A stretch of DNA of 64,000 bases from the NCBI GenBank assembly GCA_026702755.1, contig JAPPBX010000001.1, positions 62,001 to 126,000 on the forward strand. Reading direction: 5' to 3'. Source of the DNA: Candidatus Poribacteria bacterium (GTDB lineage: Bacteria; Poribacteria; WGA-4E; WGA-3G). A program made the position numbers and the translations under genes. The notes under the pieces were generated by a model that saw only the letters and a list, made by a program, of their open reading frames with translations, was not told the origin of the DNA and made no database searches. Below, piece by piece: positions 1-64,000 of the stretch (positions are counted from its first letter, which is position 1; every line of letters begins with the position of its first letter).

Positions 1-154
1 ATCCATCAAAGTAAAATGGCAAAACAGGCACACCCAAACACTGGATTTCTCAGACAGTCCGGTAAATCAAACTATACACATCACTGAAAACCCACCGAAT
101 TAGATTTAATTCCTACTTAACAGGCAATAAACTTCGTCTTACAAGTGATGTGTT

Positions 155-218
155 GTAGTAATGCGATTCATCGCACGTTCTAAAGGTATCTATAACGGGC
201 AATAAATTGCCCTACTAC
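155..218. repeat. Small palindromic intergenic element
   Basis: Outer arms GTAGTA (155-160) and TACTAC (213-218) enclose two perfect hairpins: TGCGAT/ATCGCA at 162-175 and GGGCAAT/ATTGCCC at 197-212. No coding signal is seen in the first 260 bases. The nested arrangement looks like a short non-autonomous repeat (MITE-like) rather than a gene terminator, but no second copy is present in this window. Confidence 0.5.
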
Positions 219-266
219 GAGCGGGCGGACTTGAAGCGTGAAAAACTAAATAATCCTACATTTCGG

Positions 267-296
267 TTGACATTATTTGACACCCGCGCGTATAAT
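267..296 (+). promoter_or_regulatory. Sigma-70-type promoter of cysC
   Basis: Perfect -35 TTGACA (267-272) and perfect -10 TATAAT (291-296) are separated by 18 bases. Transcription would start near 303 and give a leader of about 75 bases before the cysC start. This is one of the strongest promoter matches in the window. Confidence 0.8.
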
Positions 297-321
297 AGTA
301 ATACAATTAGATTTGATGATA

Positions 322-349
322 GAGGCAGACTTGGAAGCCTCAATTTTTT
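322..349 (+). terminator. Terminator-like hairpin in the cysC leader
   Basis: GAGGC (322-326) pairs with GCCTC (337-341) and is followed by AATTTTTTG (342-350). It lies between the consensus promoter and the cysC start, so it would act as an attenuator if functional. The 5-bp stem and 10-base loop are modest, so it could also be incidental. Confidence 0.4.
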
Positions 350-379
350 GACTTTATTTAATATGTGAGGAATAATCGA

Positions 380-997
380 TTGGCTCAACAGAAAGCAACT
401 AACATTACGTGGCACGACGCAGCTGTCACAGTAGAAGACAGAGAAAAATTGTTGAATCAGAAAGGCTGTGTGATTTGGTTTACAGGTCTTTCGGGTTCAG
501 GGAAATCAACATTAGCGAACGCAGTCGAACAATTATTACACCAACAGCGGCACCACACCTATGTCTTGGATGGCGATAATGTCCGACACGGATTGAACAA
601 GAATTTGGGATTTTCACCCGAAGACCGCGAGGAAAACATCCGGCGCATCGGTGAAGTGGCGAAACTTTTTGCGGATGCGGGAACCATCGTCATGACAGCC
701 TTCATCTCACCTTATCGTGCCGACAGGGATCAAGCAAGGGAACTCATTGCTGAGGGCAGGTTTGTTGAAGTTTTTGTCGACTGTCCGCTTGAAGTCTGCG
801 AAGAACGCGACACGAAGGGCTTATATAAAAAGGCACGCGCTGGAGAGATTAAGGAATTTACCGGTATCAGTGCACCTTATGAACCGCCTCCGAACCCTGA
901 AATCACGGTGAATACAGCAGAACTTTCCCTTGAAGAATCCGCGCATGCAGTCGTTGCGTCCCTTGTAGAAGCTGGCTTAGTTCCGGCTGGAAACTAA
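380..997 (+). CDS. cysC: Adenylylsulfate (APS) kinase
   Basis: APS kinase phosphorylates adenosine 5'-phosphosulfate to PAPS with ATP, feeding sulfate assimilation or sulfation; it acts in the cytoplasm. The P-loop GLSGSGKST is near residue 35, followed by [10 protein letters not shown] and [12 protein letters not shown], both typical of CysC. The length of about 205 aa is normal. A GTG at 365 opens the frame, but GAGG at 367-370 sits 9 bases before TTG 380, and starting there gives the family-typical N-terminus with NITWH, so I prefer TTG. The gene stands alone behind its own promoter, with no cysN/cysD nearby, so a role in PAPS supply for sulfated products is possible but not shown. Confidence 0.93.
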
Positions 998-1053
998 AAC
1001 GCGAGAAAAGGTATATCGCGCAACGCGAACGGTGCCGCACCGAGAACATAGAA

Positions 1054-1872
1054 ATGGAAGCAATCATCAGGAACTTCAATGAAAATGGGTTCGCTATTCT
1101 ACGCGGCATTTTGGAGCAGGAAACGCTTGACGCTATCAAACACGAATGCGAGGCGTTAGTTGCCGAACTCGCGTTGCAGCGGTCTGCTGAAGGTAAACTG
1201 ACGAATACATATCCCGACACTCCTTTTGAAACCCGCCTGATTCGGCTCTACGAAAATTACCCAGATGAAAATCCGACGATCTTTCGTCCTGAACTGCATC
1301 GGGAAGGGTTTTTCGGCGTGTTCGCACATTCTACCCTACTTGAACTCGCGGGTATCATCCTCGGTCCAGAGATCCGATTGTATCCGAACTATTCCGTCCG
1401 TCCAAAGTTACCCGCAAACAAACGAACTGAGGTCCTATGGCATCAAGATGCTGGCTATACTTCAAAAGAAGCAGATGTCTTACGGATGATGAACGTCTGG
1501 ACCCCTTTAGTACCCGTCAATGTTGAAAATGGGTGTATGGAATTCATTCCGCAGAGCCACAAGTGGGGCGTTGTTCCGCACGAACAAGACGAATACTATC
1601 TCCGCATCCACGATGATTATATCAAGCCGGTTGAAGGAGATGCGGTACGTATTGAGATTGAGCCGGGAGATGTCGTTATTTTCAGTAATCTCTTATTTCA
1701 CCGCGGTTTGCCGAACCGTACTGAATACATACGCTGGAGCTTAGATTGGCGCTATCAAGATGCCAGGCAACCGACGCTCCGGACAACACAAGGACATTTA
1801 CTGAGTTCACAACGGACACCGGACGCGGTCGTCAAAGACGCTAAGACGTGGGCAAAACTCGAATTTTCCTAA
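1054..1872 (+). CDS. Phytanoyl-CoA dioxygenase (PhyH) family protein
   Basis: Predicted Fe(II)/2-oxoglutarate-dependent oxygenase, 272 aa. The iron facial triad is visible as HQD in LWHQDAGY (about residue 130) and the distal His in LLFHRGLPNR, followed by an Arg-bearing RWSLDWRYQ segment that usually binds 2-oxoglutarate. The intervening ENGCMEFIPQSHKWG is a family hallmark. The substrate cannot be inferred. The ATG at 1054 has only a weak upstream purine stretch (GAGAAC). It follows cysC by 56 bases and may be co-transcribed with it. It is one of three PhyH genes in the window; the others are near 40.2 and 50.6 kb. Confidence 0.9.
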   Translation: MEAIIRNFNENGFAILRGILEQETLDAIKHECEALVAELALQRSAEGKLTNTYPDTPFETRLIRLYENYPDENPTIFRPELHREGFFGVFAHSTLLELAGIILGPEIRLYPNYSVRPKLPANKRTEVLWHQDAGYTSKEADVLRMMNVWTPLVPVNVENGCMEFIPQSHKWGVVPHEQDEYYLRIHDDYIKPVEGDAVRIEIEPGDVVIFSNLLFHRGLPNRTEYIRWSLDWRYQDARQPTLRTTQGHLLSSQRTPDAVVKDAKTWAKLEFS

Positions 1873-1978
1873 ATTAAAAACGAGCGCGTGAAACTTGGAA
1901 CGAAGTGGAAAGCGGGTGTACGAAGAAGAACGATCTCGTCTGAACTTGCCACACCGAACCGCAAGGAAAATTAAAAGC

Positions 1979-2932
1979 ATGAAACTAATTCAATTTCATT
2001 TACCCAACTTAGGGAAGCGGGTTGGGATTGTCACCCGCGATGAGGAAGTGATCGACGTAACCAGCGAGGAATCACCGGGCGTATTAGAAGTCCTGGAACT
2101 CGCAGATAGGGAACAGGTGAGCATTGGGGTCATACTTGCCGATATCCAAGAGAGAGTAGCAACCCCCGCACCGATCCAACTCGGTACACTGCCAGGTACA
2201 GGAAATGAATCTACTGAATCCGACGGGCTTACGCTCAAGAAATTAGATGTTGCCCCCGACGAAAATGTTCCACACCTCTTATTCCCGATCGATTCCCCTG
2301 AAGTTTGGGGATGCGGAGTAACCTACAAACGCAGTGCGGATATGCGCGACGACGATAGCGAACAGGATATCTACAGCCGCGTCTATTACGCCGACCGTCC
2401 AGAGATATTTTTCAAAGCGACTCCGGCACGTTGTGTCGGACCGAACGGTTTCATTGGCATTCGGAGTGATTCCACGCTAACAGCAACCGAACCAGAACTC
2501 GCCTACGTCCTCGGCAGCGAAGGAGAAATCATCGGATACACCCTCTGTAATGACGTATCCGCATGGGACATTGAACGCGACAACCCACTCTATCTCCCAC
2601 AATCCAAAGTCTTTTACGGATGCTGTGCACTTGGTCCTATGCTTGTTACACCATCTGAAATAGACGATCCGTACAATCTGGACATGCAGTGCACCGTCCT
2701 TCGCGATGGAGAGACACTCTATCAAGGTGATGTCAACACGTCTCAAATCAACTGGAAATTTGAAGAACTCACCGAATTCCTGATGCGTGATAATCCAATT
2801 CCGTTTGGGACCGTTGTTTCGACAGGCACTGGCATTATTGTTCCGAACGATCTACCGCTCGCCGCAGGGGATGTTGTCCAGATAGAAATCGACGGGTTCG
2901 GCACGCTGTCAAACCCCGTTAAGCAACTTTAG
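1979..2932 (+). CDS. Fumarylacetoacetate hydrolase (FAH) family protein
   Basis: Protein of about 317 aa with the FAH catalytic-domain pattern: WGCGVTYKRS, a metal-binding TEPELAYVLG (the E-x-E pair) and CNDVSAWDIE carrying the next acidic ligand, then YGCCALGPMLVTP and GDVVQIEIDGFG near the C-terminus. Members hydrolyse C-C bonds of fumarylacetoacetate-like beta-diketo acids or act as hydratases/decarboxylases in sugar-acid and aromatic breakdown; the substrate here is unknown. The frame is open from TTG 1895, but ATG 1979 begins the conserved MKLIQFHLP and has AGGAAA about 12 bases upstream, so that start is preferred. It is 13 bases from the next gene, so probably one operon. Confidence 0.88.
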   Translation: MKLIQFHLPNLGKRVGIVTRDEEVIDVTSEESPGVLEVLELADREQVSIGVILADIQERVATPAPIQLGTLPGTGNESTESDGLTLKKLDVAPDENVPHLLFPIDSPEVWGCGVTYKRSADMRDDDSEQDIYSRVYYADRPEIFFKATPARCVGPNGFIGIRSDSTLTATEPELAYVLGSEGEIIGYTLCNDVSAWDIERDNPLYLPQSKVFYGCCALGPMLVTPSEIDDPYNLDMQCTVLRDGETLYQGDVNTSQINWKFEELTEFLMRDNPIPFGTVVSTGTGIIVPNDLPLAAGDVVQIEIDGFGTLSNPVKQL

Positions 2933-2945
2933 GAGACAAGACATA

Positions 2946-4058
2946 ATGAACAACAGGACCGAACCTTTCATCGGTATGCACAAAACTGAATTAGACACAC
3001 CGGCACTGCTGATCAACTTGGATAAAATGGAAGCTAACATACAGACGATGGCGGACTACTTCACCACAGTGAACGCGTCGCTGAGACCTCACATGAAGAC
3101 GCACAAAACACCGATTATCACCCATAAACAGATCGCAGCTGGTGCCATCGGCGTTACCTGTGCGAAACTCGGTGAGGCAGAAGCAGCCATTCACGCTGGC
3201 ATTCGAGACGTGCTGATCGCCAACCAAGTTGTCGGCGCACAAAAGATTGCACGCCTCATCAACCTCGCGAAGCACTCGGAGATCATGGTTGCAGTCGATA
3301 GCCCACAGAACGTGCAAGCCATTTCCGAGGCAGCTGCCGCCAAAGGTGCAACTATCAGAATGTTGGTGGAGGTGAACATCGGCATGGATCGGTGCGGGGT
3401 CGAACCCGGCAAACCGACGTTGGAACTTGCGGAATTGATATGCCAAAGTCCAAACCTGAAATTTGAAGGCTTAATGGGCTATGAAGGGCATACCGTCTCC
3501 AAACCGGACCGAGCGGAACGGGATGCTGCAGCACGGGAAGCCATGCAACGTTTGGTAGACGCGAAACACTATGTCGAAAAGCGGGGGGTGGAGGTACTCA
3601 TCATGAGCGGTGGTGGCACTGGAACCTTTAACATCACGGGAAGTATCCCAGAAATGACAGAAGTTCAGGCAGGCTCTTACGTCTTCATGGATTCTACCTA
3701 CGGAAATGTAGAAGGTGTTGGCGAACAGTTCGACTGCTCGTTGTCGGTTTTGGCAACCGTCGTGAGTCGTCCAGCCCCTGATCGAATGATTGTGGATACA
3801 GGCTTGAAAGTCCTCGCAAAAGAGTTCGGCGTTCCCCAGCCTCTCGGTATAACAGGCGTAGAGATGACAGGGCTTTCCGAGGAGCATGGAAAGATGCAGG
3901 TGTCCGATGTAAACGTTCCCCTCACACCGGGGGATAAAATTGAAATTCTACCATCCCACTGTTGTACGACAGTGAATCTTCACGACAGATATTACGGCAT
4001 CCGTAACGGGATTGTTGAATCCGTTTGGGAAATCGCCGCGAGAGGAAAAGCACAATAA
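2946..4058 (+). CDS. D-threonine aldolase / D-serine dehydratase-like PLP enzyme
   Basis: Fold-type III PLP enzyme of the alanine-racemase N-terminal plus DSD1/DTA C-terminal architecture, 370 aa. [13 protein letters not shown] opens the barrel, RPHMKTHK (about residue 50) carries the Schiff-base lysine, and [17 protein letters not shown] near the C-terminus supplies the His-x-Cys metal site typical of D-threonine aldolase, D-serine dehydratase and 3-hydroxy-D-aspartate aldolase. Which beta-hydroxy-D-amino acid is cleaved cannot be decided. GGAG (2932-2935, overlapping the upstream stop) precedes the ATG. The stop overlaps the start of the next gene (TAATG), suggesting coupled translation. 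Confidence 0.9.
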
Positions 4059-4378
4059 TGATTACGACAACCACGAATACAATTGAAGGCAGACCGATTC
4101 GAGAATACTTCGGACTTGTTACAGGCGAAGCGATTATGGGGGCGAACGTTTTTCGCGATTTTATGGCAGGTCTCACGGATCTTGTCGGTGGACGTTCAGG
4201 CACTTACGAGAGTAAGTTTGCGGAAGCCCGTGAAACAGCCCTCCAAGAACTTGAAGATGAAGCGCGACGCAAAGGGGCTAATGCTGTCGTCGGTATTGAC
4301 ATTGACTATGAAGTACTAGGTGCCAGTAACGGCATGCTGATGGTGACGGCGACCGGAACCGCCGTTAAGATTGGATGA
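4058..4378 (+). CDS. UPF0145 / YbjQ-like protein
   Basis: A 106-aa protein matching the YbjQ (UPF0145) family: [20 protein letters not shown] at the N-terminus, [40 protein letters not shown], and a C-terminal strand with VTATGTAV. The family is a small oligomeric fold of unknown function, sometimes proposed to bind metal. The ATG at 4058 overlaps the upstream TAA by one base and has AGAGGAAA at 4041-4048, which favours it over an in-frame upstream codon at 4025. Confidence 0.88.
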
Positions 4379-4468
4379 ACTCGCTTCGGATCTACTTAAA
4401 TATCTGGGAGGCTTGGCTTGTGGAATCCCATAAGCATATTCCACGATGAACACAGGAGGCAAAATTCA

Positions 4469-5644
4469 ATGCGAACATCAACCTTAAATTGTAAATTACG
4501 CACCATTTGGAAACCCTACTCCCTGTTTAGCTTACTTGTTGCGAGTGCCCTCATACTGCTCCAGGTCCCTGCTGAAGGATACATCGCAAAACGATATACC
4601 GTCAGACAAATTGTTTCCGAAAGCACCAACGTCGTATTCGGAACCGTTACTGAGGTTAATACCAAGCGAAAAACAGCGAAAGTCAAGGTCGAAGAAAATC
4701 TCAAAGGCACCAGTGAATTTCAGGAGATTAAGATTCGACTTGATGTCTACAAAGGAAAAGTGGATCACAGAGAAGAGGCAATGCGTCTTATAAAACAGGA
4801 TGCACCGATTATCATCTTTTATCTCCAAGCAGGCAGACGAATTGATAGCCTCGCACACATAAGTGGGAAATGGTTTCAAACCCAAACCACAAAACAGCGA
4901 AACGAATGGGGGTGGTGGCTGTTCACACACACTGAAAAATATCTCAATAACGACAAAGTCTCAAGACGCGATTCAACACAGGATTTTCAAGAAGAATTGC
5001 GTACGATGCTCAGTGGAGATGCCCTTCAACTCCTACTACTCAAAACAGACAGATATGAGTCAGAACCGCGTGCTATCGCTGAACTCGACGCTGTCGCGGA
5101 TTTTGGTTTTGTTTATCACGCAACAACCGACCGAAATTTACCAACACTCCGTGAAGCAGACATCCTATGGCTCGGTTTCCGTGCACTCTCCGAAGGCAGA
5201 TACCGACTCAACAGGGAACAAGAGAGAAAGATTAAAGAATTCGTAAAGAATGGAGGCATTGTCATAGCCTCTGGACAAGATAGCGATGACGACCGCCCAT
5301 GTGAGACAGGGTGGCTACCTGAAGCCCTCAACGGTGTAGAAAGCCCACACCGAAACGATTTCAAACCGACGGACCATGCAGGCGACCTCTTTAAGGCACC
5401 TAATCGTATCCGCTCCGGGCAACTCGCGCTTGATGATACATGGAACGGATGGAACGAAAAATATCAAGTGCTGGCAACGACCAACAATGGGAAAGAAATT
5501 GTCGTCGCCAAACTGAAATACGGAAAAGGAATTTACCTCGTCACCAGTCTCCGCAACGATAGGAGCGCACAAGTCTCCAAAAATCGTCGGATGCTTGAAA
5601 ATTTGGTACATTTCGCCACAGGATTTTTGGAAACGTCCAAGTAA
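4469..5644 (+). CDS. Exported protein of unknown function with C-terminal amidotransferase-like region
   Basis: About 391 aa. ATG 4469 has a perfect AGGAGG (4454-4459) nine bases upstream. A hydrophobic segment (LFSLLVASALILLQV, about residues 17-31) ending near AEG suggests a signal peptide or anchor. Residues 40-130 look beta-rich. The C-terminal 200 residues contain DILWLGFRAL, IKEFVKNGGIVIASG and KYGKGIYLVTSL, a pattern seen in ThuA/DUF4159-type glutamine-amidotransferase-like domains of surface proteins, without a recognisable catalytic Cys. No specific function is assigned. It is 20 bases from the PQQ-repeat gene and probably forms an operon with it and the CBM9-like gene. Confidence 0.75.
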   Translation: MRTSTLNCKLRTIWKPYSLFSLLVASALILLQVPAEGYIAKRYTVRQIVSESTNVVFGTVTEVNTKRKTAKVKVEENLKGTSEFQEIKIRLDVYKGKVDHREEAMRLIKQDAPIIIFYLQAGRRIDSLAHISGKWFQTQTTKQRNEWGWWLFTHTEKYLNNDKVSRRDSTQDFQEELRTMLSGDALQLLLLKTDRYESEPRAIAELDAVADFGFVYHATTDRNLPTLREADILWLGFRALSEGRYRLNREQERKIKEFVKNGGIVIASGQDSDDDRPCETGWLPEALNGVESPHRNDFKPTDHAGDLFKAPNRIRSGQLALDDTWNGWNEKYQVLATTNNGKEIVVAKLKYGKGIYLVTSLRNDRSAQVSKNRRMLENLVHFATGFLETSK

Positions 5645-5663
5645 CACGCTGAGGTAATTACAG

Positions 5664-7385
5664 ATGAGAAAAGCAGAATTAAAATGGCAGTCAGCCATCA
5701 GCAGCGCAGCGGTCGGTTTCCATCAGCAGTCAGCAGTCAGCAAGAAACTGGAATGGAAGGCGGGAAGGATGGAAGGGAGGAACGGAGAAAAGAATCTTCC
5801 AGTCTTCCAATCTTCCAACCAAATGCTGAAAGCCGAAAGCCGAAAACCGAGAGCCAATACAAAATTGCTGCTCATAGTAAGCCTCCCTCTTGTTTTTTTG
5901 GCTTCTGCAAACCCCGCGCATGCGGTTATCCCGCAGCTGCTGGGACCTCTTACAGCACTGTTGAGTATCGTCCCACAAATTCTTGCCTTCGTTGGGGTTG
6001 CGCTCATCACCGCACTTGTGTTTGCACGGGACACGACCAAAATGTTTTTTTACAAGTTCCGTGACTTCGCTATTGCTCACAAGGTTACCACCTCTATTTT
6101 CAGTGTAATTGTACTCGTGGGATTCCTATGGGGAACCTACAGCCTGATCAGGATAGCGACGAATCCGACAACACATTCCCTTGAGGCAACGGTTCAGAAC
6201 ACAGACGCGGGAAGTACACATCTCAACAAAACATGGGCAACTTTCCGAAGCGGAAAAAACCGGACAGGACATGCAGACACACTCCCGGGTCCAACAAATG
6301 AAACACCGGCATGGGTTTTCAGAGAGGAAGAAGCCATGGCGGTTGACTTTTCTTCGTCGCCAGCAGTTGTTGGGAATCGCCTCTATATCGGTTCATCACA
6401 CGGTTCAATATTTTCGCTCGGTGGAGCAACCTACTGTATTGATACAGAAACACAGAAGGTCCTCTGGCGACACGCTTCATCTATCCCAATCTTTTCATCC
6501 CCTGCAGTCGCTGGCGGTAGGGTTTATATCGGTGAAGGCTATCACCAAGATAGCGATTGCCGCCTCCGATGCCTTGACGCGAAAACCGGTGAACTTATCT
6601 GGTCCTTCCAAACAGCAAGCCATGTCGAATCGACCCCTTTCATCAGTCAAGGCAAACTTTATTTTACAGCAGGAGCGGATGGTGTCTATTGTATCGACGC
6701 ATTGGAGGGACAAGCAATATGGCACTATAAAGACGTTCATGCTGACATGTCCCCCGTTGTGCATAAAGACAAGGTTTACTTCGGCACAGGCTATGGGGAT
6801 TATCGAATCTACGCTGTTGATGCCCAAACAGGTGCTGAAGCATGGTCAAAGCAGATGCCGTATCCCGTGTGGGGCAGTCCAAGTACCGATGAAAATCTCG
6901 TCTTTTTCGGACTTGGGAGAGGCAATTTTTCGGATAGCGCGCCCATCCCCGCCGGTAAGGTCGTCGCGCTTGACCCAGAAACCGGCGACATCGTATGGGA
7001 ACATGAGGCAGAGGATGCAGTCATGACAGCGATTGCTGTTCAGGACGGTTCCGTCACCTTCGGTTCGCGCGATGGATACGTCTATTCTCTCCAATCAACA
7101 GACGGAAAACTCAACTGGAAAACGCATCTTGGTGGTCCCGTCGTCTCCTCACCGGCTGTGACGATGGACACCGTCTATGCCGCAACAAAAAACGGATATA
7201 TCTATGCCCTCTCTATTGACGACGGAGAGGTGCAGTGGGAATTTAACACGAGGATTATTACCCGAAATATAGAAATCTATTCATCACCAGCGATTGCCAA
7301 TGGACTGCTCTATATCGGTTCAAGCGATCGGTATATTTTCTGTTTGGGTAGTGGCGATGCAGGCAAAGTCATTGGTAATCGGTAA
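5664..7385 (+). CDS. Membrane-anchored PQQ-type beta-propeller protein
   Basis: 573 aa. After an N-terminal signal or anchor (TKLLLIVSLPLVFLASANPAHA) and two further hydrophobic stretches up to about residue 165, at least seven PQQ-like blades follow, with motifs such as YCIDTETQKVLWRH, RCLDAKTGELIWSF and VALDPETGDIVWEHE. Such propellers resemble BamB or quinoprotein scaffolds; no enzymatic residues can be assigned. GAGG (5651-5654) nine bases before ATG 5664 supports that start. The first 60 or so codons, however, consist of the dispersed repeat found in intergenic gaps, giving an odd n-region ending in AESRKP. An ATG at 5823 inside the repeat is an alternative start without a ribosome binding site. 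Confidence 0.85.
   Translation: MRKAELKWQSAISSAAVGFHQQSAVSKKLEWKAGRMEGRNGEKNLPVFQSSNQMLKAESRKPRANTKLLLIVSLPLVFLASANPAHAVIPQLLGPLTALLSIVPQILAFVGVALITALVFARDTTKMFFYKFRDFAIAHKVTTSIFSVIVLVGFLWGTYSLIRIATNPTTHSLEATVQNTDAGSTHLNKTWATFRSGKNRTGHADTLPGPTNETPAWVFREEEAMAVDFSSSPAVVGNRLYIGSSHGSIFSLGGATYCIDTETQKVLWRHASSIPIFSSPAVAGGRVYIGEGYHQDSDCRLRCLDAKTGELIWSFQTASHVESTPFISQGKLYFTAGADGVYCIDALEGQAIWHYKDVHADMSPVVHKDKVYFGTGYGDYRIYAVDAQTGAEAWSKQMPYPVWGSPSTDENLVFFGLGRGNFSDSAPIPAGKVVALDPETGDIVWEHEAEDAVMTAIAVQDGSVTFGSRDGYVYSLQSTDGKLNWKTHLGGPVVSSPAVTMDTVYAATKNGYIYALSIDDGEVQWEFNTRIITRNIEIYSSPAIANGLLYIGSSDRYIFCLGSGDAGKVIGNR
5684..5855. repeat. Dispersed repeat read in frame as the N-terminus of the PQQ protein
   Basis: The stretch combines the CAGTCAGC/CATCAGC words, a purine-rich GGAAGGATGGAAGG arm with its pyrimidine-rich counterpart (TCTTCCAATCTTCC), and the GCCGAAAGCC word. 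The same words occur in non-coding gaps elsewhere in the window, for example near 9.53-9.60, 33.9 and 35.6 kb. Here the whole composite remains open in the coding frame. Confidence 0.75.
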
Positions 7386-7401
7386 CTGAGGAGAAAGAAA
7401 A

Positions 7402-8235
7402 ATGAAAAAATATGTTTTGACTGCAACAACTCTATTCGTGCTGTTCGCAAGCACAATAGCAGATGCACAGTGGCGAAGTAAAACCCATGACGAATATAAA
7501 GCCCTCACAGGGGTTGATGTTAAAATCGATGGTGACCTTGGCGAATGGGACGGGGTCCTTGATACCGTCAAAGGTACTGATGGAAAACCTTTTTGTGGTG
7601 TTGAATATGAAGGCAACGTCTTTCAGGAACACGGCGGTGGAAAATGGAACGGTGCCAAGGATCACGAAACCTGTTTCATGATTGTATGGGATTCAAAAGC
7701 CGTCTATATCGCTCTTATTGTTACTGATGACGAGCATGAACACGCAGCAGCTGCAGCATGGAACGGCGATGGCGCACAACTCGCCTTTGAAATGAGTGGC
7801 AAACGGAGCGCCGGGCTGCAGATGTGGCTCTACAATGTCGGCTTAGATGACAAAGGAAAGGATATACTTCCTGGGGCTTTAAATGAAAAGCCAGGCGACG
7901 CAGGTGTCGTCCCAGGCGACGATATCGCTGTTGTCCGAAACGAAGGTGAAAAGAAAACCTACTACGAACTCAGATTCACTGCTAAAGAGTTGCAAGTAAA
8001 AGGTGATAAATTCAGTGCGGGAGATAAGTTCGGTCTTGGCATTTGTGTCAATGACGGGGACAAAGCCGCTGGACAAGGTGGTCAAAAGGGATGGAGCGGA
8101 TGGTATACCCATTCCATTGTTCACGGAAAGAATTCCGAGAAAACTGGACTTGTCACGCTTACTGATGAAGTTCTCGCTGTTGAAGCAGGAAATAAATTAG
8201 CGACGACATGGGGTAAATTGAAATCCATCCGATAA
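7402..8235 (+). CDS. Secreted CBM9-like (sugar-binding) domain protein
   Basis: 277 aa with a clear signal peptide (MKKYVLTATTLFVLFASTIADA). The mature part has the layout of carbohydrate-binding module family 9-like domains: KIDGDLGEWDG, CFMIVWDSKAVYIALIVTDD, WNGDGAQLAFEM and KTYYELRFTAKEL. It probably binds a glycan or another ligand at the cell surface; no catalytic domain is attached. The tail ends with a short KLATTWGKLKSIR segment that might be a sorting or interaction tag. GAGGAGAAAG precedes the ATG. It is the last gene of the operon and is followed by a strong terminator. Confidence 0.8.
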   Translation: MKKYVLTATTLFVLFASTIADAQWRSKTHDEYKALTGVDVKIDGDLGEWDGVLDTVKGTDGKPFCGVEYEGNVFQEHGGGKWNGAKDHETCFMIVWDSKAVYIALIVTDDEHEHAAAAAWNGDGAQLAFEMSGKRSAGLQMWLYNVGLDDKGKDILPGALNEKPGDAGVVPGDDIAVVRNEGEKKTYYELRFTAKELQVKGDKFSAGDKFGLGICVNDGDKAAGQGGQKGWSGWYTHSIVHGKNSEKTGLVTLTDEVLAVEAGNKLATTWGKLKSIR

Positions 8236-8249
8236 CAGGACAAGTCTAC

Positions 8250-8282
8250 AAAAAAGCCTCCAAAAATTTTGGAGGCTTTTTT
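8250..8282 (+). terminator. Rho-independent terminator
   Basis: AAAAAAGCCTCC and GGAGGCTTTTTT pair perfectly around a nine-base AT loop. It is the classic GC stem with A-tract and T-tract, 15 bases after the CBM9-like stop. The symmetry means it could also terminate transcription from the minus strand. Confidence 0.92.
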
Positions 8283-8292
8283 CTTGACCTGA

Positions 8293-8412
8293 TTATAGTA
8301 GATTCTAAAAATAAGTTTACACTTCGCCACGACACAAACCCCCACTACTGCTGGCGAGGATTGTATCCTCGCCTTTGTGTTGGTGTATAAATAATTACGA
8401 GATCTACTATAA
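8293..8412. repeat. MITE-like element with TTATAGTAGATT ends
   Basis: TTATAGTAGATT (8293-8304) and GATCTACTATAA (8401-8412) form terminal inverted repeats matching at 11 of 12 positions. Inside is a hairpin GGCGAGGA/TCCTCGCC (about 8352-8372). The 120-base element fills the gap between two convergent genes and ends directly at the DUF3500 stop codon. Confidence 0.6.
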
Positions 8413-8413
8413 C

Positions 8414-9451
8414 CTAATGATCATGGTCATGATGGTCCGATTTGTTATAGTGCAAGCGGAGCAGATCGACACCAAAATCGTCCTCAATGTGTCGCCACAC
8501 GGAATGAATGTGGTTCGCATTGTTCTGGGTGTTGTCATACTCGACAAAGAAAAACGGACCGTGCAACCTATAATAGTGCGGTGTCTTCGGTGTTTCACCG
8601 CCTGCCCATGCGAAATGAATATCGTTGACGCTTCCCTCGCGTAGTTTGCGAAGCTCAATCTGTGCGATTTCGTCAGGGAGACGGTCAATGTATTCATGAA
8701 CGAGATCCATCAAGAGTTGACGTTGGTGTGTCTCCATAGATTCTGCGGCTAATCCTTCAACAGCCTCAAACTCAACCTTAGGCACATCACGCGTTAAAAT
8801 ATCAGAGGGTGCCTCAGCATTGATGATCGTTTGTCCCTTCTGCGTGTTATTTAGACTCGTAAGCAGTTGGCGAGCCGCATCCTCTTCGGCGGAAAGGACT
8901 CTTAATCCCTTCTTCTCACCTTCGGGCACCTCTGCTGGGTTTGACCCAAAGAAAAATGGATTCGGCGAAATAAGTTCACGATTGACGACAGTAAAGTTAA
9001 GCGAGACGTGGTGTCCTTCAGCGCGCCATCCCCATGCCCCATTACCGGTTGGATCTCCGAACACAGTGAAAAAATATAAACTTGGGTCGCGCATAAGTCG
9101 GGCTTCCCCAGCGGCTTTCTCAATCTCACCAAGTGTCGTCTCCAAATTTATAATGGCGCGGGCTTTCTGGTATCCTTTCACGCTTAAGCCACTTTCCATG
9201 AGCGCGAACGCTGCTTCCTGTTGCTTCGAGTTTAGTTCTTTAAGAGATACGCCTTCCCGCTCCCACATTTCAATCGGAATATAGTGCCACCGGAACCGCT
9301 CGTTTCCGTCAAATGGGAGTGCCGCCTGTTCGCGTAACGGGGGTGTCAGTGTGTCCAGAAAGTTCCCCGCCGCTTGTGCCATCCGCGCTGCTGTTTCCGA
9401 AGCGGGGATGAACAAAGGCTTCCGTTCGGAATGAGTATGTGTGTGTGCCAC
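8414..9451 (-). CDS. DUF3500 family protein
   Basis: About 345 aa, matching DUF3500: LTPPLREQAALPFD, RFRWHYIPIEMWEREGVSL, FTVFGDPTGNGAWGWRAEGHHVSLNF, then HIHSVWRHIEDDFGVDLL near the end. The family's function is unknown. The frame is open to 9595 through repeat DNA, and an ATG at 9466 is possible, but GGAGGT inside that ATG region lies eight bases before GTG 9451, so GTG is the likely start. Both ends are His-rich (AHTHTH at the start, HHDHDH at the end), which could bind metal. It is convergent with the CBM9-like gene. Confidence 0.85.
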   Translation of the reverse strand: MAHTHTHSERKPLFIPASETAARMAQAAGNFLDTLTPPLREQAALPFDGNERFRWHYIPIEMWEREGVSLKELNSKQQEAAFALMESGLSVKGYQKARAIINLETTLGEIEKAAGEARLMRDPSLYFFTVFGDPTGNGAWGWRAEGHHVSLNFTVVNRELISPNPFFFGSNPAEVPEGEKKGLRVLSAEEDAARQLLTSLNNTQKGQTIINAEAPSDILTRDVPKVEFEAVEGLAAESMETHQRQLLMDLVHEYIDRLPDEIAQIELRKLREGSVNDIHFAWAGGETPKTPHYYRLHGPFFFVEYDNTQNNANHIHSVWRHIEDDFGVDLLRLHYNKSDHHDHDH

Positions 9452-9509
9452 AAAAAATACCTCCATTAGTGTAGGACTGCAGCATACAGACAGCATCCTA
9501 CAATTTACA

Positions 9510-9632
9510 GGACTTACGCAGAAAGCGAATATTCGGATGGAAGGATGGAAGACAGGGAAGGATGGAACCCGCCATCCACGCTTCCACCCTTCCAATCTTC
9601 CGATGCTGCAGGAAAGGATTTTGCGTAAGTCT
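9510..9632. repeat. MITE-like element with GACTTACGCA ends
   Basis: GACTTACGCA (9511-9520) and TGCGTAAGTC (9622-9631) are perfect terminal inverted repeats. The interior is a long imperfect palindrome of GGATGGAAGG-type purine runs followed by CTTCCACCCTTCC-type pyrimidine runs. The remaining gap up to the sigma factor gene (9633-9878) is AT-rich and shows nothing else I can name. Confidence 0.6.
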
Positions 9633-9878
9633 TGAATTTAGTTAATTCAGTTTATTTTACGAAAATTTATTTTAAACCAACTACACCTGAAAATCAAGCG
9701 TTTTAACCAGATGTTTTGGCACTGCCTGAATAAAAATTGAAAATTCTTGACAACGGTCCACAAATTCTGTAAACTTATTCAAACGACTCTCGTTTAAGAA
9801 AGTATTTAGCATGCTATCGTCTGCCTCTTGTATCAGGTAAGACACAACTTTCAAACCGATAGTCAAAAGTCGGGAATT

Positions 9879-10460
9879 ATGGACAAATTGATTGACGATG
9901 AAATGTTAGTCTCTCAGTTCCAATCGGGTCGCCAAAACGCCTTTGATGAGTTGATGAAACGTTACAAATCAAAGATTTTCTCGTATCTTCTGCGCTCAGT
10001 CAGAAACTATGAGGACGCTGAAGATATCACCATCGAAGTCTTCTTTAAGGCGTACCGCGCGCTGGAGACTTGGCAACCGAAAGCCAAATTTTCAACGTGG
10101 CTTTACAAAATTGCGTCCAATCTCGCTATCGATTACCACCGTTCAAAAACGCGACACCCCGTCTATGCATTGGAAGACATGGAAGTTCCTGAAGCGAACC
10201 TCGTTGCGAACGATTTATACAGTGACCCGGTCAAACAATTGGAAGATCAGGAACGCGGGCGTATCATCCGCGAGGCAGTCGATCAACTCTCGCCGAAACA
10301 GAAAGCCGTCTTTATGCTAAGTCGATATGAAGGCTTGCAACTTAAAGAGGTCGCTGAAACCCTCGATATGGCAGAAGGGACCGTGAAGATTCACCTTCAC
10401 CGAGCCGTTAAACGGCTGCAAACGTTATTACGACCCCTCTGGGAAAACAATGAAATCTAA
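9879..10460 (+). CDS. ECF-type RNA polymerase sigma factor
   Basis: About 193 aa. Region 2 shows FDELMKRYKSKIFSYLLRSV and NYEDAEDITIEVFFKAYRAL with KFSTWLYKIASNLAIDYHR; region 4 shows LSPKQKAVFMLSRYEGLQLKEVAETL and MAEGTVKIHLHRAVKRL. This is a group IV (ECF/RpoE-like) sigma factor. ATG 9879 starts MDKLIDDEML; the frame opens earlier at 9828. It directly precedes a zinc-finger anti-sigma gene (start 26 bases after this stop), the standard sigma/anti-sigma pairing, and a TPR protein lies downstream. Confidence 0.93.
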   Translation: MDKLIDDEMLVSQFQSGRQNAFDELMKRYKSKIFSYLLRSVRNYEDAEDITIEVFFKAYRALETWQPKAKFSTWLYKIASNLAIDYHRSKTRHPVYALEDMEVPEANLVANDLYSDPVKQLEDQERGRIIREAVDQLSPKQKAVFMLSRYEGLQLKEVAETLDMAEGTVKIHLHRAVKRLQTLLRPLWENNEI

Positions 10461-10485
10461 ATTAAAAAAGAAAGGAGAAGAACTT

Positions 10486-11094
10486 ATGCCTAAATGTATA
10501 AAATCCGAAGGGCAAGCCATTGATTATGTTTACAAACTTCTGTCGCCAGAAGAAGAGGAGCCCTTCGAGGAACATCTCAAGAACTGCCCGGACTGTACCG
10601 AAGCAGTTCAATCCTACGACACTGTGCTTCAGCTGACAGATAAGGCACAGGCAGAAGTAAACGTGCCTGAACTTGCCCTCCAAGATATTGAAATGAATGT
10701 GTACAAACGGCTCGCAGCGACACACGAGCAGACGCTATTTTCACGCATTCGCTCCCACATTGCAAACATCAGGTCGCCCTTCGGTTGGTATAAAACCGCT
10801 GCGGCAAGCAGTATCGCCGTCGCTTTGATTGCCGCTGTCATATTCATTGGAAAACCATTTCAACCAGAACCGACGTTGCAACTGCCCGAAACGCAATCCG
10901 CTTATGCTCGGATTGAGCAATACCGTCAGCAGGACATCCAACGAAATCTGGAAGAGGCATTGATTACACACCACCTGCGAAATGATTCATGGGAAACAGA
11001 AAGCCGACTTCACCGAATGAAAGAACAAGCTCAGGGCACAAATTGGACGAAGGTTGCGGATGCACATCTTCAGAACCTCTCTTCAAACAATTAA
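10486..11094 (+). CDS. Transmembrane anti-sigma factor with zinc-binding N-terminus
   Basis: 202 aa. The N-terminal ZAS-type motif is visible as EEHLKNCPDC (His-x3-Cys-x2-Cys), followed by one transmembrane helix (about residues 104-121, AAASSIAVALIAAVIFIG) and a roughly 80-residue extracytoplasmic tail. It is expected to hold the preceding sigma factor inactive until an envelope signal acts. AAAGGAG (10471-10477) precedes ATG 10486. The sensor tail has no recognised domain. Confidence 0.88.
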   Translation: MPKCIKSEGQAIDYVYKLLSPEEEEPFEEHLKNCPDCTEAVQSYDTVLQLTDKAQAEVNVPELALQDIEMNVYKRLAATHEQTLFSRIRSHIANIRSPFGWYKTAAASSIAVALIAAVIFIGKPFQPEPTLQLPETQSAYARIEQYRQQDIQRNLEEALITHHLRNDSWETESRLHRMKEQAQGTNWTKVADAHLQNLSSNN

Positions 11095-11164
11095 ATCTGG
11101 GCGTTACTCCAAATATAAATGCAGAAAGCCGAAGCCATCCGATAGCGAATAGCGGACGGCGGAC

Positions 11165-11190
11165 AAATTATGCCATTCAAGGCATAATTT
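11165..11190. repeat. Perfect 10-bp inverted repeat
   Basis: AAATTATGCC (11165-11174) and GGCATAATTT (11181-11190) flank a six-base loop. It lies 70 bases after the anti-sigma stop, with no strong T-run, so it may be a weak terminator, an RNA-stabilising hairpin or part of a repeat. Confidence 0.5.
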
Positions 11191-11287
11191 CATTCCGCAA
11201 CGGTTTCCATTGAAGTTGAGAACTTGCTTTAGGTTCAAAAAGGTTTGAGACTTCACCGAAACCCATCGCGAAACGAAATGGAGAGAT

Positions 11288-11349
11288 TTAACCATCAACT
11301 TGCCTCCGTTATAAATGTTAAAGCACGAGTTGATGGTTAACAGGAGGCA
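11288..11349 (+). promoter_or_regulatory. Leader with two competing helices around the Shine-Dalgarno
   Basis: TTAACCATCAACT (11288-11300) pairs perfectly with AGTTGATGGTTAA (11328-11340). The adjoining TGCCTCC (11301-11307) pairs perfectly with GGAGGCA (11343-11349), which contains the AGGAGG ahead of the TPR gene. The two helices interleave and are unlikely to coexist, so one would expose and the other hide the ribosome-binding site. The SD-to-ATG distance of 16 bases is longer than usual. Confidence 0.5.
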
Positions 11350-11363
11350 ATAGTCAGAAAAAG

Positions 11364-13331
11364 ATGGAAACGCGAAGTAGACTTATACTTCTCCCATACG
11401 TGCTTCTAATTCTTTTCTTGTGTCCGTTTGCTCACGCGCACCTTGACGAGGTGCACACCTTAGTTGAGGCGGGAGACTATGCGGAAGCCAACAAGAAACT
11501 TGAAGCACTTGCCGAATCGACGAAAGAGATTGAGGTGAAAAGTTGGTGCTACTACCATATCGGCGAAATCTATTATAATTATACGCACCAGTACACCAAG
11601 GCGGTTGAGGCTTACAACACAATTCTGAATCTTGAAGAGGAGGGACTTCCGCCAGAGGAAGTCTACCTCGCCATCATCAAAAAAGGCGATGTCCATAGCC
11701 GCATGGGCAACTATCAGGAGGCTATCCAAACCTACGATAAACTGATTAAACTTGCCCCAGCCTCACACTTTGTGCACAAAACCGGCTTGCAGAAAATTAG
11801 GGACATTAATACCGCGCTCGCTGACCTCAGGGAGCAGCAGCGCATTATGATCCAGTACAAAGGTACGCCACTCGCTGCTATCGCTCAATTCCAGATAGCT
11901 GAACTCTACCGGAACCCTTCCCAACTCAATCAACCCGAAAAGGCGATAGCAGAGTACGAGTCCCTTTTGGAAGCGCATCCCAACGCAATTATGGCACCAG
12001 AAGCCAGATGGCGCATCGCACACGTCCGGCATACCGTTCTCAACCAATCAGCCCGAGCGATGGCAACATACAGAAAAGTCATTGACGATTATCCGACCAG
12101 CAACTTCGCTGCGGAAGCACTCTTCCAAATGGCAAACATCCATCGTAAAACTGGGAAGTATTCGTTGGCGATTCCTATATTTGAGAAACTGAAACAGAAA
12201 TATCCCAACTTCTGGAATATGCACGCTGTCCTCTACTGGACAGGTGTTTGCTATGAGAAAAGCCTGAACCATCCGAAAGCGATAGAGGCTTTTGAAACGT
12301 TCCTTCATGCCTATCTACCACAACTCGACCCAGGGTATTTAGGGCAGATCTCTATGCATGATAAGAGTATACCTGAAGTAAGCACAGAAATTGGTAAGAA
12401 GATTGAGCAACTCGCAGAACAGATGGCGGAAGTGGAATTAAAACGATTGGAGACTGCACACGCAGATCGAAACTTTCCCGAGGCGCTCAATATCGCACGA
12501 AACCTCATTGCGAGGGCACCGCATACACCTCAGGCAGAACAAGCGGCGGAACAACTCCCCACACTGCAACAACTCACAGCCATCGAAAATCTGCGTGAGC
12601 AACTTCAAAACCGAGAGCTTACCCCTATAGAAGCGGCACGCGCACGGTTGCAAATCGGTACCATCTACGAACGGAAACCCTTGCAGGACCATCCAAAAGC
12701 AATTGCGGCATACCAAGAGGTATCAGAACATCACCCCGATTCAATCCATGCTGCTGAGGCACTCTACCGTAGTGGGCTTATCTATGCGGATCAACTCTCT
12801 GTCCCCAACGAAGCGATCCAGTCTTACAAATGGGTTATCGAAAAGCATCCGAACACTTTGCAGGCGATGATGGCAAATTTCCAACTCGGTGAACTCTACA
12901 GAAGCCTGCACCGCTACAACGAAGCCCTACAAGCCTATGAAACCACGATTGGCTATCCAGAACGGGATCGGTATCTCGCAGGGGGATATAAGGACAGTTT
13001 CGCCGATAGAGCACAGTTTCGGATTGGACGCGTTCATTACGATGACAGACGTTACAACGAGGCTCGCTTTGCTTTCGAGGAGTTCATTCAAAATCGGCTC
13101 CAGTCCCCACGTCTCGCTGCTGCTTATGTCTACCTCGCCGCCATAAACGAAAATCAGGGTCAAACCGCGCAAGCTTCCTATTATTACGAAAGAGCGGAAG
13201 AGCACCTCACGGATAATTATATCCAAATGACGATGCTCATAGAGGAAGTCAGTGATCTCGGAAATCTGCAAACTACGGATCCAGATGCGGTGATGCGATC
13301 ACTCGAAAGCAAGCGAAGACAGCTTAAATAA
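11364..13331 (+). CDS. Secreted TPR-repeat protein
   Basis: 655 aa with a signal peptide (LILLPYVLLILFLCPFAHA) and then about a dozen TPR-like helical hairpins across the full length, for example EAGDYAEANKKLEALAE, YTKAVEAYNTIL, PEKAIAEYESLLEAHPNA, YSLAIPIFEKLKQKYPN and PNEAIQSYKWVIEKHPN. It is a periplasmic or surface scaffold resembling YbgF/BamD-type tetratricopeptide proteins. It follows the sigma/anti-sigma pair by 269 bases and has its own structured leader, so it may be a regulatory target of that pair; this is inference. Confidence 0.85.
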   Translation: METRSRLILLPYVLLILFLCPFAHAHLDEVHTLVEAGDYAEANKKLEALAESTKEIEVKSWCYYHIGEIYYNYTHQYTKAVEAYNTILNLEEEGLPPEEVYLAIIKKGDVHSRMGNYQEAIQTYDKLIKLAPASHFVHKTGLQKIRDINTALADLREQQRIMIQYKGTPLAAIAQFQIAELYRNPSQLNQPEKAIAEYESLLEAHPNAIMAPEARWRIAHVRHTVLNQSARAMATYRKVIDDYPTSNFAAEALFQMANIHRKTGKYSLAIPIFEKLKQKYPNFWNMHAVLYWTGVCYEKSLNHPKAIEAFETFLHAYLPQLDPGYLGQISMHDKSIPEVSTEIGKKIEQLAEQMAEVELKRLETAHADRNFPEALNIARNLIARAPHTPQAEQAAEQLPTLQQLTAIENLREQLQNRELTPIEAARARLQIGTIYERKPLQDHPKAIAAYQEVSEHHPDSIHAAEALYRSGLIYADQLSVPNEAIQSYKWVIEKHPNTLQAMMANFQLGELYRSLHRYNEALQAYETTIGYPERDRYLAGGYKDSFADRAQFRIGRVHYDDRRYNEARFAFEEFIQNRLQSPRLAAAYVYLAAINENQGQTAQASYYYERAEEHLTDNYIQMTMLIEEVSDLGNLQTTDPDAVMRSLESKRRQLK

Positions 13332-13332
13332 T

Positions 13333-13400
13333 TATCAGTCGTCAGTGGTCAGTGTTAACGAACCCTCACGCCGCTGGCGAGGATTACTGAAAACTGCAAC
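13333..13400. repeat. Dispersed palindromic repeat (GTCAGT/GTTATC family)
   Basis: Words TTATCAGTCGTCAGTGGTCAG and then CTGGCGAGGATTACTGAAAACTG, separated by a short unique core. It starts immediately after the TPR stop codon. Confidence 0.55.
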
Positions 13401-13417
13401 CAGTCCTCAGACACTCC

Positions 13418-13771
13418 TCAAAGCACGTGGTCGTCTTTAATAATCCCCTTCGCTTCCAAACCAGCAAGCACATTCTCAGCACATTCAAACGGGATGTCGA
13501 GTCTCTGGCTGAGACGCTCCGGGTCGAGCTGTCCGCCATAGGAGAGGTGGAGCCAAGCGAGTATCTCGTTGCGGGTGAGGTCCTCGTGCTTGGCGATTTC
13601 CACAAAATGCCCCATCTTCTTGAAGGCATCGCGTGTGCTGGTGACGATGATCTCAAGGTAAATCACGACCTGCTCTCTGTTGAGTTTGTATCGGATGGCT
13701 GCCTGGATGAAGCCGGGGATGTCAAGGTGATACCTGAGTCGACTGATTTCTCTGATAGGTAAAGCTGGCAT
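13418..13771 (-). CDS. Conserved-looking hypothetical protein
   Basis: 117 aa, not recognised. The sequence is predicted helical, and the C-terminal half (DLTRNEILAWLHLSYGGQLDPERLSQRLDI followed by a second helical stretch) has the rhythm of a small winged-helix or HTH-like domain. A weak AAAGGA lies upstream of ATG 13771. It is last in the minus-strand block after the Cys-rich operon, separated by a repeat-containing gap of about 200 bases (13772-13969) with a GGTTATCGGTTATCAG repeat near 13795. Confidence 0.55.
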   Translation of the reverse strand: MPALPIREISRLRYHLDIPGFIQAAIRYKLNREQVVIYLEIIVTSTRDAFKKMGHFVEIAKHEDLTRNEILAWLHLSYGGQLDPERLSQRLDIPFECAENVLAGLEAKGIIKDDHVL

Positions 13772-13969
13772 AAGAAAAATAAAATCCTTTCGATTGGTTA
13801 TCGGTTATCAGTTGGTTTTCCTCGCAGTGAGAGTTGCCGGTTCAGATACAGCACAACTGGAGCTACACTCACTTGAAAAGGGAGGTTATCTTCAAGAAAG
13901 CAGTGGAGGAAATACAATCTTTCGCAGACTCCAAGAGACTACAAAAAATTCCGAAATTGACACCTATGA

Positions 13970-14737
13970 TTATCGGCGGTGCAACCCCCACTTTTTAGGA
14001 TTTTTCAGGCGTGCGTCTCCGATATGGATCGGGTGCCCCTCGGATGTCTGCCATTCTGAAAGCAGATTGTTCTGATGGGGGACAGTGGCTTTCTTCGCGG
14101 GAGCAGTCGATGCGGGTATCCGCCCTTCTGAAAATCCTATCCTGCGATGTGTATCGGTGGTTTCCTTCGCAGTCGGTGCAGGAGACGGTCTTCTCACAGG
14201 GAACCGGTTCGCATGTGAGGTGTTCAACCAGAGTGTCGCGTTGAGTTTTAGTGTTCTTTGCTGCCCTTTTGTTGAAAGGATTACCTGTTTGAGTTGGATG
14301 TCAACAACTTCGGTATCGGTGTCAAGTTCCTCACCAATGGTGACGATGCGTGTTGTGTTTCCTACGGTTGTTTGTAGAATTGCCTGTGGCGGTGTGTCTA
14401 CGTTTGGGGACAATATCGTGCCGAGTAAGCGATAGGGTTCTTTCGGACGTGGCGGTGTCCAACCGAGTGGACGGAACAGGTTGTTGTCTATGATAGTCCG
14501 GTAGAAATCCGATTGCAAGGGGGGAAGAGTGGAAGATGGCAAGCGGACGCGCGACGGCGTGCGGTGCTGATCACTGAGGCGCGGGGATGACTGTGGTGTT
14601 TCCTTGATGATAAAGGTTTCCGTCGGTGGCGAGGGAAAACTCACCACAACGACAATAATGCCGAGTAAAATGAACGCGCCAGTAATCAAAAGACCTCCGG
14701 CGCGTTTGTTGAAAGCGTAACGTTGTTTTTCTCTCAT
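13970..14737 (-). CDS. GspC-like (type II secretion) inner-membrane protein
   Basis: About 255 aa from ATG 14737. One N-terminal transmembrane helix (GGLLITGAFILLGIIVVVVS) is followed by a Pro-rich linker and a segment with DNNLFRPLGW, YRLLGTILSP, AILQTTVGNTTRIVTIGEEL and VVDIQLKQVILSTKGQQRTL. This matches the homology-region layout of GspC/PilP proteins that link inner membrane to secretin. The C-terminal 80 residues are Pro/Thr-rich and unassigned. No strong ribosome-binding site is seen, so the start is uncertain; the frame is open to 14989. No other type II secretion gene is visible nearby. Confidence 0.6.
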   Translation of the reverse strand: MREKQRYAFNKRAGGLLITGAFILLGIIVVVVSFPSPPTETFIIKETPQSSPRLSDQHRTPSRVRLPSSTLPPLQSDFYRTIIDNNLFRPLGWTPPRPKEPYRLLGTILSPNVDTPPQAILQTTVGNTTRIVTIGEELDTDTEVVDIQLKQVILSTKGQQRTLKLNATLWLNTSHANRFPVRRPSPAPTAKETTDTHRRIGFSEGRIPASTAPAKKATVPHQNNLLSEWQTSEGHPIHIGDARLKNPKKWGLHRR

Positions 14738-14973
14738 CGTTGCTAAGCAATCACAATCGACGGCACTGAACCCCGCCGCGATAGATGTCCGAGATAGAAC
14801 GAAGGGTTCCGTCGCAAGGGACAGGGACTGCGGCACCTCTGCGGCGACCCGTCCACACGGGGTGCCAAGTGTCTGCTGTCGTGTGAACGGGATCATCCAT
14901 ATCTCCCGCAGTATAGGTAGCGGTCGTCGAATCCGAATCCCTGAATCCGTGTTGTTATTGTTACGGGCTACCG

Positions 14974-16065
14974 CTAGTAGGGTGCGCAACAGCAGTAGTT
15001 ATGACCACAGTCGGGACCCGGAACACCCGATGACGATCTCGTCGAGCAGGAACCGGTGTCCGTGCAATAGTTATAGGTCTCATTGTTTGAACAACCGTAA
15101 CCGCTACTACTACTTCCCGAACTGCTACTGCTGCTCGAAGACCCCTCACTACTACTCCCACCGTTGTTACTGCCGGTATTACCCCCGTTATAAGTCGGGC
15201 TCCCGGCGGGTGCGCAACAGCAGTAGTTATGTCCGCATTCACCGGGAACACCCGATGGTGATCTCGTCGTGCAGGTGCCATTGTCCGTGCAATAGTTGTA
15301 GAGCGGATTGTTTGAACACCCTGAACTGCTACCACTACTACTTCCCGAACTGCTACCGGTATTACCCCCATTATAAGTTGGACTCCCGGCGGGTGCGCAA
15401 CAGCAGTAGTTATGACCGCATTCACCGGGAATACCCGATCCGCTGCGGGTCGTGCAAGAACCCGTGTCCGTGCAATAGTTGTAGAGCGGATTGTTTGAAC
15501 AACCGGAGCCGCTACCCGAACCGCTACTTGGACTGCTACCACTACTACTACTCGAACCTATCGTAAAAGAGGTTGTATCGGTAATTGTCGATCCATCAAG
15601 GCTGATCCGTCCCGAACCCACACCCACACCAAAACTACCACCACTGAACGATAGGGAACTACCACCAGCAGAAACAGCCGCATGACCTCTGCCTGTCAGC
15701 GTCCGAGAACCGCTGCTTGATGTGGTATAAGTCCTGCGGGCTAATGCCGTAGTGAATTCCAGCTCTGGGAAAACGAGCAAGAAACGCACCCTTTCAACAC
15801 TGATACTCGGGTTGAGTTGGAATCCTGTGTCCAGCGAACCTGACGCGCGGACACCTACCCAACCTTTTCCATACGTCTCAGTTTCCGCTTCTACCTTCAG
15901 ATCATAGCTTGCAGTCTGCGTCGATGTACCTGAAGTAACGACATTAGCTCTTCCGGGATCCGCCGTCGCTGATGCAGTGACCTCGGGGCCCGTCATCCGT
16001 ATATCGGCGACGGCAACAAGTGCGAAAAATAAAACAAACAGAAACAGAAAACTTCTATATTTCAT
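14974..16065 (-). CDS. Secreted protein with three Cys-rich tandem repeats
   Basis: 363 aa. The signal peptide ends near residue 20 (FALVAVA). Residues 21-170 are beta-rich and Ser/Gly/Thr-rich. Three repeats of about 35 residues then start at C189, C250 and C325, each with seven cysteines: C-x8-C-x5-C, a Cys after SG-x-PG, and CGHNYCCCAP at the end. Poly-Ser/Gly linkers separate them. All 21 cysteines are conserved in register, so a disulfide-rich or metal-binding module is likely. AGGAGAT lies upstream of ATG 16065, and the start is 4 bases after the preceding stop. I do not recognise the family. Confidence 0.8.
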   Translation of the reverse strand: MKYRSFLFLFVLFFALVAVADIRMTGPEVTASATADPGRANVVTSGTSTQTASYDLKVEAETETYGKGWVGVRASGSLDTGFQLNPSISVERVRFLLVFPELEFTTALARRTYTTSSSGSRTLTGRGHAAVSAGGSSLSFSGGSFGVGVGSGRISLDGSTITDTTSFTIGSSSSSGSSPSSGSGSGSGCSNNPLYNYCTDTGSCTTRSGSGIPGECGHNYCCCAPAGSPTYNGGNTGSSSGSSSGSSSGCSNNPLYNYCTDNGTCTTRSPSGVPGECGHNYCCCAPAGSPTYNGGNTGSNNGGSSSEGSSSSSSSSGSSSSGYGCSNNETYNYCTDTGSCSTRSSSGVPGPDCGHNYCCCAPY

Positions 16066-16069
16066 GGGA

Positions 16070-16906
16070 TTATCTCCTTGATAATGTTTCGCGGATTTCC
16101 GCGATGATTGTGTCAAAAACATCATAATCGATAGGGAACGATTTCGGCGGAGGCGGAACTAACTCGTCCTCACGGTCACGCATCCGCTGGTACACCGCCT
16201 CTTTTTCTTGGTCAGTTAACGGATTACTTGACGGATAACTCAAGTGCGCCGTTATCGTCGGTCTGGGACCTTTCGTCTTTTCGTAGAGTTCCTGTTGCCA
16301 AGCCAACCCTAAGTTCACTTCTTCCTGTGAAAGCCCGTAACGTTTGATGACAGATGGACGATCTATTGCGATTAAACAACCATACCTTGCCAACTCTATG
16401 TCGGTCAGTTGATGATAGTTGCCGTATCCTTCACCCCAGACAACATTGATGATGGGGTCCTTGTCTTTTACGAGTTGCGGAGAACCGTCTCCAATTTTCG
16501 CATAACGATAGCCGGGCGGCGGCGGTTCAAGTCCGTAGGACGCATAAAATTCGCGCTTGGCTTTCTCTTGCGCGTCTATTTCCTCCGCGGATATCAGCCC
16601 CATCTCGAGGGCGATCTGCTCGCGTTGCGAGAACGGTTTCGCTACGACTGTAGGGGGTGCGGCGTGTGATGCTCCATCGTTTTCATGTCCATCTTGTGCA
16701 TTTTCGGTGGGAGTCACCGCGTTCTCGTTTTCCGCTGTTGTGGCGGTAGTGGAAGATACGAGTTGAGGTGCTTTTGGCAGTGATTCCTCAAATCGTTTGA
16801 GCTCCCGTTGCGTATAGAAATAGATACCGAGTCCAAAGAGGATACATCCGAGAAGCGAAAACCGGATAATCCTGGTTTTGAATAAGTCTTTGAGGACGTT
16901 TTTCAT
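16070..16906 (-). CDS. Single-pass membrane protein of unknown function
   Basis: 278 aa. ATG 16906 has GGAGGAA eight bases upstream and overlaps the preceding stop as ATGA. A transmembrane helix near residues 14-30 (FSLLGCILFGLGIYFY) is followed by a low-complexity Thr/Asn/Glu/Ala region and then a soluble part with LEMGLISAEEIDAQEKAKREF, PPPPGYRYAKIGDGS and ELARYGCLIAIDRPSVIKRYG. No domain recognised. Its position directly before the Cys-repeat protein suggests a joint role. Confidence 0.7.
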   Translation of the reverse strand: MKNVLKDLFKTRIIRFSLLGCILFGLGIYFYTQRELKRFEESLPKAPQLVSSTTATTAENENAVTPTENAQDGHENDGASHAAPPTVVAKPFSQREQIALEMGLISAEEIDAQEKAKREFYASYGLEPPPPGYRYAKIGDGSPQLVKDKDPIINVVWGEGYGNYHQLTDIELARYGCLIAIDRPSVIKRYGLSQEEVNLGLAWQQELYEKTKGPRPTITAHLSYPSSNPLTDQEKEAVYQRMRDREDELVPPPPKSFPIDYDVFDTIIAEIRETLSRR

Positions 16907-17136
16907 CGCTGTGTTCCTCCGCATCCACATCCGCTTTGTTGCGGGATTTCGATGTGTGTCGGTCCACAGTGCTGTATCGTGCCACAACACGCGCAGCCGC
17001 TTTTCTGTGTTTCGGCGTTCCGCTGTGCCGCGGCGATGGCACTGTGATGGTGTGTCAGTAGAAATGCTGTCGCTGCAAATGTGATGCAGATGATGACAGC
17101 GAGAGCGAGAGGTATTGGTTTAAACAAACTTCTCAT
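16903..17136 (-). CDS. Small Cys-rich membrane-anchored peptide
   Basis: 77 aa. ATG 17136 has AAAGGAGCC upstream. A hydrophobic helix (LALAVIICITFAATAFLL) is followed by HHHSA and a short tail with SGCACCGTIQHCGP and SGCGCGG, giving six cysteines in the last 32 residues. Its stop overlaps the next start (ATGA). The Cys clusters could bind metal or make disulfides with the Cys-repeat protein. No known family recognised. Confidence 0.65.
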   Translation of the reverse strand: MRSLFKPIPLALAVIICITFAATAFLLTHHHSAIAAAQRNAETQKSGCACCGTIQHCGPTHIEIPQQSGCGCGGTQR

Positions 17137-17156
17137 CGTTGGCTCCTTTCGGTTAC

Positions 17157-17354
17157 TTACCGCGTATATGTCTGTCTCCTGTCCGCGTCGGGACAAGTGA
17201 TCGGTTGACACGGCGGTTGTATTCGAGGGTGACAGATTTCGGGGGTTGGACGACAAGGTTCATGCACAGCGCGCGTAAAGTGCAGCGCGACGCTGAGTGT
17301 CGCCACGACGAAGAAAAGCGCGATGGGGACCCACCGCAAGAGGCGTGTTTTCAT
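17157..17354 (-). CDS. Small Cys/Pro-rich membrane-anchored peptide
   Basis: 65 aa. ATG 17354 has AAAAGGAG upstream. A transmembrane or signal helix (VPIALFFVVATLSVALHF) is followed by a short tail carrying four regularly spaced cysteines (EPCRP, EICHP, PPCQP, ITCPD). It is the first gene of the minus-strand Cys-rich operon, 20 bases before the next start. No known family recognised. Confidence 0.6.
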   Translation of the reverse strand: MKTRLLRWVPIALFFVVATLSVALHFTRAVHEPCRPTPEICHPRIQPPCQPITCPDADRRQTYTR

Positions 17355-17415
17355 GTTAGGCACTCCTTTTATAGGGGCTGGTCCCCATAAATAACACACA
17401 GCGGAAACCCGTTAT

Positions 17416-17636
17416 TTGCTACGGAAACCGTTATCTGCTATAATAGAAACCAGCGCTGTCAAAAACATGTCTTTTGGCAGTGTTACGCGTGGCGGGTGCT
17501 CCTAACACCTGCTGCGCACCCCGGAAACGGGGAGCTGCCCCTGACGCGATTCACGCAGTAGTAGCAAATATATTTCAGCATGAAATCAGCGTCAATATAA
17601 AGTATACCATAAAATACAAAAATTGTCAATTTTTTT
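17416..17636 (+). other. Candidate promoter plus structured non-coding element
   Basis: TTGCTA (17416-17421), a 17-base spacer and TATAAT (17439-17444) form a plausible plus-strand promoter. About 50 bases downstream is a GC-rich foldable segment (about 17485-17555), including CCCC-GGAAAC-GGGG and an enclosing CGCGT/ACGCG pairing, in an otherwise AT-rich gap. A weak AT stem with a T-run lies at 17618-17636. It may encode a small RNA. On the minus strand TTGACA (17462-17457) is present, but its -10 spacing is poor. No RNA family could be assigned. Confidence 0.3.
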
Positions 17637-17831
17637 ATAGAACCTTTAAAACCTTAAAATTTGACTCACTATAACTTACCGCACGGTAGGCGAAAGACTT
17701 TCCAAATCCTGCCGAATTTTACCATTTTTTCAGGGGTCCCTAATGAAGTTTGCGAACGTAAATCAGTCTTGCAGTGAAACCCAACGCTTTCCTGTGTGCC
17801 TTCTTGAGATGTAACAGATGACGTGGATTCA

Positions 17832-17862
17832 TTGATAACCGATAACCGAAAACTATAGTAAA
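17832..17862. repeat. Dispersed repeat unit (GATAACCGATAACCGAAAAC type)
   Basis: TTGATAACCGATAACCGAAAACTATAG belongs to the abundant word family of the window. It sits in the 690-base gap between the divergent Cys-rich operon and the AAA gene; the rest of that gap is AT-rich with no further feature apart from the promoter at 17982. Confidence 0.5.
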
Positions 17863-17981
17863 ACCCAAAGGTAAGAGGGTACTTTGGAAAACACAAAACA
17901 CCACACCGGACTCCATAGGAAATTACCGATTTTTAATCTTCATGTATCCTTGCCTTTTGGCTGGTGTAGAAATAATAAATA

Positions 17982-18010
17982 TTGACCTCTACACGCGGAT
18001 GTGATACAAT
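17982..18010 (+). promoter_or_regulatory. Promoter of the AAA ATPase gene
   Basis: TTGACC (17982-17987), 17-base spacer, TACAAT (18005-18010). It lies 38 bases before the ATG and shows good agreement with the sigma-70 consensus. Confidence 0.65.
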
Positions 18011-18048
18011 ACATTGAGATTTAGCCCCAACCTAATCGGAGAAAAGGA

Positions 18049-19176
18049 ATGAGACGTTTTGGAACCGAAGGTCGCTTGTATCTTGAGGATAACTATATTG
18101 TCCCGCGCACGGAAGAAACTGCCGATTTCATCGACCGCGTCAAACAGGGCAAATACATCGTGCTTTTCGCGCCACGCCAGACGGGTAAGACTACCTTTTT
18201 TCGTCTGGCACTTGACGCACTCACGGCTGAAGATCCGACCTACTTCCCCATTCAACTGAATTTTGAGGAGTACGAAAACTCCGCACCTGCAGATTTTTAT
18301 TCCTACTTCTATAGGGACGTTCGCAAAGAAATTGAAAACGTTTTTCAGAAACGCGGGGAGGTTCCTTCTGAAACGCTAATACAATTCTTAGATAACGTGA
18401 AGATAATAGATCACGTTTCAATGAGAATGTTTTTTGAAGAACTGGCAAGCTTTGTAAAAAATCAGAAGGTTGTCCTCCTGATTGACGAATTTGATGCTAT
18501 TCCACGAGATGCTGTTACGGGGTTCCTGCGTTCGTTACGCCGTATCTATCTTTCGGGGCGGACGCGATGTCCGCACAGCGTCGGTATCAAGAATATCATC
18601 CAACTTAACTACGATAGGTCTGTCTCACCCTTCAATATTCAGCAGGAATTCCATTTACCTAACTTTACGCTTGAACAGGTGCAAGAACTCCTTGGTCAAT
18701 ACACCGACGAAGTTGGTCAAGCATTCGTGCCTGACGTCGTAACTGCTATCCACAAACAGACTGCCGGACAACCCGTGCTTGTCAATCGATTCGCGCAGAT
18801 TCTCACCGAGGAATTGGACATCCCGAAAACCGAGCCGATTACGATGGAACACTTTACGACAGCACACACACAACTTCTCCACGCCAGGAACACCAACATC
18901 CAGCATCTGACAACCAATATCCGAAAAGACCCATGTTTTGAAAAAATCCTTATGCGGATTACCGCGCATGAGGATGGCGTGCCCTTCAACATAGATGACG
19001 ACAATATCAGTGAACTCGCAAGTTATGGAGTCATCTCCAGAGGGACTGACGGCATGTGTGAAATTGCCAATCCGATTTATCTCTATAGAATTTTGCGTGC
19101 ATTCAAGCCAGCAGTAAACGGATTAGAGGAGGAATACTTTCCTTCACGCAAAACCGAATCTATTTCAACAAGATAG
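18049..19176 (+). CDS. AAA-like P-loop ATPase
   Basis: 375 aa. Walker A is FAPRQTGKTTFF (about residue 45) and Walker B is VVLLIDEFDAIP (about residue 145); later LPNFTLEQVQELLGQYT and TAGQPVLVNRFAQIL resemble AAA-35/AAA-ATPase-like proteins that often accompany a C-terminal nuclease or TPR region. Here only the ATPase and a small winged-helix-like tail are present. GGAGAAAAGGA precedes the ATG. Function unknown; related stand-alone ATPases are abundant in filamentous and symbiotic bacteria. The 3' end overlaps the convergent pncB by 94 bases. Confidence 0.8.
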   Translation: MRRFGTEGRLYLEDNYIVPRTEETADFIDRVKQGKYIVLFAPRQTGKTTFFRLALDALTAEDPTYFPIQLNFEEYENSAPADFYSYFYRDVRKEIENVFQKRGEVPSETLIQFLDNVKIIDHVSMRMFFEELASFVKNQKVVLLIDEFDAIPRDAVTGFLRSLRRIYLSGRTRCPHSVGIKNIIQLNYDRSVSPFNIQQEFHLPNFTLEQVQELLGQYTDEVGQAFVPDVVTAIHKQTAGQPVLVNRFAQILTEELDIPKTEPITMEHFTTAHTQLLHARNTNIQHLTTNIRKDPCFEKILMRITAHEDGVPFNIDDDNISELASYGVISRGTDGMCEIANPIYLYRILRAFKPAVNGLEEEYFPSRKTESISTR

Positions 19177-20507
19177 GGTTTCGCTTCCGTTAAATGTTTA
19201 TGCGAATCCGGTAACTTTTTGAGTTCGGCGGTCATCAAGGTCTGAATGTCATGCAGGCTTGGAAAATCGTATACCAATTCCCCGTCTCGGATAATCGGTA
19301 TCAGGAGGGGTTGTCCATCAGAAATCGGTTCATCCCAAATTGTTACAACGTCTTTAGCATAATTCCCGTTAGCATCGGTGATACGATAGACCTGCTTCCT
19401 GCCCGGTAGCGTTGCCTTAGCAGGCTCATCATGCGATTGTTTTCCAACAGGCTTACCATCACGCTCGACCAACTTATAGACCCCACCCAAAGCAGAAGTC
19501 CCACCTTCGCCTGTGAATGAATTGAAGTTAGCTCCTGTAGCGAGACGCGTCCCCACCCCAAAACTATCAAGCGGTGCTCCGTTTTTGAGCAACGTGTCTA
19601 TCTGGAATTCATCAAGTTCATGGCTTGCGATAATTTGGACATAGTCAAGTCCCTCGGCATCAAAGATGCCCCGAACCTCTTTGCTAAGTGCTAAGAGATC
19701 ACCGCTATCCAGTCTGACTGCGCGTAATCGTTCACCTCGTGCTTCCATCTCCCTCGCGACGATGCACGCGTTTCTTGCCCCTTGAAGTGTATCGTACGTA
19801 TCTATCAGGAGCGTTGTGCTGTTTGGAAAGGCTACGGCATAATCGCGGAACGCTTCCAATTCGGTAGGTCGTTCGGAGATGAACTTATGCGCCATTGTGC
19901 CGACGTAGGGAATATCGAAATAGTGCCCCGCAAGCACCAATGATGTCCCGCTTGCACCACCGATGAAGGACGCGCGGGCGGCGAGGATACCGGCATCCCT
20001 GCCGTGTGCCCGCCTTGCCCCAAAGTCAAACACGGGTCTACCGCGCGCGGCTTGCACAATCCGTGAGGCTTTTGTGGCAATCAAGGTCTGGAAATTCATC
20101 ACACACAGCAGATAGGTTTCAAAGAGTTGGACATCGCGTGATCTGCCTGTGACGTTGATAATCGGTTCATTGGGAAAAACAGGTATGCCTTCAGGGACAG
20201 CGAAAACAGAACCATCAAAGCGGAAGTCTTTAAGGGAGGTAAGGTAGTCAGCGTGCAGGTCCCCCCGTTGTGCTAACCAGTCAAGTGCGGTATCGGTGAA
20301 GCGTAGATTTAAGATGTAGTGGATTACCTGCTCTAATCCAGCAGCAATGAGATATTGTCCTTGTGGAATCGTGCGGACGTAGTAGTTCGCTGTGATAACA
20401 GAATTATTCTGTGCATCGAAATCGGCTTGTCCCATCGTGAGTTGATAGTAATCAACGAAGAGTGCCATCTCATCGACTGTAAGTAAGACATCTTTTGGTG
20501 CATTCAT
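19083..20507 (-). CDS. pncB: Nicotinate phosphoribosyltransferase
   Basis: 474 aa enzyme converting nicotinate and PRPP to nicotinate mononucleotide in the Preiss-Handler NAD salvage route. The N-terminal LFVDYYQLTMGQADF, the substrate-binding FGARRAHGRDAG, GTMAHKFI with the His phosphorylated in this family, and LRAVRLDSGDLLAL are all typical. Its ATG overlaps the stop of the upstream lipoprotein gene (ATGA), implying coupled translation. The C-terminus overlaps the convergent AAA gene. Confidence 0.94.
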   Translation of the reverse strand: MNAPKDVLLTVDEMALFVDYYQLTMGQADFDAQNNSVITANYYVRTIPQGQYLIAAGLEQVIHYILNLRFTDTALDWLAQRGDLHADYLTSLKDFRFDGSVFAVPEGIPVFPNEPIINVTGRSRDVQLFETYLLCVMNFQTLIATKASRIVQAARGRPVFDFGARRAHGRDAGILAARASFIGGASGTSLVLAGHYFDIPYVGTMAHKFISERPTELEAFRDYAVAFPNSTTLLIDTYDTLQGARNACIVAREMEARGERLRAVRLDSGDLLALSKEVRGIFDAEGLDYVQIIASHELDEFQIDTLLKNGAPLDSFGVGTRLATGANFNSFTGEGGTSALGGVYKLVERDGKPVGKQSHDEPAKATLPGRKQVYRITDANGNYAKDVVTIWDEPISDGQPLLIPIIRDGELVYDFPSLHDIQTLMTAELKKLPDSHKHLTEAKPYLVEIDSVLREGKYSSSNPFTAGLNARKIL

Positions 20508-22879
20508 AGACCTTTTCCCTCAGTGATGACCAATCTCTGGTTGACTGATAGATTCCGATGCGTATCCACTTGACCGGAGGGCCAGACGATTTCAAGCGTA
20601 TCAACTTTTGTGTGCTTTCCAAGTCCGATCTCAAGAGGCAGACTATTCGTTGATCCGAAACCACATCCACCACTGACTTCTCTGTAAATCACACTGCTAC
20701 CAACACGCAGCGTCACTTTAGCACCAATACCATCCCGATTACTTTTGACCCCGACCAGTTTCAAATTAAGATAGTTGTTCCCAGTCCCCGTATTTTGATA
20801 GAAAAGATTATGCCACTGGTCCCCAATAAACGCCCCCCCGACAGGCACGTAGATATCAACATCACCGTCCGTATCAATATCACCGAAAGTTACGCCGTGT
20901 CCTTTTCCAATGTTGCCTAACCCTAAAGCGAAAGTGGCATCGGTAAAAGTGCCATCGCCGTTGTTGCGGAAGAGCGCGTCGCGTTCAAGCCGTCCCATCT
21001 GTGGCGCGCCAGTGGCAAGATAGATGTCAAGGTAACCGTCGCTATTAATATCGCCGAAGTTTGCGCCCATCGCGCCGAAAGCGTGATAGAGTCCTGACTC
21101 ACGGGTGACATCAGTGAATGTACCATCGCCGTTATTCCGATAAAGCACCTGCCGATCGCCATCGTGTGGCGCAGTTCCAGTTATTTGACCTGCGATGAAG
21201 GCTTGAAAAGATCCTGAGTTTGAGATGAAGATGTCCAGATCTGCATCGTTATCCACATCAAGAAAGAAGGTCACAAAGGCATCCGTAACGGGGAGATTCA
21301 TACCGGTCATCGGCGTGACATCAGTGAACGTGCCATCGCCGTTGTTCCGATAAAGCACATTGGACTGTCCGAAATTGACGACATGCAGATCAATATACCC
21401 GTCTTTATCGTAATCCCCCCAAGCTGTTCCGAGAGAGTTACCAGTATCTGCAACACCGGCTGCTTCTGCGATATTCGTGAACGTGCCATCACCGTTGTTA
21501 CGGTATAAGACGTTCGCGGCACCATCACCGATAATACCGTCCGCAACGTAGAGATCAATATAGCCATCGTTGTCATAATCTGCCCAAGCAGCACAGAAAC
21601 TGCTCTGCGGGTCCGCAACACCTGCGGTGTGCGTGACATCGGTAAATGTGCCATCACCGTTGTTATGATAGAGCGTATTCTCCGCTGCCCCCGACCAACC
21701 CCCACGCGTGATATAGAGGTCAGGGTAACCGTCGTTATCGTAATCAGCGAAAAGCGAACCCCAACCGCCTCTCGGATCGGCGATGCCCGCTTGTACCGCT
21801 GTGTTAGTAAATGTGCCATCGCCGTTATTTCGGTAAAGCGCGTGTGGCTGGTACGTCCCGACAGCAACGATATCCAAATCCCCATCATTATCGTAATCGC
21901 CCCAAGCACTCCCGCGTCCGCCATCAATCTTGTCCATCTTTAAGTCGGGGGCAATGTCGGTGAATTGGCTATCGGCTATCGGGTGGAAGGATGGAAGGGT
22001 GGAAGATTGGGGGACACCCATCCTTCCATTCTTCCTTTCTTCCATCCAAACGCCACTGATGGCTATTTTAAACTCCTCCGGTAAGTCTGCTGGATAGCCA
22101 CCGAGTTCATTAGATGCCGTCCATAGGTTCCATAAGGTTTCGGGATCGCGAGGTTTGAGCTGGAGCGACGCTTTGAAATTCTCAACAGCCTTTTCAGGCG
22201 CGCCGTGTCGGAGATGATAGACACCGAGATAGTAATACGCACCAGAATGACGGCGGTAATTTTGGATGATATTTTCAAATCGCTCAGCGGCTTTATCGGC
22301 TTCACCGAGACGGAATTCAGCTAAGCCGAGTTGGAGCATCGCTTCAAGATTATTCGGTTCAAGTTCCAGTACCTTTTCAAACTGCCGTTTGGATGCCGAG
22401 AGATCGGGGACAAGCATCTGTTGCGGCGCGCCTAAGAAATAGCCGAGCCTGATACGTGCCTCGGTATCATCAGGGTTTACCTCTAAAGCATTGGTGAGGG
22501 CAGTCGTAGAATCAGAAAAGCGTTGTTGATAACTGAAAACCTGCGCTAATGTTAGATACGCTCTCGAAAGTTTATCCTTCGCTTCCGGGACCTGTTTAAG
22601 TAGGTTTATCAGCGTTTGCAACGTCTCTTCGGCACGAGCAAACTTCTGCTGTCGGACATAGGTACGTGCAAGCAACATGCGTGCATCGTGGGCATTCGTA
22701 TCAATTCGTAGGCACGACTGAAATGCTTCTTCCGCTTCGACGAAGTTGTTCCTGTCTAATGCGTCCATGCCCCTCTGATAGTGCGCGGTGACTTGCGGGT
22801 TCGCGTCATTTTGGGGTGAATCTGTATTGCAGCCGATGCTGATAAGGAAGATAAGGAAAATAGAAAAAGTTGCTCGCAT
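20504..22879 (-). CDS. TPR plus FG-GAP/ASPIC-UnbV lipoprotein
   Basis: 791 aa. A lipobox (LISIGC) follows the signal peptide. Residues 30-265 hold about seven TPR units (for example GMDALDRNNFVEAEEAFQ, AEETLQTLINLL, PEKAVENFKASLQLKP). From about residue 305, repeated DYDNDGDLDI/YRNNGDGTFT units make an FG-GAP/VCBS propeller with Ca-binding motifs, and the C-terminus (NRDGIGAKVTLRVG, LEIVWPSGQVDTHRNL) is an ASPIC/UnbV domain. Likely outer surface or periplasmic; function unknown. Between the TPR and propeller regions a 30-residue segment (MEERKNGRMGVPQSS and the following ADSQ) is encoded by the dispersed repeat. Confidence 0.88.
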   Translation of the reverse strand: MRATFSIFLIFLISIGCNTDSPQNDANPQVTAHYQRGMDALDRNNFVEAEEAFQSCLRIDTNAHDARMLLARTYVRQQKFARAEETLQTLINLLKQVPEAKDKLSRAYLTLAQVFSYQQRFSDSTTALTNALEVNPDDTEARIRLGYFLGAPQQMLVPDLSASKRQFEKVLELEPNNLEAMLQLGLAEFRLGEADKAAERFENIIQNYRRHSGAYYYLGVYHLRHGAPEKAVENFKASLQLKPRDPETLWNLWTASNELGGYPADLPEEFKIAISGVWMEERKNGRMGVPQSSTLPSFHPIADSQFTDIAPDLKMDKIDGGRGSAWGDYDNDGDLDIVAVGTYQPHALYRNNGDGTFTNTAVQAGIADPRGGWGSLFADYDNDGYPDLYITRGGWSGAAENTLYHNNGDGTFTDVTHTAGVADPQSSFCAAWADYDNDGYIDLYVADGIIGDGAANVLYRNNGDGTFTNIAEAAGVADTGNSLGTAWGDYDKDGYIDLHVVNFGQSNVLYRNNGDGTFTDVTPMTGMNLPVTDAFVTFFLDVDNDADLDIFISNSGSFQAFIAGQITGTAPHDGDRQVLYRNNGDGTFTDVTRESGLYHAFGAMGANFGDINSDGYLDIYLATGAPQMGRLERDALFRNNGDGTFTDATFALGLGNIGKGHGVTFGDIDTDGDVDIYVPVGGAFIGDQWHNLFYQNTGTGNNYLNLKLVGVKSNRDGIGAKVTLRVGSSVIYREVSGGCGFGSTNSLPLEIGLGKHTKVDTLEIVWPSGQVDTHRNLSVNQRLVITEGKGL
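21962..22053. repeat. Dispersed repeat inserted in frame in the TPR/ASPIC gene
   Basis: On the plus strand the segment reads GGCTATCGGCTATCGGG, then a GGAAGGATGGAAGGGTGG arm and the matching CATCCTTCCATTCTTCC arm. It keeps the reading frame open and lies exactly at the linker between two domains. Confidence 0.8.
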
Positions 22880-23003
22880 ATCTGTTTTCTTCTCTGAATC
22901 AGGATTTCGGGGTTAGAAACCCCTCTCACAGGTGTTACAGAGGATAACAGATTTACTGGGGAAAGTCAAGCGGAGGTCCGGGTTGTTCAATTTTACACAA
23001 GCC

Positions 23004-24437
23004 CTAGGGTTTATCCTTATGCAATGTGCGCTTGAGGTGATATTGAAAGAGCTTAGAATAAACAAGAAGTTTTGAAATAAGATATTCCTGTCCACGATCA
23101 CCCTTGATCCTGTTACAGTGAGAACAGAGCAGTTGAAGATTTTCAATATGGTCAGTTCCCCCAACGGATTTCGCTATAATGTGATCAATTTCAAGGTGTT
23201 GTTTTTCAAAATGATAGCCGCATCCATTACAATTCCCAGCTTGCTCGCCGTAGAGTTGAATTTTGTTTTTAGATGCGTTGTATCGGGGAATATTGCCTAA
23301 ATCCGTGCGTTTGGGAATATCCGTGCGTGCAATAATTTCCTGAAACAATCCTTGATCTGCTTTGATGCGTTCAACAACTAACTCGGCGGCTTTCGCTGAT
23401 ATATCAATACCTATCCAATCCCGTTGAAGTCTATCCGCTGCGACGAGGGTTGTGGCGCACCCACAGAACGGATCGAAAACGACATCACTTTCGTTAGATG
23501 AGGCTTCAATGATTCTATTGAGTAGAGCAACGGGCTTTTGGGTTGGGTAGCCTGTGCGTTCACCATCTCCAGAAGCAAGATACGGTATATCTGTCCAAAT
23601 GTTCCCAACAGGTTCACCTGAGTATTCATCAGCATAAATCTTGTATCTTGGCTTTCCGGTTCTCGTCCAATAGATTAGGTATGGATTTTTGGCGATTCTT
23701 TCATCGAACGTTGATTGATTCCATCTCCACCCAATATCAGAGGTTACAGTTTTGTCTCCTATTTTACGAACTTCTCCGGCACTGGACCTATTTGAATTCT
23801 GTTCTAACGCTACATGCTGAAAACGACGACCCGTTTCGGTTTCTACATGCGGAAATTTCTTGTTTAATTTTTCTGTATCTAACTGTGAGGTTACCCTATT
23901 AGCGATAACACACATGTTGTCTTTGGCATAGTAAAGAAGATGATCCGATATAGTGTCAACGGCAGATTTTGATAGACTATGTGCCGCATAACGTTTCCAT
24001 GTTATGTCTGCTAAAAAATTTTCCTTTCCAAACACCGCATCCATTGCCAACTTCAGATAATGGCTCATTGTCGGATCGCAGTGTAGGTAGATTGACCCCG
24101 TATCCTTGAGTATCCTCTCCATCTCCAGCAACCGAACCGCCATATAAATGAGATAAGATTTATCGGAGTCCGTCATTGCCGCGTGGATAACTCGGTTGAG
24201 TGCAGGATATTTCGTCTCAATTAAATCAAGCCAAGCAGCATCAACATCATTAAGCGTCCACGTATCTTTGAATTCAGCACCGGCAGCTACTGAACCTATG
24301 GGGGCTGCGTAGTTAGTCTTGCTATTAAATGGTGGGTCAAGGTAGATTAAATCCACTGATTCACTATTTATCCCACGCATTATAGGTAAATTGTCACCCG
24401 TGAATATCGTCTTCGACTTAATATTCATGGTTTCCAT
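23004..24437 (-). CDS. DNA methyltransferase fused to an HNH endonuclease domain
   Basis: About 477 aa. Residues 20-365 form a beta-class amino-methyltransferase (motif IV LIYLDPPFNS early, motif I DPFCGCATTLVAADRL late, followed by DWIGIDIS). The C-terminal 100 residues form an HNH domain with zinc ribbon: CNGCGYHF, LEIDHIIAKSVGG and CSHCNRIKGDRG. A single polypeptide could therefore both modify and cut DNA. AAAGG nine bases before ATG 24437 favours that start over the frame opening at 24470. No separate specificity or helicase subunit is adjacent. Stand-alone solitary regulation is not evident. Confidence 0.88.
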   Translation of the reverse strand: METMNIKSKTIFTGDNLPIMRGINSESVDLIYLDPPFNSKTNYAAPIGSVAAGAEFKDTWTLNDVDAAWLDLIETKYPALNRVIHAAMTDSDKSYLIYMAVRLLEMERILKDTGSIYLHCDPTMSHYLKLAMDAVFGKENFLADITWKRYAAHSLSKSAVDTISDHLLYYAKDNMCVIANRVTSQLDTEKLNKKFPHVETETGRRFQHVALEQNSNRSSAGEVRKIGDKTVTSDIGWRWNQSTFDERIAKNPYLIYWTRTGKPRYKIYADEYSGEPVGNIWTDIPYLASGDGERTGYPTQKPVALLNRIIEASSNESDVVFDPFCGCATTLVAADRLQRDWIGIDISAKAAELVVERIKADQGLFQEIIARTDIPKRTDLGNIPRYNASKNKIQLYGEQAGNCNGCGYHFEKQHLEIDHIIAKSVGGTDHIENLQLLCSHCNRIKGDRGQEYLISKLLVYSKLFQYHLKRTLHKDKP

Positions 24438-24594
24438 ACAAAACAGCCTTTCATCATCGCATAGATTCATTCACAAACTTTGTGAAAATGCACTCACGGT
24501 TGAGGTTGCAGCCTCCCTTTTTAACTGCAATGATTATACCATTTTTCACGACTTAAAACAAGCGAACAGTCAATAAAATCAAGGGTTTAGTCCC

Positions 24595-24824
24595 GTAGGT
24601 TGGGCTAAGCGATAAAAAATTTAATCCTTCTTGTTATTCCTGAAACTCTAACTTGCCAATGTGCCTTTCTTGTAAGCCAATAGAGCAAAAACCCAACAAA
24701 ACCACCGCTTTCAGAAAACAGTGTTGGGTTTCACTCGGGCTTTGGGACATTCGGGGATCCCCTAAGCCTTGAAGTTGATTTTCTATGTCCGATTTTTCGG
24801 AGGGATCCGTTCAACCCAACCTAC
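24595..24824. repeat. MITE-like element with GTAGGTTGGG ends
   Basis: GTAGGTTGGG (24595-24604) and CCCAACCTAC (24815-24824) are perfect 10-bp terminal inverted repeats. The interior contains ACCCAAC/GTTGGGT copies. It fills most of the 24438-24858 gap. A partial relative ending in CGTTCAACCCAACCTACA is present near 54.2 kb. Confidence 0.6.
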
Positions 24825-24858
24825 AGTTGGTGCACTGATGACGGATCGTTTTCAATCT

Positions 24859-26376
24859 TCACTGGGGTGGCAACTTTTTCAAGAGTTCTTCTGCGGCTTT
24901 CCTATAATCTTGTTTCTTCCCATGTTCGACGACGCGCTGTAGAAACTCTCTCGCCCTTGGGGCGTTATCCTGATAGTAGTATACCAAACCGATATAGAAA
25001 TGGTATACCTCGTTTCTGCTATAACGAGACAAAGTATTATACTGGTCCAGCAACAGCGTGAGGAAATCATCATTCTCGGCATAGAATCTTTCGTTATTCA
25101 AAACGTAATCGTTTCCATCCCACTCGTAGAAACTCATCCAATCCAGATATGACGCTGTCGGTCCCGTGTCGTTAGATATTTTGTCGGGAATCTTGATCTC
25201 GTAGATGCCATCATTATCCAGATCAACGTATTCTATGGGGTCCTCCCTTTTGTGGGAACTATACGCACTGCAAATTTCCTTGAACTCACCCTCTTGAAAC
25301 GAAATCACAGCCATTCCGTAGGCATGCTCAGCCCATACGTCCAAAACGCCGTCGCCTGTCAAATCAACGAGTTTAAAGGAGACGGACTTGAAAGCCCCAC
25401 TTCCGCTCCAATGGTCCCGGAAGATGAAAGGGGCGCTTTGAACTTCAATGGTTTTCACGGGGACATTCAAATCATGAGACGACCCGCCAAAAAGTCCGAA
25501 CAATTCTTTTTTCTTGGGAAACCCGGTTATCTCGGTCTCAGCCTCAGCAATGAGGAGAAACGCTTCGCTCCATTGCCCCACTTCTACCCATTCTCCCTTT
25601 GGCTCAGCCACCATGAGAACAATCGTCTCTTTTTTGGCGGTATCATCAATATTTGCGATCGCTTTCAGCCGCGTCGTGTAAGAGCGTTTTTCCGAGGGCG
25701 GGTTTCCCAAAAAACGGTGATACTTTTGACCCCCAAGATCATAAGGCCAGTCATACCTTACGTACTCGACATCAAAAGCATCTGTGAGTTTCTCTCTGCT
25801 AACGGTATAATTGCTGAAGACTTCCTTGAACGCGCCATCCTGAAACGAGATGAGTGCCACCCCGTGTGCAGATTCCACCCAAACATCCAAAATGCCATCG
25901 TCCGTCCCATCTACGAGTCTAAAGGAGACATCCGTCGATTCTGTGAAGACCAATGGGGCGTTATGAAGTTCAATAGATTTCGTTGAGACATCTAACGGGT
26001 CGTTCCCTGTATCAAAAAGTTTGAATAAGGCTTTCCTCTCAAGTTTCCCTGCTTTTCTTTCAGCGATGATGAGAAATGCTTGTCTCCAATTGTTAAGGTC
26101 TGCGGGCCTGGTGGAGTTTGTATTACCAAGGATTAGCACAATGTTCTCTTTCCCGGGGGTGTCATCAATATTTTCGGTGACTCTCATCCTGCTATGGTAA
26201 TGGAGTCCCTCGGGTGCGGGGGAAGGTAAAAAACCGTGATATTCTTCAAGATCGTAGAAGGGGGAATAACAACTATAGCTGATCCGAGACGTGGTTGCTT
26301 TCGGGGTATCCGCATTTACAGGAACCAAAACCGTAAGTATCAGCAAAATGCTGAGTCCAAGGCGTGTAGTTTTCAT
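24859..26376 (-). CDS. Secreted tandem-paralogue protein, copy 1
   Basis: About 505 aa from ATG 26376, which has GGAGAC upstream; signal peptide MKTTRLGLSILLILTVLVPVNA. Two homologous repeats of about 190 residues follow, each with a strand-rich part (NIDDTPGKENIVLIL, NWRQAFLIIAE, KALFKLFDTG) and an FG-GAP-like LVDGTDDGILDVWVES-HGVALISFQDG segment. A final module has DLDNDGIYEIKIPD (Ca-binding-like), YAENDDF and a TPR-like tail ending in AAEELLKKLPP. Not recognised as a named family. It is the distal member of five co-directional paralogues. Confidence 0.78.
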   Translation of the reverse strand: MKTTRLGLSILLILTVLVPVNADTPKATTSRISYSCYSPFYDLEEYHGFLPSPAPEGLHYHSRMRVTENIDDTPGKENIVLILGNTNSTRPADLNNWRQAFLIIAERKAGKLERKALFKLFDTGNDPLDVSTKSIELHNAPLVFTESTDVSFRLVDGTDDGILDVWVESAHGVALISFQDGAFKEVFSNYTVSREKLTDAFDVEYVRYDWPYDLGGQKYHRFLGNPPSEKRSYTTRLKAIANIDDTAKKETIVLMVAEPKGEWVEVGQWSEAFLLIAEAETEITGFPKKKELFGLFGGSSHDLNVPVKTIEVQSAPFIFRDHWSGSGAFKSVSFKLVDLTGDGVLDVWAEHAYGMAVISFQEGEFKEICSAYSSHKREDPIEYVDLDNDGIYEIKIPDKISNDTGPTASYLDWMSFYEWDGNDYVLNNERFYAENDDFLTLLLDQYNTLSRYSRNEVYHFYIGLVYYYQDNAPRAREFLQRVVEHGKKQDYRKAAEELLKKLPPQ

Positions 26377-26429
26377 GTTTTTTGTCTCCGATTCGGTCTG
26401 TTGGATATCAGACGCGGAAGATTCGTTTT

Positions 26430-27920
26430 TCAATGAGATGTCAATTTTTTCAAGAGGTCTGCTGCGGCGTGAACATATCTATCGTTTTCGGCATTTTCGG
26501 CTACCCACTGTAGATACTTTCTTGCCATTGGAACGTCGCCGCGATAGTAGAAGACCAATCCTATGTAGAATCCGTATTCGTCGAATCTTCCATATTGAAT
26601 CAACACATGATTATAAAGGTCCAATAACCCAATGAGGAACTCGTCATTCTCGGCATAGAATCTTTCATTATCCAAGACGTAGGTGTTTCCATCCCACTTG
26701 TAAAGACTCACCCATTGCGGATACGACGCGCGAGCACCACCACCGCTGACAGATATTCTGTCGGGAATCCTGATTTCATAGATGCCATCGTTATCAAGGT
26801 CAATGTATTCTATGGGGTCCTTTCTTCTGATAGAACTATAGGCACTGCAAACTTCCTTGAACTCGCCGTTTTGAAAAGAAATGACAACCGCGCCGTGGTG
26901 AGATTCCATCCATACGTCTAAAATGCCGTCACCCGTCAAATCCAAGAGTTTAAAGGAAACGGTGCGAGTGCCCCAAGAATGAACGCTGGTCAATTCTCGA
27001 AAGACGAAAGACGGGTTCTGAACTGCAAGGGTGAATAAGTTTTTTTTCTTTGGAACTCCATCTGCCTCGGTTGTCGTAATCAGGAGATACGCTTGGGACC
27101 ACTCGCCGTAAATGTCGATTCCATCTCTATAAGCCGCCACTAAAACAATGGTTTCTTTTTCCTGGGTATCGTCAACATTTGCGATAGCTGCTCTCAGGGT
27201 CTCGTAACGATATCTTTTTGATGGGAGGGAGGGCAGAAACCGCTGATACATCTGCCCTTGAAATTCAAGTCCAAACTCCGACCAATGGTACTCAACATCA
27301 GGCGTTTCTGCGAGTTTTTTTCTGGTCACGGTGTAGTTGGTGAGGACTTCTTGGAATACACCGTTCTCAAAAGAGATGAGCGCAACCCCGTGGGCAGATT
27401 CCACCCAAACATCTAAAGTGCCATCGTCTGTCATATCCGCGAGTCTAAGCGAAACATCGGTCGGTAGCTTGAGGTTTCCGGAGGGTAGACTGTGAAGTTC
27501 GATGACCTCCGCTGCCGGGACCTCCAATGGATGTGCCCCTGTGTCAAAAAGTTTGAATAACGCTTTTTTCTTCGGAACCCCATCTGCAGTGTTCTCAGTA
27601 ATGAGGAGAAACGCTTGGTGCCAGTTGCCGAAGGCTGCGTGAGGTTTTGTACCCACAACCATCAGAACAACGGTCTCTTTTTCGGGGGTGTCATCAACAT
27701 TTGAGATGGCTGTTATCCGAGTATGGTAATAAAGTTCTTCAGGGACGGGGTTAGGCAAAAAACGGTGATACTTTTGCTCGTGATGATCATTGAGGTGATA
27801 GTAGTAGTTATACTTGACCTGAGAAGTCATCGTTTTAGCGGTATCCGCATTCACCGCAGAAGCAGTAAGTATCAGCGAAATAGCAAGCCCAAAAAGTATG
27901 GTTTGAATGTGTTGTTTCAT
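26430..27920 (-). CDS. Secreted tandem-paralogue protein, copy 2
   Basis: 496 aa with signal peptide (FGLAISLILTASAVNADTAK). Same architecture as copy 1: two repeats (VDDTPEKETVVLMVVG and VDDTQEKETIVLVAA start the strand part; LADMTDDGTLDVWVES and LLDLTGDGILDVWMES end it), then DLDNDGIYEIRIPD and a TPR-like C-terminus. GGAGAAAAAAT precedes ATG 27920. The C-terminal 200 bases are almost identical to those of the broken copy 4, suggesting recent duplication or gene conversion. Confidence 0.78.
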   Translation of the reverse strand: MKQHIQTILFGLAISLILTASAVNADTAKTMTSQVKYNYYYHLNDHHEQKYHRFLPNPVPEELYYHTRITAISNVDDTPEKETVVLMVVGTKPHAAFGNWHQAFLLITENTADGVPKKKALFKLFDTGAHPLEVPAAEVIELHSLPSGNLKLPTDVSLRLADMTDDGTLDVWVESAHGVALISFENGVFQEVLTNYTVTRKKLAETPDVEYHWSEFGLEFQGQMYQRFLPSLPSKRYRYETLRAAIANVDDTQEKETIVLVAAYRDGIDIYGEWSQAYLLITTTEADGVPKKKNLFTLAVQNPSFVFRELTSVHSWGTRTVSFKLLDLTGDGILDVWMESHHGAVVISFQNGEFKEVCSAYSSIRRKDPIEYIDLDNDGIYEIRIPDRISVSGGGARASYPQWVSLYKWDGNTYVLDNERFYAENDEFLIGLLDLYNHVLIQYGRFDEYGFYIGLVFYYRGDVPMARKYLQWVAENAENDRYVHAAADLLKKLTSH

Positions 27921-27962
27921 ATTTTTTCTCCGTTTCGGTGTGTCTGAGTAAGAGGTCGTTTT

Positions 27963-29006
27963 TCATCTTGGCGGTGGTGGCAGTTTTTTTAAGATAGATT
28001 CAGCGGCTTGAACGTAATCGTTCTGTCCTCCACGCTCGACGACCAGCTTCAGAACTGCTCGCGCTCCCATTGTGCTGCCGCGATAGTAGTATACCAACCC
28101 TAAGTAGAAACTGTATATCTGGCACTGTTTGGTAAACGTTCCGCGGCGAAGCATCTGATAATTATATTCGCTCAATAAGCGAATGAGGAAATCATCGTTC
28201 CCAGCATAGAATCTTTCGTTATTCAAGACGTAAGCGTTTCCATTCCACTCATAGAGGCTCATCCATGGCAGATAAGGGGCACCGGGAACCCCTTCAATTT
28301 GTATGCTATATGGAATCTTTATTTCATATCTACCATCGTTATCAAGGTCAATGTACTCAGGATCAGGCAGAGGTCCGGGAACCGTATAGGAACTGAAGGT
28401 TCCCTCAAATTCGCCGTTTTGAAAAGAAATGACAACCACAGCATAGCCGAATTCAACCCATACGTCTAAAATGCCATCACCCGTCAAATCAACGAGTCTA
28501 AAGACAGAGTCGCGAGACTTAAAAGCATCTTTCGGAGGTTGGGTGAAGACGAACGACGGGCTTTGAAGTTCAATGGAAGCCTTCGTTGGAACATCCAACG
28601 CATGTGTGCCGGCATCAAAAAGTTTGAAAACATGTTTCTTCGTCGGTGCCCCTACTTGGGAACCAGTTTCAGTAATCAAAAGAAACGCTTGAACGCAATC
28701 ACTATCGTATGGGTATGAGGACACCTTTTTATCAATAGTGATTAGAACGATGGTCTCTTTTTCGGGTGTGTCGTTGATATTTGCAGTGGCTACCATCCGA
28801 GTAAAGTAATAAAGTCCTTTCGGTAACTGGGTCGCTAAAAAGCGATGATATGCGTGCCCCTCAAAATCATTATCATTTGTCCATTCGTATCTCTGATACT
28901 CGATATCAGAAATTTTGGGTGTTTGCGTGTCAGCATTTACTATTCCACAACCGAGTATCACCGAAATAGCAAGTCCAAAAAGTGTGGTTTGAATGTGTTG
29001 CTTCAT
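27963..29006 (-). CDS. Secreted tandem-paralogue protein, copy 3 (single-repeat form)
   Basis: About 347 aa from ATG 29006 (GGAGAC upstream). The signal peptide ends near VNADTQ. Unlike its neighbours it keeps only one strand/FG-GAP repeat (INDTPEKETIVLITI, LVDLTGDGILDVWVE) before the shared DLDNDGRYEIKIPY and TPR-like C-terminal module. It therefore shows that the doubled repeat is not obligatory. Confidence 0.76.
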   Translation of the reverse strand: MKQHIQTTLFGLAISVILGCGIVNADTQTPKISDIEYQRYEWTNDNDFEGHAYHRFLATQLPKGLYYFTRMVATANINDTPEKETIVLITIDKKVSSYPYDSDCVQAFLLITETGSQVGAPTKKHVFKLFDAGTHALDVPTKASIELQSPSFVFTQPPKDAFKSRDSVFRLVDLTGDGILDVWVEFGYAVVVISFQNGEFEGTFSSYTVPGPLPDPEYIDLDNDGRYEIKIPYSIQIEGVPGAPYLPWMSLYEWNGNAYVLNNERFYAGNDDFLIRLLSEYNYQMLRRGTFTKQCQIYSFYLGLVYYYRGSTMGARAVLKLVVERGGQNDYVQAAESILKKLPPPPR

Positions 29007-29056
29007 GTTTTTTGTCTCCAAATTCGACCCATCTGATGACGGATCGTTTTCAATCC

Positions 29057-30568
29057 TCACTGGGGTGGCAATTTTTTCAAAAGAGATTCAGCGGCTTGGA
29101 TGTAACTATCGTTTTCGGCATGTTCGGCGATCCATTGTAGATACTTACGCGCCATTGGAATGTCGCCACGATAGTAGAATACCAGTCCTATGTAGAAGCC
29201 ATATTCGTCAAATCTTCCATATCGCATTAACACATGATTATAAAGGTTCAATAATCCAATGAGGAACTCGTCATTCTCGGCATAGAATCTTTCATTATCC
29301 AAGACGTAGGTGTTCCCATCCCACTTATAAAGGCTCATCCATTGCGGATCCGCCGCACCAGGGACACTGTCGATGCCTATGCAGTCGGGAATCCTGATTT
29401 CGTAGATGCCATCGTTATCCAAGTCAACGTATTCTATCGGGTCCTCCCTTCTGGCAGAACTATAGGCACCGCAGACTGCCTTGAATTCACCATCTTGGAA
29501 AGAAATCACAGCAACACCGTAGGCACATTTCACCCAGATGTCTAAAGTGCCATCGCCCGTCAGATCCACGAGTCTAAAGTGAGTAGCATTGATAAAATCC
29601 CAAGTGATCCTACTGAACCGTTCCCGAAAGACGAAGGGTGCACTCTGAAATTCAATCGTTTTCCCCGGCACATCAATATGATACATGCCACCATCGAAAA
29701 GTTTGAATAACTCTTTTTGCTTAGGAAACTCGCCTGCTTGGGTATCAGTAATGAGGAGAAATGCTTGGTTTCATTCATCTCCTTCATTAGCAATCATTAG
29801 AACAATGGTCTCTTTTTCGGGTGTGTCATCGATATTTGCAATGGCTTTCTTCACGGTAGTGTAACTGAGTCCTTCCGGTGGTGGGACACCCAAAAAACGG
29901 TGATACGTCCGTCCCTCACGGGAAGTCAGATTATCGTAAAAGTGATATTCATCAGGGGTTTCTGTGAATTTCTCTCTCGTAAGCGTGTAGTTGCTGAAGA
30001 CTTCCCTGAATTCACCGTTCTCAAAAGAGATGAGCGCAACCCCGTGTTCAGATTCCACCCAAACGTCTAAAGTGCCATCACCCGTCAAATCCACGAGTCT
30101 AAAGGAGAGATTGATCGGTTCAGTGAAAACGGATGGTGGGTTATGAAGTGCAATCGCTTTCGCTGCTGGGACCTCCGACGCATAAGTTCCCGTATCAAAA
30201 AGTTTGAATAAGGCTTTTTTCTCGGGTTTCCTTGCCTTGATGTCCGTAATAAGGAGAAAGGCTTGGTGCCAGTTGCCGTAGTCTGCACCGTGTTTCCTAT
30301 CGATAACGATTAGAGCAATGCTCTCTTTTTCGGATGTGTCATCAACATTTGTGAGGGCATCCATCCGGGTATAGTAATAGAGGTCTTCAGGTGCTGGATT
30401 AGGGAAAAAACGGTGATACCTTTTGGTAAAAGTATTTTCGCGATAGTAATAGCGATACACGACTTCTGAAGTCGTGGTTGTGGAGGTATCTGCATTCGCC
30501 GAAAAAGCAGTGAGTAGCATCATTGAAATAGTAAGTGCAAAAAGTGTGTTTTGAAGAAATTGTTTCAT
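29057..30568 (-). pseudogene. Secreted tandem-paralogue protein, copy 4, interrupted by one TGA
   Basis: The signal peptide and first repeat run from 30568 to an in-frame TGA at 29771-29773; the same frame then continues without further stops to 29057. Comparison with the paralogues (GEWVQAF in copy 5, NNWRQAF in copy 1) shows that the TGA occupies a conserved Trp position (codon TGG), so one substitution broke the gene. The downstream part (QAFLLITD, LVDLTGDGTLDIWVK, DLDNDGIYEIRIPD, KKLPPQ) is intact. A 29686-29057 product could be re-initiated at an internal ATG but would lack a signal peptide. Confidence 0.85.
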
Positions 30569-30618
30569 ATTTTTTCTCAGCTTCGTTGTGTCTGCTGTCA
30601 GACAGGAGCGTCTGCTTT

Positions 30619-32166
30619 TTAATACGATGTCAATTTTTTCAAGAGTTCTTCGGCGGCTTTCCTATAATCATCGTTTTCTGCATTTCTGGCGACGCGCTGT
30701 AGTAGTTCTCTCGCCATTGATGTCTTGCCGCGATAGTAGTATACCAAGCCGATGTAGAAATGGTATATTTCCTCATTTCTTGAAAAAGGCTGCCAAAAAA
30801 TATACTGCTCTAATAAGCGAATGAGGAATTCGTCGTTCTCAGCATAGAATCTTTTGTTATTCAAAACGTAAGTTGTGCCATCCCACTCGTAGAGGCTCAT
30901 CCATTCCGGAGCCGCTGCGCCAGGGGCACCCTTGATATGTATGCTATCAGGAATTTTGATTTCATAGATACCATCCTTATCAAGATCAACGTATTCTATC
31001 GGGTTCTCGCTTCTTGGGGAACTATAACCGCCGCAGACTTCCACAAACTCGCCGTTCTGAAACGAAATCACAGCGACACCATAGGCACATTCAACCCAGA
31101 TGTCTAAAATGCCATCGCCTGTCAAATCTACGACTTCAAAGGAGACACCGTAGTAAAACCAAGGTTGATCTTTCCGCACTTTCCAAAAGACGAAGGGAAC
31201 ACTCTGAAGTTCAATCGTTTTCCCTTGCACATCAAACGCATGTGTGCCAGCATCAAAAAGTTTGAAAAGCTCCTTTTTCTTTGAAACCCCATCTGCTTCG
31301 TCCTCCGCAATAACGAGAAACGCTTGAACCCATTCGCCCTGGGGGGCATCAACACCCGTATCAGCAGTCATTAGAACAATCGTCTCTTTTTCAGGCGTGT
31401 CATCAATATTTCCAATCGCTGTCTTCCGAGTGTTGTAATAGAGTCCTTCAGGTGCCGTAGCAGCCAAGAAGTCGTGATACTTCTGCCCCTTAGGATCAAA
31501 CCGAACATTGTAACCGTAATACTCGATGTTAGTGGCTTCTGCAAGTCTCTGTTTGCTCACAGTGTAGTTTGTGAGGACTTCATTAAATACGCCGTTGGCA
31601 AAAGAGATCAGCGCAACCCCATAATCGGATTCCACCCAAATATCCAAAGTGCCATCACCCGTCAAATCTACAAGTCTAAAGGAAACACTGTCCGGTTTAT
31701 GAGCAGCTTCATGTATTTCCGAGAAGATGACTGACCGGTTATGAAGTTCAATGGATTTCGCTGCTGGGACCTCCAACGGATGCCTGCCTGTATCAAAAAG
31801 TTTGAAGAACGCTTTTTTCTCCAGCTTCCTTGCCTTTGTGTTAGTAATGAGGAGAAACGCTTGGTGCCAGTTGCTGAAGCCTGCGCGAGGTTTTGAACCC
31901 ACAACGATTAGCACAACGGTCTCTTTTCCAGACGTGGCATCGATATCTGCTGAAGCTATCATCCGGGTCTGGTAAAAGAGGGCTTCGGGTGCCGGATTCG
32001 GCAAAAAACGGTAATACTTTTTCTCGCTAAGATCATTAAACTCATAGTAATAGTGATATGTGACTTGAGAAGTCGTCGTTTTGGCGGTATCCGCATTCAC
32101 CACAAAAGCAGTGAATATCAGTGAAAGAGTAAGTCCAAAAAGTGGGATTTGAAGAGGTTGCTTCAT
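30619..32166 (-). CDS. Secreted tandem-paralogue protein, copy 5
   Basis: 515 aa, signal peptide MKQPLQIPLFGLTLSLIFTAFVVNA. Two full repeats (IDATSGKETVVLIVVG, LVDLTGDGTLDIWVES; IDDTPEKETIVLMTA, VVDLTGDGILDIWVE), DLDKDGIYEIKIPD and a TPR-like C-terminus (HFYIGLVYYYRGKTSMARELLQ). It is the promoter-proximal copy of the five-gene array. The gap upstream (32167-32483) holds a degenerate repeat and no obvious promoter that I can defend. Confidence 0.78.
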   Translation of the reverse strand: MKQPLQIPLFGLTLSLIFTAFVVNADTAKTTTSQVTYHYYYEFNDLSEKKYYRFLPNPAPEALFYQTRMIASADIDATSGKETVVLIVVGSKPRAGFSNWHQAFLLITNTKARKLEKKAFFKLFDTGRHPLEVPAAKSIELHNRSVIFSEIHEAAHKPDSVSFRLVDLTGDGTLDIWVESDYGVALISFANGVFNEVLTNYTVSKQRLAEATNIEYYGYNVRFDPKGQKYHDFLAATAPEGLYYNTRKTAIGNIDDTPEKETIVLMTADTGVDAPQGEWVQAFLVIAEDEADGVSKKKELFKLFDAGTHAFDVQGKTIELQSVPFVFWKVRKDQPWFYYGVSFEVVDLTGDGILDIWVECAYGVAVISFQNGEFVEVCGGYSSPRSENPIEYVDLDKDGIYEIKIPDSIHIKGAPGAAAPEWMSLYEWDGTTYVLNNKRFYAENDEFLIRLLEQYIFWQPFSRNEEIYHFYIGLVYYYRGKTSMARELLQRVARNAENDDYRKAAEELLKKLTSY

Positions 32167-32199
32167 ATTTTTTTCTCCGATTCGGTTTGTCAGATGCCA

Positions 32200-32335
32200 G
32201 GTGCTTCGGAAGATAGGAAAGGTAGAAGCATGGAAAGTGATTCGCCAGCCCTCATTCCTTCCATCCTTCTATTCAACCGAAAGCGGGTGGGAATGGCAGT
32301 AGATTTCCTCCAGCCTTCCGATATTCTTGAATAGG
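32200..32335. repeat. Degenerate GGATGGAAGG-type repeat
   Basis: GGTAGAAGCATGGAAAGTG and CATTCCTTCCATCCTTCTATTC form imperfect purine/pyrimidine arms like those at 5.76, 9.53 and 22.0 kb, followed by CCGAAAGCGGG. It occupies much of the gap between copy 5 and the WD40-like lipoprotein gene. Confidence 0.5.
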
Positions 32336-32483
32336 TGAGTTGTGGTTCATCCTACTATAATTAAACCACACTTTTGCGGAGAATACAAATAGAAGAGGTT
32401 AGCGGTCAGCGTTCGGTAGGACGAGGTCGCGATCGGGAAATCGGTGTTTACGGCATGACGGCGTGTGTCTACTACTTTATAAG

Positions 32484-33878
32484 CTACAAGCCTGCCAATC
32501 TCGCTTTCAGTTCTTCTTGTTGGACAGGTTGCGTCAAATCCATAAGATAGATCCGCATGTGGTCCGAACGGTCGGAACTAAACACAAGTCTCTTTCCGTC
32601 CCGTGAGAGGCTCGGTTCAAAATGGGCACCGACGTGGTTCGTCAGCTGCGTTTTATTTGTGCCATCGGCGTTCATCATCCAGAGCGTATAATGGTTATGC
32701 GCGTTTGACACATAGATAATTCGCTTGCCATCCGGACTGAAAATCGGATGATAATGGCTTGCGTTCGTGAATGTCAATTGTTTCGCCGTGCCGCCTGCTG
32801 CGCTAACGCTGAAAATCTGGTAGATGTCTCCCACCATTGCGGTGAAGGCGATCTGCTTTCCATTGGGTGCCCACGTTGGATGTCCGTCGTCCACATCGTT
32901 ATGTGTCAGCTGCTTCTTGTTTGTGCCATCACTATGAATGACGTAGATTTCTAAGGTATCATTATTCTCGGTGCTTCCCGGACCACCACCTGTCTCTTGC
33001 GCAGGAGCCTTGGATTCAAAGGCGATCTTTTGCCCGTCAGGTGAAAAGACAGGCGCACGTTGTGCCCCCTCTATATCAATCAATGGACGCTGGTTTTTCC
33101 CATCAACGTCCATAAGATAGATCGTCGCACTCTTCGGATCAGAGCCGCTCGCTTGAACAGGTGGGAGCATCATACCACCGCGGGTGCGCTCTGTAACAAA
33201 GGCAATCGACTTCCCATCTGGAGAAAAAGCAGGCATATATTCATCAAGTTCCTCGGTATGCGTCAATTGGTGGAGTGAACGCGTCGTGAGATCCATGAGA
33301 TACAATTCGGCGTTCTGGAGGCGATTGGAGGCGAAGGCAAGCCATTTTCCATCAGGCGAGATTGCGGGACTATAATCGTCCGTGTACTTGGCAGTAAACG
33401 TCATCATATTCCCTTTTTCGGTAAAGGTCTGCTCGTAATCGTCACTGCCTTCGGTGCGGAGACGTTGGACATGGTAGGCATCACCGGTGAGTCCAGCCAA
33501 TTGAAGGAGCACTTCTTTTTTTCGAGAACCCCTTAGCAGATTTTGAAACTGAACAAGCGCAAGGGAACGGTCATTATTGTGCCAATAAACGCGCCCGAGT
33601 GCCAAAGTGATTTCTGCCCGTTTCGGTGCCAACTTCACAGCATTTCTGAAGGCATCGCTCGCTTGTGTCGCATCCTCTAACTTTTCATACACCAAACCGA
33701 GCTGATAGTAAGCCTCGGCATTGGAAGGGTTCTGCTTAATTGCCGCTTCAAACTGCTGAATGGCAGCAGTCGTGTCGCCTGTTTCAAGAAATGCTTTGCC
33801 GCGCTCAAGGGTAGGATCTCCACCACATGCGAGTAGCACTAAAAATATAGAAATGAATAGATAGAAAGAGTTTCTCAT
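32484..33878 (-). CDS. TPR plus TolB/WD40-like beta-propeller lipoprotein
   Basis: 464 aa. A lipobox (VLLACGG) follows a short signal peptide. Residues 20-130 hold three TPR units (LETGDTTAAIQQFEAAIKQNP, AYYQLGLVYEKLED). The rest is a PD40/TolB-like propeller with repeated SPDGKWLAFASNR, SPDGKSIAFVTER, SPDGQKIAFES and SPDGKRIIYVSN motifs. Probably a periplasmic or outer-membrane protein that binds partner proteins; not TolB itself, as no Tol/Pal genes are nearby. Confidence 0.85.
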   Translation of the reverse strand: MRNSFYLFISIFLVLLACGGDPTLERGKAFLETGDTTAAIQQFEAAIKQNPSNAEAYYQLGLVYEKLEDATQASDAFRNAVKLAPKRAEITLALGRVYWHNNDRSLALVQFQNLLRGSRKKEVLLQLAGLTGDAYHVQRLRTEGSDDYEQTFTEKGNMMTFTAKYTDDYSPAISPDGKWLAFASNRLQNAELYLMDLTTRSLHQLTHTEELDEYMPAFSPDGKSIAFVTERTRGGMMLPPVQASGSDPKSATIYLMDVDGKNQRPLIDIEGAQRAPVFSPDGQKIAFESKAPAQETGGGPGSTENNDTLEIYVIHSDGTNKKQLTHNDVDDGHPTWAPNGKQIAFTAMVGDIYQIFSVSAAGGTAKQLTFTNASHYHPIFSPDGKRIIYVSNAHNHYTLWMMNADGTNKTQLTNHVGAHFEPSLSRDGKRLVFSSDRSDHMRIYLMDLTQPVQQEELKARLAGL

Positions 33879-33888
33879 TTGACAGTAT

Positions 33889-33947
33889 TGGCTTTCGGTT
33901 TTCGGCTTTCTTGCTGACAGCCGACGGCTGATTGCTGATGGCTATTC
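33889..33947. repeat. Dispersed palindromic repeat supplying a stop codon
   Basis: GGCTTTCGGTTTTCGGC-type words followed by CTGACAGCCGACGGCTGATTGCTGATGGCTATTC. On the minus strand its GAATAG end contributes the final Glu and TAG stop of the FG-GAP/ASPIC gene (stop at 33942-33944). Confidence 0.7.
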
Positions 33948-35723
33948 TTGCCTTATCTGGATTCGCTGATTTACCGGTATATTATGGCGTGTTTGCGTCT
34001 CTCCATTCTGCCAAGTAATCTGTAACGTCTCAATACGGGAGGCGTTCCCTACGCCGAATTCAGCGACGAGACTGTTAAAAGACATGTAGCTATCACCGGC
34101 ATAAATTTCCCGTATCTGCGTCTGATCTGCCGTTTTCACTTGGATCTTTGCACCAATAGCATCTCGATTTCCGCCTGTTCCAATTAATTTAACATGCAGC
34201 CAATTGTTTTGCCCTGTTAATATACTGCGGTCGCCCTCATTGCGCAACAGAGTCGGTGGTGCATGGTTATTGACGATGAAAATATCAACATCGCCATCGT
34301 TGTCATAGTCGCCAAACGTCGCCCCGCGACCAACTCGGAGAGGGAGTGCGGCAATCCCCGTGCTCTCACTAACATCGGTAAACACTCCATCCCCATCGTT
34401 TCGGAACAACGCATCAGGTTGAGGGATAAGCACCTCCGGTTGTTTAAGCTCCTGAAAAGTGCTGCCGTTTGTTACAAAGATATCCAAATCACCATCGTTG
34501 TCGTAGTCAAAGAAAGCAGTCCCCCATCCGATCTGCTTGATACTCTCCTCAGCAAGCATCGCCGTATAGGATTCATCTACAAACCTGATACGTTCAGCGA
34601 TTCCATCCTCTTTGAACAAATTTCTATAGAGTGCGTTTTCCTCGTCAACCCAGTGACTCATAAAGAGGTCAATATCGCCGTCAGCATCATAATCACCGGC
34701 AGTGAGTCCCATAGAACCTCGAAAATCCGCTGCCCACGATTCATCGCTTACATCGGCAAACGTTCCGTCACCATTGTTGCGATAGACATGGTTCGTGGAG
34801 GTATCATTTGCAACATAGAGGTCCAGGTCGTTATCATTATCAAAGTCGCTAAAAACGGCTTGCATACTTCTACCACCTGTCGCCGCTACTCCTATCTCAG
34901 CGGTTGTGTCGGTAAAAGTGCCATCTCCGTTATTCCGATAAAAAACGTTATCTTGAGGTTCAAAAACATGTGGATTCAGCGCACTCGGCACCGGTTTTCC
35001 AGATTGTACCGATTCCTCCTTCATCTGTTCCAGCTGTTCCAAATCGTAGGTGACATAGTTGCAAACGTAGAGATCGAGGTAGGTGTCCCCGTCCACATCC
35101 GCGAAGGCAGCACCGGTACTCCACAATTCACAATTGACACCGGCTATCTCCGTCACATCGGTAAAGGTGCTATCCCCGTTGTTTCGATAGAGCACGTTCG
35201 CGCCATAATTGGTTAAGTAAAGGTCAAGGTCGGCATCCGCGTCGTAATCGGCGAAAACACACCCCATGCCGTATCCTTGATGCCCAACACCTGCAGGACG
35301 CGTGATGTCCGTAAACGTGCCATCACCGTTGTTACGATATAACGCATTGGCGTTTCCTTTATTACCACCGCCATCTTGTGTGAAGGGACCGGGGGTATTG
35401 ACAATATAGAGGTCAATGTCCCCGTCGTTGTCTATATCGGCGAAACCTGCGCCAGATCCCATGTCCTCTGGAAGTAGACTGGAACGGGTTCCGCTTGAAT
35501 GCTGGAAATCGATACCGGCTTCGTTGGTGACATCCGTAAAGGTAACCGCGTTTAGCGTCATAGCTGTTAGCATAGAGATTGCAAACGCGAGAATGGCTAT
35601 CGGCTTTCGGCTTTCGGCAAAGAGAAGTAGGTTTTCTTTTACACTATTTGCCGACTGCTGACTGCCGAAAGATTTTCTGAAAGAAAATCGCCCTGACTGC
35701 CATTCTTGATGACTATTTTTCAT
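33942..35723 (-). CDS. FG-GAP/ASPIC-UnbV (CRTAC1-like) exported protein
   Basis: 593 aa. After a hydrophobic segment (PIAILAFAISMLTAMTLNA) begins a CRTAC1-like propeller: FTDVTNEAGIDFQHSSG, FADIDNDGDIDLYIVN, YRNNGDGTFTD repeated about six times, and a C-terminal ASPIC/UnbV domain (GGNRDAIGAKIQVKTADQ, LQITWQNGETQTRHNIPV). Surface or periplasmic; function unknown. The ATG at 35723 overlaps the accC stop (ATGA). The first 45 codons are repeat DNA, ending in the same AESRKP peptide as in the PQQ protein, so the true start may lie further downstream. Confidence 0.85.
   Translation of the reverse strand: MKNSHQEWQSGRFSFRKSFGSQQSANSVKENLLLFAESRKPIAILAFAISMLTAMTLNAVTFTDVTNEAGIDFQHSSGTRSSLLPEDMGSGAGFADIDNDGDIDLYIVNTPGPFTQDGGGNKGNANALYRNNGDGTFTDITRPAGVGHQGYGMGCVFADYDADADLDLYLTNYGANVLYRNNGDSTFTDVTEIAGVNCELWSTGAAFADVDGDTYLDLYVCNYVTYDLEQLEQMKEESVQSGKPVPSALNPHVFEPQDNVFYRNNGDGTFTDTTAEIGVAATGGRSMQAVFSDFDNDNDLDLYVANDTSTNHVYRNNGDGTFADVSDESWAADFRGSMGLTAGDYDADGDIDLFMSHWVDEENALYRNLFKEDGIAERIRFVDESYTAMLAEESIKQIGWGTAFFDYDNDGDLDIFVTNGSTFQELKQPEVLIPQPDALFRNDGDGVFTDVSESTGIAALPLRVGRGATFGDYDNDGDVDIFIVNNHAPPTLLRNEGDRSILTGQNNWLHVKLIGTGGNRDAIGAKIQVKTADQTQIREIYAGDSYMSFNSLVAEFGVGNASRIETLQITWQNGETQTRHNIPVNQRIQIRQE
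35594..35701. repeat. Dispersed repeat read as the N-terminus of the FG-GAP protein
   Basis: Contains GGCTATCGGCTTTCGGC, GCCGACTGCTGACTGCCG and a perfect hairpin GATTTTC-TGAAA-GAAAATC (35671-35689). The hairpin recurs with compensatory changes near 41.17 and 43.38 kb. Confidence 0.75.
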
Positions 35724-37078
35724 GTTTCTAAGAAATTCGTAAAAACTGCTCTACCGAGAAAGCGGTCATCGTCGAGAATATCCTGATAAAGCGGAATTGT
35801 AGTCTTTATGCCCTCAATTTTGAACTCAGACAATGCGCGTTTCAACCGTGCAATCGCCTCATCCCGATCCCGACCAGTTGCGATGAGTTTCGCCACGAGT
35901 GAGTCGTAGTGCGAAGGAACGGTATAGCCGGTGTAGATATATCCATCAAGCCGGATGCCAATGCCGCCCGGAGGATCGTAGGTTGTGACGAGTCCCGGTG
36001 AAGGCATGAAGTTGTTTGCTGGGTCCTCAGCATTAATCCTGCATTCAATAGCATGCCCTTGGATCTGAACATCAGATTGATTGTATCCGAGTTCATCGCC
36101 CATCGCGAGTCGGATCTGCTCTTTAATGAGATCAATACCGGTGATACTCTCAGTAATAGTGTGCTCAACTTGAATCCGAGTATTCATTTCAAGGAAATAG
36201 AAATTCTCATCCTTATCGACAACGAATTCAATGGTTCCAGCATTCGTGTAACCGATTGATTTTGCGGCTTTCGCGGCGGCTTTACAGATATCAGAACGAA
36301 GTTTAGGTGAAATTGAGGCAGCGGGTGCTTCTTCCAAAAGTTTCTGCTGTTTACGCTGGATAGAGCATTCACGTTCACCTAAATGGACAACGTTGCCGTG
36401 GGTATCTCCCAGAATTTGGACTTCAATATGTCGCGCTTCTTCAATCCATTTCTCAATGTAGACATCACCGTTACCAAACGCTGCTTCACCCTCCGCTTTT
36501 GCAGTGTGAAAAAGATTAAAAAGGCTCGGACGGTTCTCCGCGATTCGGATACCACGACCACCACCGCCTGCCACGGCTTTGATTCCAACAGGATAACCGA
36601 TTTTCTCAGCGAGCTCTGCAGCATCCTCGGCGGTTTCAACTGTCGCTTTTTTGCTGTTTCTGCGCCTACCACTCTGGCTACCGGGCACAAGCTTCAAGCC
36701 GGCTTTTGCCACAGTCTCGCGTGCCTTCACCTTATCGCCCATCGTCTGGATGTCTGTAACAGAGGGTCCGATGAACTTTATTTCGTGCGCCTCACACATC
36801 TCCGCAAACTGTGCATCCTCAGCGAGGAAGCCTGCTCCGGGATGGATCGCGTTGACATTTGCATAATCCGCGACAGTGATAATACTTGAGTATTTAAGAT
36901 AACTTGCTGCTGAGGGGGGCGGACCGATGCAGTATTTCTCGTCAGCATATTTAACGTGCAGGGCATCTTCGTCAGCGGTTGAGTAAATCGCTACCGTCTT
37001 AATCCCCATGTCTTTACATGCACGGATGATGCGGACGGCGATTTCACCACGATTTGCTATCAGTATCTTTTTCATCAT
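35720..37078 (-). CDS. accC: Acetyl-CoA carboxylase biotin carboxylase subunit
   Basis: 452 aa ATP-grasp enzyme that carboxylates biotin on the carrier protein as the first step of fatty acid synthesis. KILIANRGEIAVRI, AIHPGAGFLAEDAQFA, KAVAGGGGRGIRI, ERECSIQRKQQKLLEEAP and FLEMNTRIQVEHTITE are signature motifs. A short basic insertion after LVPGS (QSGRRRNSKKAT) just before the ATP-binding Gly loop is unusual, and VEH is preceded by TRIQ as normal. The start is one of two adjacent ATGs (37078 or 37075). It overlaps the downstream FG-GAP start by 4 bases. Confidence 0.95.
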   Translation of the reverse strand: MMKKILIANRGEIAVRIIRACKDMGIKTVAIYSTADEDALHVKYADEKYCIGPPPSAASYLKYSSIITVADYANVNAIHPGAGFLAEDAQFAEMCEAHEIKFIGPSVTDIQTMGDKVKARETVAKAGLKLVPGSQSGRRRNSKKATVETAEDAAELAEKIGYPVGIKAVAGGGGRGIRIAENRPSLFNLFHTAKAEGEAAFGNGDVYIEKWIEEARHIEVQILGDTHGNVVHLGERECSIQRKQQKLLEEAPAASISPKLRSDICKAAAKAAKSIGYTNAGTIEFVVDKDENFYFLEMNTRIQVEHTITESITGIDLIKEQIRLAMGDELGYNQSDVQIQGHAIECRINAEDPANNFMPSPGLVTTYDPPGGIGIRLDGYIYTGYTVPSHYDSLVAKLIATGRDRDEAIARLKRALSEFKIEGIKTTIPLYQDILDDDRFLGRAVFTNFLET

Positions 37079-37084
37079 GTTCTT

Positions 37085-37252
37085 TATTGGCTATCGGCGG
37101 GAATGGCTTTCAGCAGTCGGCTATCGGCTATCAGCACTTATTTTGTCGTATCAAATTTTGTTGTGGCAGCCACAAGAGAATTAACGACCACAAGAGATAT
37201 GCTGACGGCTGAAGGCTGATTGCTAATGGCTATTCTGCTGACAGCTATTCCT
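37085..37252. repeat. Dispersed palindromic repeat between accB and accC
   Basis: GGCTATCGGCGGGAATGGC, CAGTCGGCTATCGGCTATCAG at one side and GCTGACGGCTGAAGGCTG, GCTAATGGCTATTCTGCTGACAGC at the other, around a short unique core with GTGGC/GCCAC pairing. Confidence 0.65.
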
Positions 37253-37769
37253 ATGCTTGCTTCACTCGGAACAGAGGCTGTCCATATTCAACCGCCTCGC
37301 CATCTTCAGCGAGAATTTCCAATATCTCGCAGTTAAATGGTGCTTCCACTGGATTGTAAGTCTTCATGACTTCGAGAACAGCCACAGGTTCACCCGTGGC
37401 GACCACATCTCCGACATCCACGAAGGGCGGTTCATCAGGTGCAGGAGAACGATAAAAGCGTGAGGGCATTGGGGCACTGATGAATCCATTATCCGCCTGC
37501 GCGCCTGCCTCCACATTTTCATTTTTTGCAGGCAGCTGCGGTGTCCCCACCGCGATACCTGTCTCTACCGGTTGCAGCGGCTGCTGCTCATATCCACCTG
37601 GACTACTCCGGTGTCGAGAAACTTGCACCTCGAATTCGTTGTCCCGGATACGGACCTCTGTGAGACCAGTGCGGTCAAGGATTTCTGCCAACTGTTCAAC
37701 AATTTCCAGAACCTCACTGTAGTCCTGTTCCGCAGATTGAGGCTTATCCTTGGATTTGTTTTGACGCAT
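37251..37769 (-). CDS. accB: Biotin carboxyl carrier protein of acetyl-CoA carboxylase
   Basis: About 172 aa. An N-terminal helical region (LEIVEQLAEILDRTGLTEV), a Pro/Ala-rich linker and the biotinyl domain: FVDVGDVVATGEPVAVLEVMKTYNPVEAPF, in which VMK carries the lysine to be biotinylated (EVMKTYN instead of the commoner EAMKLMN). The order efp-accB-accC on one strand is a common bacterial arrangement. The start at ATG 37769 is chosen over the frame opening at 37793, which lies in repeat DNA. Confidence 0.92.
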   Translation of the reverse strand: MRQNKSKDKPQSAEQDYSEVLEIVEQLAEILDRTGLTEVRIRDNEFEVQVSRHRSSPGGYEQQPLQPVETGIAVGTPQLPAKNENVEAGAQADNGFISAPMPSRFYRSPAPDEPPFVDVGDVVATGEPVAVLEVMKTYNPVEAPFNCEILEILAEDGEAVEYGQPLFRVKQA

Positions 37770-37780
37770 TTCTACTTTCG

Positions 37781-37861
37781 TGGCTATCAGCAATTGGCAA
37801 AGAGGGTTTCGGTATATCTATCCATCTTGCCGACGGCTGATGGCTAACAGCCGATAGCCAC
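37781..37861. repeat. Dispersed repeat upstream of accB
   Basis: TGGCTATCAGCAATTGGC at one end and GCCGACGGCTGATGGC, CAGCCGATAGCC at the other. It abuts the efp stop codon. Confidence 0.6.
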
Positions 37862-38418
37862 TATATCCTTTCTACATATTTTCCGGTGCGTGTGTCAACT
37901 TTGATACGCGTTTGATTCTGAACAAACAAAGGAACGTTAACAACACCACCTGTCTCAAGTGTAGCACGTTTTGAACCGCCGCTGACAGTATCGCCCCGTA
38001 ATCCGGGATCGGTCTCAACGATTTGAAGTTCAACGAAGTTCGGAAGTTCAACCGCAAGTGGTACTGCCCCTTCCATTTTGACGGTGACAGTTTCACCCTC
38101 CTTTAGGAATTTCAGGTCCTCTCCAATAAGATTTACAGGAAGTGTATATTGTTCAAATGTTTCATTGTCCATAAACCACAGTACATCACTCTCTCGGTAC
38201 ATATACTGCATCTGGTGATCCATGAGCCTGACGGTTTCGACGTTTTCATTGGCACGAAACGTCCTGTCCAAAACGGCACCGTCGGAAACACGTTTGATTT
38301 TTGTTCGTGCGAAGGCACCGCCTTTCCCCGGCTTGACATGCTCACAACTGACTATGGTGTAAATAGTATCATTGAGTCGGATAACCAACCCGTTTCGTAA
38401 ATCGTTAAGTGCTGCCAT
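37861..38418 (-). CDS. efp: Elongation factor P
   Basis: 185 aa, three-domain KOW/OB protein that relieves ribosome stalling at polyproline. LRNGLVIRLNDTIYTIVSCEH, VKPGKGGAFARTKIKRV (with the conserved Lys at the tip of domain I), FRANENVETV, YMYRESDVLWFMDNETFEQ and KVDTRTGKYVERI at the end. Length is normal. No modification gene (epmA/epmB or earP) is in the window. Confidence 0.96.
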   Translation of the reverse strand: MAALNDLRNGLVIRLNDTIYTIVSCEHVKPGKGGAFARTKIKRVSDGAVLDRTFRANENVETVRLMDHQMQYMYRESDVLWFMDNETFEQYTLPVNLIGEDLKFLKEGETVTVKMEGAVPLAVELPNFVELQIVETDPGLRGDTVSGGSKRATLETGGVVNVPLFVQNQTRIKVDTRTGKYVERI

Positions 38419-38438
38419 TTTCTCCTCTATTTTTTAAT

Positions 38439-38519
38439 GGTTGTTGGTTATCGGTTAAGAGGGTTCTTGTGGAATACCACCACACCTCTTGTAACTGAAG
38501 ACCGAAGACCGACAACTAT
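38439..38519. repeat. Dispersed palindromic repeat supplying the rdgB stop
   Basis: GTTGTTGGTTATCGGTTAAGAGG and CACCTCTTGTAACTGAAGACC are near-palindromic arms around TTCTTGTGGAATACCACCA. Its GAATAG end (minus strand) provides the last Glu and the TAG of rdgB. Confidence 0.7.
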
Positions 38520-39121
38520 TCCAGCGAATAGCGATGAAGCAAGACAATCGCTTGTTCCAACGCTTTTGCTCTGTGACTAATCTGGTTTTTTATTTTTTCT
38601 CCCAATTCTGCGAAGGTCTGATCGTAACCATCAGGCACAAACACAGGATCATAACCGAAACCACTCTCTCCTACAGGCGCGTGCCTGATGTGTCCTTCAC
38701 AAACACCGAGAACCGTCTCAGGAGCGGAATCGGGGTGTACGACTGCGATCACAGCGACGAAACGTGCACGTCTATCTGTGACACCTTCAAGTGCCTGAAG
38801 GAGTTTCTCGATTCGGATAGCATCGGTTGCGTCTTCACCAGCCCAGCGTTTAGAATTGACCCCCGGTGCACCGTTGAGAGCATCTACCTCCAATCCAGCA
38901 TCATCAGCAAGGGTGAGCTGGGACGTATGTTCAGCGATAACGGATGCTTTTTTGGCTGCGTTCTCTGTATACGTTTTGCCATCCTCAACCACCTCTGGCG
39001 CATCTGGATAACTGTCCAAGGAGATAACCTCAATCTGCTGCTTGGTATCTTCCTCGACGCGGAGCATCTCTGTGAGTTCCCTCACCTTCCCTTGGTTACG
39101 CGTCGCCAATACGAGCTTCAT
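38516..39121 (-). CDS. rdgB: Non-canonical purine NTP pyrophosphatase (RdgB/HAM1 family)
   Basis: 201 aa, hydrolyses dITP/XTP to monophosphates to sanitise the nucleotide pool. [31 protein letters not shown]-type motif, [11 protein letters not shown] and [10 protein letters not shown] are all family-typical. The ATG lies 26 bases inside the end of rph, so the two are translationally linked; rph-rdgB is a common pair. Confidence 0.95.
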
Positions 39122-39854
39122 CTAAGTTCTCCAACATCATCCGATTCTGAAGGCGGATGAGCTGCTGTATACCGCCCACAGCGAGATCGAGCATCTGATC
39201 GTAGTCTTCACGCGAAAAAGGCTTCTCCTCTGCCGTGCCCTGTATCTCTATAAACTTCCCGCTTCCCGTCATAACAATGTTCATATCAACATCTGCTGTT
39301 GAGTCTTCGGAATAGCAGAGATCCAACATCGGTTCACCCTTGATAAGCCCGACACTCGTTGCGGCAATGTTGTCAACAATAGGGAAATTTTTGATTCTCT
39401 TGCTTTTGACGAGTTCTTGACAGGCATCCCAGAGGGCAATGAAGGCACCCGTAATCGATGCAGTACGTGTTCCGCCATCCGCTTGAATGACATCACAATC
39501 AATCCAAACTGTCTGCTCTTCTAAAGCTTCCAAATCAACAGCGGCACGTAGGGAACGCCCGATAAGACGTTGAATTTCCTGTGTTCTACCACCGACGCTT
39601 CCGCGGGTTACCTCACGTTGCATCCGTTCAGAGGTAGAACGCGGTAACATAGAGTATTCAGCCGTTACCCATCCCCTATTTTTGATACGCTGGTCGCGCA
39701 TGAAGCGCGGCTGCTGGTCAATCACAGACGCGGTGCATATAATATGAGTATCACCTGTTGCCACGAGAACTGAGCCTTCGGCATGTTTGATGTAGTGTCG
39801 TTTAATTGTGACCGGGCGCAACTCATCTAACCCGCGCCCATCTGCTCTTGCCAT
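39096..39854 (-). CDS. rph: Ribonuclease PH
   Basis: 252 aa phosphorolytic exoribonuclease that trims tRNA 3' ends. [70 protein letters not shown] and [17 protein letters not shown] match RNase PH. Length is normal. The adjoining 39855-39929 gap is too short to hold anything else of note. Confidence 0.96.
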
Positions 39855-39929
39855 CTTTCTCCTTCCTATGAATTATGTCGGTAGGGGCGAAGTCACCTCG
39901 ACCCGACTGGGCAGCCACAGGAGCCACCC

Positions 39930-40169
39930 TTACAGCGTCTTAAGTAAATCCAACGCCTTTGTATAACTTTTCCGCTCAAGATAGTGCTGTAGCATTTTGG
40001 GGGCTGCCGGAGTGAGGTCTTGGGACAACGCGTCAATTCGTTCCAACTGCTCCAATATATCCTCACCGGTTTCAATCCGCGACAACATTGTCTCTAACGC
40101 TTGCCTGAGTTCGGCAATTTGAACAGCAAGTTTTGACTTGCGAGCTGCGTCAAAAGGCTTAACTTTCAT
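39930..40169 (-). CDS. Small hypothetical helical protein
   Basis: 79 aa from ATG 40169, with GGAG seven bases upstream. Predicted mostly helical (LAVQIAELRQALETMLSRIETGEDILEQLERID), ending in YLERKSYTKALDLLKTL. Not recognised. Its start lies 11 bases inside the end of the PhyH gene, so it is probably co-translated with it. A longer reading to 40346 would run through PhyH coding sequence and is less likely. Confidence 0.65.
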   Translation of the reverse strand: MKVKPFDAARKSKLAVQIAELRQALETMLSRIETGEDILEQLERIDALSQDLTPAAPKMLQHYLERKSYTKALDLLKTL

Positions 40170-41076
40170 CTGATGTCTCCAACTGCTCAACGGCTTTGCA
40201 GGTTCGCAGAGAAACGGTTTTAGGAGGCGCGTCGTACCCCTTCCATGCATAGGGATCAACACCAGAAACTGGAATGATGCATCGTCGGTCAGCACTCGCG
40301 GGACGTTCTCCCTCTCTAAGCGACCAAGGTAACAATGACCATGCATTACAGTAATGGCTCACCAAAACTCTGCGATACGTATCACCACGGTTTTTACGCG
40401 ACCGATGGAGCAGATAGCCGTTGAAGAAAACCAAAGTGCCGGTTTTAACTTCAACAGGGACCTCATCTGTATCATCAAAACCGTAACTCTCCTCCGCAAA
40501 GTCGAACTCATCTGGATTTTCATGAGCTCTCTGCGGATAGAGGTAGCCGCGACGGTGCGACCCCGGTAGAATCCATAAGCACCCATTTTCCACGGTAGCG
40601 TCGTCCATTGCAATCCAAGCACCAATCAAGGAGCGATCGCGTGTCGGAATGTAAATCTCGTCCTGATGCCACGCTTGCCCTTGGAAATTCGGTGGTTTCA
40701 CGAATAGCATAGACTGCATGCACTTGACGCTCCCATCCCAATGCGGGAGATGTGCAGCGGCGATCTGACTCAAGATACCGCAGATTTTCGGGTGCTTAAC
40801 GTACTTCTCAATAACTGGACTGACAAAATGCGGTTGATGAATACAAAGGATACGGCTGATGACTTCGTTATCACTGACATCCTCAGGAAGCGGTTTGAGG
40901 TTATCACACGGATGACCCCCTTTAGCGATTGTAACGGTGTCCTGCCGCAACTCCTCTATTTCATCAAGCGAAAGCAGATCTGGAACAACAAGATACCCGT
41001 TGTCCACAAAAAATTGGACCTGCTCATCAGATACGACTTGTGGCACCTCAATCGGTGCGCTTGATTCAAAGTTCAT
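40159..41076 (-). CDS. Phytanoyl-CoA dioxygenase (PhyH) family protein
   Basis: 305 aa Fe(II)/2-oxoglutarate oxygenase. FFVDNGYLVVPDLLSLDEIEEL is the typical N-terminus; the triad is in AWHQDEIYIPTRD (HxD) and GYLLHRSRKNRGD (distal His), with ENGCLWILPGSHRRG between. Substrate unknown; it differs markedly from the two other PhyH proteins here. Confidence 0.9.
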   Translation of the reverse strand: MNFESSAPIEVPQVVSDEQVQFFVDNGYLVVPDLLSLDEIEELRQDTVTIAKGGHPCDNLKPLPEDVSDNEVISRILCIHQPHFVSPVIEKYVKHPKICGILSQIAAAHLPHWDGSVKCMQSMLFVKPPNFQGQAWHQDEIYIPTRDRSLIGAWIAMDDATVENGCLWILPGSHRRGYLYPQRAHENPDEFDFAEESYGFDDTDEVPVEVKTGTLVFFNGYLLHRSRKNRGDTYRRVLVSHYCNAWSLLPWSLREGERPASADRRCIIPVSGVDPYAWKGYDAPPKTVSLRTCKAVEQLETSDES

Positions 41077-41095
41077 TTTTTTATTTTTTATGTCT

Positions 41096-41211
41096 GAAAT
41101 AGTTATCGGTTATCGGTTAAGAGGTTTCAGATTCAATTAAACACCTCTTTACTGATAACTGAAAGGTTTTCTGAAAGAAAACCGTACTGAAAACTGATAA
41201 CCCTCTTATAG
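41096..41211. repeat. Dispersed palindromic repeat with conserved internal hairpin
   Basis: ATAGTTATCGGTTATCGGTT-AAGAGGT and ACCTCTTTACTGATAACTG are inverted arms; next to them is GGTTTTC-TGAAA-GAAAACC (41165-41183) and then ACTGATAACCCTCTTATAG running into the stop of the vWA gene. Confidence 0.75.
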
Positions 41212-43353
41212 TTAAACGCGGTTAGCAAAGAACATCTCCGTTACTGCCAAAGCGAAAACTGCTAACATGAGATAGATCCACACGTCTTGACTCTTTTCAA
41301 CATCCTCACGGTATTGCGCCACCAGTTCCGCTGCAGGCGTATCCTCAATCGACTCGTCTGCAGTACCCTTTAGCATACTCGAAAGCTCTTCTACATCGCG
41401 CGCCGCAAGGTTGGACTCAGTCGCATCACCGTTGACGACAAAGTAATAAGGCTCTGCACCGGATGTATGAACCGAGTAGATACCCGGTATTGATGTGTCT
41501 GCATAAAAGAGACTGCCTTGTCCAACCTCTCCCGTTGTGGTCCCTTCGCTTCGCTGTAAGCGCGTCTCAACATTGTTCGGATTGAAGACAGCGACCTCTC
41601 TGTCACCGGTTCTGTTCTCATCTTCAGTTTCAAAAGCCTTCAATTCCACATTGTCCCCGACGCGGTAATCGGGGGTAGCCTCTACGTCCTTGAGCGCAAG
41701 ATACTTAATAGACTCATGCAAGAACGGCAGATAGACGGCTCGGATCGGTAGATCGTTCCATTCCCTATCTATCGTTGAGGTAAAGCAGAGCACACGTCCT
41801 AGCTGTCCATAAGGTTTCTCAAAGAGCGCGGGGCTGCCATCATCATAAGTCGCAATGACGGTAGCATCTTTTGTTGGCACCGCCTGAAAAAGTCTATAGA
41901 ATCGCGCCTTACCGAAATCCCCGTGATTCGGCTCTTTGAATGGAGCAAAAATAGGATGTTCATACTTCACCGTAGCAAGCACACGGAACTGCTGCCGATC
42001 AAACGCATCACCAACGGGTTGAACAAATTTACAGGGCATCACCCCTATCTCGCCGCCAAGATTTTGTTCATAGGCATTAATATCTATGTTATCACCGACC
42101 GTCACAATCAAACCGCCGCCAGCAGCAACGTAAGCTGCCACACGTCCAGCCTCACTGGAAGAGAATTGCGCGACATTGGCAAGAACCAGAACATCAACGC
42201 GATCGAGTGTTGCTGTATTCGGCACCGAACTCGATTCGGTGAAATTAATCGGTACAGCATCACTACCTACTGCAAACGCCATTTTCATGAAAAACGTTTC
42301 TGCCGTTTGATAAGTGCTTTGTGTTCGAGGTCCATCGCTGACGGCATGGACTTTGATTGACTGCAAACTCTGTAAAGTGAAATAGCGTTTGTTGTCAGCA
42401 CCGAGTGCGTCTTCTGGTAGTTCAACCCAACCTGTATGCGTTGCTTCGTCCTGAAAGTCAACTTTGAAGACAGCATCTCCAAGATCGTCCGGTTCAATGT
42501 CAAGTTGGACGGTGTGTATCATATTGCCATCTATGAAAAGACGAACCGGTAGATTTTCAACGGCTTCATCACCGAAATTACGGACACGGGCAACAAGATA
42601 TGACGCTTTTTGTTCTTTCAGTACAACAGGTGGCACACTGAGGTCTGTTATCGCGAGATTGCGTGGTTGTTCAGCACGCACATCAGCGAACTGGATTTGG
42701 ACATCGGGGTTGAGTTTATCCGTTTCAATGAAGTTCTCCCATCCCCGCTTTTGCATATCAGCGATTAGATAAACCTGTTTTTCACCAATAGGAATAGGCT
42801 CAAGTATTTCATTTGCAGTCTGTAGCGCATCCAAGTAATCCGTAGGTTTATAAGTTGCTTCGGCATTGCTCAAAGCGGTCCTAATGTGTGCGAATTCTGA
42901 ACCGAGCGGCGCAACGACACGGGCACTATCGGACGAAAGAATAAGGCACGCGGCATCGGCTGTATCCAAGCCATCGAGAATCTTGAGTCCTTCTTTCTTA
43001 GCGTTCTCGAATACCTTCTCATAGCGCATACTATAGGAGGTATCCAGAATAATAACAGCGTTCCGTTTACCCCCTGTTTTCTGTGCAATGACAAAGGTTT
43101 GAGCGAAGAACGGACGCGCAAACGCGAAACCGAGCAGTGCTAACATCAGAATACGCATCAATAGCAGCAGCAGCCGTTTCAGTTTATGTCGTCGCACATT
43201 CGTCTGATGCGACATCTGTATGAAACGGATAGTGCTGAATACCAACCGCCTCGCACGCTCTCGGTTCAGCAGATGCAAGATAAGAGGAATTGAGGCACCT
43301 ACCGCACCAGCAACCGCGAATAAAGGTGCTAAAATATCTAATCCAAAAAACAT
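41212..43353 (-). CDS. BatA-like von Willebrand A domain membrane protein
   Basis: 713 aa. Residues 1-90 are the BatA N-terminal module (SIPLILHLLNRERARRLVFST, a transmembrane pair, RPFFAQ). A vWA domain follows with the MIDAS start VIILDTSYSMRYE. The middle holds a CARDB-like region (VARVRNFGDEAVENLPVRLF) and a class-I-amidotransferase-like segment (VAAYVAAGGGLIVTVGD), and the C-terminus ends with a transmembrane helix (IYLMLAVFALAVTEMFF). With the DUF58 gene upstream it resembles the MoxR/DUF58/vWA envelope systems; no moxR ATPase is in the window. Confidence 0.85.
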   Translation of the reverse strand: MFFGLDILAPLFAVAGAVGASIPLILHLLNRERARRLVFSTIRFIQMSHQTNVRRHKLKRLLLLLMRILMLALLGFAFARPFFAQTFVIAQKTGGKRNAVIILDTSYSMRYEKVFENAKKEGLKILDGLDTADAACLILSSDSARVVAPLGSEFAHIRTALSNAEATYKPTDYLDALQTANEILEPIPIGEKQVYLIADMQKRGWENFIETDKLNPDVQIQFADVRAEQPRNLAITDLSVPPVVLKEQKASYLVARVRNFGDEAVENLPVRLFIDGNMIHTVQLDIEPDDLGDAVFKVDFQDEATHTGWVELPEDALGADNKRYFTLQSLQSIKVHAVSDGPRTQSTYQTAETFFMKMAFAVGSDAVPINFTESSSVPNTATLDRVDVLVLANVAQFSSSEAGRVAAYVAAGGGLIVTVGDNIDINAYEQNLGGEIGVMPCKFVQPVGDAFDRQQFRVLATVKYEHPIFAPFKEPNHGDFGKARFYRLFQAVPTKDATVIATYDDGSPALFEKPYGQLGRVLCFTSTIDREWNDLPIRAVYLPFLHESIKYLALKDVEATPDYRVGDNVELKAFETEDENRTGDREVAVFNPNNVETRLQRSEGTTTGEVGQGSLFYADTSIPGIYSVHTSGAEPYYFVVNGDATESNLAARDVEELSSMLKGTADESIEDTPAAELVAQYREDVEKSQDVWIYLMLAVFALAVTEMFFANRV

Positions 43354-43363
43354 AGAAATAGTT

Positions 43364-43495
43364 GTCAGTTGTCAGTACGGTTTTTCTGCGAAAAACCTTT
43401 CAGTTTTCAGTTAAACGCCTGTGTTCGGTTACTTTTATTGTTACTAACCCAAGACACCTCTTAACTGATAACTATTAACTCGTAACTATCGTCAT
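43364..43495. repeat. Dispersed palindromic repeat with conserved internal hairpin
   Basis: ATAGTTGTCAGTTGTCAGTAC, the hairpin GGTTTTT-CTGCG-AAAAACC (43379-43397), CAGTTTTCAGTTAAACG and then CACCTCTTAACTGATAAC. It lies directly upstream of the vWA gene start. Confidence 0.75.
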
Positions 43496-43499
43496 AGGT

Positions 43500-43910
43500 A
43501 CCCACTACCTAAAGGTAGGGGCTTGTGCTTCCTCGCGACTGCGGTTTTCTCAGAGAGTCCACCGTCTTACTGTCGCTCCACTTTAGGCAGCCAAGCCTGC
43601 CCGTTTTATTTTTTTCGCGACGTCGTGGGCTGGCTCTGTTTCCACCCATTTTACAGCTTCTCTTTCTACCAAGAACGCCGTGCGACAAGTCCGTAGACTC
43701 CGGGGGATACGGTTTTCCGCATACCCGCTCGCCCATTCCAGTCTGCAGCAATGCTACATTGGCTTGGTATGGAGGCTATCCACCAACTTTGTAGGATTAC
43801 GATGCGTTTTTACCCGTCTTTCGTTGAGCAGTCTGTGTTGCTCTGCACATGTTTATTTTTTATTCGTTCTTTGCCGTCTACATCCCGCAAGCTAAAGCAG
43901 GGGGATTTGA
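43500..43910 (-). mobile_element. Degenerate IS200/IS605-like remnant
   Basis: Both ends carry subterminal hairpins of the IS200/IS605 type: CTACCT-AA-AGGTAG near 43505-43518 (right end in minus orientation) and CCCGCAAGC-TAAA-GCAGGGGG near 43884-43905 (left end). The minus-strand sequence before the right-end hairpin includes CCGCAGTCGCGAGGAAGC, which resembles the 3' scaffold of tnpB elements, and a short frame ends in SLRKPQSRGSTSP. No transposase tnpA or intact tnpB remains. It lies between the vWA gene's leader repeat and DUF58. Assignment is by pattern only. Confidence 0.5.
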
Positions 43911-43936
43911 CGGAATGCGTTAAATATGGAATTCGC

Positions 43937-44914
43937 TTAGAAAACGCCTTGCCGCTTCGCGAGATAGGAGGCAAGAGCGAAATCAATCGGTGTTGTTGTT
44001 GTTATGACGTTATAATCAATATCCGCTCGCCGCAATGCGAGTCTATAGGTATCAAGAAACTCGTTGAAATTACTTAAGTAACTTTCCTGAATCGCTTGCG
44101 GTGTTGTGATAATCTCAGTGTCACTTTCCGAATCGATAAAACGGATAAGTGCTTCTGCGCTTCGTCCCGCCTCAAAGTTAACAAACTCAAGTTCCTGTTG
44201 TGCGAGGACATGAAAAACAATAACCTCATGTCCCTCATAACGCAGATGCTCCAAACCACTAATAACCTCTTCATGATTTTCATCGTAGAGATCCGAAACG
44301 AAGAGGACTAAGCCGCGTTTGGTTAAACGCTCAGCGATTTGATGCAAGGGTGTTCCCATCCGTGTGCTTTTCGTGGTTTTCAGCGTCTCCAACGTGAGCA
44401 AGATCGAGTGCAGATGTGATGTACTACTTCGGGCAGGGAGGTACTGGTGAAGGGTCTCATCAAAGTACGCAAACCCAATAGCATCCCGCTGTTTCGCCAT
44501 AAAATAGGCGAGCGATGCAATGAGGAAACTTGAATACTGCAGCTTTGTCAGTCTTTGCGCTGTTCCACTATCTTCTGTATCTGGATCATCCACCTGTGTG
44601 TCGTCCATCGGATGCAGCATAGATTCGCTTGTATCCAAGAGAAGGTAGCAATTGAGATTCGTTTCCTCTTCAAATTGCTTGATATAGTACCGATCCGTAC
44701 GGGCGTAGGCTTTCCAATCTATATGCTTGGTGTCATCCCCAGGCATATATTGCCGGTATTGTGAGAACTCAACACTGAACCCATGGTATGGACTTTTATG
44801 AAGTCCAGAGATAAAACCCTCAACCACGAATTTCGCAATCAGCTCAAGGTTCCCGATTCGTGCGAGGATTTCTGGATTTAAAAATGTGCGTCCTACCGCT
44901 GGACTCTGTTGCAT
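43937..44914 (-). CDS. DUF58 domain protein
   Basis: 325 aa. GFISGLHKSPYHGFSVEFSQYR, MPGDDTKHIDWKAYARTDRYYIKQFEEETN and LLLDTSESML (vWA-like MIDAS) are diagnostic of DUF58. The family works with MoxR ATPases and vWA membrane proteins in envelope or enzyme maturation. It precedes the BatA-like gene on the same strand; the two are separated by a mobile-element remnant. Confidence 0.9.
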   Translation of the reverse strand: MQQSPAVGRTFLNPEILARIGNLELIAKFVVEGFISGLHKSPYHGFSVEFSQYRQYMPGDDTKHIDWKAYARTDRYYIKQFEEETNLNCYLLLDTSESMLHPMDDTQVDDPDTEDSGTAQRLTKLQYSSFLIASLAYFMAKQRDAIGFAYFDETLHQYLPARSSTSHLHSILLTLETLKTTKSTRMGTPLHQIAERLTKRGLVLFVSDLYDENHEEVISGLEHLRYEGHEVIVFHVLAQQELEFVNFEAGRSAEALIRFIDSESDTEIITTPQAIQESYLSNFNEFLDTYRLALRRADIDYNVITTTTPIDFALASYLAKRQGVF

Positions 44915-44935
44915 ACGTGTCCTCTCAAGTAGTGG

Positions 44936-45062
44936 GAATAGTTATCAGTTGTCAGTTAAAGAGGTTGACTGTGGCAGTAAACCGAAAAGCAACCGCCACA
45001 AGGTTTCTTAACTGAAAACTGAAAGCGCAGCGTACTGACGACTGACAACTATTTGATGGCTG
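44936..45062. repeat. Dispersed palindromic repeat upstream of DUF58
   Basis: AATAGTTATCAGTTGTCAG, TTAAAGAGG and then TTTCTTAACTGAAAACTG and CTGACGACTGACAACTATT form inverted arms around a GTGGC/GCCAC core. Confidence 0.7.
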
Positions 45063-45072
45063 ACTGCCGTTC

Positions 45073-47004
45073 TTACTGCTTCCTCAAAATAAGTAAAGTA
45101 AGATCGTCAAACTGATCTGCCTCACCCTGAAATCCCATGACCGAGTCGTAAAGATATTTTCGGATAGCCTCAGCATCTGAATCCTTGCATGCTTTGGATG
45201 CCTCTACGAGTCGATCTTCTTCATAATACTCGTCTTCGATATTCACGGTTTCTGTAACACCATCTGTATAATACACAACAACATCGCCACTGGCGAGTTG
45301 GATATGTTCCGCTTCATATTCAGCAATGTTTGCAACCATATCGTTTGGAAACATTCCCAATGGGATACCTCCAACCTCCTCGCCTAACCATTTATAGGTG
45401 CCATCCGCTCTGACAAGCAGTGGAGGATTATGTCCAGCGTTGAGGGTCGTCAGTATATCCGTTTCTGGGTTGAGATGGCTATAAAAAAAGGTGGCGTATT
45501 TCTCTTCTGTCCCGCTGGCGTAAAGGAGCGAGTTGAGTGTCAAGGCCATGTCAGCAAGTTCGGTGTATAAAACAGCCGGATCAGATGTCCCTTGTTCCCC
45601 GTTTTCCCCTACGGTGGTGTCCGTGCGGGACAACTCAGAGATAAGTCCAGCGCGTAGGGTCGCCATGAGTAGAGCAGCTTGCATCCCTTTTCCAGAAACA
45701 TCCGCAATCGCAAGTCCCCAATGTCCAGTAGACAAGGCGAGACAATCATAATAATCGCCACCGACTGGACCCCGCGGCTCATAATGTCCAGCGATTTCGT
45801 ATCCCGGAATGTCAGGCAGCATGTCTGGAATAAGGTTCACCTGAATCTTGCGAGCCTCTTCCATTTCCGCCTGTAACTGACGTGCCTCAAGTGCTTCTTG
45901 ATGCAGGTGTGCGTTCTCAATTGCAACACCTGCCTGTTTGGCAAAGGAATCGAGCAGAATTACATCCTCATCAGTAAAGGGTGCAATACTACCGCCGCGC
46001 TCCTCTTTGTCTCCAACAACCAAGACCCCAAGGACATCTCCATCACGCCCCGGAATAGGAACTGCCATTAAATTCTTGCCGCCGAAGAGGGTGTCGGATT
46101 TTGGTGGACAGTGACCTGGAATGCCCTCATTTACAACGGATTTCAAAACATCAAACGATGTCGGTGTTGCAGGTACGGGTATCTCTTCGCCGTAAGAGAT
46201 AACAAGCCCGTTATGCTTCTCGATATCCTCAACCAGTGTTTCTGGAAAGGTGAAGTGCATTTCAAGCTGCTGTTGTTCTGGACGCGTGAGCATCAGCGCC
46301 CCAGCATTTGCGTCCAGAAGTGAAACGGCTTGATGCACGACCTGCTCCGCGGCTGCCTCAGGTTGCAAGAGTTGGCAGATTTGTGGTGCACTTTCCGCAA
46401 GCATGAACAACCGGAACTTTTCGCTCTGGATACCCTCCACCATCTGTGAATAAGCGATGGCGATTGAAATTTGGTGTGCAAGGGTTGTTAGCAATTCCTT
46501 CTCCCATGCTTCTAACGCTTCCCTGCCCAAAAATTTCCCCAAACCAATCATCCCAAGAAATTCATCTTGAATTTTCAGAGGGACCCAAAGATGTATATCA
46601 ATAGTCTCAATAAGCTTGGTACTTCGAGCAAAGAACTCTTCAAGGGACTCAGGGATGGCGGTGCGTTCAATGAACGGATGTTGTAGCAAATTCGCTACTT
46701 CGTCCGGTTCAAGAGCGAGTGGGGAAAAGGTTTCATCAGGTGCTGATGCAACGACCTCAAGATTCTGCCTTGTCGGATGGTAACGTAGTATTGTACCGCG
46801 TGTGACTTGCAAAGTGCCGAGCGTGATACGGAGATAGGTTTTACTTGAATGATTAAAATTGCTGTGTCCAGAGATTACCGTTTGACCTAAATGCTCCAAC
46901 TCAGACAAACTGAAGATGAGCCGCTCCATAGTCTGCTCTGCAGTGTTTTGTGTCTTATCGGCTTGCAAACTGTCTCCGGAAGTGGGCTTGCTCGGATCTT
47001 TCAT
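45073..47004 (-). CDS. GAF-domain PP2C-type phosphatase (RsbU/SpoIIE-like)
   Basis: About 643 aa. The N-terminal two thirds contain two GAF-like domains (LWVPLKIQDEFLGMIGLGKFL, LMAVPIPGRDGDVLGVLVVGD followed by DSFAKQAGVAIENAHLHQEAL). The C-terminal SpoIIE/PP2C domain has EPRGPVGGDYYDCL, GLAIADVSGKGMQAALLMATL, TTLNAGHNPPLLVR and YYTDGVTETVN. It should dephosphorylate the adjacent STAS anti-anti-sigma protein in response to a GAF-sensed signal. ATG 47004 is chosen; a TTG at 47034 is possible. Confidence 0.92.
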   Translation of the reverse strand: MKDPSKPTSGDSLQADKTQNTAEQTMERLIFSLSELEHLGQTVISGHSNFNHSSKTYLRITLGTLQVTRGTILRYHPTRQNLEVVASAPDETFSPLALEPDEVANLLQHPFIERTAIPESLEEFFARSTKLIETIDIHLWVPLKIQDEFLGMIGLGKFLGREALEAWEKELLTTLAHQISIAIAYSQMVEGIQSEKFRLFMLAESAPQICQLLQPEAAAEQVVHQAVSLLDANAGALMLTRPEQQQLEMHFTFPETLVEDIEKHNGLVISYGEEIPVPATPTSFDVLKSVVNEGIPGHCPPKSDTLFGGKNLMAVPIPGRDGDVLGVLVVGDKEERGGSIAPFTDEDVILLDSFAKQAGVAIENAHLHQEALEARQLQAEMEEARKIQVNLIPDMLPDIPGYEIAGHYEPRGPVGGDYYDCLALSTGHWGLAIADVSGKGMQAALLMATLRAGLISELSRTDTTVGENGEQGTSDPAVLYTELADMALTLNSLLYASGTEEKYATFFYSHLNPETDILTTLNAGHNPPLLVRADGTYKWLGEEVGGIPLGMFPNDMVANIAEYEAEHIQLASGDVVVYYTDGVTETVNIEDEYYEEDRLVEASKACKDSDAEAIRKYLYDSVMGFQGEADQFDDLTLLILRKQ

Positions 47005-47167
47005 AATATTGCATCCAGGTGTTGTTGGTTCCAATTTTTTGTTTTATCCGCCGCTACCGCATATACCTAAGACAGTGGCGTACAATTTTCTCAAAAAGCA
47101 TCCGTAAATGTTAAAGGGAAATAAATCTCAATCTCTTGTCAGACCGAGATTCGCGCTTAAGGAAAGG

Positions 47168-47512
47168 CTATAGGTTGGCAATAGCGGACTCTTCATCTGG
47201 AAAGATACCTGCGTATTTGGCAATTGCCATCATGCGGAATGTCCGTTCTTGTGTAGCGGATAGCCCACAGAAATTCAGGGTGCCCTCGTGCTCCGTAAGT
47301 GCTTCTATGATCTCAATAAGTATCGATATACCAATGCTGTTAATGAGTGATGTTTTGTCAAGGTTAATCACCAACCGTGTACAGCCATTCTGAATGAGTG
47401 CTTGTGCCTTCTCGGCAAGTTGCTCTCCGAGAGCATCATTCAGGTATCCCTCTGTTTCAATTACCGCGTGTTCTTGTTCTTCGCGGATTTGAATATCGAA
47501 TTTGTCTAACAA
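47168..47512 (-). CDS. STAS-domain anti-sigma factor antagonist (RsbV-like)
   Basis: 114 aa. TRLVINLDKTSLINSIGISIL holds the conserved Ser phospho-site region, and the fold order is that of RsbV/SpoIIAA. The start is TTG 47512, preceded eight bases upstream by AAGGAGG. It lies between the RsbU-like phosphatase and the RsbW-like kinase genes. Confidence 0.9.
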   Translation of the reverse strand: MLDKFDIQIREEQEHAVIETEGYLNDALGEQLAEKAQALIQNGCTRLVINLDKTSLINSIGISILIEIIEALTEHEGTLNFCGLSATQERTFRMMAIAKYAGIFPDEESAIANL

Positions 47513-47708
47513 GTCGCTTACCTCCTTAAATTCTCAAAATGGACTTGCGAGATGCCTTAAAACAGAAAAGTGATTTATCAGAAAAAGGTGTCGTTCAACA
47601 GCACATTTGAACCTAAGTTTGTGAATAAACCACAACGGATTCAAAATTGTGTTGCCGACCTATTGTCCCGCAAGCTTCTATAGGCTTGCGTAATAACGAC
47701 ACAGAAAC

Positions 47709-48140
47709 CTATTCGGTTGTCTTCTTCTTTGTAAAACTAACAGTTGTGCCGTCAGGGCTGCTCTCTATAACCACTTCATCCATTAGTGCTTTAATAATTT
47801 GCAAGCCCCTTCCGCGCTTACGCAGATCGGGGAATACCCCTGGGCGACCGAGTAAGCGACTGCCGTCCAATGTATCCGCAGTTATACCAACCCCGCGATC
47901 AGTAATTTTGACCTGCAACTCATCGTCCTTAACTAAGAATTGAATATGCACTTCTTTATCATCGCTTTTGCTGTGTTCAGAAGCGTTGATACAAGTTTCG
48001 ATGATCGCGAGTTGAATCTCTTCAATCGCTTCTTCATTGAAATCCTTCAATTCAGCAAGGACAGAGCCAGTTTTCGCTGCGGCAAGTTCCATATCAGGAT
48101 ACATCGGTATAGTGAGGAGTACTTTGTGTTCAGATGACAC
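47709..48140 (-). CDS. RsbW-like anti-sigma / serine kinase ATPase
   Basis: 143 aa HATPase_c_2 protein. The N-box ETCINASEHS (Asn for Mg-ATP) and the G1 box ITDRGVGITAD, then KRGRGLQIIKALMDEV, match RsbW/SpoIIAB. The GTG start at 48140 is preceded by AGGAGG ten bases upstream. It would phosphorylate the STAS protein and hold a sigma factor or other partner. The gap 47513-47708 has a GCAAGC/GCTTGC hairpin near 47672 and nothing else clear. No matching sigma factor is adjacent. Confidence 0.9.
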   Translation of the reverse strand: MSSEHKVLLTIPMYPDMELAAAKTGSVLAELKDFNEEAIEEIQLAIIETCINASEHSKSDDKEVHIQFLVKDDELQVKITDRGVGITADTLDGSRLLGRPGVFPDLRKRGRGLQIIKALMDEVVIESSPDGTTVSFTKKKTTE

Positions 48141-48254
48141 TCTATTTTTCCCTCCTTGCTATGGCTTATATTTATTTTAGGACACCTATAAAATCTGTTT
48201 ACCTAAGTTGACACTTTCCGTAAATTATAAGGTTCACGAAAAACCTGATTAAAC

Positions 48255-48284
48255 ATAATACTATATTTTTTCAAATTATGTCAA
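48255..48284 (-). promoter_or_regulatory. Promoter of the partner-switching operon
   Basis: On the minus strand, TTGACA (48284-48279) and TATTAT (48260-48255) are separated by 18 bases. It lies about 115 bases upstream of the RsbW-like GTG start. The intergenic stretch 48141-48346 is otherwise AT-rich. Confidence 0.7.
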
Positions 48285-48346
48285 GAATTTTATCCGATTC
48301 ATTCCTCAGGGTCTTTTAATAGTGCAATCGTAGCACGAAAATCGGT

Positions 48347-48901
48347 TTACAGAACAGAAGATTTTGTTTCATCAACAATCCAGCGAGCGTCTGCGACCCG
48401 TGCGGACGCTTCGGCGAGTTCCGGCTGATAGGTTGCAAACTTCACCTTATCACAATTGGCGAGCAACTGCTGGACACGTTCCACATAGGCGGCATCTATC
48501 TGCGCTCTTAACATTGCGTGAAGCAAAGCGGTCGTCGTCAACTCCAATGCGGGAATTCTATAGCGCGCTCGAATGTATTCGCGGAGCACATAAGCGACTT
48601 GGGTATGATACGTTTCCATATCCCCGAGCGCGAGCCAATCTGCTGCCTCAATCGCTGCCAGCCTTTCATAAGCTACCTCATGCGCCAACGGGGCATCATC
48701 CACTTCTGTTGCAGGAACCGGCTGGACCTGACGCAGCCTTCGGATATAGGACCACACCAAGATCGCCACGAAGCCGAGTATCATTACGCCACCGATGAAA
48801 TAAGGCAGCAGACTTTGCGACACTTCCACTGGCGGTTTGATATCGCGCAGGCTTTGCCTATCCACAACACCCTGCATCAGAATTTGTGTAAGTACAGACA
48901 T
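48347..48901 (-). CDS. DUF4381-like single-pass membrane protein
   Basis: About 184 aa from ATG 48901. One transmembrane helix (LLPYFIGGVMILGFVAILVWSY) is followed by a cytoplasmic helical part with YHTQVAYVLREYIRARYRIPALELTT and VKFATYQPELAEA. This matches DUF4381 proteins found beside DUF58 and vWA genes, so it probably belongs functionally with them although the partner-switching module lies in between. The ribosome-binding site is weak; the frame is open from 48943. Confidence 0.7.
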   Translation of the reverse strand: MSVLTQILMQGVVDRQSLRDIKPPVEVSQSLLPYFIGGVMILGFVAILVWSYIRRLRQVQPVPATEVDDAPLAHEVAYERLAAIEAADWLALGDMETYHTQVAYVLREYIRARYRIPALELTTTALLHAMLRAQIDAAYVERVQQLLANCDKVKFATYQPELAEASARVADARWIVDETKSSVL

Positions 48902-48964
48902 ATTTCTCGCGGAAAGGTGCGAAACAAAATCAGAGAGATACACCCAAAATCTACGAGCGACATC

Positions 48965-49555
48965 TTAGACCCTATAGGGTTCCACGACTATCGATTTTGG
49001 TGAAGTTGGGCAGGCGTACTGGCAGACCCCGCATCCTGTGCATCCAGGGTCAAGAACCTCTATAAAACCATCTGGCGTGAGACGAATCGCGTCATCACCT
49101 ATAGGACATGTGTCAACACAGTAAGTGCAATCCACCTCTTTTGTCCGTAAGCAGGTTTCGGCACTGAAAACTGCCAACCCCATCCGAATGTCTTCGGCAT
49201 AAACGGTTTGCAAGGCACCGCTCGGACAGACGTACATGCACGCCAGCGAATCACAGATAACACACGGTTGCTCATCAGGATCGATATAAGGTGTATTCGT
49301 GAGGTCAGATTGCGTGCTCTGTAAAGGGAGAATCGCGTTTGCCGGGCAGTTCTTGACGCAGTTACCACACCGATGGCATGTCTCCAAAAATTCCGCTTCA
49401 GGCAACGCTCCGGGAGGACGCAAAATAGCACGTTCGCTCGGCTCTTCAGTTAGCAGATGGTCGCCTACCCGGTCATCAAGAAACTCCGCGACCGGTTGGA
49501 TGAGTTGGTTCAAGGCTTCCTTGAAAAAGCCACGTCTCCCCGTTTCATCAGACAT
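48965..49555 (-). CDS. Ferredoxin-type protein with four 4Fe-4S motifs (NapG/MauM-like)
   Basis: About 196 aa. Four cysteine clusters are visible: CHRCGNCVKNCP, CVICDSLACMYVCP, CTYCVDTCP and CTGCGVCQYACP. The N-terminus has a twin-arginine-like GRRGFFKEAL but lacks a clear hydrophobic signal core. Likely electron transfer for an oxidoreductase not in the window. ATG 49555 or 49567 could be the start; neither has an ideal ribosome-binding site. The gene is between a SufR-like regulator and the DUF4381-like gene. Confidence 0.85.
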   Translation of the reverse strand: MSDETGRRGFFKEALNQLIQPVAEFLDDRVGDHLLTEEPSERAILRPPGALPEAEFLETCHRCGNCVKNCPANAILPLQSTQSDLTNTPYIDPDEQPCVICDSLACMYVCPSGALQTVYAEDIRMGLAVFSAETCLRTKEVDCTYCVDTCPIGDDAIRLTPDGFIEVLDPGCTGCGVCQYACPTSPKSIVVEPYRV

Positions 49556-49613
49556 TTTTATGTTCATCCCTGAGAATTAAACTGCCCAGCAGCCCCGCAC
49601 AGGGCGTGGGACC

Positions 49614-50246
49614 TTACTCTTCGTCGGCTTTAGGAATCCGGTAGCAACATTTATGGCTTCCCTGCATGATATGTTCCACCCGAACAACTTTCGCATCCAA
49701 GGATTGCCGGAAGAGTGCCGTCTCAATTTCGCAGACGTGCGGGTATTCTTGCGCGATCAAAGCGATAGGACAGTTATGTTCGGTTAAGACGTAGTCGTTC
49801 TCATTCTCGTCAAAGCGTGCCATGTATCCCTCTTCATCACGGATACGTGCAAGTTCTTTGACCCGTTCGGACAACGTTTTGCCTTTGAGCCGTAATTGAT
49901 AAGTCTCCAACTGTGATTTCATCCGCCCACGGAAGACTTTGTTGATGAAACCGGGACCATTAAACTTTGCAACCTCATGCATCAGACCAACAGCAAAGTT
50001 AGCATAGGTTGTGGGGAAAAGGCTGTTTGCTTCATCGGTTAAGTGATACACGTAAGGCGGACGCCCTCGTCCCTGCTTTTCTCGGTAGCGTTCAACCAAC
50101 CCCTCTGTTTCAAGGATCGCGAGGTGTTGTCGGACCCCCATCTGGCTGATGTGCAAAGCCTCTGTCAGTTGACCGATCGTCATGCCCGCGCGCATTTTCA
50201 GCAGCTGCAGGATTCGCATTCGGGTTTCGCTCATTTCGCAATTCAC
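49614..50246 (-). CDS. SufR-like HTH regulator with Fe-S binding cysteines
   Basis: 210 aa. The N-terminal winged helix is RILQLLKMRAGMTIGQLTEA and LHISQMGVRQHLAILETEGLVERY. The C-terminal half has NCPIALIAQEYPHVCEIETALFR and GSHKCCYRI, the spaced cysteines of SufR/ArsR-type 4Fe-4S sensors. It probably senses iron-sulfur status or redox stress. The GTG start at 50246 has GAGG seven bases upstream. A palindromic operator overlaps its promoter, so it is probably autoregulated and may control the ferredoxin gene. Confidence 0.85.
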   Translation of the reverse strand: MNCEMSETRMRILQLLKMRAGMTIGQLTEALHISQMGVRQHLAILETEGLVERYREKQGRGRPPYVYHLTDEANSLFPTTYANFAVGLMHEVAKFNGPGFINKVFRGRMKSQLETYQLRLKGKTLSERVKELARIRDEEGYMARFDENENDYVLTEHNCPIALIAQEYPHVCEIETALFRQSLDAKVVRVEHIMQGSHKCCYRIPKADEE

Positions 50247-50289
50247 GGGATTTCCTCGTAATATGGGTAAATTCTATGAGGCTAACAAC

Positions 50290-50352
50290 AATGTTTTACA
50301 TTCTTTTACAACACTATAAAACATTATATCACAATAGCATATTACAATTCAA
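50290..50352 (-). promoter_or_regulatory. Promoter and operator of the SufR-like gene
   Basis: Minus-strand promoter TTGAAT (50352-50347), 18-base spacer, TATAAT (50328-50323). A perfect inverted repeat AATGTTTTA (50290-50298) / TAAAACATT (50317-50325) overlaps the -10 box, a plausible binding site for the dimeric regulator encoded just downstream. Confidence 0.65.
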
Positions 50353-50365
50353 CACATTTTATAAT

Positions 50366-50508
50366 TATTAGTTGTCAATTCGCTCCGCTTTCAGTTATCA
50401 GAAGAATGGTTATCGGTTTTCGGGTAAGGTCTTGTGTCGCGAACATTTTCTGTCACTGCCACAGGAAATCTCTTTAACCGATAACTGATAACTGACAACT
50501 GATAACTA
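50366..50508. repeat. Dispersed palindromic repeat
   Basis: TTAGTTGTCAATTCG, CAGTTATCAGAAG, GGTTATCGGTTTTCGGGT and, inverted, CTCTTTAACCGATAACTG ATAACTGACAACTGATAAC. It occupies the divergent gap between the SufR-like and PhyH genes. Confidence 0.7.
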
Positions 50509-50611
50509 ATCTACCATTTTTCTTTTGTCTATTTATCGCTTATATGATACAATTTTGTAATAGGTGGCTCGCAAGCCTACAATCAAAAGAACATGGAGGA
50601 GAGCGTGTAAA

Positions 50612-51418
50612 ATGCAGCACGAACTCACTGAATCACAAATTAATTTCTATCAAGAAAATGGATTTCTTGTCATTGAAAACTTTTTGGATGCTGAAGAATT
50701 AAAGGAATGGCGACGATGCACGGATGAATCTGTTGAAGAACGGCTCGGCACCTCCGTTGAACACATGACAAACCAGTTGGATCCGTCTAACTTTTATGCG
50801 CGGGTCTTTACGCAATGCCTTCGATTGGCAGATTCACATCCGGGCATGCGAAAACTCGTACACGACCCAAAAATCGGAAAGATGGCAACACTGCTTGCAG
50901 GTGTTGACGGGATGCGGATATGGCACGACCAAGCCTTGATTAAGCCGCCGTCCGGGAACCCCACGGCATGGCACCTCGATGTCCCCTACTGGTCATTTGA
51001 CTCACGGGACGCGGTTTCGTTTTGGGTCGCGTTAGACGATGCCACCCTCGCAAACGGTTGTATGTGGTATCTACCCGGCACCCATAAAACTGCACGCTTT
51101 GATAACGTCGGCATCGGTGAAAACATAGGTGCTTTGTTTAATGTGTACCCGGAATGGAAGGAATTTGAACCCCAATCCGCACCGTGTCCCGCAGGCTCTA
51201 TGGTATGGCACAATGGATTGACAGCACACGGGGCAGGTGCGAACATGACATTTTCCCATCGCCGAGCAATGACGTGTGGGTTCATGCCTGACGGATGTAC
51301 CTTCAACGGTAAGCGCAACATCCTACCGGAACCTTACTTTAACTCGTTAGAAATCGGTGATCCGCTTAACGACGATGTCCAGAATACGCTCATTTGGCAC
51401 AAAGACTGGGACGCTTAA
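50612..51418 (+). CDS. Phytanoyl-CoA dioxygenase (PhyH) family protein
   Basis: 268 aa. LTESQINFYQENGFLVIENFL starts the domain; AWHLDVPYW has the HxD pair, and TAHGAGANMTFSHRRAM the distal His with 2-oxoglutarate-binding Arg. NGCMWYLPGTHK is typical. GGAGGAG lies ten bases before ATG 50612; the upstream frame opening at 50564 is discounted. It is followed by the sulfatase-fold and PEP-hydrolase-like genes on the same strand. Confidence 0.92.
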   Translation: MQHELTESQINFYQENGFLVIENFLDAEELKEWRRCTDESVEERLGTSVEHMTNQLDPSNFYARVFTQCLRLADSHPGMRKLVHDPKIGKMATLLAGVDGMRIWHDQALIKPPSGNPTAWHLDVPYWSFDSRDAVSFWVALDDATLANGCMWYLPGTHKTARFDNVGIGENIGALFNVYPEWKEFEPQSAPCPAGSMVWHNGLTAHGAGANMTFSHRRAMTCGFMPDGCTFNGKRNILPEPYFNSLEIGDPLNDDVQNTLIWHKDWDA

Positions 51419-51420
51419 AG

Positions 51421-51528
51421 AAATTGTCAGTTGTCAGAAAAAGGCATTTGATTCACCCAAAGACGCTTTGTGAACCTAAGTCCTCTTAACCGAAAACTGA
51501 CAACCGATAACTGATAACTATTAAAAAG
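51421..51528. repeat. Dispersed palindromic repeat
   Basis: AATTGTCAGTTGTCAG on one side, CTCTTAACCGAAAACTGACAACC and GATAACTGATAACTAT on the other. It ends just before the ribosome-binding site of the sulfatase-fold gene. Confidence 0.7.
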
Positions 51529-51540
51529 GAGAATTCGGAT

Positions 51541-52935
51541 ATGGCAAAACAGCCAAATATTGTATTGATGGGAGTTGATTCCCTTCTCGCAACACACATG
51601 AGTTGTTACGGGTATCATAGACTGACGACACCGCATATCGATAGGTTTGCAGAGGGTGCCACCCTTTTTGAGAAAACCTATAGCGCGCACATTCCAACAA
51701 CGAGTGCTTATGCCTCAATGCTCACCGGCTTAGATACCTTCAGCACACAAGTCGTTGCTTTGCGGCACCAAGGACCGCTCCGTGAAGAGGTCAAAACGTT
51801 GCCGGAAATCCTTCGGGACGCAGGCTACGATACCACCTGTGTCGGATTCGGTGGTCCAAGTGCACGTGGGTTTGATACCTATCTCGACTTCTCTGGATGG
51901 GGTCCCGATGAAAGCGGACGTAGTCCGAAAGCGGAAAATCTGAACAAAACCACACTCCCAGAACTGAATAGACTCATAGATCAGAGCGACGAGAAACCGT
52001 TCTTCCTATTCCTACGCCACATGGACCCTCACTCCCCGTATCTACCGCCCGCACCTTATGAACGGACATTTTACCACGGCGATGAGTGCGATCCGAGCAA
52101 CAAATCAATGGAGCCGGTGATGGCGTTTAAACCGTTTTGCGACTATTTTGCTTCTTGGATGCCACCCGGAATCACCGACAAGGATTACGTCATCGCGCAA
52201 TACGACGGCGCAATCGCTTATATGGACGCGTGCATTCAGACGCTCTTTAATGCCCTCGAAACGCGCGGGGTGATGGACGAAACTATTGTCGTTATCAACG
52301 GTGATCACGGCGAAACCCTCTACGATCACGAGTGCTGGTTCGATCATCATGGACTCTACGATGTCACCTTGCATGTACCGCTTATCATCCGTTATCCAGG
52401 GCGCGTGCCCGCCGGAAAACGGGTCGCTGGATACAACCAACACAAAGACCTCGTGCCGACGCTCCTTGAATTAGCGGATATTCAAACAGACATCGCATTC
52501 GATGGAGAGAGCCTTACCCCCTTAATGAACGGTGAGATAACCTCCTACGAGAGTGAGTTTTATATCACAGAATGCACATGGATGCGCAAACATGGCTGGC
52601 GGACCCCCGAATGGAAACTCATCGTCGCACTTGAACCGGACTTCCACTTCAAGCCCCCTGTTGAACTCTATAACCTTATCCAAGATCCTGACGAAAACAA
52701 CAATCTCGTCGATGAACATCCGGATATCGTCAATACACTTGAAACACGGATGAAGAGCTGGATTCTCCAGCGAGAACAGGAAACAGGTTTGACGAACCCG
52801 ATCATGACACAGGGCGATTGGCACGGACATAAAGGGGTCGGCCCCTTCAAGTCATCCGAACAGGCATACGACACAATGCACATCGGGAATCCGGGTGAAG
52901 CCGCACGTTTACAAGCGAAATCTCGCGATGAATAG
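51541..52935 (+). CDS. Sulfatase-fold (alkaline phosphatase superfamily) hydrolase without formylglycine site
   Basis: 464 aa. NIVLMGVDSLLATHMSCYGY, TPHIDRFAEGATLFEKTYS and the metal motif VINGDHGETLYDH place it in the sulfatase family. At the position of the C/S-x-P-x-R modification motif it reads TTSAY (residues 53-57), followed by the usual ASMLTG, so a formylglycine is not possible; Thr53 would be the nucleophile, as in phosphodiesterases and LtaS-type transferases of this superfamily. The likely substrate is a phosphodiester or phosphoglycerol rather than a sulfate ester; this is inference. AAAGGAG precedes the ATG. Confidence 0.87.
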   Translation: MAKQPNIVLMGVDSLLATHMSCYGYHRLTTPHIDRFAEGATLFEKTYSAHIPTTSAYASMLTGLDTFSTQVVALRHQGPLREEVKTLPEILRDAGYDTTCVGFGGPSARGFDTYLDFSGWGPDESGRSPKAENLNKTTLPELNRLIDQSDEKPFFLFLRHMDPHSPYLPPAPYERTFYHGDECDPSNKSMEPVMAFKPFCDYFASWMPPGITDKDYVIAQYDGAIAYMDACIQTLFNALETRGVMDETIVVINGDHGETLYDHECWFDHHGLYDVTLHVPLIIRYPGRVPAGKRVAGYNQHKDLVPTLLELADIQTDIAFDGESLTPLMNGEITSYESEFYITECTWMRKHGWRTPEWKLIVALEPDFHFKPPVELYNLIQDPDENNNLVDEHPDIVNTLETRMKSWILQREQETGLTNPIMTQGDWHGHKGVGPFKSSEQAYDTMHIGNPGEAARLQAKSRDE

Positions 52936-53048
52936 CCAAATAGCCGTCGGCTGTCAGCTGTCAGTAGTCGGCGGTCAGCAAGAGGTCTCTGATTAAATCA
53001 GACATCTCTTTACTGATTGCTGACAACTGATGGTTTCCGATAGCCATT
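52932..53048. repeat. Dispersed palindromic repeat supplying the sulfatase-fold stop
   Basis: GAATAGCC at the 5' end contains the TAG stop (52933-52935). GCCGTCGGCTGTCAGCTGTC, CAGCAAGAGGT and, inverted, TCTTTACTGATTGCTGAC and CCGATAGCCATT form the arms. Confidence 0.75.
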
Positions 53049-53064
53049 AGAAAAGGAACATCGA

Positions 53065-53886
53065 ATGCCAGATTATAGACGAGATCAGGTTTTAGAACGA
53101 CTGAAAACAGAATTAGATAGAGACAATCATCTACTTGCTGTCGGTGCTGGGACGGGTATCACGGCAAAATTCGCTGAACAGGGTGGAGCAGACCTGATTG
53201 TAATTTACAACTCTGGTCGCTATCGGATGTCAGGGTTCGGATCCTGCGCTGGACTGTTGGCTTACGGCGATGCAAACGCCATCGTCATGGAGATGGGTGA
53301 ACGCGAGGTCCTACCTGTTGTCAAAGAGACACCTGTCATCGCTGGGGTCAACGGCACAGATCCGACGCGCCGTATGAGCAATTTCCTCAAGCAGGTCCGC
53401 GATGTCGGCTTTGATGGTGTGAATAACTTTCCCACCGTTGGTGTGATTGACGGCACTTTTCGGGTGACGCTTGAAGAGACAGGAATGGGTTTCTATAAAG
53501 AAGTTGAGACGATCGGTATCGCCCATGAGATGGATCTCTTCACCATCGTCTATGTTTTCAACCCAGAAGAGTCTGAGAATATGGCAAAAGTCGGTGCGGA
53601 TGTTATTATTGCCCACATGGGGACTACAATAGGTGGCACCATCGGTGCGGAAACAGCCTTCACGCTTGAAGATGCGGCGGTGCGTGTCCAAGAAATCTGT
53701 GACGCTGCACAAGCGATAAACCCGGATGTCATCTGCCTCGCACACGGCGGTCCCATCTCAAAGGCACCCGAGGCGGCGTTTATCAATGAAAAAACGGATA
53801 CCGTCGGCTTCGTGGGTGCATCCAGCATTGAACGGTTTGCCTGTGAGGAAAGTATTCCACGGATTACAGCTTCGTTTAAGGAATAG
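53065..53886 (+). CDS. TIM-barrel PEP hydrolase-like protein
   Basis: 273 aa. Matches the TIM-barrel signal-transduction / phosphoenolpyruvate-hydrolase-like family (TIM-br_sig_trns): LLAVGAGTGITAKFAEQGGADLIVIYNSGRYRM, GFGSCAGLLAYGDAN, PVIAGVNGTDP, NFPTVGVIDGTFR and HMGTTIGGTIGA. The catalytic role in this organism is unknown. GAAAAGGAACATCGA lies before the ATG; the gene follows the sulfatase-fold gene by 129 bases of repeat DNA. Confidence 0.88.
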   Translation: MPDYRRDQVLERLKTELDRDNHLLAVGAGTGITAKFAEQGGADLIVIYNSGRYRMSGFGSCAGLLAYGDANAIVMEMGEREVLPVVKETPVIAGVNGTDPTRRMSNFLKQVRDVGFDGVNNFPTVGVIDGTFRVTLEETGMGFYKEVETIGIAHEMDLFTIVYVFNPEESENMAKVGADVIIAHMGTTIGGTIGAETAFTLEDAAVRVQEICDAAQAINPDVICLAHGGPISKAPEAAFINEKTDTVGFVGASSIERFACEESIPRITASFKE

Positions 53887-53894
53887 ATCAGAAC

Positions 53895-54014
53895 AGGATT
53901 TACGCAAATTGAACAGAGAAAGAATATATTTTACTAAAAAGTTGTTATTTCGTTTTATTTAACGCCCTAAGTCCCACTCATCAGGGGGACTTTAAGGGGA
54001 AATGCGTAAGTCCT
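53895..54014. repeat. MITE-like element with AGGA(C/T)TTACGCA ends, second copy
   Basis: AGGATTTACGCA (53895-53906) and TGCGTAAGTCCT (54003-54014) match at 11 of 12 as terminal inverted repeats. The ends correspond to those at 9510-9632 but the interior is unrelated. Confidence 0.6.
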
Positions 54015-54099
54015 ATTAGCATTAAATCTATTAGACTATCTATGCTATAGTGATGTTTTGTTCCTGCAACCAGCGATAGCGAACCCCGACAAGCACGCC

Positions 54100-54226
54100 G
54101 CTCTAAAAACGAAGAAACGTTGCGTTTCACTCGCAATTTGGGGATTCAAAGGTTTCGATGAACCGTGAGATTGATTTTCTCCCTTCACTTGTTTTGGAGC
54201 ATTCGTTCAACCCAACCTACAAGTTA
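54100..54226. repeat. Relative of the CCCAACCTAC repeat
   Basis: Ends in CGTTCAACCCAACCTACAA and shares TTTCACTCG, TTGATTTTCT and the end block with the copy near 24.7-24.82 kb. The left GTAGGTTGGG end is not present, so it looks truncated. Confidence 0.45.
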
Positions 54227-54240
54227 TATGCGATGCCTTC

Positions 54241-54326
54241 TACTGCCATCGGAGATTCCTTTCAAGTAGGTGGATATTATACCACAACGTTAGTTTAGAG
54301 GGTGGCCCTAATTTTCGATGGCAGTA
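54241..54326. repeat. Repeats flanking the restriction-modification cassette, left side
   Basis: TACTGCCATCGGAGATTC (54241-54258) matches TACTGCCCTCGGAAATTC (56189-56206) at 16 of 18 positions in direct orientation. An inverted partner CGATGGCAGTA lies at 54316-54326, just before the nuclease gene. They may mark the ends of a transferred cassette, or an operator. Confidence 0.5.
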
Positions 54327-54339
54327 CAGGGAAATAACT

Positions 54340-55119
54340 ATGAATCGTTGGACGCAGCTAAGTATTGAGTTTGCCAATCAGAGAAACTATCTAGATGAAT
54401 TGTTTCGTGTTTATCCAACAATTCCCGAAGGAATTCGAGATATTGATGAAGATCTATGGGAACAAGTAGAACAGTCATTTCAGGAAAGAGACAATACCGC
54501 GCTGTTAAATGCATTACTCAAATTAGACTTGTTCCCAATAAAAGATTCCTATGTTGCGTATCTGAAAAGGGACAAGAGTGCAATAGGGAAAAACCCAAAT
54601 ACAGTTGATAGATTATGTGGTAGACTTTATGAAATGGGATTAGAGAAAATTTACGAACGTTCCTCTAAGCCGAAAGAAACAAATAGGCAAATTGGCCCCT
54701 TATTTAGACGCTGGTTAAACAAAGGGGCATTGGGCGTTCAACCCATTTCTCTTGAAGATTTTCTTGCGTCAGACGATAATGCTGTCTTGGATGCGAGCGA
54801 CGCTCAAATGAAGGACTTTGCCAAAGAACAACTAAACTACACGCGCAACAAAGGATTAGATTTTCTCGCAAGATTTAACGGTAAATATGTAATCGGCGAA
54901 GCCAAATTTTTAACCGACTTCGGAGGGCATCAAAACGCGCAATTTGATGATGCAATACGTGTTGTCGAAACGGAGGTCAACGCTGTTTCGGTTGCCATTT
55001 TAGATGGAGTTCTCTATATCAGAGGGCGTACTAAAATGTATCGTGCGATTACCCAAGACTTAACCCAGTATAACATCATGAGTGCATTGGTTTTAAGAGA
55101 GTTTTTATATCAACTCTGA
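54340..55119 (+). CDS. Restriction endonuclease of the restriction-modification pair
   Basis: 259 aa. The C-terminal half has GLDFLARFNGKYVIGEAKFLTDFGGHQNAQFDDA, a PD-(D/E)xK-type core (the D of GLDF, then E-x-K in GEAK). A similar layout occurs in type II enzymes; the exact specificity cannot be read from the sequence. It is 11 bases from a methyltransferase gene. Its base composition is AT-richer than its neighbours, consistent with transfer. The start ATG 54340 has CAGGGAAAT upstream. Confidence 0.8.
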   Translation: MNRWTQLSIEFANQRNYLDELFRVYPTIPEGIRDIDEDLWEQVEQSFQERDNTALLNALLKLDLFPIKDSYVAYLKRDKSAIGKNPNTVDRLCGRLYEMGLEKIYERSSKPKETNRQIGPLFRRWLNKGALGVQPISLEDFLASDDNAVLDASDAQMKDFAKEQLNYTRNKGLDFLARFNGKYVIGEAKFLTDFGGHQNAQFDDAIRVVETEVNAVSVAILDGVLYIRGRTKMYRAITQDLTQYNIMSALVLREFLYQL

Positions 55120-55130
55120 AGGGTTATCAA

Positions 55131-56150
55131 ATGCAGAATTTGATTATAAAAGGCGACAACATCAAAGGGCTTGAATATCTTCTGAATGAAAGAGGTCTAA
55201 AGGGCAGGATTGATTTGGTCTATATAGATCCGCCGTTTGCCACCAATAGCCATTTTACAATTACAGATGAAAGAGCATCTACGATAAGCAGTTCCCGAAA
55301 AGGTGATGTTGCTTATTCAGACAGATTGACCGGAAAACAATTTATTGAGTTTTTAAGAGACAGATTACTGTTGCTCAAAGAACTGCTGTCAGATGAAGGC
55401 TCTATTTATCTGCATATTGACTATAAAGTTGGGCATTATGTAAAGGTTATGATGGATGAAGTGTTTGGAATGAATAATTTCAGAAATGACATCACCAGGA
55501 TAAAGTGTAACCCCAAAAATTTCCAGCGAATAGGATACGGAAATATAAAAGACCTGATCTTATTCTATTCTAAATCTTCAAAACCTATATGGAATGAACC
55601 GAAAGAGCCCTATACGCCAGAAGATTTAGTGCGATTATTTCCTAAAGTCAAAAAAGGAAGAAGGTATACTACAGTGCCGATTCATGCCCCGGGAGAGACA
55701 GAAAATGGTGAATCGAGCAAAGCATTCAAAGGATTACCTCCTCCGAAGGGACGGCATTGGCGAACAGATGTGCAGACCTTGGAAAAATGGGATGAGGCGG
55801 GTCTGATAGAGTGGTCATCGAGGGGAAACCCTAGAAAAATAATCTTTGCGGATGAGCAGATAGGTAAAAGGGTTCAAGATATTTGGGAGTATAAAGACCC
55901 CCAATCCCCAACCTATCCAACGGAAAAAAATCCAGACCTGTTAGACCGAATTATTAAAACTTCTTCTAATCCTGAAAGTATGGTTTTGGATTGTTTTTGT
56001 GGTTCAGGAACAACTCTGAAATCTGCACATCTGCTAAATAGAAGGTGGATAGGCATAGACCAATCAGAGCAGGCTATAAAAGCAACAATTGGCAAATTGA
56101 GTGCAGTTGACAGCCTACTCTCTAAATATGAGTTCATATCCTTGCTTTGA
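55131..56150 (+). CDS. Beta-class DNA amino-methyltransferase
   Basis: 339 aa. Motif IV LVYIDPPFATNSHF lies early, and motif I VLDCFCGSGTTLKSAHLL with WIGIDQSEQAIK late, the beta-class order; DPPF fits N6-adenine or N4-cytosine modification. YPTEKNPDLLDRII is the family-typical motif before motif I. It pairs with the adjacent nuclease to form a type II-like system. Confidence 0.92.
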   Translation: MQNLIIKGDNIKGLEYLLNERGLKGRIDLVYIDPPFATNSHFTITDERASTISSSRKGDVAYSDRLTGKQFIEFLRDRLLLLKELLSDEGSIYLHIDYKVGHYVKVMMDEVFGMNNFRNDITRIKCNPKNFQRIGYGNIKDLILFYSKSSKPIWNEPKEPYTPEDLVRLFPKVKKGRRYTTVPIHAPGETENGESSKAFKGLPPPKGRHWRTDVQTLEKWDEAGLIEWSSRGNPRKIIFADEQIGKRVQDIWEYKDPQSPTYPTEKNPDLLDRIIKTSSNPESMVLDCFCGSGTTLKSAHLLNRRWIGIDQSEQAIKATIGKLSAVDSLLSKYEFISLL

Positions 56151-56188
56151 CGCGGTTGAACGAATAAGGAGGGCAAGAGATAAAACTG

Positions 56189-56206
56189 TACTGCCCTCGG
56201 AAATTC
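56189..56206. repeat. Right-hand direct repeat of the restriction-modification cassette
   Basis: TACTGCCCTCGGAAATTC, 16 of 18 identical to 54241-54258, located 38 bases after the methyltransferase stop and 160 bases before purL. Confidence 0.5.
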
Positions 56207-56364
56207 GGACCACTGTCTAAACCAAGATTGGGACATAATAACCCAAGTTGCCACCTTTGAGTGGGAAAACACCTGTCTATGAACGCCTTAACGAAGAATT
56301 ATGCTTGACGATATTTGCAGCAAAATATCTTCAAAAAAACAACGAGTAAATAGTGGAGAAAGTA

Positions 56365-58761
56365 ATGTCCAGTACGGTTAAAGAAATAGAGATCCTAACT
56401 GCTGATGATGCTGAACTGATGCGTATCAGCCGAGAAGGAACGCTGTCCCTGAACTTGAACGAGATGAAGGCGATCCAGACGCATTTCGGAACGTTAGGAC
56501 GCAACCCAACCGACGTAGAAATAGAGACCATCGCCCAAACGTGGTCCGAGCATTGCGTTCACAAAACGTTTAAGAGCATCATCCTCTATTCCGAAGAGGA
56601 GAAAGAGGCGGAGCAGATTGACGGTTTGTTTCCCACCTACATCCAACGTGCAACGGAAGAGATAGCGAAGCCGTGGTGTGTCTCCGTCTTTTCAGACAAC
56701 GCTGGCATCATCGAATTCGATGATACATTCAACCTCGTCTTCAAAGTAGAGACGCACAACCACCCATCGGCAATTGAACCCTACGGCGGTGCAGGTACTG
56801 GTATCGGGGGGGTCATTCGCGACTCACTCGGCACGGGACTTGGTGCAAAACCGATCCTGAATACGGATGTCTTCTGTTTCGGGATGCCGGATACGCCTTA
56901 TGCACAACTGCCGAAAGGCACCCTTCATCCGAAACGTGTCTTTAAAGGGGTCGTCGCTGGCGTGCGCGACTACGGCAACCGGATGGGCATTCCGACAGCC
57001 AACGGTGCTATCCTCTTTGATACCCGTTATACCGCAAACCCACTTGTTTTCTGCGGAAATGTCGGCTTAATACCGAGAAACAGATGCGATAAATCCGTTG
57101 AACCTGGTGATTTTGTCGTCGCGATCGGCGGACAAACAGGACGCGATGGAATCCACGGTGCCACCTTCTCCTCCGCAGAACTCGACGATACCTCTGAAAA
57201 CCTCGGCAGCGTTGTACAGATCGGCAATCCAATTATGGAGAAGAAGATCGTTGATGCTTTGCTACAAGCACGCGATCGCAACCTGTATCGCTCGATCACC
57301 GACTGTGGCGCTGGAGGGTTTTCCTCTGCTGTTGGTGAGATGGGGGAACATGTAGGCGCGGAGGTGCATCTGGAACGTGTCTCCCTGAAATATGAAGGAC
57401 TCGCTCCCTGGGAAATCTGGCTGTCCGAAGCACAGGAACGCATGGTTATCGCTGTGCCACCTGAAAATATAGATGAACTCATAGAGATATGCGAAGCAGA
57501 AGTCGTTGAAGCCACCGTCCTCGGAACTTTCACAGACACACATCGGTTACAAGTGTTCTATGAAGGTGCGATAGTCGCCGACTTAGAGATGGAATTCTTG
57601 CACAACGGCTTACCGAAGCCTGTCAAGCAGGCAGTGTGGTCACCTCCAAATCACCCAGATATGGCATCGCGAGATGAAGAAATCGAAAACTATACTGAAG
57701 ATCTCAAACAGCTTCTCGCAAGCCCAAACATTGCAAGCAAAGAATCCGTCATTCGGCAATACGACCACGGTGTCCAAGGCGGTATAGTGATCAATCCGCT
57801 TGTCGGCGTAGAAAATGACGGACCCAGCGATGCATGCGTCGTTACGCCTGTTATCGGAAGTCGAAAAGGTGTCATCGTCGCGAACGGTATCAACCCGAAA
57901 TATAGCGATGTAGATCCCTATCTCAGTGCAGCGGCAGCGATCGATGAGGCACTGCGGAACATAGTTGCTGTCGGTGGAACGTTAGAAAAGACTGCGTTGT
58001 TAGATAATTTCTGTTGGGGAAACCCGGATAAACCCGACCGACTCGGCGAATTAGTCCGGGCGGCGAAAGCGTGCTACGACATCGCAAAGGCTTATGGAAC
58101 TCCCTTTATCTCTGGTAAAGACAGCCTCTACAACGAATACAGCGACACCACTACCGGTGAACAACGCGCAATTCCATCAACACTGCTTATCTCCGCTATC
58201 TGCGTTATGCCTAACATTCAGCGCGCTGTCACAATGGATGTAAAAACGCCCGGCAATTTCATCTATGTCGTCGGCAACACTTACGCCGAATTGGGGGGAT
58301 CGCACTACTTCGGTATCCACGGATTCATCGGAAACAACGCACCTGCCATCCGTCCCGATGAAGGTAAACTAACGATGGAACGCCTCAGCACTGCTATCAA
58401 CAACGGATTGGTGCGTTCTTGCCATGACTGTTCCGAAGGCGGTATCGGTGTCGCTGCAGCGGAGATGGCATTCGCAGGTGGATACGGAATGTCCCTAAAT
58501 CTCAGCGATGTCCCCATAGGTGATGAGATTACCGCTGACGACTATCTCTTGTTTTCTGAATCAAACAGTCGTTTCCTTGTAGAGATTGAGCCGCAACACC
58601 GCGAGGCTTACGAAAAGTACATGGCGGAAATACCGATAGGCTGTCTCGGCACCGTTACAGACACACCAGAATTTGTCATCACAGGAAAGAACAACCACCG
58701 AATAATTGACACCTCAATTGATACTCTCAAATCCGCATGGCAAACACCGTTGCATTCGTAA
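56365..58761 (+). CDS. purL: Phosphoribosylformylglycinamidine synthase, PurL subunit
   Basis: About 798 aa, the ATP-dependent synthetase subunit that makes FGAM in purine biosynthesis. VFKVETHNHPSAIEPYGGAG, GGQTGRDGIHGATFSS, ITDCGAGGFSSAVGEMG and HDCSEGGIGVAAAEMAFAGG are typical. GGAG before ATG 56365 is preferred over the frame opening at 56353. PurQ follows; a purS gene is not visible, so it may be elsewhere or absent. Confidence 0.95.
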   Translation: MSSTVKEIEILTADDAELMRISREGTLSLNLNEMKAIQTHFGTLGRNPTDVEIETIAQTWSEHCVHKTFKSIILYSEEEKEAEQIDGLFPTYIQRATEEIAKPWCVSVFSDNAGIIEFDDTFNLVFKVETHNHPSAIEPYGGAGTGIGGVIRDSLGTGLGAKPILNTDVFCFGMPDTPYAQLPKGTLHPKRVFKGVVAGVRDYGNRMGIPTANGAILFDTRYTANPLVFCGNVGLIPRNRCDKSVEPGDFVVAIGGQTGRDGIHGATFSSAELDDTSENLGSVVQIGNPIMEKKIVDALLQARDRNLYRSITDCGAGGFSSAVGEMGEHVGAEVHLERVSLKYEGLAPWEIWLSEAQERMVIAVPPENIDELIEICEAEVVEATVLGTFTDTHRLQVFYEGAIVADLEMEFLHNGLPKPVKQAVWSPPNHPDMASRDEEIENYTEDLKQLLASPNIASKESVIRQYDHGVQGGIVINPLVGVENDGPSDACVVTPVIGSRKGVIVANGINPKYSDVDPYLSAAAAIDEALRNIVAVGGTLEKTALLDNFCWGNPDKPDRLGELVRAAKACYDIAKAYGTPFISGKDSLYNEYSDTTTGEQRAIPSTLLISAICVMPNIQRAVTMDVKTPGNFIYVVGNTYAELGGSHYFGIHGFIGNNAPAIRPDEGKLTMERLSTAINNGLVRSCHDCSEGGIGVAAAEMAFAGGYGMSLNLSDVPIGDEITADDYLLFSESNSRFLVEIEPQHREAYEKYMAEIPIGCLGTVTDTPEFVITGKNNHRIIDTSIDTLKSAWQTPLHS

Positions 58762-58801
58762 CTTTTAAGCAAGTCGTGTGTTAAATTCACAAAGGATAAA
58801 A

Positions 58802-59587
58802 ATGGCAACACCAAAGGTACTCATTTTACGAACTGCAGGGACTAACTGCGATGCAGAGACAGAGACAGCGTTCCAACTCGCCGGGGCGGAGACAGCGTTA
58901 GTCCACATCCAACACCTCATATCTGGCAAAGCCAACCTCGCTGACTATCAGATCCTCGCTATCCCTGGTGGTTTCTCCTACGGCGATGATATTGCAGCCG
59001 GTATTTTATTAGCGATTGAGATGAGACACAAACTGACAAGTACGCTCAATCGGTTTGTCGCAGACGGTAAACTGATACTCGGTATATGCAATGGATTCCA
59101 AGTCCTCGTCCGGACAGGCTTATTGCCCGGGAACGACACCTTAGAAATGACACAACGAGCGACGTTAGCAATGAACGCCTCGGCAAAATTCGAGTGTCGG
59201 TGGGTAGATTTGGAAACGCAGGAAAGTCCGTGCGTCTTTACAAAAGATATCAAAGCCCGTGTCTATCTTCCCGTCGCGCATGCTGAGGGTCGGTTTACTG
59301 CTCCCGAAGATGTGCTGTCAGAAGTAGAAGCGAACAATCAGGTTGTGTTTCGATATGCCGAAAGCAGATACCCAAACAATCCGAACGGTTCTGATGCCGA
59401 CATCGCTGGCATCTGCGATGCAACGGGTAGAATCTTCGGTTTGATGCCTCATCCGGAACGTTTCCTAATGAAATGGAATCACCCGCGCTGGACCCGGCTT
59501 TCAGAAACACAAGATACTGACTCTGAAGAGGGCGACGGACTGATCATCTTCAAAAACGCTGTTAATTACGTCAAATCGAACCTTTAA
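58802..59587 (+). CDS. purQ: Phosphoribosylformylglycinamidine synthase, PurQ glutaminase subunit
   Basis: 261 aa class I amidotransferase delivering ammonia to PurL. LRTAGTNCDAETETAF, PGGFSYGDDIAAGI, the nucleophile in ILGICNGFQVL and the His/Glu in LMPHPERFLMKW are clear. AAAGGA precedes ATG 58802; the gene follows purL by 40 bases. Confidence 0.95.
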   Translation: MATPKVLILRTAGTNCDAETETAFQLAGAETALVHIQHLISGKANLADYQILAIPGGFSYGDDIAAGILLAIEMRHKLTSTLNRFVADGKLILGICNGFQVLVRTGLLPGNDTLEMTQRATLAMNASAKFECRWVDLETQESPCVFTKDIKARVYLPVAHAEGRFTAPEDVLSEVEANNQVVFRYAESRYPNNPNGSDADIAGICDATGRIFGLMPHPERFLMKWNHPRWTRLSETQDTDSEEGDGLIIFKNAVNYVKSNL

Positions 59588-59640
59588 CATGGTAAATTCC
59601 GTATATTTAAAAGCAGTGTGTTCCAAAACGCTCAGAAAAA

Positions 59641-60075
59641 ATGCTGGATAAATTAACGCGTCGCCTCCTTCCATTCTATATGAAATTGCCTGTCTTTTGG
59701 GCGTTTATAGTGGTTTCAGTGCTGGGGCAGCTGCTTTGGGTCGCTATCATTTCCCAAGACGTATTCATTGATCTTCGCTGGTCAAGTTTCGGCTACGGCT
59801 TAGGAATTGCTTTAGGATTTATGCAAGGGAAGTGGACCTCTCGGTTATGGCAGCAGTCCTATTTAAAGGTTTTAAAACGGCAGATAATCTTCTGGGAAGC
59901 GAAAGGTGCGAAACTTCTCACTTTTTATACCTGTGTTGCGCTCGGTTTACCGATTCTCTGTCCATTCCTCACCCGCTCACTTGATACATTAGCAGGTATC
60001 CAATCTTATGTCTTCGGTTTTATCGGTGCGATGAACGTAGCACTGCTGTTATGGGTGCGACGGATGCCGAAGTGA
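59641..60075 (+). CDS. Hypothetical polytopic membrane protein
   Basis: 144 aa, about four hydrophobic stretches: VFWAFIVVSVLGQLLWVAII, FGYGLGIALGFMQ, LLTFYTCVALGLPILCPFL and VFGFIGAMNVALLLWV. No family recognised. It lies 53 bases after purQ and 105 bases before the next gene; the ribosome-binding site is weak. Confidence 0.6.
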   Translation: MLDKLTRRLLPFYMKLPVFWAFIVVSVLGQLLWVAIISQDVFIDLRWSSFGYGLGIALGFMQGKWTSRLWQQSYLKVLKRQIIFWEAKGAKLLTFYTCVALGLPILCPFLTRSLDTLAGIQSYVFGFIGAMNVALLLWVRRMPK

Positions 60076-60180
60076 ATATAGCAAGAGAAATTTCTGTACC
60101 ATGATTGAAAATTCGTCACAGATGTGGTAAACTTTATAGTACAAATGAAAGACTCGGAATTACCGTTGGAGAACTTCACT

Positions 60181-60699
60181 ATGCGTCCGCTGACAATTTC
60201 CTTACCAGATTACCTCTACGAAAAATTGACGCAACAAGCAAAAGTGTTCGACACCTCTCTTGAAGAACTTGTGTTGTTTCAACTCAAGCGCGATGAGGCA
60301 AGAGATAGTGCCCTAATGTTCTTACGAAAGCGCGCGGGCAGATGCTTGATGGTAAGAGAACCTTTCCTTAAAGAATCAGCTCCACCTATCTGGGTAGTTT
60401 CCATTTTCACTAACGTCGCCCCTCCTGTCGAAGTCGGAGAGATACTCATTGATGCCGAGACCGAGGAAGTCTTAAGCACAGAGATGGACGTGATTGAAAT
60501 GATTAAAAGAGGGCACGCTAGCTTCGGGTTTGAGTCTTTCGCTGCAGAAAAACAAGAACGTTTGGCGGAACTCTTGGCATTAAACAATGAGAAAACGTTA
60601 GAATCGAAAGAAAAGCGAGAGATGGAAGCACTCCTCACTGAAGAGCAGGAACTCCAGATCCGAAATCTCGAAACATTGGAGAAACGGCTTTTGTCATAA
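60181..60699 (+). CDS. Small protein with ribbon-helix-helix-like N-terminus
   Basis: 172 aa. MRPLTISLPDYLYEKLTQQA and SLEELVLFQLKRDEA resemble the RHH/CopG-type DNA-binding module of antitoxins. The C-terminal half is helical and Glu/Lys-rich (LAELLALNNEKTLESKEKREMEALLTEEQE). GGAG nine bases before ATG 60181 is preferred. It precedes the HNH gene by 14 bases and is probably co-transcribed; it may regulate or bind the nucleases downstream. Role unproven. Confidence 0.65.
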   Translation: MRPLTISLPDYLYEKLTQQAKVFDTSLEELVLFQLKRDEARDSALMFLRKRAGRCLMVREPFLKESAPPIWVVSIFTNVAPPVEVGEILIDAETEEVLSTEMDVIEMIKRGHASFGFESFAAEKQERLAELLALNNEKTLESKEKREMEALLTEEQELQIRNLETLEKRLLS

Positions 60700-60713
60700 G
60701 CGACACATGATAC

Positions 60714-61130
60714 ATGCGTATAGATGATCCGTTGCGTGTTACGGTGGCAAACCGCGCAAATGAACGGTGCGAGTACTGCCAATACCCGGAGGAATTTTCT
60801 CCTTCTCACTTGCAAGTTGATCATATTCTGCCACAATCAGCAAATGGACCGAACGAACTCGAAAATCTGGCACTCGCCTGTTCACATTGTAACGCCCACA
60901 AAGCCACGCATCAAACAGGAACCGATCCACTGACAAGAACGGTTGTTAGACTTTTCAATCCCCGAGTTGACGATTGGACAGTTCATTTTTTCTTAAACCG
61001 CGAAACCGGTGAAATTGATGGGCGAACACCTATAGGTCGAGCAACAGTCAAAGTCCTCCTGATGAATGCTGATCAACCCATCCGAGCACGCCGAAATTTG
61101 ATGATACTTGGGTTTTATGAGACTCGATAG
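60714..61130 (+). CDS. HNH endonuclease
   Basis: 138 aa. NERCEYCQYPE, LQVDHILPQSANGPNELENL and LACSHCNAHKA form a full HNH motif with the zinc-binding CxxC pairs. The C-terminal 60 residues (RLFNPRVDDWTVHFF, IGRATVKVLLMN) are typical of stand-alone HNH proteins found in cyanobacteria and relatives. Its stop overlaps the helicase start by 14 bases (61117-61130), so expression is coupled. Confidence 0.88.
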   Translation: MRIDDPLRVTVANRANERCEYCQYPEEFSPSHLQVDHILPQSANGPNELENLALACSHCNAHKATHQTGTDPLTRTVVRLFNPRVDDWTVHFFLNRETGEIDGRTPIGRATVKVLLMNADQPIRARRNLMILGFYETR

Positions 61131-62838
61131 AAACCAAGAAAAAGCCGTAAACCACGTCACGGGACCCGCTATCGTTATCGCAGGACCGGGCAGCGGCAAA
61201 ACCACAGTCGTAACGGCACGAATTCTAAACCTCATCCAGACCCACAACATCTCACCTTCACATATTCTCGCTATTGCGTTCAATAGAAAAGCCGTTGAAG
61301 AGATGGAAACACGCATCTTGCGGGAACTCACGGCATCCGAAACCGCCCAAAAACCTGTCATCCGCACACTCCACGCCTTCGGTAAAGACATTATCACCGA
61401 AAACTATAAACGCGCAGCGTTTAGCCATATTCCTGAAATCTGGTCGGGACAGATTGATCAGATCATCACAGACGAGCAGAGACAGATTGAACGCAAAGCC
61501 GCCACTACCCCGGTCGTCATCTATAAAATAGAGAGCAAAAAGACCGGCAAATGCTATATTGGACAGACGACAAACCCAGATCGGCGGCGTAAGGAACACT
61601 TCGACCACTCCTCAAACGATAGACTCCGTCAAGCAATCCGATCTGAAGGTGAAACACAATTCCGTTTTCAGGTACTTGAACGGGTACCAGGACGAGAAGC
61701 GAACCATCGCGAAGCACACTGGATCGCTTTCTATAGAGACCAAGCGGGTGTGTTCAACCGTGCCGATCCGTTACGGGTGGAGTACAGCAACCAACTCATT
61801 CTTGAAATGTTTTGTCAGCATTTCGGCATCGTTTATGAGGAACATCTTGACAGACACCCAGACTTCAAAAATCTTCGCGAACGTTTCAACGATATAGAAG
61901 ATACCGTTATGCGTGCGAAACGGCAGGTTGTTACAGGTGTTTTCGACCCAACCACACTCGACGACCCTGTGGCACAAGCATTTGCCGTAAAATACGAGAC
62001 GCTCAAAACTGAAGCAAACGCTATAGATTTCGAGGATATGATCATCCACGCAGCGAACCTACTTGAGACCTGTCCTGACCTCCGCCAAACCTATCAAGAC
62101 AAATACCCCTATCTGCTTGTTGACGAATTCCAAGACATTTCGCCAGCCGACTTTCGGCTGATTTCACTCCTATCAGAGAATCTTTTCGCTGTCGGTGATG
62201 ATGACCAAGCGATCTACAGTTTTCGTGGAGGCAACTCCGAGATTATGCAGGCATTTACCAAGCAGCGGGATGTGAAAAAGTATGAAATCACACGCAATTA
62301 TCGTTCCACGTCAACGATTGTTGAACACGCAAGAGCCTTGATTGAGCGAAACGAGCCGCGAATCCGTAAAAATCTCCGCGCCCATAACCCGATGCAACAG
62401 TACATAAAGATCGTGGAGACAACCCCAGAAACCGTAGAAACCACCTTACTACGCGAGTTGGAACCCCCGAAAGAAATCGCTATTCTCGCACGTACCAACG
62501 ACGAAACCGAACGGATTCAGGAGATGCTTATCAACTATCCCACTCCACCTGAGGTAACGACAATCCACAAAGCGAAGGGTAGAGAATGGGAAAAAGTTAT
62601 CCTTATCCACAATACATTGGAGCGTCGCTTTCCCCGTCGAGATAGTATACTTACAGAGGAACGGCGTGTTTTCTACGTTGCGATGACGCGTGCCAAAGAG
62701 GAACTCGTTGTGCTTGGTGGACGGTGTCCATTCGTGCCAGAGTTTGAGGAAATCCCTAAAAATGTTGGTTATTATCTCCGGCAGTTTGGCTATTGGCGAG
62801 CGCGAAGGCGAATGAAAAAACAAGAAGATATAAAATAG
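61117..62838 (+). CDS. UvrD/Rep-type helicase with inserted GIY-YIG nuclease domain
   Basis: 573 aa. Superfamily 1 motifs: GPGSGKTT (23-30), RTLHAFGKDII (83-93), LLVDEFQD (333-340), GDDDQAIYSFRG (360-371), RNYRS (393-397), TTIHKAKGREWEKV (481-494) and VAMTRAKEEL (521-530). Between the first helicase motifs and motif II lies a GIY-YIG domain: VIYKIES (134-140), YIGQTTNPDRRRKEHF (147-162), REAHWIAFYRD (198-208) and VFNRADP, with the expected Tyr, Arg, Glu and Asn. The insertion sits where domain 1B normally is. It should unwind and cut DNA. The ATG at 61117 overlaps the HNH gene. The short C-terminus has no 2B-extended tail. Confidence 0.9.
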   Translation: MRLDRNQEKAVNHVTGPAIVIAGPGSGKTTVVTARILNLIQTHNISPSHILAIAFNRKAVEEMETRILRELTASETAQKPVIRTLHAFGKDIITENYKRAAFSHIPEIWSGQIDQIITDEQRQIERKAATTPVVIYKIESKKTGKCYIGQTTNPDRRRKEHFDHSSNDRLRQAIRSEGETQFRFQVLERVPGREANHREAHWIAFYRDQAGVFNRADPLRVEYSNQLILEMFCQHFGIVYEEHLDRHPDFKNLRERFNDIEDTVMRAKRQVVTGVFDPTTLDDPVAQAFAVKYETLKTEANAIDFEDMIIHAANLLETCPDLRQTYQDKYPYLLVDEFQDISPADFRLISLLSENLFAVGDDDQAIYSFRGGNSEIMQAFTKQRDVKKYEITRNYRSTSTIVEHARALIERNEPRIRKNLRAHNPMQQYIKIVETTPETVETTLLRELEPPKEIAILARTNDETERIQEMLINYPTPPEVTTIHKAKGREWEKVILIHNTLERRFPRRDSILTEERRVFYVAMTRAKEELVVLGGRCPFVPEFEEIPKNVGYYLRQFGYWRARRRMKKQEDIK

Positions 62839-62900
62839 AAATTGTGCTACAATCGTTGATGATAAATTGCTCCACAACAAATCCGTAGCCCAATTTCTAT

Positions 62901-64000
62901 ATGGTGGTAATCGCAAATTTGAAAAAGCAAAATTTCCATCCTGGCGTAACAGTTCGTGCCATCATACTCGGTTTGCTACTGATTCCGGTGAATACCTACT
63001 TTATCATGGCAAACCACCTCAAGTTTTGGAGCACCCTCCCAACCACGATGTCACTCATCTATAACGTGATTATCACGTTGATGGTGCTTATCCCCTTCAA
63101 CCTCCTGTTGAACCGATTCCTACCGCGATTCGCTCTCAGGCAGGGTGAACTGCTGACGGTCTTCGTGATGCTGTCGCTCTCCTCCGCGATCGCGGGGCAT
63201 GACATGATGCAGACGGTCATTCCGACGATATCCGATGGATACTGGTTCGCGACCCCGGAAAACGAATGGAAACAACTTTTCTGGCGTTATCTACCACCAT
63301 GGCTCACATCTAATAACGAAGCAAGCCTACAAGCATTCTATGACGGGGAGGGCACCGTTTACACAAAAGTGCACCTACTGGGTTGGCTACGTCCGATCCT
63401 CTGGTGGACAATTTTTCTGACCGTTCTCATCTGGGTGATGATTTGTATAGATGTTTTCCTCCGAAGACAGTGGATCGAGCGAGAACGGTTGACGTATCCT
63501 ATTGTGCAATTGCCGTTGGAAATGACGAGGCTTGACGGACGACTTTTTAAGTCAAAGATGATGTGGCTGGGATTCGCAATCGCAGGTGGTATCAACCTCA
63601 TCAACGGCTTTCATGTGCTTTTCCCAGAGATTCCTGAAATCCCAGTGCGGCACGCCGAAATCGGTCAATACTTCACCCAAAAACCGTGGAGATCGATGGG
63701 GTGGACACCGGTTTATGTCCGCTCGTTTGCCGTCGGACTCGCTTTCCTCATGCCGTTGGAGATGTCGTTTTCAATCTGGTTTTTCTATTGGTTCTGGAAA
63801 GCACAACGGATACTGGGCAGCGCGCTCGGACTCGATGTGATGCCGGGGTTCCCGTACGACTGGCAACAAGTGATGGGGGGTTATCTCGTGCTCGCCTGTT
63901 TTGCGCTGTGGGGTGGACGACGCTACTTTTTTGCAGTCTTCAAGTACGTCTTCCGAATCCGCAAGTCGCCGGGCGACATTGACGACAGCAGGGAGCCGAT
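62901..64000 (+). CDS. Polytopic membrane protein (DUF6785-like), partial at window end
   Basis: At least 366 aa with no stop before the window end. Translation from ATG 62901 gives hydrophobic helices VRAIILGLLLIPVNTYF, SLIYNVIITLMVLIPFNLLL and LLTVFVMLSLSSAI, then a GHDMMQTVIPTISDGYWFATPENEW loop, WTIFLTVLIWVMICIDVFL and FAVGLAFLMPLEMSFSIWFFYWFW. The layout (14 or so helices with PENEW loop) matches large unknown membrane proteins common in Poribacteria and planctomycetes. A TTG at 62919 is an alternative start. Function unknown. Confidence 0.8.
   Translation, partial: MVVIANLKKQNFHPGVTVRAIILGLLLIPVNTYFIMANHLKFWSTLPTTMSLIYNVIITLMVLIPFNLLLNRFLPRFALRQGELLTVFVMLSLSSAIAGHDMMQTVIPTISDGYWFATPENEWKQLFWRYLPPWLTSNNEASLQAFYDGEGTVYTKVHLLGWLRPILWWTIFLTVLIWVMICIDVFLRRQWIERERLTYPIVQLPLEMTRLDGRLFKSKMMWLGFAIAGGINLINGFHVLFPEIPEIPVRHAEIGQYFTQKPWRSMGWTPVYVRSFAVGLAFLMPLEMSFSIWFFYWFWKAQRILGSALGLDVMPGFPYDWQQVMGGYLVLACFALWGGRRYFFAVFKYVFRIRKSPGDIDDSREP

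Follow-up and report, generated by a model that had tools for sequence, protein, structure and literature searches.

How does a bacterium come to carry five related genes for exported repeat proteins in a row, and what might the row be for? The question is raised by positions 24859 to 32166 of a 64,000 nt stretch of DNA (hereafter, the window) from a Candidatus Poribacteria MAG of 5.84 Mb in 126 contigs. An initial annotation had described five tandem, co-directional genes here and had read them as a product of active duplication. Its description of the array was mostly right, and its history of the array mostly wrong. The genes are paralogous and all lie on the minus strand; we label them c1 to c5 in transcription order, so that copies 1 to 5 of the initial annotation are our c5 to c1. 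The array is a lineage-specific member of an already known kind of protein family.

The first gene in the row is c1 (30619..32166, 515 aa), followed by c2 (29057..30568), c3 (27963..29060), c4 (26430..27920, 496 aa) and c5 (24859..26433). All encode two repeat units except c3, which encodes one. The broken gene noticed earlier as copy 4 is c2, where a single in-frame TGA leaves two ORF pieces (29771-30568 and 29057-29686). The likely start of c3 is the ATG at 29006 (listed as GTG 29060) and that of c5 an ATG near 26376; a GGAG- or GAG-type site precedes the likely ATG start of each of the five genes. The intergenic gaps among c1 to c4, as listed, are 50, -4 and 42 bases, and the five genes may form a single operon. 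Scans for promoters and terminators gave fewer sites than shuffled sequences did and for that reason were not used, and an Rfam search of the whole window gave no match at the gathering thresholds. Two further two-unit copies are located on another contig of the same genome, C76.

Family members combine a signal peptide with one unit or two, each about 170 residues long, together with a DLDNDG loop region and a tail of helices. The NAD-type cleavage site reported initially is a general feature: by our own pattern, a VNA|D-like site was scored in 58 of 66 full-length members. The hydrophobic N-terminus and signal-peptidase I site are those of a Sec-exported protein, and export is predicted from this Sec-type signal peptide only. 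As a cysteine lies at most six residues before the cleavage site in 21 members, lipoprotein processing of some is possible. The FG-GAP-like repeats were also confirmed, since FG-GAP_3 (PF13517) matches occur in all genes, above the Pfam cutoff of 26.9 bits in two of six ORFs (c1, 31.3; c4, 28.0) and below it in c5, c3 and both pieces of c2. Loops of the DxDxDG metal-binding type are present: DLTGDG is invariant or nearly so and DLDNDG nearly so, and the first-blade loop (NIDDTPEKE) is degenerate. We read each unit as two putative blades, with the degenerate NIDDT loop in the first and DLTGDG in the second, and DLDNDG as opening another, which would give three or five FG-GAP-like blades according to the family form.

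The predicted structure of the one-unit protein c3 was good (pLDDT 79.4, pTM 0.74), and that of the two-unit protein c1 moderate (pLDDT 68.5, pTM 0.53). The top fold matches were propeller blades of DDB1 and of integrin alpha chains, with Z values of 8-10 over approximately 100-165 residues; because such values are near the range of merely common arrangements, the fold is assigned from sequence and structure jointly. The fold searches returned propeller blades and TPR pieces and no full-length match, an absence that excludes no family, and a search of NCBIfam gave no useful match. The C-terminal tail forms four or five helices in both models and was matched by Foldseek to the YbgF TPR (63 columns, rmsd 2.4, E 0.042). 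This agrees with the TPR-like tail of the initial annotation, with weak TPR_2 matches in two of the five genes (16.3 and 17.3 bits), no ORF reaching the TPR profile cutoff of 27 bits.

Poribacterial genomes carry many genes with PF13517, TPR, WD40 and LRR domains, according to passages of Kamke et al. (2014, PMC3909097). The array proteins resemble FG-GAP/VCBS repeat proteins (PF13517) in their FG-GAP_3 matches, DxDxDG-type loops and secretion signal, but few of their ORFs pass the profile cutoff, and the three or five blades of our reading contrast with a full seven-bladed propeller. They are also like the eukaryote-like repeat proteins of sponge symbionts (ankyrin, TPR, WD40 and LRR) in being exported, by prediction, and in adjoining genes for secreted WD40 and LRR proteins; unlike those proteins, they have a short TPR-like tail only. 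Literature searches combining Poribacteria with FG-GAP, tandem duplication, HGT and VCBS/TPR did not show the family, nor did passages of PMC3909097 and PMC8546597, the former describing no such family or array in those passages; we do not claim that the family is unpublished. A second, larger family of repeat proteins is represented in the window by an FG-GAP-type protein at 33942-35723, which has 17 matches in the genome.

When 72 genomes of the order were searched with an alignment of the one-unit proteins, 21 matched: 18/38 in the genus, 3/18 in a second genus, 0/2 in a third genus of the same family and 0/14 in other families. Ten genomes of the wider class, searched with c1 alone, gave no match, and a scan of public genomes with one protein gave two loci among nine candidate stretches. 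The family is specific to Poribacteria. Both the one-unit and the two-unit forms are present across the genus, and since 20 of its 38 genomes lack the family altogether, it is dispensable. A relict of about 58 codons persists at one locus (L062; G029:C150:6743-6916) where relatives carry one to six copies, and thus loss has occurred.

The neighbourhoods of other family arrays have features of their own. In relatives, an ECF sigma factor fused to leucine-rich repeats adjoins the family at L043:4095-6995 and, as named by eye, at L042:12771-15737, and one fused to a GHL15 glycosyl-hydrolase-like domain does so at L045:15143-17383; such fusions of a sigma factor with repeats or an enzyme domain are unusual. 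Tandem triplets encoding a protein of approximately 220 residues with no Pfam match lie beside arrays in three genomes, at L045:12446-14650, L048:6091-8290 and L049:24-2147.

The interpretation that we favour, at roughly an even chance, is that the array belongs to a family of exported binding proteins, whose ligand and function we infer, and that it has been shuffled by gain, loss and exchange within an insertion hotspot. Exchange had been proposed earlier, with the 3′ parts of c2 and c4 described as nearly identical. Their identity is 87% over 300 nt, which makes that description an overstatement. A segment shared by c2 and c4 was supported on all variable sites (0/5000 permutations) and more weakly on third positions (35/5000), and the 3′ end of c4 is closer to the orthologue of c2 in G001, the nearest sequenced species, than to c2 itself. 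By part, the nearest relatives of c4 are the third copy of G001 (first unit), a gene of G011 (second unit) and the type represented by c2 and the first copy of G001 (3′ end). Similarly, parts of c1 are about 90% identical at the nucleotide level to both C76 paralogues, and its middle is 88-93% identical to the gene that occupies this site in G017. Copy c5 lacks close relatives within its own genus, and its single close relative is in another (G077); the two genes are 87% identical in nucleotides overall, rising to about 96% across roughly 200 codons (alignment codons 160-340), and the core genes of the two genomes are 76% (accC), 71% (an FG-GAP gene) and 75% (nadV) identical. On third positions, exchange was supported at 0/5000 permutations for three pairings: c1 and a C76 copy, c5 and the G077 gene, and c4 and the first copy of G001.

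Segmental exchange is therefore real, but the array has no special claim to it. Third-position signals appeared in 8 of 101 pairs of flanking genes versus 16 of 253 family pairs, and since the flanks show them as often, exchange characterizes these genomes in general, not the array in particular. Under a strict pairwise test, exchange was detected in 5 of the 253 pairs of two-unit genes and in none of the 741 one-unit pairs. The PHI test was strong for two-unit genes (z -21.7, 0/300) and weak for one-unit genes (17/300), but it is not relied on because several flank controls (z -0.9 to -10.5) were significant too.

Selection on the proteins is purifying, with omega between 0.13 and 0.40 in 19 close one-unit pairs, which are not independent of one another. 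Pooled omega for the mature protein was 0.23; the second-blade metal loop was at 0.08 and residues 91-100 of the c3 model at 0.77. These residues, a loop between beta strands, form the most variable stretch (entropy 2.75 versus a loop mean of 1.43), and the positive selection on loop residues that the initial annotation had proposed to look for was not seen even here. The variable loop is compatible with a binding protein in which a single loop is free; relaxed constraint explains it equally.

The latter possibility leads to the main rival of the binding interpretation, an idle multigene family that decays under weak constraint, persists through ordinary homologous recombination and has no role in diversification. 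We consider this somewhat unlikely, although several observations speak for it: copies are broken not only here (c2) but also in G017, G015 and others, the family is missing from more than half of the genus, exchange is no commoner than in the flanks, and omega is higher for orthologues (0.25-0.33) than for flanking genes (0.06-0.16). Against decay, most copies retain long open frames under purifying selection, the metal-loop residues are invariant, and new copies continue to arrive from other species and from another genus.

The array occupies a chromosomal site with fixed borders. On the left is a TPR and PD40 protein (32484..33878, minus strand), conserved in 35 of the 38 genomes of the genus; on the right is a conserved TPR and FG-GAP-type protein (20504..22879, minus strand), adjoining a nicotinate phosphoribosyltransferase-like gene (19083-20507) found in 35/38 genomes. 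The products of 20504-22879 and 19083-20507 are named from their sequences, with a family assignment for the group only. Also between the borders is further cargo, a gene for an N6/N4 DNA methyltransferase fused to HNH (23004..24470, minus strand), which is 72% identical in amino acids to its counterpart in G001 (dS 1.37). The TPR-PD40 and nicotinate phosphoribosyltransferase-like borders lie on one contig in 29 genomes, in which the site was compared, and on different contigs in six more. The site is empty in 18 of the 29, with a border spacing of 2.4-2.9 kb; three of these (G011, G008 and G021) were inspected and have the FG-GAP-type border gene alone in between, and the other 15 were called by spacing alone. 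Family members occupy it in four genomes, with five copies in the window, three in G001, two in G007 and one in G017, so that copy number varies between species, in support of the initial annotation.

Seven further genomes carry other cargo at the site: type III restriction-modification in G031, the methyltransferase-HNH with a CAP12/Pycsar-like TIR protein in G006 and G020, ankyrin proteins in G023, an ankyrin-like protein (by eye) in G009, an IS1595-type transposase in G028, and unassigned genes in G025. The methyltransferase-HNH proteins of G001 and G006 are 98% identical where the flanks are approximately 80-85% identical, which points to transfer. Chromosomal insertion hotspots hold interchangeable cargo, defence genes included, and the array site is like them in its fixed borders and in cargo that differs by species. 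It is unlike them in that no integrase is seen; none was recognized among the ORF translations between the borders in the window, nor was a transposase. Exchange at the site probably proceeds via homologous recombination in the flanks. Elsewhere in the window, at 54340-56150, a restriction-endonuclease-like and a DNA methyltransferase-like gene (named by eye) lie in a stretch with a G+C content of 39.9%, against 45-54% elsewhere, and were probably acquired.

The company that the site keeps in relatives, together with the fast turnover of presence and absence, would suit array genes that are themselves conflict cargo of a defence-type hotspot, for instance immunity proteins in the periplasm or decoys for phage receptors. 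We regard this as decidedly unlikely. PADLOC profiles at E 0.01 assigned no family to c1 or c3, and none of 29 pattern-matching stretches in viral contigs encodes a relative. Moreover, most other sites of the family adjoin WD40 and LRR genes rather than defence genes, and a shallow look revealed no toxin partner.

The genes are tandem, co-directional and related, and c2 and c4 share a 3′ segment, all of which had suggested that the copies arose locally and recently by tandem duplication, with deletion and gene conversion thereafter. The ages of the copies make this history very improbable. Synonymous divergence between window copies is 0.63-1.9, whereas that of flanking genes is 0.08-0.21 to G001 and 0.31-0.45 to G007; the copies are therefore not recent duplicates and, judged by this divergence, are shown to predate the split from the nearest sequenced species. 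Different copies are shared with different relatives: c2 has an intact orthologue in G001 (92% amino acid identity, dS 0.14), c3 one in G007 (87%, dS 0.28), and the second unit of c1 is common to the single, interrupted gene of G017 (support 100/98).

A tree built on 92 units, which come from 79 members, leads to the same result. It excludes units below 80% of the model length, two rows (L038 and L039) that duplicate L045 and L056, and one row with no unit match (L085_543_815). The units fall into first units of two-unit genes, second units, and a third group of 36 of the 46 single units, whose fork is moderately supported (91/88); of the remaining single units, eight are placed among second units, one among first units and one apart. 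No window copy is sister to another in any unit group. The unit of c3 is in the third group, adjoining the one-unit gene that G007 has at this site; c3 was therefore not made by loss of a repeat, as had been supposed for copy 3; its one-unit lineage is old. Unit loss may be the origin of the eight single units among second units.

That the array is an assembly artefact is extremely improbable: the MAG is fragmented and the TGA of c2 is possibly a sequencing error, but the copies are too divergent for mis-assembled repeats, a five-copy array is also present in the single-contig genome G005, and orthologues occupy the same site in three other species.

Our data are most consistent with a model of exported binding proteins at a hotspot. 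Copies at the site come and go between species by gain and loss, several are mosaics formed by homologous exchange with paralogues of the same genome, of other species and in one case of another genus, and the site takes up other cargo in other species; this part of the model can be read directly from the genome comparisons. The proteins would be placed in the periplasm or outside the cell, where the beta part may bind a ligand via the variable loop and the TPR-like tail a partner protein; as the set of copies changes, each lineage would come to have different binding specificities. The odds that they bind beyond the inner membrane in this way, with the copy set fixing specificity, seem to us about even, given the signal for export, the architecture of repeats, the exchange and the variable presence of copies, together with the general roles of FG-GAP and TPR domains. 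Variable surface-protein multigene families change by segmental exchange. The array family is like them in its copy-number variation, mosaics and one hypervariable loop, and unlike them in that positive selection is not seen and exchange does not exceed that of the flanks. A bolder version, which we think unlikely, is that these are interchangeable recognition proteins traded between sites, species and genera via defence-type hotspots, each sponge symbiont lineage obtaining its own combination of ligand specificities from swapped segments of a single fold.

Overall, our analysis cautions that a tandem array may look freshly duplicated in one genome although its members are older than the species. 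A site with fixed borders, whose cargo differs between close species, is usable to follow gene flow in Poribacteria. If the proteins bind ligands of the sponge, of phages or of neighbouring cells, the family would offer a defined set of genes for studying how outer proteins diversify in uncultured sponge symbionts.

Follow-up and report, generated by a model that had tools for sequence, protein, structure and literature searches.

Three closely spaced genes in the 64,000-nucleotide stretch of DNA from a Poribacteria MAG analysed here (the window) raise the question of whether an RHH-like protein, an HNH nuclease and a UvrD-type helicase carrying a GIY-YIG nuclease domain form one operon, with a candidate role in defence, as an earlier note on this DNA had proposed. 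The coordinates given there are all correct, as are the 14 bases between the RHH stop (60699) and the HNH ATG (60714) and the 14-base overlap of the helicase ATG (61117) with the HNH stop (61130) (Table 1). The HNH identity of the second gene was upheld by Pfam; for the first gene the position was right and the RHH assignment is weak, its RHH_5 match falling below the cut-off.

Table 1. Features of the locus, numbered by window position, and tandem helicase paralogues of relatives, numbered within their own locus records.
Feature	Position	Strand	Basis
purQ, syntenic anchor upstream	58778..59587	+	synteny
tmp, 144-aa conserved protein, upstream edge of the variable slot before the helicase	59641..60075	+	purL-purQ-tmp conserved in the family
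RHH-like partner protein, 172 aa	60181..60699	+	weak RHH_5 match (E=0.09); AlphaFold secondary structure
HNH nuclease, 138 aa, second gene of the two-gene cassette	60714..61130	+	Pfam HNH PF01844, 7.8e-14
UvrD/PcrA-type SF1 helicase, 573 aa, GIY-YIG in 1B, without 2B	61117..62838	+	Pfam; fold; orthologues
GIY-YIG catalytic domain, residues 133-215	61513..61761	+	Pfam; profile match to the I-TevI catalytic domain
DUF6785 protein, runs off the window, downstream anchor in the window's genus	62901..63998	+	Pfam, 5.6e-119
Tandem helicase paralogue	L031 4427-8128	-	UvrD + GIY-YIG
Tandem helicase paralogue	L032 8454-10823	+	UvrD + GIY-YIG
Tandem helicase paralogue	L036 3541-7392	-	UvrD + GIY-YIG

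The helicase combines UvrD-helicase and UvrD_C domains (Pfam, 6.7e-62 and 4.3e-22) with a GIY-YIG domain (PF01541, 2.2e-09, residues 134-207). Alignment to the UvrD of D. radiodurans places the GIY-YIG domain after motif Ia and before motif II, within an enlarged 1B in which 215 residues of the query (68-282) face 97 of the template (78-174). Pfam and this alignment bear out the proposal of a complete GIY-YIG domain at about residues 134-215 in 1B. Further along, query residues 479/480 join template residues 382/567, and 2B is therefore absent. Walker A, DExQD and the later SF1 motifs are present with their catalytic residues, as are the GIY and YIG strands and the catalytic Arg, Glu and Asn of the GIY-YIG nuclease superfamily, the GIY motif beginning here with A, V or similar. 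Across 48 orthologues Y136, Y147, G149, R157, H161, E199 and N214 are invariant and I148 is kept in 47; the helicase-motor catalytic residues checked are also invariant, so that the alignment check of catalytic residues proposed earlier was passed for both activities. Mean column conservation in the same set was 0.82 for the GIY-YIG domain and 0.81-0.86 for the motor. Being as conserved as the motor, with invariant catalytic residues, the GIY-YIG domain is not a chance feature. The AlphaFold model, moderately confident overall (mean pLDDT 80.3, about 90 in the GIY-YIG region; pTM 0.62), matches UvrD/PcrA structures in a fold search, and UvrD structures are the best matches by sequence and by fold. 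Judged from these alignments, the helicase-nuclease architecture is genuine and conserved, with both catalytic sites intact.

Within the window's sponge-associated Poribacteria family the helicase is present in 54 of 59 genomes, spread over four genera, and absent from all 26 genomes belonging to other families of the phylum. A 55th genome (G068) carries the first 55 helicase residues at a contig end. Two genomes with no helicase match are incomplete, G004 at 81% and G014 at 78%. In G021, on one contig, the helicase has been lost and an HNH remnant follows tmp, and in G034 tmp is followed by other genes and the locus lacks the helicase; because of these two cases the helicase is not essential, as far as this locus is concerned in G034. 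Same-locus records in Poribacteria encode proteins up to 91% identical over the protein's length. A scan of GTDB species genomes gave 45 confirmed loci, all from Poribacteria, with patterns that reach only fairly close relatives, so that a distant or convergent fusion elsewhere could escape them; within that reach, the spread of the same architecture over many phyla, named beforehand as a finding that would refute the candidate module, was not seen. Plasmid and phage collections returned only low-identity UvrD matches, the best plasmid match being without a GIY-YIG domain, and matches on viral contigs were limited to the nuclease region, with identities of 31-44%. On these grounds we rejected spread by plasmids or phages. 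Our literature searches found no paper describing this helicase family.

The surroundings and the divergence of the gene tell of descent within this family. In the window's genus and in many sister-genus genomes, purL-purQ-tmp is followed by the helicase and then by a DUF6785 or MFS gene, and purL-purQ-tmp-helicase synteny spans two or more genera; tmp homologues also lie near purQ in families without the helicase. Pairwise helicase distances follow those of PurL (r=0.91, 33 genomes), PurQ (r=0.88) and tmp (r=0.92). Median dN/dS was about 0.10 for the helicase, 0.12 for its GIY-YIG part, 0.18 for RHH, 0.26 for HNH and 0.05 for PurL, ratios that are approximate because dS is near 1. The marks of a mobile defence-island gene, namely patchy distribution, discordant phylogeny and defence neighbours, were not found for the helicase, which is a fixed, vertically inherited, lineage-specific gene. 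The simplest history is a single gain in the family ancestor, then vertical descent with few losses.

Some details of the neighbourhood vary. Several sister-genus genomes (L088-L096, L098, L102) carry the helicase among other neighbours; in RHO2_bin_17 it is found at two loci (L092, L093). In many relatives the gene directly downstream of the helicase belongs to cluster c7 (L031 7227-7499, oriented, and similar), which encodes a small coiled-coil protein with a C-terminal hydrophobic stretch; in the window no c7 gene stands between the helicase and DUF6785. Upstream of purL, at 54340-56150, the window holds an inserted Tsp45I-type restriction enzyme with an N6/N4 methyltransferase. G034 (L205) has a 94-96% identical pair in the corresponding position, and none was found there in the other relatives examined.

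A profile search gave I-TevI as the nearest solved structure to the GIY-YIG part, and the group I intron endonuclease profile TIGR01453 matches at 4.4e-11. These closest matches would suit the domestication of a homing endonuclease, in which a GIY-YIG homing domain invaded 1B and acts, or once acted, on alleles of its host gene. We found no GIY-YIG-less allele within the family, and no GIY-YIG-less sister helicase in the outgroup families; the first of these results, the vertical inheritance of the helicase gene and the equal conservation of GIY-YIG domain and motor all argue against such an origin, which we regard as improbable.

The gap between tmp and the helicase is, among relatives, a variable slot. 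RHH and a full-length HNH precede the helicase in 14 of the 54 helicase-bearing genomes, all from the window's genus; two further genomes keep RHH but no HNH (G020, G032), one keeps RHH beside a truncated HNH (G008) and one retains the end of RHH without HNH (G002). Elsewhere the slot is empty, is filled by a 7-kb insert (G007), or contains a MazF-like gene and, upstream of it, a small gene (clusters c19-c26); the MazF-like gene, mostly with its small upstream gene, was seen in L035, L036, L085, L105 and L048. In sister genera the helicase comes after tmp, without RHH-HNH. Conversely, the pair adjoins pyrB in a genome of another family (G049), and G065, G070, G076 and G081 have close RHH-HNH pairs at unrelated loci. 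Among more distant HNH copies, in Poribacteria and on cyanobacterial plasmids, those inspected have a small partner gene in front of them. HNH distances correlate poorly with those of PurL (r=0.32, 11 genomes), PurQ (0.09) and tmp (0.17).

A single functional RHH-HNH-helicase operon, partly lost in many lineages, would account for the tight spacing in the window genome, for the order kept in 14 genomes and for the correlated divergence of RHH and helicase (r=0.65). It fits poorly with the sister genera and with the pairs found at pyrB and at unrelated loci; moreover, HNH does not co-diverge, and the HNH-helicase overlap is peculiar to the window genome, relatives with the same arrangement having a gap of about 60-97 bases. 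We consider such an operon very improbable. The proposed three-gene module was thus not borne out, since its full order, whose conservation had been put forward as a check, is confined to one genus and RHH-HNH occurs without the helicase elsewhere in Poribacteria; synteny and the independence of the cassette led us to reject it. RHH-HNH is instead an independent, movable two-gene cassette, which probably entered the tmp-helicase gap in one sublineage. Its independence was computed, and its likeness to a toxin-antitoxin system is one of form: of the type II marks, the two-gene unit and mobility were seen, G008, G020 and G032 have RHH but lack a full-length HNH, and the RHH match is weak. The AlphaFold model of the RHH protein (mean pLDDT 88.8) comprises an N-terminal RHH-like region, a central beta region and C-terminal helices, and no significant fold or sequence match was found for it in the PDB.

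Relatives also carry tandem paralogues of the helicase, none of which was found at the helicase locus of the window genome. The 10 examined (L031, L032, L033, L035, L036 and L160-L164) all have UvrD and GIY-YIG domains, the first GIY-YIG being largely intact. By alignment, 7 of the 10 carry a second GIY-YIG, in which the catalytic Arg is gone in all 7 and the His in 6. Fusions to GrpE (8/10) and to S1 repeats (5/10) were found, along with weak Hfq-like matches in L161 and L163. In G029 the fused S1 block shares 65% identity over 214 residues with a second S1-bearing frame of the same genome, and the fused GrpE part is 37% identical to another match. Conceivably the helicase gene founded a Poribacteria core nuclease-helicase family in which the GrpE, S1 and Hfq-like paralogues would be sensors offering copies of the host's chaperone and RNA-binding domains to phage proteins as bait (an integrated decoy), an idea to which we give little credence.

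What, then, might the helicase do? In UvrD/PcrA, 1B and 2B touch the duplex in front of the motor, and Rep is activated when its 2B is removed. By UvrD/PcrA geometry, the GIY-YIG domain in 1B would therefore lie near the ss/dsDNA junction. We propose, at about even odds in our own judgement, that the protein is a lineage-specific, vertically inherited 3'-to-5' SF1A nuclease-helicase without 2B that nicks duplex at the junction in the service of genome maintenance. It would load on single-stranded or branched DNA and translocate at the expense of ATP, with a probable 3'-5' polarity, and its I-TevI-like GIY-YIG domain would nick the duplex at the junction being unwound; one polypeptide might in this way both incise and unwind damaged or branched DNA. 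Counting against this reading are the lack of the gene in G021 and, at this locus, in G034, its other positions in several sister-genus genomes, and the failure of the outgroup families to yield a GIY-YIG-less sister that could reveal the ancestral role. UvrC and PcrA were both present in all 17 helicase-bearing genomes tested, UvrC in most of them as a shorter UvrC-like protein; in 6 the best PcrA match falls short of the curated cut-off. We accordingly rejected the idea that the helicase replaces UvrC or PcrA: with both retained, it adds a function.

The same protein could be read as an anti-phage or anti-plasmid nuclease-helicase, Gabija-like in a single protein, whose motor scans the ends or forks of invading DNA, whose GIY-YIG domain cuts and to which RHH-HNH is optional. 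GajB is the best defence profile for the helicase (5.2e-67), yet the housekeeping PcrA profile scores about equally (4.4e-64), and UvrD structures match far better than GajB structures. The toxin-antitoxin-like cassettes in the slot before the helicase, the patchy chimeric paralogues behind it and the restriction-methyltransferase pair 5 kb upstream all speak for defence, and the variable slots on both sides and the chimeric tandem paralogues, being seen around defence genes too, count against maintenance. However, the helicase is vertical and nearly universal in the family, its neighbours are mostly metabolic, and no GajA-like gene is among those called nearby. We therefore think a defence function rather unlikely. 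The context does not support the defence role first suggested, the helicase being fixed and, in most cases, flanked by purine-biosynthesis genes on one side and a DUF6785 or MFS gene on the other; given vertical inheritance, near-universal presence and metabolic neighbours, genome maintenance is more likely than mobile defence, though a core immune role is conceivable.

Of the earlier picture, the unusual architecture stands, with its catalytic residues; the three-gene module does not, and the defence role finds no support in the context. If our reading is right, a bacterial nuclease domain sits inside the duplex-contacting 1B of a 2B-less UvrD-type motor, intact across a whole family, in a compact enzyme whose cutting and unwinding would be coupled by construction. 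The locus is also a clean case in which the tight spacing of one genome hinted at an operon for which comparative genomics gives no support.

Among known systems, the HNH gene shares its HNH core with Septu PtuB and other small HNH nucleases (PtuB profile 2.9e-13) and, like the HNH genes of cyanobacterial plasmids, has a small protein as its partner; Septu membership was rejected, as no PtuA-type ATPase adjoins it among the neighbours scanned. Gabija consists of GajA, an OLD ATPase-TOPRIM protein, encoded beside the UvrD-like GajB. The Poribacteria helicase shares the UvrD-like core of GajB, whereas its nuclease is a GIY-YIG domain in the same polypeptide and not an OLD/TOPRIM partner, and Gabija membership was rejected, the window neighbours scanned including no GajA and the anchors being purL, purQ, tmp and DUF6785. 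With UvrC and I-TevI it has the GIY-YIG catalytic residues in common, and differs in lacking the other parts of UvrC and any intron. Like UvrD, PcrA and Rep it has all core SF1A motifs; it differs in its GIY-YIG insertion, in the loss of 2B and in its score (217 bits, below the curated pcrA cut-off of 911), and a PcrA is encoded in the genomes tested as well. Tlr1/Tlr8p of a Tetrahymena polinton-like element also joins an SF1 helicase and a GIY-YIG domain in one protein, with the GIY-YIG C-terminal to the helicase and in a eukaryotic mobile element (PMC1564403, PMC3671162), whereas in Poribacteria the domain lies inside 1B of the product of a bacterial chromosomal gene.
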